Shown here: one piece after another, positions 1 to 38,292 of the stretch | How positions within the stretch are numbered: position 1 is the first letter of the stretch | Layout: each line of letters opens with the position of its first letter | DNA from: a bacterium HR30 | Lineage (GTDB): Bacteria > Desulfobacterota > Binatia > HRBIN30 | Direction: 5' to 3' | Assembly: GCA_002898795.1 (NCBI GenBank) | Contig: BEIG01000021.1 | Span: 1-38,292, forward strand | DNA: 38,292 nt | Translations under genes and position numbers: made by a program | The notes under the pieces: model-generated | The model's input: only the letters and a program-made list of their open reading frames with translations | What the model was told of the DNA's origin: nothing | Databases searched by the model: none

Positions 1-485
1 TGGCCGAAGTATTTCGCTATCGGCTGTCGCGCTCGGGAAAGGAATTCGTTCCACTGGAAGAAGAGCTGCGCTTTGCCCACGCCTATTTGGAGATTGAAAA
101 AGCGCGATTCGGCGATGAGCTTACGGTGGAATGGGACATCGAGCCCGCGGCAAGGCACCGCTTAGTGCCAAGCTTGATTCTCCAACCGCTCGTGGAGAAT
201 GCCGTCAAACATGGCATTTCGAAGAAAATCGACGGTGGCACCCTTTCCGTGCAAGCCTGTATCCGTAACGGCCAGCTTTTGGTGGAAGTGAAAGACACCG
301 GTGTTGGCTTTACCGATCATAGCCAACTGTACGATCGAGGCCTGGGATTACGCAGCGTTCGGGACCGCTTAGTTCGCCTTTACGGGGAGGCCCACGCCCC
401 CCAAGTGGAGTCGACTCCTGGCCAGGGTACGGCGGTGCGGTTGTGTATTCCACTGGACCAACAAGAGGTTGGGAAACGAGCATGA
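1..485 (+). CDS. LytS/YehU-type sensor histidine kinase, C-terminal part (truncated by window start)
   Basis: The frame is open from base 3 and gives 160 residues before a TGA. They contain the region after the phospho-histidine of the His_kinase (LytS/YehU/AlgZ) family: VPLEEELRFAHAYLEIEKAR, then the N box LQPLVENAVKHG, the G box DTGVGF and GLGLRSVRDRLVRLYG. The N-terminal sensor and phospho-accepting His lie outside the window. The kinase should phosphorylate the response regulator that follows. The two overlap as ATGA (482-485), so they are probably translationally coupled. The input signal cannot be judged from what is visible. Confidence 0.93.
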   Translation, partial: AEVFRYRLSRSGKEFVPLEEELRFAHAYLEIEKARFGDELTVEWDIEPAARHRLVPSLILQPLVENAVKHGISKKIDGGTLSVQACIRNGQLLVEVKDTGVGFTDHSQLYDRGLGLRSVRDRLVRLYGEAHAPQVESTPGQGTAVRLCIPLDQQEVGKRA

Positions 486-1234
486 TCCGTGCGCTGATTG
501 TGGACGACGAGAAACTCGCACGCGAACGCTTGCAAACGTTCCTGCGCGATTTCGCGGAAGTAGAGGTGGTCGGAACCGCGAAAAACGGCCCTCAGGCGAT
601 CCAAGCTATCGACACACTCAAGCCCGACGTGGTGTTCCTCGACGTCCAGATGCCTGGGGTGGATGGCTTTGGAGTACTGAAGGCAATTCACCACCGGCCG
701 CAAATCGTGTTTGCCACGGCGTTCGACCAGTATGCGATTCGCGCCTTTGAAGTTTGCGCTGTCGACTATTTGCTGAAGCCCATCTCCAGAGAGCGACTGT
801 CCGAAACCATGCGCCGAGTACGCGACCGCCTAGCCAACCAAACCGCGCCGCCCGCCATCGAAGATATCCTCGATGCACTGGAGGCCCGAGAACGCCGCTA
901 TCTCCGGCAAGTCCCAGTGCAACGTGGCCGCAACATTTTAGTTTTGCCGACGGAGCAAATCCTTTGGTTCGAAGTGGAGGACCGCATTGTCTTCGCATAC
1001 ATCGACGGCGACCGATTTATGACGAACTTCACCTTGCGCGAGCTCGAGGAAAGGCTCGACCCAAATGTCTTCTTTCGGGCGCACAAGTCGCGACTGGTCA
1101 ACCTTCACTACGTGAAGGCCATCGTGCCTTGGTTCGCGGGCCGGTACAAACTGGTCATGAAAGACCAAAAGGGCTCCGAGCTCGAATTGAGTCGGGCACA
1201 AACACGGCTGCTACGCTCGCGCATGCATTGGTAA
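482..1234 (+). CDS. LytTR-family response regulator
   Basis: A 250-residue two-domain regulator. The receiver domain (about 1-120) has the acidic pair VDDE near the N-terminus, the phospho-acceptor Asp54 in FLDVQMPGVDGF, and KPIS with the conserved Lys. The C-terminal LytTR DNA-binding domain (about 140-250) has RNILVLPTEQILWFEVEDR and FFRAHKSRLVNLHYV. The ATG at 482 is chosen over the more upstream in-frame start at 443 because it begins the receiver fold directly (MIRALIVDDEK) and overlaps the kinase stop. Together they form a classic LytS/LytR-type two-component pair. Target promoters are unknown, though LytTR proteins usually bind pairs of direct repeats. Confidence 0.94.
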   Translation: MIRALIVDDEKLARERLQTFLRDFAEVEVVGTAKNGPQAIQAIDTLKPDVVFLDVQMPGVDGFGVLKAIHHRPQIVFATAFDQYAIRAFEVCAVDYLLKPISRERLSETMRRVRDRLANQTAPPAIEDILDALEARERRYLRQVPVQRGRNILVLPTEQILWFEVEDRIVFAYIDGDRFMTNFTLRELEERLDPNVFFRAHKSRLVNLHYVKAIVPWFAGRYKLVMKDQKGSELELSRAQTRLLRSRMHW

Positions 1235-1294
1235 CCCACGGAGCGCGGTTTCGGCATTTTACGCCACCCTTGAGGCCACTCGCGGGTTGGATGG

Positions 1295-1323
1295 TTGCGC
1301 TAGTGTGCGCAAGCGTGTAGCAG
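1295..1323 (+). promoter_or_regulatory. Perfect inverted repeat TTGCGC-N6-GCGCAA, possible operator, promoter or terminator
   Basis: TTGCGC (1295-1300) and GCGCAA (1307-1312) are exact inverted repeats around a 6-nt centre, between the response regulator and the first dockerin-like gene. TTGCGC followed after 17 nt by TAGCAG (1318-1323) could also be a weak sigma70-like promoter for the gene at 1357. There is no T-run, so an intrinsic terminator is less likely. The function is undecided. Confidence 0.3.
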
Positions 1324-1356
1324 CCTCACATTCTAGACAGCGTGAGGGGTACCACC

Positions 1357-2832
1357 ATGCAACGTTGGTTATTCGTCGTCATCACGGCTTGGGTTCTGGG
1401 AGGGTCTGCAGCATCGCTGGGGCAGTGCATCGGAGACTGCAATGCCGATGGCGAAGTGACCGTGGACGAAATCGTGACCATGGTCAACGTCGCGCTCGGC
1501 AACCAACCCGCTCAGGCTTGCCCCGCGGGCGACCGCGACGGCGACGGTGGGATCACGGTCGATGAAATTGTCGCAGCGGTAAACAATTTACTCGCTGCTT
1601 GCCCTGCCGGTGGGACCCCAACCCCCAGCGCGACACCGACACCGACCAGCGGCCCCATCGGTGGTTCCCTCGGAGACCGCCGCTTCACGTTCAGTCAGCG
1701 CAGCCAATTCAGCGCCGTGTTGAACAGCGGATTCCGTCTCCCATTGGGATCGTTCCGCGGCCAAAACAACGGGCAAACCGGCGACGCATACCTCGTGTTC
1801 CGAGCAGGAGAGCCCGACTCCAACGGCATCGCCACGATCGACATCGTGGATGGCTCCGATTACTTCTTCGTGCAAGCAATCGCCAATCTGCTCGTGTGCA
1901 TCCGGCCCCTGATTCCGGTAACCAGTGCCGGCGTTGTGCAGTGCAACGGCGGGGAAGATTACAGCATCGTTCTCCAAACTAATCACCATGTGGGGCAACT
2001 CGGCACCAATGGCTTTTCTTTGTTGGATTGCCTGACAACCTGCAACGGTTCTGTGTGTGGACAAGTGGAAGGTGCCACCCAAATTTGCGCAGCCGGCGCT
2101 GTTGGCGAAATTTGCCGAACCGACGCAGACTGCGATTCGACCTCGGGTTCAGGCGATGGGCGATGCGGCCTAGGGCGGTACTGCACTTCGGGTCGTCTCG
2201 GTGAGGCCTGTTCTAGCGACGACGATTGCCGGACTCCCGAAGCCGAGGGGCGTTGCAGCGTACAAGCTTCCTGCGCTGCAGGGCGGACCGGCTCGCCGTG
2301 TCGCAACGATGCCGAGTGCGATACCGAAGCCGGCAGCGGCGATGGCCAGTGCGGCGGCCGCGCCATTCACCCGGGCGTTTGCAATGGCCCTCTCACGGTA
2401 ACCTCGATTGGCGAAGACAGTGGGCCTGGATCGGCCGTACTGGCGCCGGTGCTCGGGCTCAATGGGCTGCCGGTGGAGCTGTCATTCGAACAATCTTTGC
2501 CTTGTGGAGACGAACCAACGGCCCCTGGGTTTAGCCAATCTTTTGCCTTCACGACCGGAACGGCGAGAGCGATCGTGCAAAATGTGAGCAACGAATTTGG
2601 CGTTTGCAGCGACAATTCCCGCTGCACGCAGGACAGTGACTGCGACCACGTCGACGGCGTGGGCCGCGGCGTGTGCGGCCATCAATTGATCCATGAAGTC
2701 AGAGGAGAGAACTTTTCTTGCCAGGATTGGCAAAATCCCAACGGCCCTGGCTGCTTCGTGCTCGCCGCACCGGTGCTTCACGCCTTCCAGGGAGCGGATT
2801 TGGTGACCGAATTTCGCTTCTGTGGCCGCTAA
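1357..2832 (+). CDS. Secreted dockerin-like, Cys-rich repeat protein
   Basis: A 491-residue exported protein. The ATG at 1357 is preferred over the in-frame GTG at 1342 because GAGGGG lies just upstream and it opens a good signal peptide (MQRWLFVVITAWVLGG, cleavage near residue 23). Two EF-hand-like dockerin repeats follow: GDCNADGEVTVDEI and GDRDGDGGITVDEI, with Asp/Asn at calcium positions. A short Thr/Pro linker leads to an unrecognised domain. Several Cys-rich units come next, with the pattern C-x2-D-x-D-C-x(n)-G-x-C (for example CRTDADCDSTSGSGDGRC). They resemble repeats common in myxobacterial-type secreted proteins. A cell-surface or extracellular role is likely; no enzyme motif is visible. 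No cohesin gene is nearby. Confidence 0.85.
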   Translation: MQRWLFVVITAWVLGGSAASLGQCIGDCNADGEVTVDEIVTMVNVALGNQPAQACPAGDRDGDGGITVDEIVAAVNNLLAACPAGGTPTPSATPTPTSGPIGGSLGDRRFTFSQRSQFSAVLNSGFRLPLGSFRGQNNGQTGDAYLVFRAGEPDSNGIATIDIVDGSDYFFVQAIANLLVCIRPLIPVTSAGVVQCNGGEDYSIVLQTNHHVGQLGTNGFSLLDCLTTCNGSVCGQVEGATQICAAGAVGEICRTDADCDSTSGSGDGRCGLGRYCTSGRLGEACSSDDDCRTPEAEGRCSVQASCAAGRTGSPCRNDAECDTEAGSGDGQCGGRAIHPGVCNGPLTVTSIGEDSGPGSAVLAPVLGLNGLPVELSFEQSLPCGDEPTAPGFSQSFAFTTGTARAIVQNVSNEFGVCSDNSRCTQDSDCDHVDGVGRGVCGHQLIHEVRGENFSCQDWQNPNGPGCFVLAAPVLHAFQGADLVTEFRFCGR

Positions 2833-2953
2833 GCGGCGATCGAGCGTTCACTTTCCTCTCTGAGGTGGGCGGAATTGGTCCGCCGCGGCCCCCTTATCCT
2901 TGCCTTCCTTCCGCTCTCAGCCTGACATCGGCAACCCCCAAGAGTTCCTTGCA

Positions 2954-2974
2954 ACGCGGGTGTCTCGCCCGCGT
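2954..2974. repeat. GC-rich stem-loop, candidate dispersed extragenic palindrome
   Basis: ACGCGGG (2954-2960) pairs with CCCGCGT (2968-2974) around a 7-nt loop, in the 240-bp gap between the two dockerin-like genes. On the minus strand it translates as HAGETPALQ. From memory, that peptide turns up in many spurious ORFs from genomes carrying such dispersed GC-rich palindromes. No second copy was seen in the window. Confidence 0.35.
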
Positions 2975-3072
2975 GGACCTGTCGCGAGCGGAACGTCAGC
3001 GGTGCCAGGCACTGTTCCGGCAATTCGTTAGTGGCGCACTGCGGGAAATCGTTGTATGGAAGCTGCCCACGC

Positions 3073-4920
3073 ATGGCAGCGGCTTCGCGGAGTGTGGCTA
3101 GGGAACTTTTGGCGGCGGCGGCTGTGCTCGCATTTTGGTCTGCGGCCGCGCTGGCTGAGGGGCGTGCGCTTCCCGAGAACGGCGCCCCCTTCCATCGCTC
3201 TGTGCTCCAGCAGCATGGCACAGCGGGTGGCTCGGTGTTACCGGGAGATGCCAACTGCGACGGCCGCGTCGGTCGTGAGGATTTGGGCGCTTTGGTCGCG
3301 GAGTTGTTTTCCCCTTGGCCCTCGTGCGTTGGCGTCGATGCGAACAACGACGGCAGTGTCACGACGGCTGATCTGGTGGCTCTCCTGACCATTCTGGGCT
3401 TGCCGCCAGCTCCTAGTGAGACACCCACCGAGACTCCCTTGCTATCCCCGACACCCACGCCGAGTGCCACCGAAACGCCGAGCGCGTCACCTACGGCCTC
3501 GTCGTCTCCTACGGTGTCTCCCACTTCCATCTCGACCGGAAGCCCCACACCGACACCAAGGGGTACAGCCACGCCCACGCACACCTTCACGGCATCGCCA
3601 AGCCCAAGCCCGTCGATACCACCATCCCTCACTCCTTCGAATACGCCCACCTTTCGAGCGGAAAGCCCCACACCCTCCGCCACCCCAACGAGCACCCACA
3701 GCTTTTCACCCTCGGCGACAGCGACGGCCTCACCTTCACAAACTCCTCCGCTAGGCACCTCGGCTACCGCAACTCCCAGTGGCACAAGCACGCTCACGAC
3801 AGCGCCGAGCCCAACACTGACCCCAACTCGAACTTCGAGTTTCACCCCAACGGCAACCGTGACAGCTACGGCAACCTTCACGATTGCTTTGTCCCCCACC
3901 CGGACGTTCAGCGCCACTCGTTCCCCCACCAGCACGGCAACAGAGACTCCCTCGATTACACCCTCCCGAACCACTACGCCCTCGCGAACCCGCACCTCTA
4001 CACCCACCCAAACAGCCACTGCTTCCCCCACAGCCACCCAAACCCTAATGTTCACCCGCACGCCGTCACTTACGCGCACTCCGTCGTCCACGCCCACCCC
4101 GACCTCGACCGCCACGGCCACCCCTACGACCACGCCCACACGCACGCGCACGAACACGCGAACACCAACGGCCACCGGTACGGCCACATTCACGCCTACG
4201 GACACGGCTACGCACACCGTGACTCGCACCCCGACGCAAACACGCACCCCAACGAACACGCCTACAATCACACAAACCGGCACGCCCACCCGCACCCCGA
4301 CCGTCACCCGCACACCGACCCCTACGTTGCCTCCCTTGGCGGGTCCGGTGATTACGTACTTCGGCATCACGACGGCCGACAATCATGTGATCCCACCCAG
4401 CGGTACAGATGAAAACGGAGTGCCTATCTTCGAGAGGTCGTTTGGCGCTGGCTTCTTCCTCGTGATCGAGGCTAAGCCTGGCACCAGCAACAGCGCGCCC
4501 GACACGCGCAATCTTTACAACCCCTCCGACCCAAGCTCGCGTCCCGATGTGCAAATCTTGTCCTCGCGGCCCCTAGGAAACGGTAGCCCGGAAGTGTGCG
4601 ACAAAGGACCACCGCCATTTCCTCTCGGAGGTGTGCCCGGATTTCCGTCTCTGAACCTTGACGATCCTTCTCAAGCCGTTACGGACGCACTCAACGATTT
4701 TGCTTGTCGGCTTGCCAACAACACCATCGATCCCTGCACCCTCGACGACCGCGAACGACCCGCTTACGTGGCTTCGGACACGACCACCCAAGTTTGCAGC
4801 GATGGTGTCATCGGAACAGAAATGCGCTTCCCTTCGGGCAGCACCACGCTGATCGTTCGCTGGCGGGATCGCAACGGCTACTACGGCCGCCCGGCAAAGA
4901 TCATCATTCGCGTACCGTAA
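3073..4920 (+). CDS. Secreted dockerin-like protein with long mucin-like Thr/Ser/Pro tract
   Basis: A 615-residue protein. The ATG at 3073 is chosen over GTG 3031 because it starts a signal peptide ([20 protein letters not shown], cleavage near ALAEG) and has GGAAG 10 nt upstream. Residues about 57-112 hold two dockerin-like EF-hands ([14 protein letters not shown] and [14 protein letters not shown]). Residues about 115-420 are low-complexity T/P/S repeats such as [14 protein letters not shown], an extended and potentially O-glycosylated stalk. The C-terminal 195 residues (from PVITYFGI) form a separate domain of unknown function ending near [11 protein letters not shown], with several Cys. 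It is likely a surface or matrix protein. The tandem position after another dockerin-like gene suggests a shared extracellular role. Confidence 0.85.
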
Positions 4921-4975
4921 AGCGGCGTCGTCTTGCGGTTGTGGTGCGGTTGTGTAAAGCGCTGATGCCACGATC

Positions 4976-5980
4976 ATGCGGGTGACCGTTCTGGGCGCCG
5001 GAAGCTTTGGTACAGCCTTGGCCAAATTGTTGTGCGAAAACGGCCACGCTGTGCGCTTATGGTGCCGCGGGGTGGAGCTGGCACGCGAGATTCAGAGCCG
5101 GCACGAGAACACCTTGTATCTACCGGGCATCCCCTTGCCGCCAACGATTGCTGCCACCCCCAATCTTGAAGAAGCCACCGAAGGCGCAGAAATGGCAGTT
5201 GTTGCTGTCCCATCACATGTCGTCCGCTCGGTCGTCGAAGACGCACGACCGTGGCTGCGACACTGCACCTGGATCGTGAGCGCAGCCAAGGGCGTGGAAG
5301 AGGCGACGCTCCTTCGTATGTCCCAGGTACTGGAGCAAGTGCTCGGGCGTGACTGCTCCAGTCGAATTGCCGTGCTCTCTGGCCCGAGCTTCGCCAAGGA
5401 AGTGGCTGCCGGTAAGCCCACCGCTGTTACCGCAGCAAGCTCGAACCCCGCCGCTGCGAAAGCAACCCAGGCCACGTTTCAAGGCAGCACCTTCCGCGTA
5501 TATACCCACGACGACGTGATTGGCGTGGAGATTGGTGGTGCCAGCAAAAACGTGATTGCTATCGCCGCGGGGGTTAGCGATGGACTCGGCCTCGGACACA
5601 GCAGCCGAGCTGCCCTGATTACCCGCGGCGTGGCAGAAATTGCGCGTTTGGTCGTTCGGCTTGGCGGCAACGCCCAAACAGTTTCTGGTCTTTCCGGCGT
5701 TGGCGATTTGGTTCTCACCTGCACTGGCGACTTGAGTCGCAATCGAACCCTGGGCCTTCGCCTCGGCCGCGGCGAGCCTTTGGAAGAGATCCTGGGTAGC
5801 ATGCGCGAGGTTGCCGAAGGGGTACGCAACAGCATCAGCGTGTCGGAACTTGCACGCAACGCCGGCGTCGAAATGCCCATTGCCGAGCAGGTGCGCTTGT
5901 TGTTGCACGAAAAGAAGCCTGCACTTCAGGTATTGAACGACTTGCTACGCCGAGAGGCCAAACCAGAATTTTGGAGCTAG
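4976..5980 (+). CDS. gpsA: Glycerol-3-phosphate dehydrogenase [NAD(P)+]
   Basis: 334 residues, the usual GpsA length. It reduces dihydroxyacetone phosphate to sn-glycerol 3-phosphate, the backbone precursor of phospholipids, in the cytoplasm. The N-terminal Rossmann fold has VTVLGAGSFGTALAKLL. Typical GpsA signatures follow: VSAAKGVE, VLSGPSFAKEV (substrate-binding region), GGASKNVIAIAAGVSDGLGLG with the catalytic Lys, and the C-terminal SGVGDLVLTCTGDLSRNR. The start is the ATG that opens the nucleotide-binding fold. The next gene's ribosome binding site overlaps this stop codon, suggesting coupled expression. Confidence 0.97.
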   Translation: MRVTVLGAGSFGTALAKLLCENGHAVRLWCRGVELAREIQSRHENTLYLPGIPLPPTIAATPNLEEATEGAEMAVVAVPSHVVRSVVEDARPWLRHCTWIVSAAKGVEEATLLRMSQVLEQVLGRDCSSRIAVLSGPSFAKEVAAGKPTAVTAASSNPAAAKATQATFQGSTFRVYTHDDVIGVEIGGASKNVIAIAAGVSDGLGLGHSSRAALITRGVAEIARLVVRLGGNAQTVSGLSGVGDLVLTCTGDLSRNRTLGLRLGRGEPLEEILGSMREVAEGVRNSISVSELARNAGVEMPIAEQVRLLLHEKKPALQVLNDLLRREAKPEFWS

Positions 5981-5991
5981 GAGAGAGACCT

Positions 5992-6216
5992 ATGGGAAAG
6001 GGAATATGCCGAGTAGAAGGCTGCGATGGCGTGGTGCAAGGCAAGCGTTACTGCGCCAAGCACTACCGATTGTGGCGGAAGGGAAAGATGCCGAAGCCGC
6101 GCTACAAAACGTGCAACGCCGAGGGCTGCCGGAAACCTCGCGAGCGACGCGGCCTTTGCGCCGAGCACTTTGCCAAGGAATACGGGAAGCAAGCGCAGGA
6201 GGAAGCCGCAGCGTAG
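5992..6216 (+). CDS. Small tandem zinc-finger-like protein (two CX4CX9-10CX2H units)
   Basis: A 74-residue basic protein. The ATG at 5992 has a strong AGGAGAGAG site (5979-5987) that overlaps the gpsA stop codon. Two similar halves are visible: CRVEGCDGVVQGKRYCAKHY and CNAEGCRKPRERRGLCAEHF. Each has the spacing C-x4-C-x(9-10)-C-x2-H expected for a treble-clef-like zinc site, followed by Lys/Arg-rich stretches (RLWRKGKMPKPRYK). A nucleic-acid-binding role is plausible but inferred. I do not recognise a named family. Close linkage to gpsA may simply be co-transcription. Confidence 0.8.
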   Translation: MGKGICRVEGCDGVVQGKRYCAKHYRLWRKGKMPKPRYKTCNAEGCRKPRERRGLCAEHFAKEYGKQAQEEAAA

Positions 6217-6238
6217 GCGAGTGCCTGGTTGCCGTCGC

Positions 6239-6577
6239 TTAACATTCCCCTTCGCGTCGAACGACCAACCAAGTGTCCGCCAAAGCCTTGGTGGCATGCG
6301 GTACTCCCGAATCGATGCGGAGCGGACTCGAATCGGGGGTCAGGAGCGCGACTTCCCTCCCCACGCGGACCTCGAGGGTACCGGCAAGAACGTGCAGTGT
6401 TTGCGCAAGAGGATGCGTGTGTTCTGGTTCCGTGTGGCCAGCCGGCTTAAAGACGAGCAAGAGCTGCGGGGTCAGCTCGTACACCGCATGACCACGGGGC
6501 AAAAGCCGCCTTTTCCTTGGCGGGCGCGCGGTGGAAGTCACGCGGTGCCAACCCTTCCCTGAGACCCGGCGCAACAC
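6239..6577 (-). CDS. Small cupin-domain protein
   Basis: Up to 112 residues. The core is a single cupin barrel: FKPAGHTEPEHTHP holds the metal-binding His cluster of motif 1, followed by LHVLAGTLEVRVG and, in motif 2, IDSGVPHATKAL. The protein ends close after the second motif, as small cupins do. The start is uncertain: TTG at 6577 gives the full length, while GTG at 6541 gives about 100 residues and has a purine-rich GGGAAGGG upstream. The gene follows the ketoacyl synthase on the same strand after about 100 bp, so it may belong to that operon. The substrate is not predictable. A stress or sensor cupin and a small-molecule-modifying enzyme are both possible. Confidence 0.72.
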   Translation of the reverse strand: MLRRVSGKGWHRVTSTARPPRKRRLLPRGHAVYELTPQLLLVFKPAGHTEPEHTHPLAQTLHVLAGTLEVRVGREVALLTPDSSPLRIDSGVPHATKALADTWLVVRREGEC

Positions 6578-6679
6578 AAGTCGCCACCGGGAGGTGTTGC
6601 GGGATCACCTGGTTCGGTGCAGGAACTCGTCAGCACGCTGTGTCGGCGCGGAAAGGCGGCAAGTTGGATGGGAATCGGT

Positions 6680-7921
6680 TTAGGCCTGCGGATGCCGCAA
6701 CAGGAGATACGCATTGGCACCACCATAGCCGTAACTGCTCACCAAAATGTGCTCTAGGGTGGCAGCACGGGCAACATTGGGCACGTAGTCCAGATCGCAA
6801 TCGTCCGCTGGCTCATCGAGGAAGTGTGTGGGCGGAATGAGTTGATGGCGAAACGCTAAACAGGCCGCCGCGGTTTGAAACGCGCCCGAGGCCCCGAACG
6901 GATGGCCAAGCACTGCTTTGATGGAACTTACCGGCAACTTTGCTGCCCATTCCCCGAAGGCGGCTTTGGCCACTTTGGTTTCCTTGCTGTCGAACGCGGG
7001 CGAAGCGTTGGCATGAGCGCACAGCCACTGCACGTTGCCCGGCGCCAAGCCACACCGACGTAACAGCGCGCGAAGTGCACTCGCCCCCGTTTCTCCGGTC
7101 GGATCGGTTTGAAACAGCCCGCGGGCATCGCACGAACTCGTGCCTCCGAGCACTTCGGCGTACACATGCGCACCCCGGGCCAAGGCTCGCTCGCGTGGCT
7201 CGAGCACCAGCATGCAAGCTCCTTCGCTCAACACGATGCCGTTGTGCCTACGGTCGAATGGGCGCGAGGCGCGCGCAGGGTCGGCACTGTCCCGCGCCAG
7301 CTCCATCGTGCGACCCATCGAGGCGAACACGAATACGGTGAGCGGGCTTTCCGCGCCGCCCGCAATGACCACCTCGGCTTCGCCAGCGGCGATCAACTGC
7401 CGCCCAAGCGCGATGGCCTGGGTACTTGCCGTGCAGCCGGTGGTGATCGTGAGCTGCGGTCCTTGCGCTCGAGCGAAGGCAGCCATCTCTGCAGCGGTAG
7501 CAAAAGGCAGCGAGCCGTTTGCGAGAAACGGATTGACTCGCCGCGCTCCGCGCTCGAGCAAAATGGCGAACTGCTGCTCGCCCGCTCTCAAACCCGCCAC
7601 GGCGGTGCCGACCAGCAGGGCCACTGCGGTAGGGGTTTCCCACGAGTTGGCAGCAAGCCCGGCATCTTCCAGGGCGCGGCCAATCGCCACCAAACCGAGC
7701 TGTGTGGCGTGGCTCACGGTGCGAAAGTATCGCGGGTCGAGCGACTCCAACTGTGCATCGTCCACCTGGCCGCCAACGCGGCAAGCAAATAGAGATGGAT
7801 CGAAACGATCCACAATCCGCAAGCCAGAACGCCCTTCGACCAGCGCAGACCAAAAGCCGTCAAAGTTCGATCCACACGGGCTGACGAAACCGATGCCAGT
7901 AATAACGACGCGACGATCCAA
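6680..7921 (-). CDS. Beta-ketoacyl-ACP synthase (FabF/KAS II-like)
   Basis: 413 residues from a TTG start (GGAGG a few bases upstream), beginning VVITGIGFVSPCG as thiolase-fold KAS enzymes do. The full Cys-His-His triad is present at FabF-like positions: Cys163 in TTGCTAST, His303 in CAHANASP and His340 in LGHPFGASG. It should therefore catalyse decarboxylative condensation of malonyl-ACP with an acyl chain and is not a chain-length-factor homologue. The usual NAHGTST around the first His is replaced by CAHANASP, which marks a specialised clade and not the housekeeping FabF. It lies 16 bp after the acyl-CoA dehydrogenase and downstream of an ACP, so a dedicated fatty-acyl or polyketide-like pathway is likely. 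The exact product is unknown. Confidence 0.88.
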   Translation of the reverse strand: MDRRVVITGIGFVSPCGSNFDGFWSALVEGRSGLRIVDRFDPSLFACRVGGQVDDAQLESLDPRYFRTVSHATQLGLVAIGRALEDAGLAANSWETPTAVALLVGTAVAGLRAGEQQFAILLERGARRVNPFLANGSLPFATAAEMAAFARAQGPQLTITTGCTASTQAIALGRQLIAAGEAEVVIAGGAESPLTVFVFASMGRTMELARDSADPARASRPFDRRHNGIVLSEGACMLVLEPRERALARGAHVYAEVLGGTSSCDARGLFQTDPTGETGASALRALLRRCGLAPGNVQWLCAHANASPAFDSKETKVAKAAFGEWAAKLPVSSIKAVLGHPFGASGAFQTAAACLAFRHQLIPPTHFLDEPADDCDLDYVPNVARAATLEHILVSSYGYGGANAYLLLRHPQA

Positions 7922-7937
7922 CGGCCTCCGTGCCTCT

Positions 7938-9074
7938 TTACAGTCGCAAGTAGCCGGCCACCAAGTCTTTCATGGCTTCGGACACTCCACCGCCAATAGT
8001 CAAAACCCTCGTGTCACGAAAGACCCGGGAAATCCAGTTGTCTTCCAAAAAGCCCTCTGCGCCGTGCAACTGCAGGCACTGCCCAACGACCCGCTGGACG
8101 CTCTCCATCACGTGGAACTTGATCATGCAAATTTCTTTTCCTTCCACCCGCCCATCGCGGTACGACTCGGCTACGGAACGCACGAACCGCCGATTTGCCT
8201 CGATTTCCGCCGCCATCTCTGCAATGCGGTGGCGCACCGTCTGCAGTTCCGCCAACGGATGACCAAAGATCATCCGTGCCCGCACCCGCGCAATCGTCTC
8301 CTGCAGTACCAAATCGGCAAGAGCCACGGCGCACACTGCAAGAACCAGGCGTTCGCGCAGGAGCCCGTTCATAAGATACATGGTACCGAGGTTAGGCTTG
8401 CCGACCGTCATCGATTTTGGCACGCGACACTCGCGAAACTTGAGCCACCCTGTGGGCGAAGCCTTGATGCCCATGGTGCGCAAGGGGGAGGCCTCGAAGC
8501 CAGGTACGTCGGTGGGAACCAACACCAAGGCAAAGCTGGTGGTTGCAACATTGGGCGAGGTACGCACCAAGGCAAGCACGTAGTCCGCAATCGGGCCGTT
8601 GGTGATAAATTTCTTCTCTCCGGAAATCACCCAAAAGTCCCCATCGCTCACCGCAGTGCACTGTACGGAGCGCACCAAGTCCGTGCCTCCGCTCGGCTCG
8701 GTGCCAGCGACCCCGGCGATCTTCTCGCCCCGGACCAACGCCGGCACGATCTCCCGCCGGTGCGCTTCCGTGCCGTGTTTTAGAAGGAGGTGAGTCACGA
8801 CCTGCGAATGCACGCCCAGGCTCGTCCCTAGGCCCAAGCTACGTGCTCGGGGCATTTCTTCGGCCAAGACCACATCGTAGGCGAAATCGCCACCTCGGCC
8901 ACCGTACTCCGCCGGCACTGACAACCCCAACCAGCCCCAAGAGCCAAACTGGCGGAACAACGCGCGCACCTTCTGAGGGTCTTCGAACTCCGCAGCCCGC
9001 GGGGCCAACTTCTTCTCGATCAGTTCGCGAACTTCGCGACGAAACCTCTCGTGCTCTTCCCGAAAGAGCGCCAT
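7938..9074 (-). CDS. Acyl-CoA (or acyl-ACP) dehydrogenase
   Basis: 378 residues, the normal ACAD length. The N-terminal helical domain is followed by the central beta domain with FAD and substrate motifs (GVAGTEPSGGTDL, WVISGEKKFITNG). The C-terminal helical domain contains LQLHGAEGFLEDNW, RVFRDTRVLTIGGGVSEAM. It should oxidise an acyl thioester to the 2-enoyl form using FAD. The IGGG variant lacks the Glu of IYEG-type enzymes, so the catalytic base must be elsewhere, as in several known ACAD branches. Its ATG overlaps the ACP stop (ATGA, 9071-9076), and AGGAGG lies inside the ACP 3' end, so the two are co-translated. This context makes an ACP-bound substrate plausible. Confidence 0.9.
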   Translation of the reverse strand: MALFREEHERFRREVRELIEKKLAPRAAEFEDPQKVRALFRQFGSWGWLGLSVPAEYGGRGGDFAYDVVLAEEMPRARSLGLGTSLGVHSQVVTHLLLKHGTEAHRREIVPALVRGEKIAGVAGTEPSGGTDLVRSVQCTAVSDGDFWVISGEKKFITNGPIADYVLALVRTSPNVATTSFALVLVPTDVPGFEASPLRTMGIKASPTGWLKFRECRVPKSMTVGKPNLGTMYLMNGLLRERLVLAVCAVALADLVLQETIARVRARMIFGHPLAELQTVRHRIAEMAAEIEANRRFVRSVAESYRDGRVEGKEICMIKFHVMESVQRVVGQCLQLHGAEGFLEDNWISRVFRDTRVLTIGGGVSEAMKDLVAGYLRL

Positions 9075-9349
9075 CAGGGCACCTCCTCGCCACGAGCACG
9101 CCGGTAAATGTACTCTACGATGTCCCCGAACCGGTTGAGCTCGATCATATAGAGTGGGTCGAGCTCAGTCTGAAACTCCTCTTCCAGCGCCACCTGCAAC
9201 TCTACGAGCTGCACCGACTCTATCGCCAACGTCGTATCAAAGCTGGCATCGTCGGTGATTTGTTCCAGGGGAATGCCAGCAACTTCGTGCAATACACTTG
9301 CCACCCTTCTTCTCACCGTTTCAGGTGTTAACGCCAACTGCCCGCTCAC
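9074..9349 (-). CDS. Acyl carrier protein
   Basis: 91 residues from GTG 9349, chosen because GGGAGG (9360-9365) sits 10 nt upstream; a longer in-frame reading from TTG 9442 would run into the divergent regulatory region. The fold is a typical acidic four-helix ACP: TVRRRVASVLHEVAGIPLEQI, FDTTLAIESVQLVELQVALE, and the C-terminal helix GDIVEYIYRRA. The phosphopantetheine Ser is Ser45, in an ESV motif in place of the common DSL. It would carry acyl chains for the KAS and dehydrogenase downstream and possibly for the FeeM-like synthase encoded divergently. It is not the housekeeping AcpP, judging by the motif and context. Confidence 0.88.
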   Translation of the reverse strand: MSGQLALTPETVRRRVASVLHEVAGIPLEQITDDASFDTTLAIESVQLVELQVALEEEFQTELDPLYMIELNRFGDIVEYIYRRARGEEVP

Positions 9350-9359
9350 CTCGCTCGCA

Positions 9360-9365
9360 CCTCCC
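9360..9365 (-). promoter_or_regulatory. Ribosome binding site GGGAGG deciding the ACP start
   Basis: On the minus strand GGGAGG lies 10 nt before the GTG at 9349. None of the longer in-frame starts has a comparable site. Confidence 0.6.
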
Positions 9366-9391
9366 GTTCCGTTAGCTTGCGTCCCGCTGCC

Positions 9392-9421
9392 GTGATACGC
9401 TTGACTGTGGCCTCGGCGCAA
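9392..9421 (-). promoter_or_regulatory. Candidate sigma70-like promoter for the ACP-ACAD-KAS operon
   Basis: On the minus strand TTGCGC (9416-9421) is followed after 18 nt by TATCAC (9392-9397), each 4 of 6 to consensus, about 40 nt before the ACP start. It lies in the divergent gap shared with the FeeM-like gene. On the plus strand TTGACT (9401-9406) lacks a good -10 at normal spacing. Confidence 0.35.
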
Positions 9422-9454
9422 GCCCAAACTACAGACAAGCACGCGGTCGTTTCA

Positions 9455-10084
9455 ATGGAACACAGCAGTCGGCGGATAACGAATACTCACTGCTCCGGGT
9501 TGACCGACGGAGAGTCGCTGAACATCAGAGTCGCGGACGCACGTGAGCTCGCCGAAAGTCTCAGAAAGAGGATGTTGATCTACCGGGAAATGCTCGGTCA
9601 CCATGGAGTAGATGAGTACGACCGAACTTCCCTGCACATCGTGGCCTTACGCGGCGGGCTGCTGGTCGCAGCGCTTAGGCTGGTTGGGCCGACCCCTTTG
9701 ACCGTCGAGCTTTCGCGGTTCATTAACCTTGAGAGATCGCCTTTCGACTCTGCCCGACTCATGCAAATTGGTGGGTTTTGGGCAGAGGGGCCCATGCGCC
9801 GCGTAACCCGAGACAATACTCTCACGGTAAAGAGGCTATTCCAGAAATCGGTTGAACTGGCTTCTCGATTTGGCTGTGGCGGTATAATCATGCGAACCGT
9901 ACCACGGCTTCGCCCCTGGTATTCAGGCTTCGGCTTTAAGGTGCTTCCCAACCTCAATTACTGGGATCCCCACTGGGGTCACGTTGTGACGATGTACCTA
10001 CGTATTGAGCATTTTGCGCAGGGCGCCCCGTTTGCATCTAGAGATAGTTGGCAAGGTCCACTGCTCGGAACGTTCTGCCGCTGA
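9455..10084 (+). CDS. FeeM/LuxI-like N-acyl amino acid synthase candidate (GNAT fold)
   Basis: 209 residues from ATG 9455; TTG 9377 would give 235, and no clear ribosome site decides. The pattern fits the acyl-ACP-using N-acyl amino acid synthase (FeeM) and autoinducer-synthase branch of the GNAT fold. The helix ESLRKRMLIYREMLGHHG is followed by the acidic VDEYDRTSLHIVAL, then GGLLVAALRLVG and ELSRF. A second half has GGFWAEGPMRR and WYSGFGFKVLPN. Members of this family transfer a fatty acyl group from ACP to an amino acid amine; here the acceptor is unknown. A divergent ACP gene next door supports this. Arg codons AGA/AGG and Ile ATA are unusually frequent for the window. A PEP-CTERM-associated acyltransferase or a plain GNAT is the alternative. 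Confidence 0.68.
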   Translation: MEHSSRRITNTHCSGLTDGESLNIRVADARELAESLRKRMLIYREMLGHHGVDEYDRTSLHIVALRGGLLVAALRLVGPTPLTVELSRFINLERSPFDSARLMQIGGFWAEGPMRRVTRDNTLTVKRLFQKSVELASRFGCGGIIMRTVPRLRPWYSGFGFKVLPNLNYWDPHWGHVVTMYLRIEHFAQGAPFASRDSWQGPLLGTFCR

Positions 10085-10092
10085 GTACCGGA

Positions 10093-12327
10093 ATGGCCTT
10101 CCAAAATCTTCCTTCGCTGGTGGCCGCTATCGCAGCCGGGTTTCTCGCGGTCCTCGTTGCCTCTCAACGCCGAGATACAGAAAGCCGCGCCTTCGTACTG
10201 CTGACGACCCTAATCGCCTGCTGGAACGTGTACTTCTTCATTTTGGGGCTGGGTTCTTGCGACGAGAGGTCACAAGCGCTGCTGCGGGCGCTGGCAACCG
10301 GCGTAGCGCTGCTGCCGGCCGCGGTCATTGGTTTTCTCGTGGTACCCCGCCACACCAGAACCCGCGTGTGGCGCTGTACCGCCTTCGTCAGCTTTGGCAT
10401 GTCCACGGTGGTTGTCCTGGCGAATCCGTTCGGCCTGGTCGTCCGAGGCTTAGAGAAGTATGCCTGGGGCTGTCACTCGTTGCCAGGACCGTTGTACCAC
10501 GTTCACACGGCCAACGCAGTGCTTGCCGGTATCGCCGCCATCGCCCTGTGCATTAGCGACCTGCGTCACGCGGCCAGCCCTCGCGATCGGCTTGTTGCTC
10601 GGTTTTGGTTGATCAGCGCGGCAGTCGGCGTGCCTTCCGCAATCATCAATCTCTTACCCGCGTATGGCGTGCCCATTTATCCCCTCGGGAACCTGGGTAG
10701 TGCCTTGTGGGCTGCGATTATTGCCTACGCCGTGGTACGGCACCGGCTGCTCGACGTGGAAGTTTGGATATCCCGCCTCGGCACCGTGGCGGCGGCGGGG
10801 ATGGTGACCATCGTACCCGCTTACGTCCTTTTAGTCCTGCTGCAAATCCAGGCATTCGGTGCAGCGCACGTCGACTTGTCGATGGCGATTCTCCTGTCTC
10901 TCGTCGTTGTTGCCGCGATCTTCCCCATCCTTCAACGCAAGCTGGAAAAGAAGTTCGCGGAGCGAGCTTTTCCGTACAAGATCGAGCAGCAAAGCTCCTT
11001 GGACATGTTACGCCGGGCGGTGCTGCGCGAGCAGGACCTTGGCCGGCTTGTCGACGTAGTGGCAAAGGGCCTGCACGCGGTTTTCCATCCTCCAACCATC
11101 GCCATCTTCACGCGCCAGCCGGAAGCTGCCGCTCTACGGCTAGCCCACCATCTCGGGGAACCGCCTGCGGAAAGTAGCTTCCCGTTCACGAGCCCACTTG
11201 TCGCTGAACTCGAGGATGCCACGCTTTCCCTGCTGCAAAGCGAACTCTTGGAATCGAAGCGTGACCGCGGCCGGGAAGTGGGCAAACTCATGGAAACACT
11301 CGGGTGGACAGTATGTGTTCCGGTGAAAACCAGTCGGCAGTTGTCGGGATTTCTCGCTCTCGGCCTCAAAGAGGGCCGCGACTGGTACATGCTCACGGAG
11401 CTCGAAGCCTTAGAGCGCCTCGCAGAGGAGCTTGCCCTTGCCCTGGACAACATCCAGTTGCACCAGCAGGCAGCACTCGCCCGGCAAACTCTCGAGCGGA
11501 TCGAACGCCTCAGCGCCATTGGCACGATGGTCGCCGGCATTGTGCACGAAGTGCGCAATCCACTGGTAGCCTTCAGCACCTTCATGCAGTTGGCCCGACA
11601 ACAGAAAGCTTCGCCCGAACTGATCGAGGCTAGTGCTCCAGTCATCCTAGGCGAGCTCGACCGCGTGCAGCGGTTGCTCGATGAACTCCTGCGCACTACG
11701 CGTGGCAACCCGCCAAAGTTTGGCGAAGTGGATCTCGGTCAATGTGTCCGCGACGTGGCGGCCTTACTCAAACCGCCGGCAAAGCAAGCTCACGTCGTGC
11801 TAGAACCTAAGTTTCTGTCGGACTCGGTAACGGTATTCGCCGATGCCGATCGGGTGCGCCAAGTGCTGTTCAACCTCGGCATGAACGCCATCGAAGCGGC
11901 ACCCGAGGGCACCACGGTAACGATCACGGTCGCGCGGGCGTCCAAGAACGGGCGTATGTACGGCGAGGTGAGCGTGCGCGACACTGGGCCGGGCTTACCG
12001 CAGGAATTACGGGAAAAAGTGTTTCAACCGTTCTTTACCACCAAAGCGGACGGCACCGGTCTTGGCCTAGCCTTGTGCCTGCAGATCACCGAGGAGCACG
12101 GAGGCTATCTGGACATTCGCGACCCGCAAGGACCCGGCATCATCTTTGCCGTGGGATTCCCTGAGTTTATCCCCGAAGTTCACGCACCCCTCGTCGATGA
12201 TCCTCGCAAAGACGAACTACAGTTGACCCCAGAAGAAGAAGCCCACATTCGGGCTCTCGTGGGCAACATCAAGCTCCCGCCCGAAGTGTTGCGCCTCGTC
12301 CGGCAAACCCGTATCAAAAAATCTTGA
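10093..12327 (+). CDS. Multi-pass membrane sensor histidine kinase
   Basis: 744 residues from ATG 10093, 8 bp after the FeeM-like stop, so probably coupled to it. The N-terminal ~290 residues hold several hydrophobic helices (for example LVAAIAAGFLAVLVASQ and MAILLSLVVVAAIFPIL), resembling 7TM-type sensor regions. A GAF-like stretch (about 310-460) follows. The kinase core has the H box GIVHEVRNPL with phospho-acceptor His485, N box NLGMNAIEAA (Asn598), G1 DTGPGLP (Asp630) and G2 GTGLGLAL. A 60-residue tail extends beyond the ATPase domain. No receiver domain is fused and no response regulator lies next to it. The PrsK-like kinases of exosortase systems have a similar layout. The ligand is unknown; a membrane lipid or the product of the neighbouring synthase is a reasonable guess. 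Confidence 0.9.
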   Translation: MAFQNLPSLVAAIAAGFLAVLVASQRRDTESRAFVLLTTLIACWNVYFFILGLGSCDERSQALLRALATGVALLPAAVIGFLVVPRHTRTRVWRCTAFVSFGMSTVVVLANPFGLVVRGLEKYAWGCHSLPGPLYHVHTANAVLAGIAAIALCISDLRHAASPRDRLVARFWLISAAVGVPSAIINLLPAYGVPIYPLGNLGSALWAAIIAYAVVRHRLLDVEVWISRLGTVAAAGMVTIVPAYVLLVLLQIQAFGAAHVDLSMAILLSLVVVAAIFPILQRKLEKKFAERAFPYKIEQQSSLDMLRRAVLREQDLGRLVDVVAKGLHAVFHPPTIAIFTRQPEAAALRLAHHLGEPPAESSFPFTSPLVAELEDATLSLLQSELLESKRDRGREVGKLMETLGWTVCVPVKTSRQLSGFLALGLKEGRDWYMLTELEALERLAEELALALDNIQLHQQAALARQTLERIERLSAIGTMVAGIVHEVRNPLVAFSTFMQLARQQKASPELIEASAPVILGELDRVQRLLDELLRTTRGNPPKFGEVDLGQCVRDVAALLKPPAKQAHVVLEPKFLSDSVTVFADADRVRQVLFNLGMNAIEAAPEGTTVTITVARASKNGRMYGEVSVRDTGPGLPQELREKVFQPFFTTKADGTGLGLALCLQITEEHGGYLDIRDPQGPGIIFAVGFPEFIPEVHAPLVDDPRKDELQLTPEEEAHIRALVGNIKLPPEVLRLVRQTRIKKS

Positions 12328-12378
12328 ACGTCCAGAGCCCGTGTTGACGTTGCGGGTGCGTTGGGCTTCACAGGGAGC

Positions 12379-13272
12379 ATGGCACGGGTACGAACGAACG
12401 GGATCGAACTCGAGTACGAGATCTTCGGCTCCGAGCATGGCGAGCCCCTGGTGCTCATCATGGGGCTGGGCGCCCAAATGATCTTGTGGCGCGACGACTT
12501 TTGCCACATGCTCGTGGAGCGCGGTTATCGTGTGATTCGTTTCGACAACCGCGACGTGGGGCGGTCCACCTGGCTCGACCACTTGGGTCTCCCTAACGTG
12601 ATGGCGCTCATGGCCGCTGCCGCTTCGGGTCAGCCCGTGGAGGCCCCTTACAAACTCACGGACATGGCTGCAGACACCGCGGGGCTCCTCGACGCCCTTG
12701 GCATCGGCAGAGCACACATTGTCGGCGCATCCATGGGCGGGATGATCGCGCAAACCTTCGCCATCCAGTACCCCGAACGGACCCTGAGCCTGACCTCGAT
12801 CATGTCGACAACGGGCGACCCAACGCTTCCTCCACCTCGGCCGGAAGCCCTCAGTGTACTCCTCGCGCCGCAGCCAACTTCTCGCGAAGAGGCAATCGAG
12901 CGAGGTGTGTTCATCTTCCGGACCATCGGCAGTCCTAAGTATTTCGACGAAGCCGAAGTCCGCGAGCTGGCCGCACGGTCGTTCGACCGCGGCATCAACC
13001 CGGCTGGAGTCATGCGCCAATTGGCGGCAATTTTGGCCTCGGGAAACCGTACCGAGGCGTTGCGCCAAGTGCAGAAACCCGTGCTCGTCATTCACGGCCG
13101 GATCGATCCATTGGTTCCATTTGCCGCGGGAGAGGCGACTGCCCGCGCCCTTCCACGTGCCCGACTGCTCGCGTTCGAGGACATGGCGCATGACCTGCCC
13201 CGGCCGTTGTGGCCCGACATGGTCGCAGCCATTCACGAGGTAGCCGAGGAAGCGAAGCGCGATGGGAAATGA
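12379..13272 (+). CDS. Alpha/beta-fold hydrolase
   Basis: 297 residues from ATG 12379. The complete catalytic triad can be placed: Ser118 in the nucleophile elbow GASMGG, Asp243 in HGRIDPLVP and His271 in DMAHDLP. The oxyanion-side motif is LIMGLGAQ, and FDNRDVGRST fits esterase/lipase-like members such as the anthracycline methyl-esterase group. Predicted activity is ester or amide hydrolysis in the cytoplasm; the substrate is not known. It lies 51 bp after the histidine kinase on the same strand and overlaps the next gene by ATGA. If the FeeM-like enzyme makes an acyl amide signal, this hydrolase is a candidate for its turnover, but that is context only. Confidence 0.9.
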   Translation: MARVRTNGIELEYEIFGSEHGEPLVLIMGLGAQMILWRDDFCHMLVERGYRVIRFDNRDVGRSTWLDHLGLPNVMALMAAAASGQPVEAPYKLTDMAADTAGLLDALGIGRAHIVGASMGGMIAQTFAIQYPERTLSLTSIMSTTGDPTLPPPRPEALSVLLAPQPTSREEAIERGVFIFRTIGSPKYFDEAEVRELAARSFDRGINPAGVMRQLAAILASGNRTEALRQVQKPVLVIHGRIDPLVPFAAGEATARALPRARLLAFEDMAHDLPRPLWPDMVAAIHEVAEEAKRDGK

Positions 13273-14096
13273 AGGCCCTTCGCCTGGCCTCGGGCACGAC
13301 CGCCCTCCTCAGTCTGCTTTTTGCGGGGCTTGCAGCGGCGGGCCCTTTCACGACCGAAGCCCGGCTTGCCACCACCACCAGCGTGGAAAACTCGGGGCTT
13401 CTGGCCCATTTGCTCCCGCGATTCGAGCAGAACCGCGGGATTCGCGTGGCGGTGCTCCCAGTCGGAAGCGGACAAGCCCTGGAACTTGCCGCTCGCGGTG
13501 ACGTGGATGCTGTCCTAACCCACGCACCGTCGTTGGAAGAGGAGGCCCTGGCGCGGGGTACGGTGGTGGAGCCACGGGTGGTCATGGAAAACGAGTTTCT
13601 TCTCGTTGGCCCACCGAGCGATCCGGCACAGGTTCGGAACACGAACGACATCGCCAAAGCCCTAGCGGCCATTGCCCGGCACGAGGCGCTATTCGTGTCG
13701 CGCGGCGACCACTCGGGAACGCACATGACCGAACTGGAGCTCTGGCGTGCAGCCGGCGTACGGCCGCACGGCCCCTGGTATTTGGAAGGCGGACACGGCA
13801 TGGGCCCCACCTTGACGATGGCTGCTGAACGGCAGGCGTATACCCTAACCGACCGTGCCACCTTCCTCACCTATCGGAACCTTAAGGGCCTCGAGATCCT
13901 GGTTCGCAACCATCCCCCGCTGAAGAACGTGTACCGTGCAATGCTCGCCCGGCCAGAGCGGCGCCCGCAGGCCACCTGGCGAGCCGCCCGCGAGTTTGTC
14001 GAATGGCTCGTATCGCCGGTCGGCCAAACTGCGATCGCGGCCTTTCGGATCAACGGCGAAGCCGTGTTCACTCCCGCCGCGACATCGGCCCCGTGA
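13269..14096 (+). CDS. TupA-like tungstate/oxyanion-binding periplasmic protein
   Basis: 275 residues from ATG 13269, which overlaps the hydrolase stop (ATGA). A signal peptide (MKALRLASGTTALLSLLFAG, cleavage near AAAG) leads into the tungstate-binding-protein signature: LATTTSVENSGLLAHLLPRF, VLPVGSGQALELAARGDVDA, VLTHAPSLEE. Further TupA-like segments are FVSRGDHSGTH and YTLTDRATFL. The family delivers tungstate, or related oxyanions, to a TupBC ABC importer. No permease or ATPase gene lies in the window, so it either serves a remote transporter or has been co-opted as an extracytoplasmic sensor. Placement after the kinase and hydrolase is unusual for this family. Confidence 0.87.
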   Translation: MKALRLASGTTALLSLLFAGLAAAGPFTTEARLATTTSVENSGLLAHLLPRFEQNRGIRVAVLPVGSGQALELAARGDVDAVLTHAPSLEEEALARGTVVEPRVVMENEFLLVGPPSDPAQVRNTNDIAKALAAIARHEALFVSRGDHSGTHMTELELWRAAGVRPHGPWYLEGGHGMGPTLTMAAERQAYTLTDRATFLTYRNLKGLEILVRNHPPLKNVYRAMLARPERRPQATWRAAREFVEWLVSPVGQTAIAAFRINGEAVFTPAATSAP

Positions 14097-14305
14097 AGCG
14101 GAGTTGCCGAGTGCACCGGAGTTAGGCTGTGGAGCATTGCACAGCGCGTGCCCCAGACCTGGTCCGCCGTGGAACCTTGTGCTGGCCCTCGGCAACTTTG
14201 CGCGTGTGTTTGCGGAGAGTCGGCGAAGCCTTGCAAGAACACCCTCTGGGGTTCTCCCCCAGCTCGTCAAGTTCCCCGACCGTCTGCCGACCCCTACGGA
14301 TTTTC

Positions 14306-14338
14306 GCAATTGAATTGCCCTTCGGGCGGGCGTAGGAT
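14306..14338 (+). promoter_or_regulatory. Sigma70-like promoter overlapped by a perfect palindrome
   Basis: TTGAAT (14310-14315), a 17-nt spacer and TAGGAT (14333-14338) make a good promoter about 20 bp before the gene at 14360. The palindrome GCAATT-G-AATTGC (14306-14318) covers the -35 hexamer, a typical position for a repressor operator. AGGAGG (14351-14356) follows just before the start codon. Confidence 0.5.
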
Positions 14339-14359
14339 ACGCGGCTACCCAGGAGGTTT

Positions 14360-15292
14360 ATGGCGGCACGGTTGGGCAGGTTCTTGGCGGCGATGGCGGT
14401 TCTGGCCGCTTCCAGCTTACCTCCGTCCAGTGGAGGTGCCGCGGCTGGTCCGCCCGCACAGCGGGTGCCAGCTGCTTTGCTCATGTTCCCTTACGTCGAA
14501 GCCGGAGCCGGTAGGGACACGAGGATCGAGCTCGTGAACTTGAGTGGCGTGCCGATCGAGCTCGAATGCTTCTTCGTCAACGGCGAGGACCCGGCATGCA
14601 ACGAGGTTGGGTTCGTGCTGGCGCTCACGCCGTACCAGCCATTTGCTTGGCTGGCCAGTGAGGGGATGAGCAATGTCATCAACGGCACGGCAGCGCCCCC
14701 GTTCTGGGGTTTCGGGGAACTCAAATGTGCAGTGGTTCCTCCCGAGCCGGCACTAGAGCTGTACAATACGGTGCAGGGGAGAGCGACGGTCTTCGGATTG
14801 GATGGAACCACGGTATCCTACACCGCCTACGGGTTTCAACGATTCGTTGGGGGTGAGTACACCGGGCTGCTTCGGCTCGACGGCAATGAATATGCGCAAT
14901 GTCCCGATCGGCTACTGTTTACGGTGCTTGCCGATACGCCCGCAGGGAACAGCGAGCTGATCCTTCTGCCGTGCTCGCAAGACCTGGTCTTACAGTCGCC
15001 GGCCACGGTGACGGCGCAGCTCCTCCTGACCACGGAACTGGGGCAGACCGTGTCCACATCTTTCCAGGTGCGTTGCTACTCGCGGCGACTTCTCCGCGAC
15101 GTTGCCGACGTGCTGCAGCGCAGCATTGGTGGCTCGGATGTCGTGCAAATTTCTGTGCGCGGTGTGGGTGGGCCGCTCATCGGTCTAGTGATCGACGGAA
15201 TCCCGTTTGGCTCGACCTTTGGTTTAGCCGGCAATGAGCCGATGTTTCTCGGAGGCCGAACGGCAACGATCTCGGTGCCGCGTTCCCGGTAG
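14360..15292 (+). CDS. Secreted protein of unknown function, paralogue A
   Basis: 310 residues starting at an ATG preceded by AGGAGG. A signal peptide (LAAMAVLAASSLPPSSGG) is followed by one all-beta-looking domain beginning PAALLMFPYVEAG. Landmarks include DTRIELVNLSG, ELECFFVNG, FGELKCAVV, CPDRLLFTVLAD, NSELILLPCSQDL and ISVRGVGGPLIGLVIDG. Six to eight Cys suggest disulphides and an extracytoplasmic location. The next gene encodes the same domain with the same landmarks in the same order, so they are tandem paralogues. I do not recognise a named family and no catalytic motif is evident. The promoter and palindrome just upstream suggest regulated expression of the pair. Confidence 0.8.
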   Translation: MAARLGRFLAAMAVLAASSLPPSSGGAAAGPPAQRVPAALLMFPYVEAGAGRDTRIELVNLSGVPIELECFFVNGEDPACNEVGFVLALTPYQPFAWLASEGMSNVINGTAAPPFWGFGELKCAVVPPEPALELYNTVQGRATVFGLDGTTVSYTAYGFQRFVGGEYTGLLRLDGNEYAQCPDRLLFTVLADTPAGNSELILLPCSQDLVLQSPATVTAQLLLTTELGQTVSTSFQVRCYSRRLLRDVADVLQRSIGGSDVVQISVRGVGGPLIGLVIDGIPFGSTFGLAGNEPMFLGGRTATISVPRSR

Positions 15293-15297
15293 ACACC

Positions 15298-16842
15298 ATG
15301 AACCAGATTCTCAGCGGACTCGCAGCCTTTCTCTTTGCTTGGTACCAGCTCCTGGCGCAGCACGGGGTCTTGCCAGCAACTCCACGTCCTTCTGCTTCGC
15401 CTACTCCAAGCGCTACGCGGACTCTCGTTGCACCCACGACACCTACGGAGCCGCCGCAGTCGCCCACTGCCACCGTGCCGTTGCCATCGCCGACCCAAAC
15501 GCTTCGTGTGACACATACACCTACATGGTCGCCGCGCCCATCGGCCACTTGGACGAACAGTCGGCCTCCGACACCGACAAGGACGTTCTCCCCCTTGCCC
15601 TCGTCTACCTTCACCTACAGTCCTCGGCCCAGCGCAACGGCAAGTCGTAGCCCCACGGCCACGTGGTCGTTTACCGCCACGAGATCGGTGACGCCAACCC
15701 GTTCCTTCACCGCAAGTGCTTCCCCCACGCGAACTGCTTCTCCCTCCTTCACGGCCACGCCATCACGTACCGTAACCGCCACCCGCACCATAACCGTCAC
15801 CCGCACACCCACGCTCACGTTCACTCCGAGCTTCACACCCACGCACAGCTTCACCCCCTCGCCCTCGCGCACGCCGAGTGCGACCTTCACGCGGCCTCCC
15901 ACGTGGACCCCTCGACCAAGCTTCACCGCCACGCACTCACCGACGCCCCGGCCCACGCGGGTTGGTGGCGAGGTGGATCCGCTCGGCATTCAAGCCCAAG
16001 GCGACCCACCAGCACAAAAACTGGCCGCAGCGGTGTTAATTTTCCCCCTCGTGCGATCGTCGGCAACGACAGACACCCGAATCGAGATAGCCTCTTCTTC
16101 GACCGTGGCGGGTCCCGCGGCACGTTGCTTTTACGTGAGCGCGGGTAACTGCGTAGAAATTGGTTTCCAGGCTATCGCTCCCTCGGGCGGTGGCGGTGCA
16201 GCCGCGCGGCCGCTTTCGTGGATGGTGAGCACAGGACTCGACGGCAATGGACGTCGCATCGCCCCTCCGTTTCAAGGGGATGGAGAACTCAAGTGCTTTG
16301 CCAGTGGCAATAGCTTAACTGGCCGAGCCTTGATCGCCGACAACACGGGGCAGCGCATTGCGTATTCGGCCGTGGCGTTTCGCAAACTCCGAGACGATGC
16401 TCCGACGAGCTTCGTTTCGCTCGACGGGGTCAACTACGAAGCTTGCCCGGATCGGCTGCACTTCAACGTTCTTGCGCAAAGCGCCACTTCGAACAGCGAG
16501 TTGATTTTGGTCCCCTGCACGCAAGACCTCGAAGGACAGGTATTTTCCTCGGTCACCCTTCAGTACGCCGTGATCAACGAACTCGAGCAAACGTTCTCCG
16601 GCGCGAGCTCGTTCCGCTGCATGGAGCGGCGTAACTTCAGCACGATTCCAGCTCTCCGGTTTTCCAGCATTGGGACGAACACCGCGCACCTCATTGTGCG
16701 CGGTGTCGAGGTTCCCGTCATCGGGTTTGTCATCGACCGCTTTCAAGTGCCTGGTTCCGGAGCACTTTCCACGTCCAGCAACGAGCCATACTTGGAAGGT
16801 TCGCGCGAGGCTACGCTCGATCTCCCGCCCGATTGGCCCTGA
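15298..16842 (+). CDS. Secreted mucin-like protein, paralogue B of the preceding gene
   Basis: 514 residues from ATG 15298, 5 bp after paralogue A. A short N-terminal hydrophobic segment (ILSGLAAFLFAWYQLLA) acts as signal peptide or anchor. Residues about 27-220 are Thr/Ser/Pro-rich with motifs such as TPTRTFSPLPSSTFT, a likely extended and possibly glycosylated stalk. Residues about 221-514 repeat the domain of paralogue A: AAVLIFPLVRS, DTRIEIASSS, GDGELKCFAS, CPDRLHFNVLAQ, NSELILVPCTQDL, VRGVEVPVIGFVIDR. The pair therefore differs mainly by the inserted stalk. The two are probably co-transcribed surface proteins of unknown function. The coding strand is certain: the antisense reading here is a compositional shadow. 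Confidence 0.82.
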   Translation: MNQILSGLAAFLFAWYQLLAQHGVLPATPRPSASPTPSATRTLVAPTTPTEPPQSPTATVPLPSPTQTLRVTHTPTWSPRPSATWTNSRPPTPTRTFSPLPSSTFTYSPRPSATASRSPTATWSFTATRSVTPTRSFTASASPTRTASPSFTATPSRTVTATRTITVTRTPTLTFTPSFTPTHSFTPSPSRTPSATFTRPPTWTPRPSFTATHSPTPRPTRVGGEVDPLGIQAQGDPPAQKLAAAVLIFPLVRSSATTDTRIEIASSSTVAGPAARCFYVSAGNCVEIGFQAIAPSGGGGAAARPLSWMVSTGLDGNGRRIAPPFQGDGELKCFASGNSLTGRALIADNTGQRIAYSAVAFRKLRDDAPTSFVSLDGVNYEACPDRLHFNVLAQSATSNSELILVPCTQDLEGQVFSSVTLQYAVINELEQTFSGASSFRCMERRNFSTIPALRFSSIGTNTAHLIVRGVEVPVIGFVIDRFQVPGSGALSTSSNEPYLEGSREATLDLPPDWP

Positions 16843-16857
16843 TCGCTTCTGCCGACG

Positions 16858-17646
16858 ATGCTCTCGGAGTACGAGCGGTTCCGTTTTCGGTTCGACGGCA
16901 TTGAGCACGACGTGTACCGCGCCGGGCAGGGTCCGGCCGTGATCGTGATCCACGAAATTCCCGGACTCACCCCCGAAGTGCTGCGCTTTGCCGCCTACGT
17001 GCGCGAAGCCGGTTTTCGCGTGTACTTGCCGCATTTGTTTGGCGTTCCCGAAAAACCCGTGTCCGCCACGTACGTGGCCACTTCCTTCCTGCGGGCGTGT
17101 ATCAGCCGCGAATTCAAAGTCCTTGCCCGAAACGAAGCAAGCCCCGTTACCAATTGGCTCCGAGCGCTTGCCCGAGAAGCGCATCGGGAGTGCGGTGGCC
17201 CAGGCGTTGGTGCCTTAGGAATGTGCCTGACGGGAAACTTTGCCCTGGCGATGATGATCGACCCAGCCGTGCAAGCGCCGGTATTGAGCCAACCTTCGCT
17301 GCCGCTGCCGCTCACCAAGGCACACCGCCGGGCTTTGCACTTAGCCCCGCAGCAGCTCGAGGTGGTCAAGCAACGAGTGCAGGCTGGTTGCCCGGTGCTC
17401 GGACTCAGGTTCACGAACGACTTTGCCTGCCCCGCCGAGCGCTTTCAGCGACTGCGCGAGGAACTAGGCGATGGTTTCGAGTCGATCGAAATCGATTCCT
17501 CGCCAGGCAACCCTCATGGGATCTCCCCCCGCGCGCACTCGGTACTCACGGTCGACCTGGTTGACCGTGAAGGACATCCGACCAAGGCGGCGCTACAGCG
17601 AGTGCTGGCGTTCTTCCGTGCGCGGCTAAAAACACCGGCAACGTAG
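16858..17646 (+). CDS. Dienelactone-hydrolase-family protein
   Basis: 262 residues starting 15 bp after the previous gene. The DLH nucleophile is Cys123 in GALGMCLTGNFAL (family pattern G-x-C-x-G). Asp188 in TNDFACP and His227 in RAHSVLT complete a plausible Cys-Asp-His triad. The N-terminal strand-turn VIVIHEIPGL holds the conserved Glu of HEIPG that orients the Cys in carboxymethylenebutenolidase. Family members hydrolyse dienelactones or other small lactones and esters. No aromatic-ring degradation genes are nearby, so the substrate is open. It is a cytoplasmic protein with no signal peptide. Confidence 0.88.
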   Translation: MLSEYERFRFRFDGIEHDVYRAGQGPAVIVIHEIPGLTPEVLRFAAYVREAGFRVYLPHLFGVPEKPVSATYVATSFLRACISREFKVLARNEASPVTNWLRALAREAHRECGGPGVGALGMCLTGNFALAMMIDPAVQAPVLSQPSLPLPLTKAHRRALHLAPQQLEVVKQRVQAGCPVLGLRFTNDFACPAERFQRLREELGDGFESIEIDSSPGNPHGISPRAHSVLTVDLVDREGHPTKAALQRVLAFFRARLKTPAT

Positions 17647-18259
17647 CTGCTATTGCCCCGCGTCAGCGGCCGCACGTTGTTTCGCCAACGAACCGCGTGA
17701 TGCGATGCACGAAAGGCAACAGTTTCCCGAGACCCCTTCGGCTACCTCCAAGGCTTGGTCCATGCCACCTCGCAGCGGGCGTGTCGGGGGCCAAACCACT
17801 GGGCGCGGCCAGGCACAAACAAGCTAGGGCCCGTGTGCAGCCGGTGTGCATAAGCTGGGGCCTGTGCCACCCGCACCACGCCGGTTCCCACCCGGACAAC
17901 TGAGCCCAGCGAGGTCTCGTCGCGCCCAGATGGATCGAGTGCGGTGCCGCACGGTGCGCTGCCCACCGCAACGGAACACACGCAAAGCGACGTGCGAACA
18001 TCCAGTCGCGCGATGCAGCTCACGCCAGTCGGCAAAGGCGCTCGCACGCTTACGGCGACGCGTTTTCGGCAGTCACGTGCCCAAACGGGTTGCGAACCTT
18101 CCGCCGAGTTGGGGAAACGACTGCGTCGTAAACTTCTGAGGGCAAGTAACAGCCGCGTAGCGAAGCCGCTAAGCCTAGCCACCGCGATTCACCGGCATGG
18201 TGCCAAGAAGCTCCGCGGCAACCGTGGCTGGGAGTGCACGGCAGCCGTAAGTGTTGAGT
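17647..18259. other. 613-bp stretch with no recognisable gene
   Basis: The longest gene-free stretch. Open frames on both strands give Arg/Pro-rich peptides without domain character or convincing ribosome sites. No tRNA-like fold or T-rich terminator was seen. The only structure noted is an imperfect direct repeat (AAGCTAGGGCCCGTGTGC at 17821 and AAGCTGGGGCCTGTGCC at 17852). It could be degraded coding DNA or a long intergenic region between two convergent units. Confidence 0.5.
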
Positions 18260-18934
18260 TTACCACTCCTCGGCGTGCAAGGCGTGCGGGGCGTAGCCCG
18301 CGTCGCGCAGTAGTTCTGTTGCTTGGCTCACCGCCGGCGCTGGGCCACACAGGTAAAAATTCCAGTTCCGCTCACTCGTGCCGCCCACGTAGCGGCCGTA
18401 CAAGTAGTGTGTGACTGGAATGTCGAACAGCACCTCGTAATCGAAGTTCTCCCGAGAGAAGACCTCGCGGACGAACTCTTTGCGAAAAAGCTGCTGCTCG
18501 GGGCTGTCGACGAAATGATGCAAGCGTACGGGGTACAGCAAACGGTGTCGGAATAGGCGCTGCATCATTGGCCGCAACGCAGCGACCCCGAGCCCACAGG
18601 CAACGAACGCAAGCGGAGCCGCCGGCGCTCCCTCGAACACAAACGATCCAACGGGAGCCCAAAAGCGCAAGACTTGACCACGTTCCAGTTGGCCCATGTA
18701 GCGCGAGCAGGGCCCCGCGCCTCTGACATCGACGAATAACTCGATCGGCCCAGGAACCTCCGGAGCGAGCGCAATGGAAAAGCGGCACAACCGTACCCCC
18801 TCGTTCGGGGTCTCCACAGCCATAGCCTGCCCAGGCTGCCAGGTAAGATCGGGAGGCCGCGCCAGAGCAATGCGACGCACGCCTGGGGCTACGTCCTCGA
18901 TCGCCATGACCTCGCTGGTGTAAAGCCGCTGCAT
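18260..18934 (-). CDS. FAD/NAD(P)-binding oxidoreductase, ferredoxin-NADP reductase-like
   Basis: 224 residues from ATG 18934; a longer reading from 19057 overlaps the next gene and lacks domain character. The N-terminal flavin-binding barrel (about 1-100) has WQPGQAMAVETP and the FAD motif LCRFSIAL, a variant of RxYS. The C-terminal NAD(P)-binding half has VACGLGVAALRPMMQRL and the terminal FYLCGPAPAVSQATELLRDA. There is no iron-sulphur domain, so it must pass electrons to a separate partner. A hydrogenase/sulfhydrogenase gamma-type or FNR-type role is possible. It lies 88 bp downstream of an AbrB-type gene and may share an operon with it. Confidence 0.85.
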   Translation of the reverse strand: MQRLYTSEVMAIEDVAPGVRRIALARPPDLTWQPGQAMAVETPNEGVRLCRFSIALAPEVPGPIELFVDVRGAGPCSRYMGQLERGQVLRFWAPVGSFVFEGAPAAPLAFVACGLGVAALRPMMQRLFRHRLLYPVRLHHFVDSPEQQLFRKEFVREVFSRENFDYEVLFDIPVTHYLYGRYVGGTSERNWNFYLCGPAPAVSQATELLRDAGYAPHALHAEEW

Positions 18935-19022
18935 CGCTCTAGCCTGCTCTTCGGAGCCAAGGGGGCCCCGGCGTTGCGGCCGAGTCGGGCGCTGAATCAA
19001 GCATGCTCCTCCTGTACCTCGC

Positions 19023-19214
19023 TTAGCGCCGACCCAATCGCTCGAGGTAAGCAGCAAAGCGGCCCGCCTTCTTTCGCAAAACGATACAATCTTCCTCGAG
19101 CCGTAGCTCGAGCTCGTCCCCTGGCTTCAAGCCAAGCTCGCCTCGGACTTTGCGAGGCAACACCACTTCGCCCTTGCTCCCGACAATCACTGTTTCGGCA
19201 ATTCCAACCGTCAT
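19023..19214 (-). CDS. AbrB/SpoVT-type DNA-binding domain protein
   Basis: 63 residues, nearly all of it one swapped-hairpin AbrB domain: VIVGSKGEVVLPRKVRGELG, LKPGDELELRLEED and CIVLRKK. This is the usual antitoxin/transition-regulator pattern of a small dimeric DNA-binding protein. The ATG is preceded by a GAGGGTAG-like site. No PIN or MazF-type toxin gene lies next to it, so it is an orphan and may act as an autoregulator of the MltA-to-oxidoreductase unit. It sits between mltA and the oxidoreductase on the same strand, with short gaps of 46 and 88 bp. Confidence 0.85.
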   Translation of the reverse strand: MTVGIAETVIVGSKGEVVLPRKVRGELGLKPGDELELRLEEDCIVLRKKAGRFAAYLERLGRR

Positions 19215-19260
19215 CCGACGCTACCCTCGTTCTGGCTACTCTTCACTTCTATTTTTGACA

Positions 19261-20451
19261 CTACTCCTTCGGGAGAAGGAAGTACAAGCGGGCGGGGTTC
19301 TCCAGCTCACCGGCAATGGCTTCGGCAACCGTCCCGCTGCCCCAAAAAACGTCGACCCGGTGTGGTCCACCAGTGGTACTTCCCGTATCCTGCAAGAACA
19401 CGAAGCGACGGAAGGCCCGGCCCCCCTTTCCACCGTCGTTTCGTGGCTCGATTTCCATGAAGGCCAGAGCACCGTGGGGGTAAGCGCCGGGATCTGCGGC
19501 TGCCGACCGACCAGCCGTCAGTGGTACACCACAGCTTCCTACGGGCCCCGCCGGTACTCCGCGGAAGAACACCCACCTCGGGTTGTGGGCAAAGAGTTCC
19601 GACTGCTCCTCGGGATGGGCGCGCAAATAATCCTTGAGTCCACGCAAAGTCAGTCTGGTTCCGCTGAGCTTTCCGCGCTCGCTGAGGATTTTGGCAATGC
19701 TGCGGTAGGGGTGGCCATTGCTGGCGGCGTAACTCACGTGCAAGCGGACGCCATCCTCCAGCTCGAGCAGCGCCGCCCCCTGTACATGGAGGAAGTACGC
19801 TTCCACGGGGTCGTCGAGCCATGCCAGTTCGTACCCGCGACCGCTCAGGGCACCCGCTTCGATCTCTGCACGGCTGTAGTAGGGGACGAGTTTTCCGTCT
19901 TTTACTCGGCCTTGCACGATGCGGGCGGGACACTCAGGACACAACTCTTTGAGGTCCACGTCCACGAGGTCATCGGGGGTACGGTAGATCGGATAACGAA
20001 AGCGCTCGGTTCGCCGGCGACTGGCGCGCAATTCTGGCTGGTAATACCCTGTGACCCACAATGTCTCGCCCAAGGTCACCTGGTAAAGGCGCAGCCGGTC
20101 ACACAACCGTTCACGCTGAGCCCCGCGAGACTCCAGCACTGCGCGGGTCGCCGCCTGAAGCTGGGCCACCGTGACCTCTTGCCCCACAAGGGTCAAGCGC
20201 CGCTCGAGTGGCAGCCGAGAGAGATAATCCATGTTGCGCTCGGCGGCCAGAAGAAGGGAATCTGGTGTTGCATCGTCGCTGAGGCGCTGCCGACACGTTG
20301 CATCGTCTAAGGGCGTCAACTTCGGACCTTCGCGGGGAGCACTCTGCAAACTGCCAACCGCGGAAGGCGACTGCCTCCTCGCCGGCTCCGCGCAGCCTCC
20401 GTTCATGCACAACCACCACCCAAGCAGCAGCCAACTGAAGAGCTTACGCAT
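19261..20451 (-). CDS. mltA: Membrane-bound lytic murein transglycosylase A, lipoprotein
   Basis: 396 residues from ATG 20451; the frame stays open further upstream, but only from here does a signal sequence begin. The lipoprotein signal is MRKLFSWLLLGWWLCMNGGC with Cys20 as the likely lipidated residue. The MltA barrel follows (VTGYYQPELRASRRR, PYYSRAEIEAG, AYFLHVQGAALLEL, NGHPYRSIAKILSERGK). The C-terminal 3D domain has FLQDTGSTTGG and HRVDVFWGSG, with the catalytic Asp of the family. It cleaves the glycan strands of peptidoglycan to 1,6-anhydro-muropeptides at the outer membrane. It starts 26 bp after the aminotransferase, so they probably share a transcript. Confidence 0.93.
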   Translation of the reverse strand: MRKLFSWLLLGWWLCMNGGCAEPARRQSPSAVGSLQSAPREGPKLTPLDDATCRQRLSDDATPDSLLLAAERNMDYLSRLPLERRLTLVGQEVTVAQLQAATRAVLESRGAQRERLCDRLRLYQVTLGETLWVTGYYQPELRASRRRTERFRYPIYRTPDDLVDVDLKELCPECPARIVQGRVKDGKLVPYYSRAEIEAGALSGRGYELAWLDDPVEAYFLHVQGAALLELEDGVRLHVSYAASNGHPYRSIAKILSERGKLSGTRLTLRGLKDYLRAHPEEQSELFAHNPRWVFFRGVPAGPVGSCGVPLTAGRSAAADPGAYPHGALAFMEIEPRNDGGKGGRAFRRFVFLQDTGSTTGGPHRVDVFWGSGTVAEAIAGELENPARLYFLLPKE

Positions 20452-20477
20452 GGTTCCCTGAGGTAACCTCCGATCCG

Positions 20478-21665
20478 TCAATCTTTTGCCTGTGCGAGCA
20501 CGCGCTGTGCAGCCGCAACGGCAATGCCGGCTTCTACGCGAAAACCAAATCGAGGGAGAACACACTCGAGAGCAGAAAGCACAGCAAGCACGTTCGCCGC
20601 GGTGCTCGACTCTCCCATCAAACCAATGCGCCACGTGCGCCCTTTGAACGGACCCAAGCCAGCGCCAATCTCGATACCAAACTCGTCGAGCAAGGCCCGT
20701 CGCACCCCGGTTTCGTCCACACCTTCGGGCACGCCAATACAGTTGAGGGTCCACAACCGATGGCCTTCTTGGGATGCGAACTCGATCCCCAAAGCGTTCA
20801 GGCCAGCAGCAAGGGCTTCGTGGTTGCGCTTGTGCCGTTGCCAGCGCGCCTCCAAGCCTTCGGCTTCGATCAGCCTCAACGCTTCGAGCAACGCATAATT
20901 CATCGAAATCGGCGCTGTGTGATGGTACACGCGCTCCGTGCCCCAGTACTGCGACAACAAGGAAACATCCAAGTACCAGCTTTGCACTGGCTGGCGCCGC
21001 TGGTGAATGACCGACAGCGCCGCCGGAGAAACCGTAACCGGGGCAAGCCCCGGCGGGGCACTCAAGCACTTTTGCGTGCCGCTGTACGCAACGTCGATCC
21101 CCCAGTCATCCACGCGCACCGGGTGACCGCCGAGCGACGTCACGGTGTCGACCACGAACAAGGCTTCGTGCTCGCGAGCCAAGGTGGCGAGGTCTGCCAG
21201 AGGCTGCAACACTCCTGTGGAGGTTTCCGCATGGACGACGGCGAGTACTTTTGGCTTCCGGCAACCGCGCAAGGCTGTGCGGACGTCAGCCGCATCCACG
21301 ATCCGACCCCATGGTGCCTGGACCTCTTTCACCTGAGCGCCACACCGTCGCGCTACTTCTGCCATGCGCTGCCCAAACAAACCTTTTACACAAACGATCG
21401 CTTCGTCGCCGGGCTCCAGAAGGTTGACCAAACTCGTCTCCATTCCTGCGCTGCCGGTACCGGAAATGGGGATGGTAATTTCGTTGGCCGTACCAAACAG
21501 CCAACGCAGCAGCCGCTTGTTTTCCTCCATGATTGTCAGGAAAGCTGGGTCCAGGTGACCCACAAGCGGTGTACTCATGGCCTGCAGCACCCGCGGATGC
21601 ACCATGCTCGGCCCGGGGCCAAGCAACAATCGTTGGGGAGGGGGGAAGCTTTGCTGTCGAACCAT
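20478..21665 (-). CDS. Class V aminotransferase, alanine-glyoxylate/serine-pyruvate type
   Basis: 395 residues from ATG 21665, preceded by GAGGAGG. It starts like the alanine-glyoxylate aminotransferase family (LLLGPGPSMVHPRVLQAMS, GHLDPAF) and has the PLP-binding Lys199 in SGTQKCLSAPPGL. Other landmarks are SGTGSAGMET, HAETSTGVLQPL, VVDTVTSLGG and the C-terminal WRIGLMGESST. The enzyme transfers amino groups between alanine or serine and glyoxylate or pyruvate using PLP. That suggests a link to photorespiration-like or serine-cycle glyoxylate metabolism. Aspartate/serine-specific versions of this fold are possible. It is the first gene of the leftward unit with mltA. Confidence 0.93.
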   Translation of the reverse strand: MVRQQSFPPPQRLLLGPGPSMVHPRVLQAMSTPLVGHLDPAFLTIMEENKRLLRWLFGTANEITIPISGTGSAGMETSLVNLLEPGDEAIVCVKGLFGQRMAEVARRCGAQVKEVQAPWGRIVDAADVRTALRGCRKPKVLAVVHAETSTGVLQPLADLATLAREHEALFVVDTVTSLGGHPVRVDDWGIDVAYSGTQKCLSAPPGLAPVTVSPAALSVIHQRRQPVQSWYLDVSLLSQYWGTERVYHHTAPISMNYALLEALRLIEAEGLEARWQRHKRNHEALAAGLNALGIEFASQEGHRLWTLNCIGVPEGVDETGVRRALLDEFGIEIGAGLGPFKGRTWRIGLMGESSTAANVLAVLSALECVLPRFGFRVEAGIAVAAAQRVLAQAKD

Positions 21666-21686
21666 AACGCCTCCTCGGTCGCCGCA

Positions 21687-21714
21687 CGCATAACGAACAG
21701 AAGCAGCGATGCAA
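21687..21714 (-). promoter_or_regulatory. Weak candidate promoter for the aminotransferase-mltA unit
   Basis: On the minus strand TTGCAT (21709-21714) and TATGCG (21687-21692) are separated by 16 nt, about 20 bp before the start codon. It lies in the 174-bp gap shared with the divergent dockerin-BP74 gene. Confidence 0.28.
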
Positions 21715-21839
21715 GAAACATTTGCGTCGCAAGCGCAACCGCGCTGTCGAAGTCGATGGAACCAAGTGCACGAAGGCGGTGGGCGTCCGCGCCGGAAGAA
21801 TTGCTCGGCGACCCCCAGCGTAATTCCAAGAGGTGAGAG

Positions 21840-22526
21840 ATGTTTTGCCGCGACGTCGGCATTCAAGCGGCGGTAAGTCTGGTAGCTTTTCTCTTCTTCA
21901 ACCTCGGAGGGTCCGCCATGGGGACGGGCAGTGATCGTTGCCGGAACGCCGGAGTGCTCAGTGGACCCGTGGGAACAAGCTCGCCACCCAGTTGCGGTGC
22001 GCCCATTGCGGCGTGCACCGGCGATTGCAACCAGAACGCCGAAGTGACGATCGAGGAAATCGTCACCGGGGTTGCCATCGCTCTCGGCTTGTCCCCGCTA
22101 ACGACCTGTCCCAACATTGATCGCGACGGGGGAGGGGAGGTGACCCTCGACGAAATTATCGCCGCGGTGCGCTCCGCGTTAGAAAGCTGCCCACTCGATA
22201 CCGGAGCCATTTTTGAAGTGCGTGTGTGCAAGGACGAGCGTTTCCGGGTCTTGCTCGTCGATCCGGGGGCGATTGCTCAAGCAGAGCGTATTTTGGCCAG
22301 CGAGGAACAGCGAAAAATCGTGATGGGCGAGCTTCGCTGCGGGTCGGGAAACTTCAACGGCCCATGGAGCTGGCACTTGGACCCCGCAACCGTGGCGTTC
22401 GCTGATATCGCTATAGAACTTTGCGACGGTTGCCCGTCGTTCGTCGAAGCGGAGCGAAGCTACTGGCTCGACATCGTGGGGCGGTATTGCCCGTGGAGTG
22501 CGGAACTACTGCGGCGCGTCCGCTAG
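21840..22526 (+). CDS. Secreted dockerin-like protein with C-terminal BP74-type domain
   Basis: 228 residues; the ATG follows GAGGTGAG. A signal peptide (AAVSLVAFLFFNLGGSA) leads to two dockerin-like repeats (GDCNQNAEVTIEEI, IDRDGGGEVTLDEI). Their calcium-loop residues are partly lost: the first has QNA in place of xDG. The last ~105 residues, from FEVRVCKDERFRVLL, match the BP74 N-terminal domain known from Dictyostelium BP74 and streptomycete relatives. They contain WSWHLDPATVAFADIAIELC, then PSFVE and a terminal YCPWSAEL. In the slime mould BP74 is a calcium-binding protein; its function in bacteria is unknown. An extracellular binding or adhesion role is likely. Confidence 0.82.
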   Translation: MFCRDVGIQAAVSLVAFLFFNLGGSAMGTGSDRCRNAGVLSGPVGTSSPPSCGAPIAACTGDCNQNAEVTIEEIVTGVAIALGLSPLTTCPNIDRDGGGEVTLDEIIAAVRSALESCPLDTGAIFEVRVCKDERFRVLLVDPGAIAQAERILASEEQRKIVMGELRCGSGNFNGPWSWHLDPATVAFADIAIELCDGCPSFVEAERSYWLDIVGRYCPWSAELLRRVR

Positions 22527-22536
22527 GCCGGGGAGG

Positions 22537-23703
22537 CTACTTGAGCGCTTTGCGAATCCGCTCCATGGCTTCCGCCAATCGGTCGTCCGTCACGGTCAGC
22601 GAAAATCGCACGTAGCCCTCGCCATACTGGCCGTAGGCAGCGCCAGCAGCGACCACGACGTGTGCCTTCTCGAACAAGAAGGTGGCAAACTCGATGCTCG
22701 TCATCCCCTCAGGCACAGGCACCCAGAGGTAAAACGTGCCCCGGCCTGGGGTGAAGCGAATGCCTACTTCGGTCAACGTTTCCAGCACGAGCTTGCGCCG
22801 GCGCCGGTAAATTTCCAGCATTCGCGCGATGTTGTCGCCGCACTGCTCGAGGGCAACAATGCCCGCGTACTGGATGGCATTGAACACTCCTGAATCAGTG
22901 TTTTCCTTGACCTTCGAAATGGCGGCAATGAGATCGCGATTGCCGAGGGCCATCCCGAGGCGCCAACCAGTCATGTTGAATGGCTTCGAAAGCGAGTTGA
23001 GCTCGATACCAACGTCTTTGGCCCCGGGAATGGAGAGGAAGCTCAAAGGGCGCTCGCCATCGAAAACGATTTCGCTGTACGGATTGTCGTAGCACACGGC
23101 AATGTCGTACGAGCGCGCAAAGTCTACGAGTTCAGCCAAGAACCTACGCGTGGCCGTGGCGCCCGTTGGATTGTTCGGGTAGTTCAAGAACATCGCGGTC
23201 GCACGCTTTGCGACCTCGGTGGGGATGTCAGCGAACTGGGGGAGGTAGCCATCCTCCGACCGAATCGGCACGCTGTACGGTTCACCGCCTCCGATTAGGA
23301 TGCTGGCCCGGTAAGCCGGGTATCCTGGGTCCGTCATCAGCACCGTCTCGCCCGGATTGACCCGAGCGAGCACGAAGTGGTGGCATCCTTCTTTCGATCC
23401 GATGAGGGCAATCACCTCCGTAGCTGGGTCGACCTCCACGCCGTACCGGCGCGCATACCAGCGGGAGACCGCCTCTCGGAAGGCCAGCATGCCTTTCTCT
23501 TCATCCGTCGGATAACGATGATTGGCCGGGTCGCGGGCCGCACGCGCCAACTCCTCGACTACGGGCTCCGGCGTGGGTTCCACTGGGTCACCAATGGCTA
23601 AGCTGATGACGTCCACACCCTCGGCACGAGCCCGGGCAATCTTTTGGCGCAATTCCATGAACAAGTATGGCGGAATCTTCCTCAGTCGTTCCGCTGCCCG
23701 CAT
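22537..23703 (-). CDS. PLP-dependent aminotransferase, LL-diaminopimelate aminotransferase (DapL)-like
   Basis: 388 residues from ATG 23703 with GAGGAGG upstream. It begins RLRKIPPYLFMELRQKIARA and carries the class I/II fold signatures SLAIGDPVEPTP, NYPNNPTGATATRRFLAEL, DNPYSEIVFDG and the PLP Lys240 in LNSLSKPFNMTGWRLG. The closest style is DapL, which makes LL-2,6-diaminopimelate from tetrahydrodipicolinate in one step for lysine and peptidoglycan. Alanine or aspartate transaminases of the same fold cannot be excluded without a search. It converges with the dockerin-BP74 gene with only 10 bp between stops. Confidence 0.88.
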   Translation of the reverse strand: MRAAERLRKIPPYLFMELRQKIARARAEGVDVISLAIGDPVEPTPEPVVEELARAARDPANHRYPTDEEKGMLAFREAVSRWYARRYGVEVDPATEVIALIGSKEGCHHFVLARVNPGETVLMTDPGYPAYRASILIGGGEPYSVPIRSEDGYLPQFADIPTEVAKRATAMFLNYPNNPTGATATRRFLAELVDFARSYDIAVCYDNPYSEIVFDGERPLSFLSIPGAKDVGIELNSLSKPFNMTGWRLGMALGNRDLIAAISKVKENTDSGVFNAIQYAGIVALEQCGDNIARMLEIYRRRRKLVLETLTEVGIRFTPGRGTFYLWVPVPEGMTSIEFATFLFEKAHVVVAAGAAYGQYGEGYVRFSLTVTDDRLAEAMERIRKALK

Positions 23704-24125
23704 ACACGTCCTCCTCGTGATCAGGGCGAAGCCGCGTAGCACCGTAGCTCTCGAGTCACAACGGCAAATGACCCACACGAAGAGCCCCCACGAATTGTCT
23801 TGCACAGTTGATCGCTGCGTGTTGATCGAGCGCTCCGTCTCCAAACACCCCATTCGATCAACGCAGCACCAGGCCAAGAAGAGCTCGGGAAAGCCGGGGA
23901 GGCGAACGTCTAGGACTCGGCACGGAAGCGGCTCCGAACGCGCCACGCAGCAGGCGGCGAAAATGTGGCGAACGTTGTCAACCAACGCAAAGCAGGGTAT
24001 GGAGTGGCGCAGTGCGTTGAGTCCACAGTTGGCAAGATCCGGTAAGCCAGTGTGCGGTGGCCTGGCAGCCGGGATGGCGAGGTGAAGGATGGGGCTGGGA
24101 AAGCCAGAGGGGAGGAAGAGCGACG
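23704..24125. other. 422-bp divergent intergenic region between the DapL-like gene and folK
   Basis: No gene was recognised. An imperfect inverted repeat pairs GCTGCGTGTTGATCG (23814-23828) with CGATCAACGCAGC (23855-23867); it has a 2-nt bulge and a 26-nt centre. A plus-strand promoter candidate lies at 23975-24003. The open frame across the region is the upstream extension of the DapL-like gene and has no domain character. Confidence 0.5.
23975..24003 (+). promoter_or_regulatory. Candidate sigma70-like promoter for folK
   Basis: TTGTCA (23975-23980), a 17-nt spacer and TATGGA (23998-24003). The leader to the folK start would be about 115 nt. Confidence 0.4.
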
Positions 24126-24623
24126 ATGGCGCATCAAGTGTTCATCGCAATTGGCTCAAACCTCGGCGACCGCAAAGCCAACCACTTGGAGGCGATCCGC
24201 CGGATCCAGGAGCTCCCGCATACGCGGGTCGTCAAGCAATCTTCCTTTTACGAAAGTGAACCGCACGGCGATGCGACGGAGTGGTTCGTGAACTCTGTGA
24301 TCGAGGTTCAAACCGAACTCTCGCCCGAGGAGCTTTTGCGCAAACTACTCGCGATCGAAGAGGATATGGGCCGTAAGCGGGTGAAAGGGAAGAAGTGGGG
24401 CAACCGCGTGATCGACCTCGACATCCTCTTTTACGAAGGTCTCGTCCTGAACAAGCGCAACCTGAAACTACCGCACCCGGAGTTGCCCAATCGCAAATTT
24501 GTGCTCCTTCCGCTCAGCGAGCTGGCACCGAGTTTTCGCCATCCGCAGTTGCAAAAGAGTATCTCGGAACTGCTCGCCACAACGAAAGACACGAAGCGCG
24601 TGCACCTTTACCGCGGCACTTGA
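24126..24623 (+). CDS. folK: 6-hydroxymethyl-7,8-dihydropterin pyrophosphokinase
   Basis: 165 residues from ATG 24126, with GGGGAGGAAG upstream. FolK transfers pyrophosphate from ATP to hydroxymethyl-dihydropterin in folate synthesis. Signatures are FIAIGSNLGDRKANHLEAI, SFYESEPHGD, FVNSVIEVQTEL, and the ATP/Mg motif RVIDLDILFYEG followed by LPHPELPNRKFVLLPLSEL. The length and order match the family. The gene is alone, with no folP or folB beside it, and converges on the transhydrogenase operon. Confidence 0.96.
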   Translation: MAHQVFIAIGSNLGDRKANHLEAIRRIQELPHTRVVKQSSFYESEPHGDATEWFVNSVIEVQTELSPEELLRKLLAIEEDMGRKRVKGKKWGNRVIDLDILFYEGLVLNKRNLKLPHPELPNRKFVLLPLSELAPSFRHPQLQKSISELLATTKDTKRVHLYRGT

Positions 24624-24630
24624 GCCGTCT

Positions 24631-24655
24631 CTTGCGGTGGCCACGCGCCCGCAAG
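24631..24655. terminator. Possible bidirectional terminator hairpin between folK and pntB
   Basis: CTTGCGG (24631-24637) and CCGCAAG (24649-24655) form a 7-bp stem with an 11-nt loop in the 124-bp gap between convergent genes. No T-run follows on either strand, so it is a weak terminator at best. Confidence 0.3.
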
Positions 24656-24747
24656 CCGTCTCCCGCGGCCACGTCAGATTGCCCTCGCTCTTTGCCGAAG
24701 GGGGCACGCGGGGAGACTACGCGCGTGCGGCACCCAGGCATCTCCCT

Positions 24748-26142
24748 TTACAAGTCTTTCACCGCGTTGATCAAATCCAGAATGGCTTTCTTGCCGTCCG
24801 CGAAGTACATGAGGGTGTTATCCGCAGCGAATAGCGGGTTAGGAATCCCAGCGAAGCCCGGAGACAAGGAGCGTTTCACCACGACCACGGTACGAGCCTT
24901 GTCCACGTCGAGGATGGGCATCCCCGCGATTGGGCCGCTCGCTTGCTCGCGCGCCAACGGGTTCACGACGTCGTTGGCACCAATGACAATGGCTACGTCC
25001 GTTTGCTCGAACAACGGGTTTGCCTCCTCCATGGTCAGCATCTTCTCGTAGGGAATATCCGCTTCGGCCAAGAGCACGTTCATGTGTCCGGGCATGCGCC
25101 CCGCGACTGGGTGAATCGCAAACGCGACTTCCGTGCCCCGCGATTCGAGGAGTCGCATCAGGTCGCGCACTGCGTGCTGAGCTTGGGAGACAGCCATCCC
25201 GTAACCCGGAACGATCATCACCCGGCGGGCGCCGTCCAACAGCATGGCCACTTCTTCTGCCGTGGCAGCTTTGATGCGGCCCGCATAAACATCGGCTTCG
25301 GCGCTGCTGCCGGCTGCCACCACGCCCACTCCACCAAAGAGCACGTTAGGCAGGGAACGGTTCATTGCCTTGCACATGATTTGGGTGAGGATGATCCCGC
25401 TCGCCCCCACTAGCGACCCAGCAATGATGAGCATGTTGTTATTCAGTACAAAGCCCGTCGCACAGCCAGCCAGACCCGAGTAGGAGTTCAGGAGCGAGAT
25501 CACCACCGGCATATCCGCGCCGCCGATCGGGATCACGGTCAGCACCCCCAGCGCAGAGGCCACAGCCACTACGAGCCAGTAAAGCCAGACCGCATCCGGT
25601 TGCAGCACCACGCCCGCGCCCAACACCAAAGTGGCCACGGCTAGTAACGCGTTGATCGCGTGCCGGCCCGGTAGCAAGATTGGCTGTCCTGGCACGATTT
25701 CTTGCAATTTTGCGAAGGCAACCAACGAGCCCCAAAAGGTTACCGCGCCAATCAAACCCGAGGCCGCGGTAGAAACAGTGAGTTGCAAGGTCACCGGCCG
25801 CTCGACGATGCCGACAGCCTCGATCAACGCAGCTCCCGCCACGAGTACGGAGGCACCGCCGCCGAAGCCGTTGAGCAAAGCAACCATTTGCGGCATCGCC
25901 GTCATGCGGATGCGGTAGGCAAGCACCACACCAATGGCGGAGCCAATGAGCAACGCCACAAAAATTGCGCCGTAGGACAACACTTGTCGGTCGAGCAGGG
26001 TAAAAACGATGGCGATCAACATCCCAACGGCAGCAATGCCGTTTCCCCGGCGCGCCGTACGCGGGTGGGCTAGTTCCTTCAACCCCCAGATGAACAGCAG
26101 TGCCGCTACCAGATACGCGATATTAATGATGGCCAACGACAC
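24748..26142 (-). CDS. pntB: NAD(P) transhydrogenase subunit beta
   Basis: 464 residues from GTG 26142, with AGGA upstream and 4 bp after the preceding gene. The N-terminal half is membrane domain II with about eight to nine helices (LAIINIAYLVAALLFIWGL, MLIAIVFTLL and others). The C-terminal NADP(H)-binding domain III has VPGYGMAVSQAQHA, IHPVAGRMPGHMNVLLAEAD, IGANDVVNPLA and GIPNPLFAADNTLMYFAD. With PntAA and PntAB it couples proton flow to hydride transfer from NADH to NADP+, supplying NADPH. Confidence 0.97.
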   Translation of the reverse strand: MSLAIINIAYLVAALLFIWGLKELAHPRTARRGNGIAAVGMLIAIVFTLLDRQVLSYGAIFVALLIGSAIGVVLAYRIRMTAMPQMVALLNGFGGGASVLVAGAALIEAVGIVERPVTLQLTVSTAASGLIGAVTFWGSLVAFAKLQEIVPGQPILLPGRHAINALLAVATLVLGAGVVLQPDAVWLYWLVVAVASALGVLTVIPIGGADMPVVISLLNSYSGLAGCATGFVLNNNMLIIAGSLVGASGIILTQIMCKAMNRSLPNVLFGGVGVVAAGSSAEADVYAGRIKAATAEEVAMLLDGARRVMIVPGYGMAVSQAQHAVRDLMRLLESRGTEVAFAIHPVAGRMPGHMNVLLAEADIPYEKMLTMEEANPLFEQTDVAIVIGANDVVNPLAREQASGPIAGMPILDVDKARTVVVVKRSLSPGFAGIPNPLFAADNTLMYFADGKKAILDLINAVKDL

Positions 26143-26146
26143 AGGA

Positions 26147-26428
26147 TCATTCCTTTCTTTTGAACATGCCCAGCATGCGGTCCGTGACCAGAAATCCCCC
26201 AACGACGTTGATCATGGCAAAAATGACCGCCAGGAATCCTAGGACCGCAGTCAGGGTCGTGTGTTGCATTCCCAGCGACAAAATGGCCCCCACGATGGTA
26301 ATGCCGGAGATGGCATTCGACCCCGACATCAGAGGCGTGTGCAACGTGGGCGGCACTTTGCTGATCACCTCGAAGCCGACCAAGATGGCGAGGACGAAAA
26401 TTGTGAGAATGTCGACAAAGTCGCTCAT
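26147..26428 (-). CDS. pntAB: NAD(P) transhydrogenase subunit alpha part 2 (membrane part)
   Basis: 93 residues, the size of the split membrane segment of the alpha subunit, with three to four hydrophobic helices (ILTIFVLAILVGFEVI, ISGITIVGAILSLGM, AVLGFLAVIFAMINVVGGF). VPPTLHTPLMSGSNAISGI is strongly conserved in this subunit. It carries part of the proton channel. The split of alpha into two genes is common in alphaproteobacteria and many other lineages, unlike the fused E. coli PntA. Confidence 0.96.
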   Translation of the reverse strand: MSDFVDILTIFVLAILVGFEVISKVPPTLHTPLMSGSNAISGITIVGAILSLGMQHTTLTAVLGFLAVIFAMINVVGGFLVTDRMLGMFKRKE

Positions 26429-26451
26429 ACCGCGCGCCTCCTCGATCCCAG

Positions 26452-27612
26452 TTATCGTGATGCCGACAGGGCTTGCTGCACCGCGGGGTGAACCACCCGG
26501 CCCTCGTGGGCAACCAGCGTTCCCGCGGTAATTTCGTCTTCCCAGTTGAATTGCAGCTCGCCTTTAGGAAACAGGTGCAGCAAGAACGCCACGATGTTGT
26601 TCGAGTACATTTGGCTCGCGTGGTAGGGAACCGTACCGGCAATGTTCACTGGGCCAAATACTCGCACGCCGTGGTATGACACCTCCTCGCCGGCCCGCGT
26701 CACCGCGCAGTTTCCACCGCGTTCCGCCGCTAAGTCCACCACCACCGAGCCCGGGGCCATGCCGGCAACCATTTCCGCCGTAAGCAGCACCGGAGCTTTA
26801 CGTCCCGGCACGTTCGCTGTCGTGATCACCACGTCGTTTTCCGCCACCACTCGCGACAGCAGTTCCCGCTGCCGCTCGTAAAAGCGCTCGTCCTGTGGTT
26901 TGGCGTAACCGCCCTTGTCTTCGACGTCGTGGGTTTCTAGGGGCAGCTCTACAAAACGTGCCCCTAGGCTCAACACTTGCTCTTTGGCCGCGGGCCGGAT
27001 GTCGTACGCTGACACGACGCCACCCAGTTTCCGAGCCGTCGCGATGGCCTGCAGGCCCGCCACTCCGGCACCGAGAATGAAAACCTTTGCCGGACGCAAC
27101 GTGCCAGCCGCGGTCATCATTAGCGGAAACAGCTTCGGCAAAGCGTTTGCCGCTACCAGCACGGCCTTATAGCCAGCAATGGTGGCCATCGAAGTTAGCG
27201 CGTCCATGGCTTGCGCGCGTGTGATGCGCGGCAGCATTTCGATCGCGAACGCGCTCACCCCTGTGCGGGCAAGCTCTTCGATCGCTTCGGGGCTCCCTAA
27301 AGGTCGCAAGAAGCCGACGACGACTTGGCCCGCGCGAAACAACGGCAAGTCCTCCCGCCCCCGCGCCGGGTTTGCTCCGATACCCAACACTTGCACGATG
27401 ACCTGCGCCTTGGCAAACACGGTCGCTCGGTCGGGAACCAGGTGCGCCCCTTTCTCTTCGTATGCACGATCTGGAAATCCCGCTCGCTCCCCAGCACCGC
27501 GCTCGACCACCACTTCACAGCCAACCTTGGTCAACACCGGCACCGAGGCAGGGATCAGGGCAACTCGCTGTTCCCCTGGAAAACTTTCCCGTGGTACTCC
27601 GATCACGAGCAT
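26452..27612 (-). CDS. pntAA: NAD(P) transhydrogenase subunit alpha part 1 (NAD-binding)
   Basis: 386 residues from ATG 27612, with AGGAGG 11 nt upstream; the open frame extends further but lacks homology. The alanine-dehydrogenase-like fold begins VIGVPRESFPGEQRVALIPA. It has the Rossmann motif FILGAGVAGLQAIATARKLG, AYDIRPAAKEQVLSLGA, and the domain I loop VITTANVPGRKAPVLLTAEM. It is the soluble NAD(H)-binding part of the proton-translocating transhydrogenase. It is first in the pntAA-pntAB-pntB operon, with gaps of 23 and 4 bp. Confidence 0.97.
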   Translation of the reverse strand: MLVIGVPRESFPGEQRVALIPASVPVLTKVGCEVVVERGAGERAGFPDRAYEEKGAHLVPDRATVFAKAQVIVQVLGIGANPARGREDLPLFRAGQVVVGFLRPLGSPEAIEELARTGVSAFAIEMLPRITRAQAMDALTSMATIAGYKAVLVAANALPKLFPLMMTAAGTLRPAKVFILGAGVAGLQAIATARKLGGVVSAYDIRPAAKEQVLSLGARFVELPLETHDVEDKGGYAKPQDERFYERQRELLSRVVAENDVVITTANVPGRKAPVLLTAEMVAGMAPGSVVVDLAAERGGNCAVTRAGEEVSYHGVRVFGPVNIAGTVPYHASQMYSNNIVAFLLHLFPKGELQFNWEDEITAGTLVAHEGRVVHPAVQQALSASR

Positions 27613-27661
27613 CTGGAAATGACCCTCCTGCTTTGGCGCATGCACAACGCAAAGTCGCGAC

Positions 27662-27689
27662 AATTTACCGAATTGCACGGATTTGTCAC
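27662..27689 (-). promoter_or_regulatory. Candidate sigma70-like promoter for the pnt operon
   Basis: On the minus strand GTGACA (27684-27689, 5 of 6 to consensus) and TAAATT (27662-27667, 4 of 6) are separated by 16 nt, about 50 nt before the pntAA start. It lies in the 173-bp gap shared with the divergent acyltransferase gene. Confidence 0.45.
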
Positions 27690-27785
27690 CCCGGGGAAGC
27701 CCCGCAATTGGCCCGGGTCCTTGCGGAGCCAGTGGTTCCCCACGAGCGGCCTTCGTGCTTTGTTCCCACCGCGGAAGGAGAAGTG

Positions 27786-30482
27786 ATGGCGATTGACGCG
27801 CGAAACTACGATACGGCGGTGGTCCTACGCGACGGCACCTCCATCCGGATCCGGGCGATTCGGCCCGACGACAAGCAACGCTTGCTAGATCACTTCAATC
27901 GCTTGAGTGAACGCTCGGTCTACTTTCGCTTCTTTAGCGCCAAGAAACGTCTGACCGATGAGGAACTGATCCGCTTTACCGAGCCGAACTTCGTCACGCA
28001 CGTCGCGCTCGTGGCCACGTTGCTGGACCAGGGGACGGAACGGATTATCGGGGTCGGGCGCTACATTGTTCCTCCCGGTGGCGACCCCCACCGCGCCGAG
28101 GTTGCGTTCGCTGTGGCCGACGCATACCAAGGCCGGGGAATTGGGACGGCACTGCTCGAACACCTGGCCAACATCGCACGGGAGCTTGGTGTTACCGAGT
28201 TCGAGGCGAACGTGCTCGGAGAAAACAACCAAATGCTCGAGGTGTTCGCCCGCAGCGGTTTTCGGGTCGCTCGAACTGTAGAGGGAGGAATCGTTCACGT
28301 TTCCTTCCCCACGGCAGAGACCGAAGAGTACCGCACCGCTGCAGAAAGCCGCGAGCGCTACGCCGTGGCCCAAAGTATTCGGCCGTTTTTTTACCCACGT
28401 GCCGTGGCCGTGGTGGGCGCCTCGCAGCAACCCAACACCATTGGCAACGCCCTGGTGAAGAACTTAAAGGACTGTGGTTTTCGCGGGCCGATTTATCCGG
28501 TCAACCCCCGCTACACCCAAGTCGAGGGACTACGAGCTTACAAGAACGTTAGCGAAATTGGCGCACCCGTGGACCTCGCCCTCGTCGCGGTCCCCGCACC
28601 TGCGGTGGAGGCAGTGGTGGCCGACTGCGCGCATGCCGGAGTGAGAGCGGTCGTGGTGCTTTCTGCCGGCTTTGGCGAAAGTGGGGCAGCGGGACGCGAG
28701 CTCGAGTTACGTTTGCGGCAACTGGTGCGCAACTCCGGCATGCGTATGGTCGGCCCAAACTGCCTTGGCCTCCTGAACACGGATCCGGAGGTTTCCCTCA
28801 ACGCCACCTTTGCCCCCACCTTTCCGCCGCGTGGCAACATTAGCATGTTGTCCCAAAGCGGAGCGTTGGGTCTGGCCATCCTCGATACCGTGAGCACGCT
28901 CGGTGTGGGCATTGCGACGTTCGTCTCCGTGGGGAACAAGGCGGATGTCTCGGGTAACGATCTCCTGTGCTACTGGTTCGAGGATCCTTCGACCCGGGTC
29001 ATTCTCTTGTACCTGGAAAGCTTTGGAAACCCGCGTAAGTTTGCGCGGATTGCACCCATGGTCGCGCGCGAGAAGCCCATCATTGCCATGAAATCGGGCC
29101 GTTCCGCCGCGGGCAGTCGCGCCGCCGCTTCTCACTCCGCAGCGCTTGCGAGCCTAGATGTCGCCGTTGACGCGCTGTTCGAACAAGCTGGGGTCATGCG
29201 GACGAACACCCTCGAGGAAATGTTCGACGTGGCTGTGTTACTGTCCACGCAACCGGTACCCCCAGGACCCCGCGTGGCCGTAGTGACCAATGCTGGGGGC
29301 CCGGGAATCCTGCTGGCCGATGCGTGCGAAGCAGAGGGGCTCCTGCTGCCCGAGCTGACCGAGGCTACGCGGGCGCAGTTGCGGCAGTTTCTACCGCCGC
29401 AAGCAAGCGTCGCCAACCCGGTGGACATCATCGCTTCGGCCACACCCGAGCAGTTCGAGCGCAGCCTAGAACTGGTTGGCAACGATCCGGAAGTCGATGC
29501 CGTGGTGGCGATTTACATTCCCTTGTTTTTAACCCAAGTGGAGGAAACAGCCGCAGCAATCGCCCGCGGAGCAGGGCGCATTCCGGCAGAGAAACCTGTG
29601 CTCAACGTCTTTCTCTCCTCCCGCGGCATTCCGCGGGCTCTGGCACAAGGTCCGCGCGGGCCCCTGCCGTCTTTTCGCTTTCCCGAGGACGCCGCGCGTG
29701 CCCTCGCTAAAGCGTGGCGTTATCGGCGCTGGCGCGAACGCCCCAGGGGTGAAGAACTGCATTTGGATCGGTTTGCCGAAAGCGCCATCCGCGCAGTGGT
29801 CGATCGGGTACTCCGCGACGTCACAGAACCTGTGTGGGTAGGGGACCACGATACCGCGTTGATCCTCAGAGCTGCCGGCATTCAAGTAGCCACGGGAGAA
29901 ACCGTGCCGTGCGAAGAGGCTGTCGAGGCGGCCGAGCGCCTTGGGTACCCGCTGGTGATGAAGGCGCAGGTGCCAGGTTTGCTTCACAAAAGCGACGTCG
30001 GTGGGGTGATTTTGAACCTGTTCGCACCAGAGCAAGTAGAGGCGGCCGTGCAGGATATGCGAGAGCAGCTTTCTCGCCGCGGTTACAAACTCGAACGGGT
30101 CCTGCTCCAACGCCAAATCATGGGCGGGCACGAAGCTTTCGTCGGTGTCGTGACCGACCCAACATTTGGCCCGCTGCTGGTTTGCGGGCTCGGAGGCGTG
30201 CTCGTGGAACTCCTACGCGACGTGCGTTTTCGGCTCACCCCGGTGACCGATATCGACGCTCTCGAAATGGTAGAAAGTTTGCGCACAGCCCCACTTTTGG
30301 AAGGGTATCGCGGCATGCCCCGTGGAGACAAGGAAGCGCTGGTGCAGCTACTTCGACGCGTTTCGGCCCTTGTGGAAGTGATCCCAGAGTTGCGCGAGCT
30401 CGACTTAAATCCCGTCAAAGTCTTGCAGCCAGGGGAAGGTGTGGTCGTGGTCGATGCGCGCATACGCCTGAGCCCGGTGTAG
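27786..30482 (+). CDS. Pat-like protein: N-terminal GNAT acetyltransferase fused to NDP-forming acyl-CoA synthetase
   Basis: 898 residues from ATG 27786 with GGAAGGAG upstream. Residues 1-190 are a GNAT domain with the acetyl-CoA loop AYQGRGIGTALLEHL. The rest is an ADP-forming acyl-CoA synthetase: CoA-binding domain (AVAVVGASQQPNTIGNALVK), ligase domains (MRMVGPNCLGLLN, MLSQSGALGLAILD) and a C-terminal ATP-grasp domain (YPLVMKAQVPGLLHKSDVGG). The domain order is GNAT first, opposite to E. coli PatZ. The probable phospho-accepting His in ASHSAALASLD is retained. Such proteins acetylate lysines of acyl-CoA synthetases and other enzymes, with the synthetase part often acting as a regulatory module. 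Divergent linkage to pntAB suggests a role in redox or carbon balance. Confidence 0.92.
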   Translation: MAIDARNYDTAVVLRDGTSIRIRAIRPDDKQRLLDHFNRLSERSVYFRFFSAKKRLTDEELIRFTEPNFVTHVALVATLLDQGTERIIGVGRYIVPPGGDPHRAEVAFAVADAYQGRGIGTALLEHLANIARELGVTEFEANVLGENNQMLEVFARSGFRVARTVEGGIVHVSFPTAETEEYRTAAESRERYAVAQSIRPFFYPRAVAVVGASQQPNTIGNALVKNLKDCGFRGPIYPVNPRYTQVEGLRAYKNVSEIGAPVDLALVAVPAPAVEAVVADCAHAGVRAVVVLSAGFGESGAAGRELELRLRQLVRNSGMRMVGPNCLGLLNTDPEVSLNATFAPTFPPRGNISMLSQSGALGLAILDTVSTLGVGIATFVSVGNKADVSGNDLLCYWFEDPSTRVILLYLESFGNPRKFARIAPMVAREKPIIAMKSGRSAAGSRAAASHSAALASLDVAVDALFEQAGVMRTNTLEEMFDVAVLLSTQPVPPGPRVAVVTNAGGPGILLADACEAEGLLLPELTEATRAQLRQFLPPQASVANPVDIIASATPEQFERSLELVGNDPEVDAVVAIYIPLFLTQVEETAAAIARGAGRIPAEKPVLNVFLSSRGIPRALAQGPRGPLPSFRFPEDAARALAKAWRYRRWRERPRGEELHLDRFAESAIRAVVDRVLRDVTEPVWVGDHDTALILRAAGIQVATGETVPCEEAVEAAERLGYPLVMKAQVPGLLHKSDVGGVILNLFAPEQVEAAVQDMREQLSRRGYKLERVLLQRQIMGGHEAFVGVVTDPTFGPLLVCGLGGVLVELLRDVRFRLTPVTDIDALEMVESLRTAPLLEGYRGMPRGDKEALVQLLRRVSALVEVIPELRELDLNPVKVLQPGEGVVVVDARIRLSPV

Positions 30483-30488
30483 CCGCCG

Positions 30489-32654
30489 CTAGCGCGGTTG
30501 AACTTCGACCCGTAGCCCCGGGCTGGCAGCTTCGACCTCGACGGCAACAGTACGGTCGGCCCGGCGCAAGTGCAGCGTGAGCCGGCCGCCGAGCACCTCG
30601 AGATCGCGGATGCGTACCCAGTCGAGGAAGCGAGGCAAGATGGGCCGCCGCAGCACCACCGCAGAGCGGCTTACATCCACTTCGATGCCGAGGGCAGAAC
30701 CCACAAGAGCCCATGGCACAGCGGCCGACCATGCCTGTGGGGAGCAAGCAACCGGGTACAGTGTCGGACCAGCGTCGCGGCGGCGGCTAAAACCGCAGTA
30801 TAACTCCGGCAGCCGGCGCAGCTCCATGTGCACCGCGGCATCGAACAAGGCTTGAAAGATTTCCAAGAACTCCCTCACGTCTCCGCGGCGGGCCAAGCCC
30901 ATGGCGATCAAAGCGTTATCATGGGGCCAAACGGAGCCGTTGTGGTAGGACATAGGATTGTAACGCGCCTCGCCTGCCGCCACAGTGCGTATGCCCCAAC
31001 CGGAGAAGAACCGCGGCGACAGGAGGAGACTCCGCACGGCGTCGGCCCGATGGGGGTGGCAGATACCGGTCAGGAGTAAATGACCCGCATTGGACGTCGC
31101 AACCGCACACGGGCGCCCTTCGCCGTCGATGGCCAAGGCGTAGGTGTTCTTCCCCGCGAGCCAGAACTGGGCTTCGAAGTGCTGTTGCAGCGCCGCTGCT
31201 TTTGCTTCCTGCACCCGTGCCAGTTCCGTGTCGCCCAGCGCTCGGGCAAGTGTCGCGGCGCCGAGGCGCGCCGCATAAAGGTATCCTTGCACCTCGCACA
31301 GGGCAATCGGTCCGCGCGCTAACTCGCCGGTGGCATGGAACACGGCATCCTCGGAGTCTTTCCAGCCTTGATTGCGTAAGCCGCGCTTGGTTTCGCCCTC
31401 GTACCGCAGAAATCCAAAAGGATCGACCGCTACATCGAACCACTGAAGAGCGCGCAGAATATGCGGATACAAAGAACGGATGGTCCCCAAGTCACCCGTC
31501 CGCCGGAAATATTCGGCAGCCAACCACACGAACAAGGGTGTGGCATCGACACTACCGTAGTAAGCTCCAAAAGGAATTTCCCCCGTGTGTGCCATTTCCC
31601 CTTGACGGAGCTCGTGGAGGATCTTTCCAGGTTCCGCAGCACGCGCGGGGTCGGTCTGCTCGGCCTGATGCGCTGCGAGAAAACCGAGAACTCCACGGGC
31701 GTACTCGGGGTTCGCCCAAAGCACCTGCAGCGCCGTGATGAGGCCATCCCGTCCGAACACGGTGGAAAACCACGGAATGCCCGCGTACGGGTAGGGACCG
31801 TAGGGCGTGTCGGTCGTAAGCATGACCAGATCCGCAGTGGCGCGACACAGCCATTCGTTGAACAATTCGTCTCCAGTCGTCACGGTAGGAAAGCGTTGGC
31901 TTGCGATAATCCGAGCGCGGTGCGCCCGTCGCACACCGATAGCGAGAGGAAGGTCGGGTTGATCGTTACTCTCGGCGTTGCCGCAACGAATGGTTAGGGC
32001 CACGCGCGCGCGCTGCCCCTTCCCCAAGTTGAAAACGTAACGGGCACGGTCAGAGAACAGCGTCGCAGGTGCGGGGGAAAAGTCGATCCGGGTAAATCGG
32101 CGGATCTGATCGAGCCCCGTGTAACGAAGCCACACCCGGCAGTGTCCCTCTACGGCTCGTTCGATCGCCCCCCGCCGCTCACGCTTGAGGCCGCGCACCT
32201 CGAAGATGTCGTGAAAATCGGCGCCAAATTCGAGGTCCAACACCAGTTGCAATGGCCGATCAGCGAAATTGCGCAAGGTGATGCTTTCGTACACGCCGTT
32301 TTCCCACAGAAATTTCATTCGGCTGAGGTGTACCGAATCACGTGGAAGCACGAGCGTGCCGTCGTGCCAGTAGTCCGGGTTGGTCAGGTCGACGTTGAGG
32401 CGGGCGTTATTGCGCTGCACATGCGAGCTCAGTAAGAGCGGGGTCCGCCCGTCAAGCCGCAGCCGCAAAAAGCTTAAGTGCCGCGTGTCGCGATGATACA
32501 CACCTTCGACACCGCGGGGTTCGCCGGGCAAGTCACCCAAAAGGTCGAACACGGCAAACGTGTCGCCGTGTTTTAAAATACGGCTCCGTTCTACCCCTGA
32601 ACCGAGCGCGGGGATGTAAAACGTTGGCCCCGTGCCCTCCGGCTCCGTACTCAT
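30489..32654 (-). CDS. Glycogen-debranching-like amylo-alpha-1,6-glucosidase
   Basis: 721 residues. The N-terminal half (about 25-230) is the glycogen debranching enzyme N-terminal beta domain: FAVFDLLGDLPG, GVYHRDTRHLSFLRLRLDG, and later TLRNFADRPLQLVLDLEFGA. The C-terminal part is an alpha6/alpha6-barrel glycosidase: YPYAGIPWFSTVFGRDGLIT, WKDSEDAVFH, PMSYHNGSVWPHDNALIA and LYCGFSRR. Cytoplasmic hydrolysis of alpha-1,6-linked or other oligosaccharides is likely. Its ATG overlaps the stop of the glycosyltransferase (ATGA), so the two are co-translated. That points to synthesis and turnover of one glucan or a compatible solute. Some members of this family act on substrates other than glycogen. 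Confidence 0.9.
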   Translation of the reverse strand: MSTEPEGTGPTFYIPALGSGVERSRILKHGDTFAVFDLLGDLPGEPRGVEGVYHRDTRHLSFLRLRLDGRTPLLLSSHVQRNNARLNVDLTNPDYWHDGTLVLPRDSVHLSRMKFLWENGVYESITLRNFADRPLQLVLDLEFGADFHDIFEVRGLKRERRGAIERAVEGHCRVWLRYTGLDQIRRFTRIDFSPAPATLFSDRARYVFNLGKGQRARVALTIRCGNAESNDQPDLPLAIGVRRAHRARIIASQRFPTVTTGDELFNEWLCRATADLVMLTTDTPYGPYPYAGIPWFSTVFGRDGLITALQVLWANPEYARGVLGFLAAHQAEQTDPARAAEPGKILHELRQGEMAHTGEIPFGAYYGSVDATPLFVWLAAEYFRRTGDLGTIRSLYPHILRALQWFDVAVDPFGFLRYEGETKRGLRNQGWKDSEDAVFHATGELARGPIALCEVQGYLYAARLGAATLARALGDTELARVQEAKAAALQQHFEAQFWLAGKNTYALAIDGEGRPCAVATSNAGHLLLTGICHPHRADAVRSLLLSPRFFSGWGIRTVAAGEARYNPMSYHNGSVWPHDNALIAMGLARRGDVREFLEIFQALFDAAVHMELRRLPELYCGFSRRRDAGPTLYPVACSPQAWSAAVPWALVGSALGIEVDVSRSAVVLRRPILPRFLDWVRIRDLEVLGGRLTLHLRRADRTVAVEVEAASPGLRVEVQPR

Positions 32655-33706
32655 GCTGCTTCTACCAATCTGCCGTTTTGCTCGTGAACCAGAAGGGCTT
32701 CATAGAGCGCCAAATAATCACGGGCCATCCGTTGCGCGGTAAAACGCCGCTCGAACGCGCATCGGATTTCCCGACGGTCTAACTCGTTCAAACGCTCCAC
32801 CGCCCGTAGAGCCTCGCCCTCGTCGTTAACGATAAAGCCGCTCACACCGTGCTCCAAAACCTCGGGAACCGAACCACGTCGAAAGGCGATCACCGGTGTG
32901 CCACAGGCCATGGCTTCGATCATGACAAGACCAAATGGCTCGGGCCAATCCACTGGGAAGAGAAGTGCCATCGCGCCGCCCAAGAACTGCGATTTTTCCG
33001 CTTCGGTGATTTCACCGAGAAACTCTACCCCCGGTTGCCGCAACATCGGGCGAATTACGGTCTCGAAATACGCTTCGTCCGCACGATCCACTTTTGCTGC
33101 AATCTTCAGCGGCAGCCCCGCCCGGCGCGCGATGCGAATGGCACGGTCTGGCCCTTTTTCTGGGGAAATGCGGCCGAGAAAGGCAAGGTAGCCATCGGGC
33201 TTTGGTTGGAAGCGAAGGAGGTCCTTGGGTAGCCCGTGCGGCACCGTCGCCACCCAGCGCATCCAAGGCAGCGGCGCCCGTTGTGCATCGGATATAGAAA
33301 CCACCGGCATGTCGGAAAACTCCCGGGCAAGGGGGACCAAGTCAGGCAAGTCCAAACGCCCGTGCAAGGTGGTGAGTGTGCGCTCTCGTAAGGATCGAAA
33401 GACCGGAAAGTGCAAGAGATCGACATGGAAGTGCAACACATCGAATTCGTCCGCCATTTGCCGTACCCGCTCGATTAACAATAGGGTGTGGGGCAGCGGG
33501 TCGCGCACCGAGGGGTCGAGTCGCAGAGCTCGGGAGCAGGTAGACACCAAGCGCGCGCGGGTATCGGAGTCGCCACTGGCGAACAACGTCACCTCATGCC
33601 CCATGTCGACAAGGGCCTCGGTGAGGTAGGAAACGACCCGTTCTGTTCCACCGTAAAGCTTTGGCGGAACGCTTTCGATCAGTGGAGCAACTTGGGCTAT
33701 CCGCAT
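32651..33706 (-). CDS. GT4-family glycosyltransferase
   Basis: 351 residues; the ATG is preceded by AAAGGAGGAAT. The GT-B fold shows the N-terminal RIAQVAPLIESVPPKLYGGT, VTLFASGDSDT and VVSISDAQRAP. The C-terminal nucleotide-sugar domain has FLGRISPEKGPDRAIRIA and the E-x7-E motif in MIEAMACGTPVIAFRRGSVP. It uses a nucleotide-activated sugar with retention of configuration. In many bacteria this kind of glycosyltransferase sits beside a debranching-like enzyme, as here. The acceptor is unknown; glucan or glycoconjugate synthesis is most likely. Confidence 0.93.
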   Translation of the reverse strand: MRIAQVAPLIESVPPKLYGGTERVVSYLTEALVDMGHEVTLFASGDSDTRARLVSTCSRALRLDPSVRDPLPHTLLLIERVRQMADEFDVLHFHVDLLHFPVFRSLRERTLTTLHGRLDLPDLVPLAREFSDMPVVSISDAQRAPLPWMRWVATVPHGLPKDLLRFQPKPDGYLAFLGRISPEKGPDRAIRIARRAGLPLKIAAKVDRADEAYFETVIRPMLRQPGVEFLGEITEAEKSQFLGGAMALLFPVDWPEPFGLVMIEAMACGTPVIAFRRGSVPEVLEHGVSGFIVNDEGEALRAVERLNELDRREIRCAFERRFTAQRMARDYLALYEALLVHEQNGRLVEAA

Positions 33707-33740
33707 GATTCCTCCTTTCGTTCCTGCGACGGTTCTCGCA

Positions 33741-33800
33741 AACGCGCGTTAAGCGCGAAGAAACCTACGGATGACCAACCAAGCTTCGCCCAAGCGAAGC
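33741..33800. repeat. Two palindromes in the leader of the glycosyltransferase unit
   Basis: AACGCGCGTT (33741-33750) is a perfect 10-bp palindrome. GCTTCGC (33783-33789) and GCGAAGC (33794-33800) form a perfect stem with a 4-nt loop. Both lie 35-95 bp upstream of the glycosyltransferase start (minus strand), in the 272-bp divergent gap. They may be regulator sites or leader RNA hairpins. Confidence 0.35.
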
Positions 33801-33978
33801 GACAAAACTTACTAATCACTGCGATGGCGGTTGGCCAGTCACTCTAAAGCAACATGGTCAGGGTGTTGGCTCGTAAGCGCTTCGGACCGGTCCTGCCTAT
33901 TTATCTTGTTGACAACCGTGAGAATCTGAAGTAGCGGGGTGAGCGTTGCCCAGTTTACTCCGCGCAGGAGGGGAAGTA

Positions 33979-34722
33979 ATGGGAAAACGGTCGCTTCGGC
34001 GACCACTCGAACTCCCCGAGTCGGTTCGGCGAGAGCTCGAGTGGTTGGCACAAAACGGGCCCGAGGTCGTCGCGCGTAACGCGCAAATTGTTTTGGCCCG
34101 CGCTAATGGACTGCCTTTGAAGGCAGTCGCCGTGCGTCTGGGCGTACACCCAAACACGGTCCGCAACCGTTTACTTCGCTTTTACGAGCACGGCGTGGCC
34201 GGCTTAACGCACGCGGCCACCGGCACGACACGCCCCATCGTTTTTAGTGAAGAGGTACGGGCCAAGATCGTGGAAATTGCACAAACGCCACCGCATTCCC
34301 TCGGCCTGCCGCATCCGCGCTGGTCGCTGCGGCGCTTGCGCGCATACTTGTGCGACGCTGGGATGATCGAGGACGTGAGCGTGGAAGGGCTGAGGCAAAT
34401 TTTGCGCGGCCACGACCTTCCAGAGCGTTACTGGCGCCGCGGTCGTGAATTGCGCATTCGCCTGACCCCGGCAATGGAACGTATACTGGCGACGTGGGCC
34501 AGTGGGCCCAACCCCGGTCGGCGTCTGCTTGCCCAGGTGTTACTTGCTGCCGCTGAGGGCAAGGACGAAGAAGACATTGCCACGAGTTTAGGGATCAACC
34601 TCGACCAAGTGGAATCGTGGATTCGAGGTTTTCAGCGCCGCGGCCTGAGAGTGCTGCATAGCGCCGTGAGTCGCGCAGCGCGTTTTGTGGGCCGCAAACT
34701 CAGCGGCGCTCGGGCGAAGTAA
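33979..34722 (+). CDS. IS630-like helix-turn-helix protein lacking the DDE transposase domain
   Basis: 247 residues from ATG 33979 with AGGAGG 7 nt upstream. Residues about 5-150 match the N-terminal DNA-binding part of IS630-family transposases: ARNAQIVLARANGLPLKAVA, RLGVHPNTVRNRLLRFYEHG, VAGLTHAATGTTRP, and then the second module PRWSLRRLRAYLCDAGM. No DDE catalytic domain follows. Instead a second HTH-like unit appears (LAQVLLAAAEGKDEEDIATS, LGINLDQVESWIRGFQRRG). The gene is intact with a good ribosome site. No inverted repeats or target duplications were noticed around it. It may be a domesticated transposase HTH acting as a regulator, or the first half of a split transposase whose second half is lost. 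Confidence 0.8.
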   Translation: MGKRSLRRPLELPESVRRELEWLAQNGPEVVARNAQIVLARANGLPLKAVAVRLGVHPNTVRNRLLRFYEHGVAGLTHAATGTTRPIVFSEEVRAKIVEIAQTPPHSLGLPHPRWSLRRLRAYLCDAGMIEDVSVEGLRQILRGHDLPERYWRRGRELRIRLTPAMERILATWASGPNPGRRLLAQVLLAAAEGKDEEDIATSLGINLDQVESWIRGFQRRGLRVLHSAVSRAARFVGRKLSGARAK

Positions 34723-34930
34723 AAGCTCGCGGATCGATTTTATTTGCCTCTGAATCCTTCGCGGGACCTCTTTGGACCCGTTTGAGGTGGTCGCGTTGCT
34801 TTCTAGCCAGCGCTTTTGGCGGCAACGATACGGGCGACGTTCGGCCAAGAGGCCCGACGATTGTCCCACTCGCTTGGATCCGGCCAAGTACGCCAGATCC
34901 GGTTGCTGCCGCAGACCTAGGGTGGATCGC

Positions 34931-35395
34931 CTATCCCAGCGCTGCAATCACTTCCGGTGGCGCTTGGACAAGCTCGATCAGCACACCCTCCCCACTCAGG
35001 GGAAACTCCTCGCTTCCTTTGGGGTGGATAAAACACACGTCGTAACCGGCAGCACCTTTGCGAATTCCACCGGGAGCGAACCGCACACCCTGCTGCGTGA
35101 GCCACTCGACCGCAGCTTTGAGGTCATCCACCCAGAGGCCAATGTGATTCAACGGAGGTTCGTGAACCTTCGGTTTTTTTTCCGGGTCGAGCGGCTGCAT
35201 CAGGTCTACTTCCACCCGCAGCGGCCCCTTTCCAAGAGCACAAATGTCTTCGTCGACATTTTCCCTCTCGCTGCGGAAGCTCCCCGTCAGCTCCAAGCCA
35301 AGCGTGTCGACCCACAAACGCCGGAGACGACTCTTGTCCTCATGGCCAATAGCCACCTGCTGGATGCCCAACACACGAAATGGCCGCTGCGGCAT
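34931..35395 (-). CDS. VOC-family protein, methylmalonyl-CoA epimerase/glyoxalase-like
   Basis: 154 residues from ATG 35395, preceded by GGGAGGAGAG. Two beta-alpha-beta-beta-beta modules of the vicinal oxygen chelate fold are seen. The first starts [14 protein letters not shown], the second [18 protein letters not shown], and it ends [12 protein letters not shown]. The second-module His and the terminal Glu metal ligands are present. The first-module His is replaced by Gln (IQQVAI, where epimerases usually have DHVAI). Overall it looks most like methylmalonyl-CoA epimerase or lactoylglutathione lyase-like proteins. With the changed ligand, activity is uncertain. It is a lone leftward gene with no mutase genes nearby. 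Confidence 0.85.
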
Positions 35396-35687
35396 AAACT
35401 CTCCTCCCAAGAATTTTCCGAAGCGGAAACACGCAATCGCACAGCGCCGGCAGAAGTCAACCCGCCGAAAAACTGAGGCCGGCCATGAAGGCCGCGCGAG
35501 TCTCTAGGCACGGTGTCCGCCACGCCAAGTGGTCCCACACCGGGGCCACAGCTCATTAGCGCATGCACCCCCTACCACGATTGCAGCCATCAGTTGCTAA
35601 GCATCATGGGAACGACGCTTCTCCACCACGACCCGCGCTGGCTCCGGTTGAATGAGCGCCGCACGCCGACTATGCGGCGGTTTCGGT

Positions 35688-36086
35688 ATGGAGGAAACTT
35701 ACGGTTCGGAGGCGTGCACTCGCGGTTTTCGGGTGCGCGTACGGTCGCAGTTCTTACCGGAGCATTCGGCTCCCGAGCAGGGGCGCTGGTTCTTCGCCTA
35801 TCACGTCACCATCATCAACGAGAGCGACACTACGGCCCAACTTGTGAGCCGCCACTGGATCGTTACCGACGCGCAGGGAGAGGTGCAGGAAGTACGCGGC
35901 CTCGGCGTAGTGGGCGAACAACCCCTACTGCGCCCAGGCGAGGAATTCTCCTACACGTCGGGTTGCCCATTGCCGACGCCCGTGGGTAGCATGCACGGGT
36001 CGTACCGGATGATTGCGGAGAACGGGGAGACGTTCGACATCCGCATCGCTCCCTTTACCCTGGCCGTTCCTGGGCTGCTGCAGTGA
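35688..36086 (+). CDS. apaG: ApaG-domain protein
   Basis: 132 residues from ATG 35688 (ATG 35652 would add 12 residues without family similarity). It is the immunoglobulin-like ApaG fold over nearly its whole length: FFAYHVTIINESDTTAQLVS, RHWIVTDAQGEVQEVRGLGV, VGEQPLLRPGEEFSYTSGCP, GSYRMIAENGETFDIRIAPF. ApaG is linked in enterobacteria to cobalt/magnesium efflux phenotypes and diadenosine tetraphosphate metabolism, but its molecular function is unclear. There is no apaH or ksgA beside it here. It is followed by a peptidase gene 33 bp downstream. Confidence 0.95.
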   Translation: MEETYGSEACTRGFRVRVRSQFLPEHSAPEQGRWFFAYHVTIINESDTTAQLVSRHWIVTDAQGEVQEVRGLGVVGEQPLLRPGEEFSYTSGCPLPTPVGSMHGSYRMIAENGETFDIRIAPFTLAVPGLLQ

Positions 36087-36119
36087 GCGTGCCAGCCAAA
36101 GCTTAAGGCAGTCGTTGCC

Positions 36120-37115
36120 GTGACTTCCGATCGAGGCTGGCTGGCCCCTTACCCGCATCCCGTAAGAGCGGTCGAGGAGCTCGTGGCCCACGTGAGCGGC
36201 TTCCCGCAGCTTTGCCACACGGAAGTGATCGGAACTTCTTCACTGGGTCGGGAGTTGGTTGCCTTCCATCTTGCCAGCCGCGCACTGCATGAGCCGACGG
36301 CACGTCTGCTCGTCACGGCACAAATCCACGCGGGAGAGTACGTTGCTGGATACGTGGCGCGCGCGTTGGTGCGCACTTTGTTGGAGGAGTACGAGCGTGA
36401 CCCCACCGTCTCCACATTGTTGCGGCGCGCTACAGTTACGGTTGTACCCTTGCTTAACCCCGATGGCGCGCACTTCGTGTGGCAACGCCGAGGTTGGGTT
36501 GGTTTCAAAGGTGCGCGGGCAACGGCCAATGGTGTCGACCCCAATCGTAACTTCCCGTTCGTCTCGATTCCCGGACGCCGAGCATGGAATTCCAGTAGCA
36601 GTCGCCCCTGGTCGCCCTATTATCGCGGCCCCCATCCGTTGAGCGAGCCCGAGTGCTTGGCACTTGCGCGGCTCTGTAAGCGCGCACGGTTTTGCGCGGC
36701 AGTGCACTTGCACAGCTTCGGAGGCGTGACGTTTTTCCCCGCTAGCGCGAACCCACAAGTTGCTCACGTGCTCGATGTGTTCCGCGACGTGTTTCCCGCC
36801 GCACAACGCCATCATCGGTACCGGCCAGTGCCGGAACCCGTGTCTGCCCTGTGTGGGCAACTCGATTTGTTTTTGTTGCACGCGTTTGGCACACCGAGCG
36901 CAACGGTGGAGGTCAGTCGGCCTCGTTTCGCCTTGGCCTTGCGCCCTCAGCGTTGGCTCCACTTCTTTTCCTGGGCGAATCCCCCCGATCCTGAACGCTG
37001 GGTGGAAAACGACGTACCAGCGACGATTCGCGTGCTCGGAGCGCTTCTCGAACGCACGCGCGGCCACCCGCTGCTACCGGAGCATCCGGAAATGGCCGAA
37101 CAAGTGCCGGAATGA
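36120..37115 (+). CDS. M14-family zinc carboxypeptidase
   Basis: 331 residues from GTG 36120 (AAGG about 12 nt upstream). The zinc ligands are His70 and Glu73 in IHAGEY and His198 in HLHSFGG. The general base Glu264 lies in ATVEVSRP. Substrate-side motifs [14 protein letters not shown] and GVDPNRNFP with the Asn-Arg pair are typical. There is no signal peptide, so it is cytoplasmic or exported by another route. Likely substrates are peptides or muropeptides; the exact specificity is unknown. The gene lies between apaG and thrH on the same strand and overlaps the possible upstream start of thrH. Confidence 0.92.
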
Positions 37116-37159
37116 CGTGTCTTGCATCTACGAGCGGGATGTTCTTAACGGCCGCCTGT

Positions 37160-37768
37160 ATGATCGCATGCCTCGACCTCGAAGGAGTGCTCGTCCCCGA
37201 GATTTGGATCAACGTCGCGGAACGTACCGGGATTGCCGAACTCCGACGGACAACTCGCGACGAGCCCGACTACGACAAGCTGATGCGTCGCCGCCTGGAG
37301 ATTCTCGACGAACATGGGTTAAAGCTGGGGGACATCCAGTCCGTGATCGGAACGATGCGTCCCCTCGAGGGCGCCACCGAGTTTCTCGACTGGCTGCGTG
37401 CGCACTTTGCCGTGATCATTTTGTCCGACACATTCGATCAGTTCGCCCGTCCGTTGCTGGCGCAACTGGGGTATCCGACGTTGTTTTGCAACTCGCTCGT
37501 TGTCGACGAGCAAGGGAGGGTGCGCGACTACCGCATCCGCATCCGTGACGGAAAACGCAAGGCGGTGATGGCTCTTAAACTGCTGAACTTCGACGTGGTT
37601 GCAGCGGGGGATTCTTACAACGACATTTCCATGCTCGCCGAGGCCGATCACGGAATCCTGTTCCGGCCACCGGAGCACATTGTCGGAGAATTCCCGCAGT
37701 TCCGCGTGGCCTATACTTACGACGAGCTCAAACGAGCCTTTGCCGACGTCGCGAACCTCGGCGGCTAA
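37160..37768 (+). CDS. thrH: ThrH: phosphoserine phosphatase / homoserine phosphotransferase
   Basis: 202 residues from ATG 37160, which begins like known ThrH ([17 protein letters not shown]). In-frame ATGs at 37139 and 37112 would add a short N-terminal extension; the latter overlaps the previous stop. The HAD-superfamily nucleophile is Asp6 in CLDLEG. Other signatures are [13 protein letters not shown], the motif II Ser in [14 protein letters not shown], and [20 protein letters not shown] with the Mg-binding Asp pair. In Pseudomonas aeruginosa ThrH dephosphorylates phosphoserine and can transfer the phosphate to homoserine. It ends with a 4-bp overlap with the convergent permease gene. Confidence 0.95.
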
Positions 37769-38292
37769 TTCCCCGCATGCCCGAGCGGCGTACCTCCACG
37801 TGCCGCGTGCCCGCGTACCCAACGGGTCGCGAGCGCAAGCGCGAACAACGCTGCGAGCACGAGGACGATGGTTGCTCCTGCAGGCACGTTCCAGCGGTAC
37901 GAACACCCAAGCCCCGTTACCGTACCAATGAGGGCAAGGGCTACTGAAAGTGCGAGCATGCTCGCGTACCCCCGCGCCAACTGGTACGCCGCCGCAGCGG
38001 GGATCACGAGCAGGGCCTCGACCAGAATCAATCCCACCACGCGCATCGCCACGACCACCGTCAGGGCCATCGCAGTGAGGAGAAAATGGTGGAGCAGCCG
38101 AACGGGTAAGCCGCTCGCTTCGGCCACCTCTTCATCGAAGGCCGCGAACAGAAGCTCCTTGAACAGCAACGCGACACTCAGCAGCACCAGCGTTCCCATC
38201 CCTCCGAGCAGCCACAAATCCGTTGGCGTGACCGCCAAAATGTTCCCGAACAGGTAACTGAGCAAGTCGCTTTGAAACTCGTAAGAGAAACT
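37765..38292 (-). CDS. Metal ABC transporter permease, ZnuB/MntB type (5' end beyond window)
   Basis: 175 residues are visible, the C-terminal two thirds of a ZnuB-like permease; the frame is open to the window edge ([20 protein letters not shown]). Hydrophobic helices include [40 protein letters not shown] and [16 protein letters not shown]. The conserved cytoplasmic stretch [18 protein letters not shown], typical of zinc/manganese/iron importers, contacts the ATPase. The matching ATPase and binding protein would lie to the right, outside the window. It converges with thrH with overlapping stops. Confidence 0.92.

Follow-up and report, generated by a model that had tools for sequence, protein, structure and literature searches.

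We describe here a gene block of a Candidatus Binatia genome which we suggest, at about even odds (probability roughly 0.5), to be a locus for lipid signalling that is conserved within one order of this lineage, which is known chiefly from metagenomes. The block lies on a contig of that genome, in a stretch of 38,292 nucleotides that was analysed as a whole (the window). Its core consists of genes for a beta-ketoacyl synthase (KAS), an acyl-CoA dehydrogenase family protein (ACAD) and an ACP on the minus strand, divergent from genes for a GNAT and a histidine kinase (HK) on the plus strand:

6239..6577, minus: small cupin, flanking
6680..7921, minus: KAS, FabF-like by family search, with active-site residues Cys, His and Lys-His present
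7938..9074, minus: ACAD, LCAD/IVD type by family search, with the ERL-helix glutamate
9074..9346, minus: dedicated ACP (GTG start assumed) by family search, distinct from the genome's other ACP match on contig C37
9347..9454, no strand: predicted divergent promoter region, with a -35-like CTTGACT at 9400-9406
9455..10084, plus: FeeM/LuxI-superfamily GNAT (ATG start), by fold and relatives' profiles a probable N-acyl synthase
10093..12327, plus: PrsK-like HK by family search, with 7TM sensor, GAF, HisKA and HATPase
10093..10812, plus: sensor module of the 7TM kind (HisKA_7TM); in the predicted model, a beta hairpin separates helices 4 and 5, and the topology is GPCR-like
12361..13272, plus: alpha/beta hydrolase, flanking
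13209..14096, plus: TupA-like substrate-binding protein (PBP), flanking

All genes named in a preliminary description of this DNA were recovered by family searches of the window ORFs, in the families it had given, and the spacings it gave, 16 bp between KAS and ACAD and 8 bp between GNAT and HK, were confirmed. The ACP-GNAT spacing was measured at about 108 bp, close to the claimed 105 bp or so. The ACP and ACAD genes do overlap as described, but by 1 base (TGATG at 9074) and not by a 4-base ATGA. Co-transcription is presumed. CTTGACT was present in all six ACP/GNAT gaps first read, and it occurs as a single copy in the entire window when both strands are searched. A sigma-54 promoter in the gap was considered and rejected, as the pattern gave no more than two matches, both weak, from two of six genomes.

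In the mechanism that we propose, the dedicated ACP would carry an acyl chain, which KAS would extend and ACAD would desaturate, probably at the 2,3 position. The GNAT would move the chain from this ACP to an amine acceptor to give an N-acyl product, and the PrsK-like kinase behind the GNAT may read the product, or the resulting membrane state, via its 7TM sensor and pass the signal on to an unlinked response regulator. The acyl-ACP donor, amine acceptor, product, sensing and target named here are those that we infer for the locus. The enzyme part of the proposal, i.e., acyl-ACP supply to an N-acyl synthase, is likely, and (N-)acyl transfer from the dedicated ACP can be put forward with good confidence. 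Linkage and co-occurrence suggest that the HK responds to the product of the linked synthase, which we regard as nearly an even bet, and a diffusible cell-to-cell signal appears rather unlikely.

The recurrence of the gene set in relatives is more than chance. With the window proteins, and relatives' proteins too, used as queries, the KAS-(ACAD)-ACP / GNAT-HK set was found in other genera and families of the order, at about 26-59% identity to the window proteins. Outside the genus, these sets occur without the window's flanking genes, the sole flank match being a 27% response-regulator match at one locus (L009). Ten of the order's 15 genomes have both the GNAT and the special ACP, and the remaining five have neither of them; the ten carriers include one whose GNAT is cut by a contig end (G004) and one with broken frames (G007). 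Both arms lie together in eight genomes and apart in two, and the HK stands directly behind the GNAT in all ten carriers, including the two with the ACP arm elsewhere. The sensor module scored above 290 bits in 9 of the 15 genomes, which are the carriers minus the broken G007. This adjacency and shared presence and absence bear out two claims of the preliminary description, namely the coupling of the GNAT to a dedicated ACP arm and its pairing with the kinase; the neighbourhood is kept in relatives, whose lack of it was to have counted against the proposal.

A related pair was found in another Binatia family (f11), in which the GNAT is directly divergent from a related 7TM-HK in five of seven genomes (sensor 190-237 bits) and all four GNATs scanned exceed the PF21926 cut-off. 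No such ACP or ACAD was found near the f11 loci, and hence, the supply arm is not general. The stretches fetched at 13 weaker sensor loci of other families, and at that of G006, contained no GNAT. When 395 genomes of the phylum were searched with the GNAT profile, scores above 60 bits were obtained only in the window's own genome, among at most eight first-look candidates per genome, in a run that took in only some Binatia and missed the broken G007.

The GNAT is probably an N-acyl synthase of the FeeM/LuxI superfamily, as judged from its predicted model (pLDDT 77.4) and its relatives. In the structure comparison that had been called for, FeeM (2g0b) was the top match of the model by Foldseek (E 6.2e-9) and also by VIA (Z 18.4, rmsd 3.0, 177 aligned residues), followed by the AHL synthases RpaI, LasI, BjaI and TofI (Z about 15-16 by VIA). 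The family is not settled by fold alone because Z values of 16-17, with about 140 residues aligned, are also obtained with ordinary GNATs. With a sequence profile of eight GNATs, the top PDB match was the AHL synthase TofI (E 1.1e-5), and FeeM was not returned in sequence searches of the PDB. At E <= 1, PF13444 was matched by five of the eight (best 1.8e-9), TIGR03694 by four (best 1.9e-10) and PF21926, the FeeM family, by three (best 1.8e-8). The window GNAT itself had no Pfam match, hence none to PF21926, and no NCBIfam match better than 0.037, a value given by TIGR03694 at 13.4 bits against a curated cut-off of 111.95. Its placement in the FeeM/LuxI branch is thus supported by the predicted fold and, through relatives, by profile, and the grouping with ribosomal or antibiotic acetyltransferases that had been named as contrary evidence was not seen.

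The residues that we take to be conserved in LuxI AHL synthases are D, D and R together with those of an E-x-S-R motif. Within the TofI-aligned stretch, two columns are D and one is R in all eight family GNATs, but the E-x-S-R motif is found in only one (G008). The LuxI-type E-L-S-R-F glutamate, whose column would correspond to Glu95 of FeeM, is replaced by Q, Y or L in the other seven (Q104 in the window GNAT). A simple FeeM reading is weakened by this missing glutamate, by the lack of a Pfam match of the window GNAT and by the lack of an adjoining response regulator.

Conserved catalytic positions were also seen in the supply arm. The columns of the KAS active-site Cys, two His and Lys, which we assign by analogy with FabF, are conserved in 8/8 aligned homologues, as in elongating beta-ketoacyl synthases. 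In the ACAD, the glutamate of the ERL helix, presumably the catalytic residue of LCAD/IVD-type acyl-CoA dehydrogenases, is invariant in 7/7 proteins; of two LCAD entries, 8w0t has E and 8w0z has Q in this column. The ACAD is probably an acyl-ACP dehydrogenase. Two genomes (G009 and G010) are without ACAD and retain KAS. When genome contigs were searched with the ACAD profile, two Binatia records (L079 and L080) among the 80 loci listed had the family's ACAD and KAS; L079 gave the sole ACP profile match among these 80 loci, and none of them had a GNAT profile match.

The HK matched HisKA_7TM (PF16927) at 44.4 bits (gathering cut-off 28.6), HisKA at 33.4 and HATPase at 80.7 bits, and the active site is conserved among HK homologues. 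PF16927 has one match per genome in the genus, and the profile of the sensor (A8) detected weaker second relatives in G000 and G002. The HK also aligns to PrsK (TIGR02916) over its whole length (model 5-679), at 132.6 bits, which is below the cut-off of 300, and all eight HKs match this model. PrsK is described as having its response regulator PrsR in tandem or nearby, with a stimulus termed obscure and a specificity domain termed 'entirely novel' (PMC1569441). The window ORFs scanned include no sigma-54 regulator, and the HK has no response regulator next to it in the window. A LytTR regulator at 443-1234 was set aside as HK partner because the end of its own LytS-type kinase lies directly upstream. 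The predicted model of the 7TM sensor (pLDDT 71) hints, by its fold, at a GPCR-like topology, with Z values of 15-17; it gave no Foldseek match at E <= 0.001.

Within the genus, the GNATs share 36-38% identity, whereas 17 other genes, some aligned over partial length, share 57-92% between G000 and G002; five ORFs overlapping better-supported genes (p178, m517, m289, p386 and p358) and one with its orthologue beyond the G002 stretch (p228) were left out. In the tree, GNATs of the genus group in a single clade (100/100) whose tips are long (0.82-1.18 versus 0.25-0.27 for HK), which is better explained by rapid change in place than by separate replacements. The HK sensor is 20-22 points below the kinase domain in identity, and the difference is 0-43 points in control HKs, i.e., 21 ortholog pairs from nine other HK sets (loci were available for 30 of 77 HisKA matches; pairs above 50% identity were kept, and three pairs of a tenth set were dropped for a short N-part). 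Because the sensor divergence falls within this range, there is no sign of special co-diversification, and we do not claim that the receptor co-diversified with the synthase.

In all three genomes of the genus the hydrolase and cupin genes flank the block; the TupA-like gene does so in two of them (G000 and G002), where the whole neighbourhood is colinear. Outside the genus, none of the three was seen to accompany the block; their proximity reflects common descent, and their earlier inclusion in the block is not supported. An MMPL-family transporter gene adjoins KAS in four genomes of three families, and in G104 an MMPL-family gene lies one gene past the GNAT. MMPL was rejected as a specific partner since orthologues are also present in genomes without the block.

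Other explanations need to be weighed against signalling. The block may make a structural or protective aminolipid, such as a membrane or surfactant N-acyl amide, with the kinase a regulator that senses the envelope or surface and not the product. PrsK, to which the HK aligns throughout, is described as linked to exopolysaccharide-associated sorting genes (PMC1569441), surfactants are among the products of known N-acyl amino acid synthases (PMC4897644), and a transporter adjoins the block in four genomes, as mentioned above. A mere pathway regulator would, however, be expected to stay with the whole pathway, whereas the GNAT-HK pair persists where the supply arm has moved, and the related pair in f11 is differently oriented; we consider the aminolipid explanation doubtful. 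A role accessory to PEP-CTERM/exosortase, with the GNAT as a diverged TIGR03694 acyltransferase and the HK as a PrsK, would account for the TIGR03694 matches of four GNATs and the PrsK alignment. It is nevertheless improbable: the window proteins fall under both curated cut-offs, no exosortase was found among the window ORFs scanned, and exosortase-like genes, mostly weak matches, are present throughout the order (15/15 genomes), whether or not the block is, so that no co-occurrence pattern links the two.

A reading of the GNAT as a genuine AHL synthase that uses S-adenosylmethionine is suggested by TofI as the best sequence-profile match in the PDB and by the invariant D, D and R columns; the loss of the E-L-S-R-F motif in seven of eight and the closer structural likeness to FeeM than to LasI, RpaI, BjaI and TofI make this very improbable. 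Unrelated neighbours without joint function would be compatible with synteny of the whole neighbourhood within the genus, but the same core stands in differing contexts in other genera and families, and its presence and absence match in 15 genomes; this order-wide pattern leaves that idea scarcely credible.

A conserved pair of PrsK-type sensor and FeeM-like synthase points to a definite ligand candidate, one open to synthesis and testing, and the lipid-signalling reading, if true, would add acyl-signal chemistry from this lineage and a synthase with its own chain-building enzymes. More tentatively, the locus may represent a new lipid-signalling system, in which a private acyl-ACP factory serves a diverged FeeM/LuxI-superfamily synthase and a cognate 7TM HK binds the N-acyl product by a sensor of GPCR-like fold; the synthase-kinase pair would then recur as a unit in Binatia, and its product would give sensors of the HisKA_7TM/PrsK kind their first known ligand. 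Literature searches returned no description of this gene set.

The closest known systems each share part of this arrangement. FeeM resembles the window GNAT in GNAT fold, with a near full-length structural match to 2g0b, and the fee cluster uses acyl-ACP as donor, as proposed here; the window differs in the lost ELSRF-type glutamate, the lack of a PF21926 match, the KAS and ACAD beside the ACP and the 7TM kinase partner. The mycobactin acyl-ACP dehydrogenase MbtN belongs to the same ACAD family, but the window ACAD matches NF037942 at 122.8 bits, far under its cut-off of 700, and other ACAD models match better. The TIGR03694 acyltransferase and PrsK of PEP-CTERM/exosortase systems offer distant GNAT relatives and a kinase alignable over its whole length; apart from the sub-threshold scores and missing exosortase, the window is without an adjacent PrsR and has its own ACP-KAS-ACAD arm. 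In vibrios, LuxM/LuxN, AinS/AinR and CqsA/CqsS pair a signal synthase with a membrane histidine kinase receptor, although synthase and sensor families differ from those of the window; CqsS is described as a membrane kinase receptor, whereas sensing by the window HK is putative. The three-gene AHL circuit of Mesorhizobium is likewise reported to link a signal synthase to the gene of an acyl-modifying enzyme, with a crotonase-superfamily gene and a LuxR-type receptor (PMC10470506) where the window has ACP, KAS, ACAD and a 7TM kinase.

The window comprises an entire contig of a 3.73-Mb Candidatus Binatia genome assembly in 211 contigs, and domain and family scans of its ORFs confirmed the gene families named in the preliminary description. 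Within the block, an arm consisting of KAS, ACAD and ACP diverges from an arm consisting of a GNAT and a histidine kinase (HK):

6680-7921, minus strand: KAS, FabF-like
7938-9074, minus strand: ACAD, an acyl-CoA dehydrogenase
9074-9346, minus strand: ACP
9455-10084, plus strand: GNAT, without a Pfam match in the domain scan of the window ORFs
10093-12327, plus strand: HK, with HisKA_7TM, GAF (under its cut-off), HisKA and HATPase domains

The ATGA overlap previously claimed for ACP and ACAD is actually one base, in TGATG. The alpha/beta hydrolase of the window is a macrolide-esterase relative, yet under cut-offs, and the match of the TupA-like binding protein was also under cut-off. Elsewhere in the window, two tandem proteins of 310 and 514 aa (14360-16842, plus strand) have no Pfam match, are conserved in the genus, and are partly alike (38-40% by tblastn against relatives' copies). 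A BP74_N domain protein (115 bits) lies at 21840-22526 on the plus strand. At 27462-30482 (plus strand), a large acyl-CoA synthetase carries CoA-binding, ligase and ATP-grasp domains and a GNAT domain towards the N-terminus, a content that we take to be PatZ-like. At 19261-21866 (minus strand), a 602-aa MltA frame overlaps a 462-aa frame; across the overlap, relatives conserve the shorter frame better (82-84% versus 46-51%), so the MltA gene probably begins further inside.

The block was mapped by tblastn, using the window proteins and relatives' proteins as queries against relatives' loci. Conservation of the neighborhood, which had been proposed as a check, was borne out: KAS-(ACAD)-ACP adjoined GNAT-HK in eight genomes, namely the window's own (G000), two of its genus (G001 and G002), and G003, G007, G008, G009 and G010 of its order. 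In G001, contigs break within ACAD, and ACAD-KAS-cupin resume at the start of another contig. ACAD is missing from G009 and G010; in G009, ACP, GNAT and HK share one strand and KAS is divergent. Downstream of the G009 HK (locus L055, 3341-5295, minus strand), a second, weak ACP-like frame accompanies an AMP-binding enzyme, perhaps as an alternative acyl supply in place of the absent ACAD. In G012, GNAT-HK lie about 240 kb from ACP-ACAD on the same contig, with no KAS seen beside ACP-ACAD, and in G004 the KAS-ACAD-ACP and GNAT-HK arms are on separate contigs, the GNAT being truncated by a contig end. The GNAT and HK frames of G007 are broken (locus L054, 7397-10155, minus strand), which may be due to sequencing error or decay; its ACP, ACAD and KAS each match in a single frame. 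HK directly follows GNAT in all ten genomes with the GNAT. The hydrolase and cupin were seen next to the block throughout the genus (three genomes), and the TupA-like gene in two of its genomes.

Presence and absence were compared over 15 genomes of the order. A GNAT of the block's family occurred in the eight genomes with adjoining arms (broken in G007), in G012 and, as a fragment, in G004, and a special ACP (70 to 161 bits) was found in exactly these 10. ACP matches in G005, G006, G011, G013 and G014 reached at most 44 bits, a level also found elsewhere in the class, and are presumably the housekeeping ACP. Such agreement would have a probability of 1 in 3003 if the two genes were independent, although the genomes are related and this is no formal test. 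The sensor module exceeded 290 bits in nine of the 10 GNAT carriers, with a fragment in the broken G007; G006 has a diverged sensor relative (141 bits) and no GNAT in the stretch fetched, and the profile search gave nothing over threshold in G005, G011, G013 or G014. Block-family ACAD was present in 8/15 genomes at more than 660 bits, the remaining ACAD matches scoring at most 357 bits. In G004, contig C192 (12677-15714) carries a pair of 7TM sensor modules on one strand; about 2.3 kb separates them, and the second is diverged (114.6 bits).

CTTGACT, probably a -35 element, was found in the ACP/GNAT gap of all six genomes first compared, as CTTGACA in G007, and as TTGACA on the other strand in G009 (ACP/KAS gap) and G004; no such element was seen at the G009 GNAT start or in either G012 region read. 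It occurs once in the 38-kb window, both strands counted, at a position that fits a GNAT start at 9455. At the KAS end, G003, G007 and G008 each have an MMPL-family transporter convergent with KAS, and in G004 a transporter end adjoins KAS. These neighbors span three families and suggest, rather than prove, export, because MMPL orthologues are present also in genomes without the block.

On the supply arm, the KAS Cys, both His and Lys are kept in all eight sequences aligned, so that KAS should condense. ACAD aligned best with LCAD and IVD types; its "ERL" glutamate, invariant in 7/7, occupies a column in which two LCAD entries differ. All six ACPs compared keep the serine, and the ACPs of the genus are 77-85% identical, depending on alignment. 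Housekeeping enzymes would need to provide malonyl transfer, ketoreduction and dehydration.

The GNAT had been likened to FeeM and LuxI. Its predicted model (pLDDT 77.4; 83-94 in ten-residue blocks over residues 21-180, but 67-68 at 81-100) gave the N-acyl synthase FeeM (2g0b) as top match in both Foldseek (E 6.2e-9) and VIA (Z 18.4, rmsd 3.0, 177 aligned). The scores of ordinary GNATs were Z 16-17 over about 140 residues, and those of AHL synthases about 15-16 over 156-172; the modeled fold alone is also compatible with other GNATs, but FeeM and the AHL synthases give the longest alignments. The AHL synthase TofI was the top match to the sequence profile, and D44, D47 and R67 (numbering of the first alignment row), within the TofI-aligned stretch, are invariant in 8/8. 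Nas354 loses activity when its glutamate is changed, according to PMC4897644. We infer that this residue corresponds to the E column of E-L-S-R-F. Only G008 has E in that column; the replacement is Q in four GNATs (G000, G001, G002 and G010), L in two (G009 and G012) and Y in G003. On this evidence we place the window GNAT in the superfamily and do not file it as a FeeM-type synthase. It is by far the most diverged of 18 genes compared between G000 and G002 (36-38% identity), yet each of the genus's three genomes keeps its frame intact.

The H-box, N, G1 and G2 motif residues of HK are invariant in 8/8, and HK should by these residues be active. The PrsK model was matched by all eight block HKs, in the window over model positions 5 to 679 at 132.6 bits (cut-off 300); Haft and colleagues called the stimulus of PrsK obscure (PMC1569441). 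The predicted sensor model (pLDDT 71.1, with no residue reaching 90) comprises a hairpin and seven helices, each 14-25 residues long, besides short or low-confidence helices. Foldseek placed the calcium-sensing receptor first (E 1.9e-3), and each of the best 50 VIA matches listed (Z 14.9-16.9) was either a GPCR or a designed GPCR-like protein, prostaglandin receptors ranking first. We read the modeled sensor as GPCR-like in topology, which carries no claim of homology or ligand. A separate two-component pair, a LytS-type histidine kinase end followed by a LytTR response regulator, lies at 3-1234 (plus strand).

Among 145 genomes of the class, the next-best sensor matches (190-237 bits) were in seven genomes of another Binatia family, f11. 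A GNAT is divergent from and adjoins the sensor kinase in five of them (G021, G034, G047, G054 and G104), and a mixed GNAT profile scores these GNATs at 185-196 bits. Of the other two, G027 has its kinase at a contig start, and G041 has no GNAT near the kinase. All four f11 GNATs scanned, of the five, exceeded the PF21926 FeeM cut-off, and the motif retains the glutamate (E-V/I/L-T/N-R-F). The four f11 stretches read yielded no block-family ACP or ACAD. Past the GNAT of G104 lie a ferritin-like gene and another MMPL-family transporter; past the 7TM kinase lie a sigma-54 response regulator and a second kinase. Thirteen weaker sensor loci in other families (67-125 bits) had no GNAT within about 1.5 kb on either side, less at contig ends. 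In G045 (L192) and G116 (L193), a kinase gene and sigma-54 response regulator precede a FeeM-like GNAT, another GNAT/two-component association in Binatia; the profile search found no 7TM sensor there at the threshold used.

No description of the block's gene set was found in the literature searched, which took in few subscription papers. A connection between exosortase loci and N-acyl amino acid synthases was reportedly made in a 2011 study. Synthase-kinase pairs are already known in LuxM/LuxN and CqsA/CqsS. Synthase-linked modifying genes are likewise known (PMC10470506). The pairing of a synthase with a kinase and the linkage of a synthase to modifying genes are both known, but separately.
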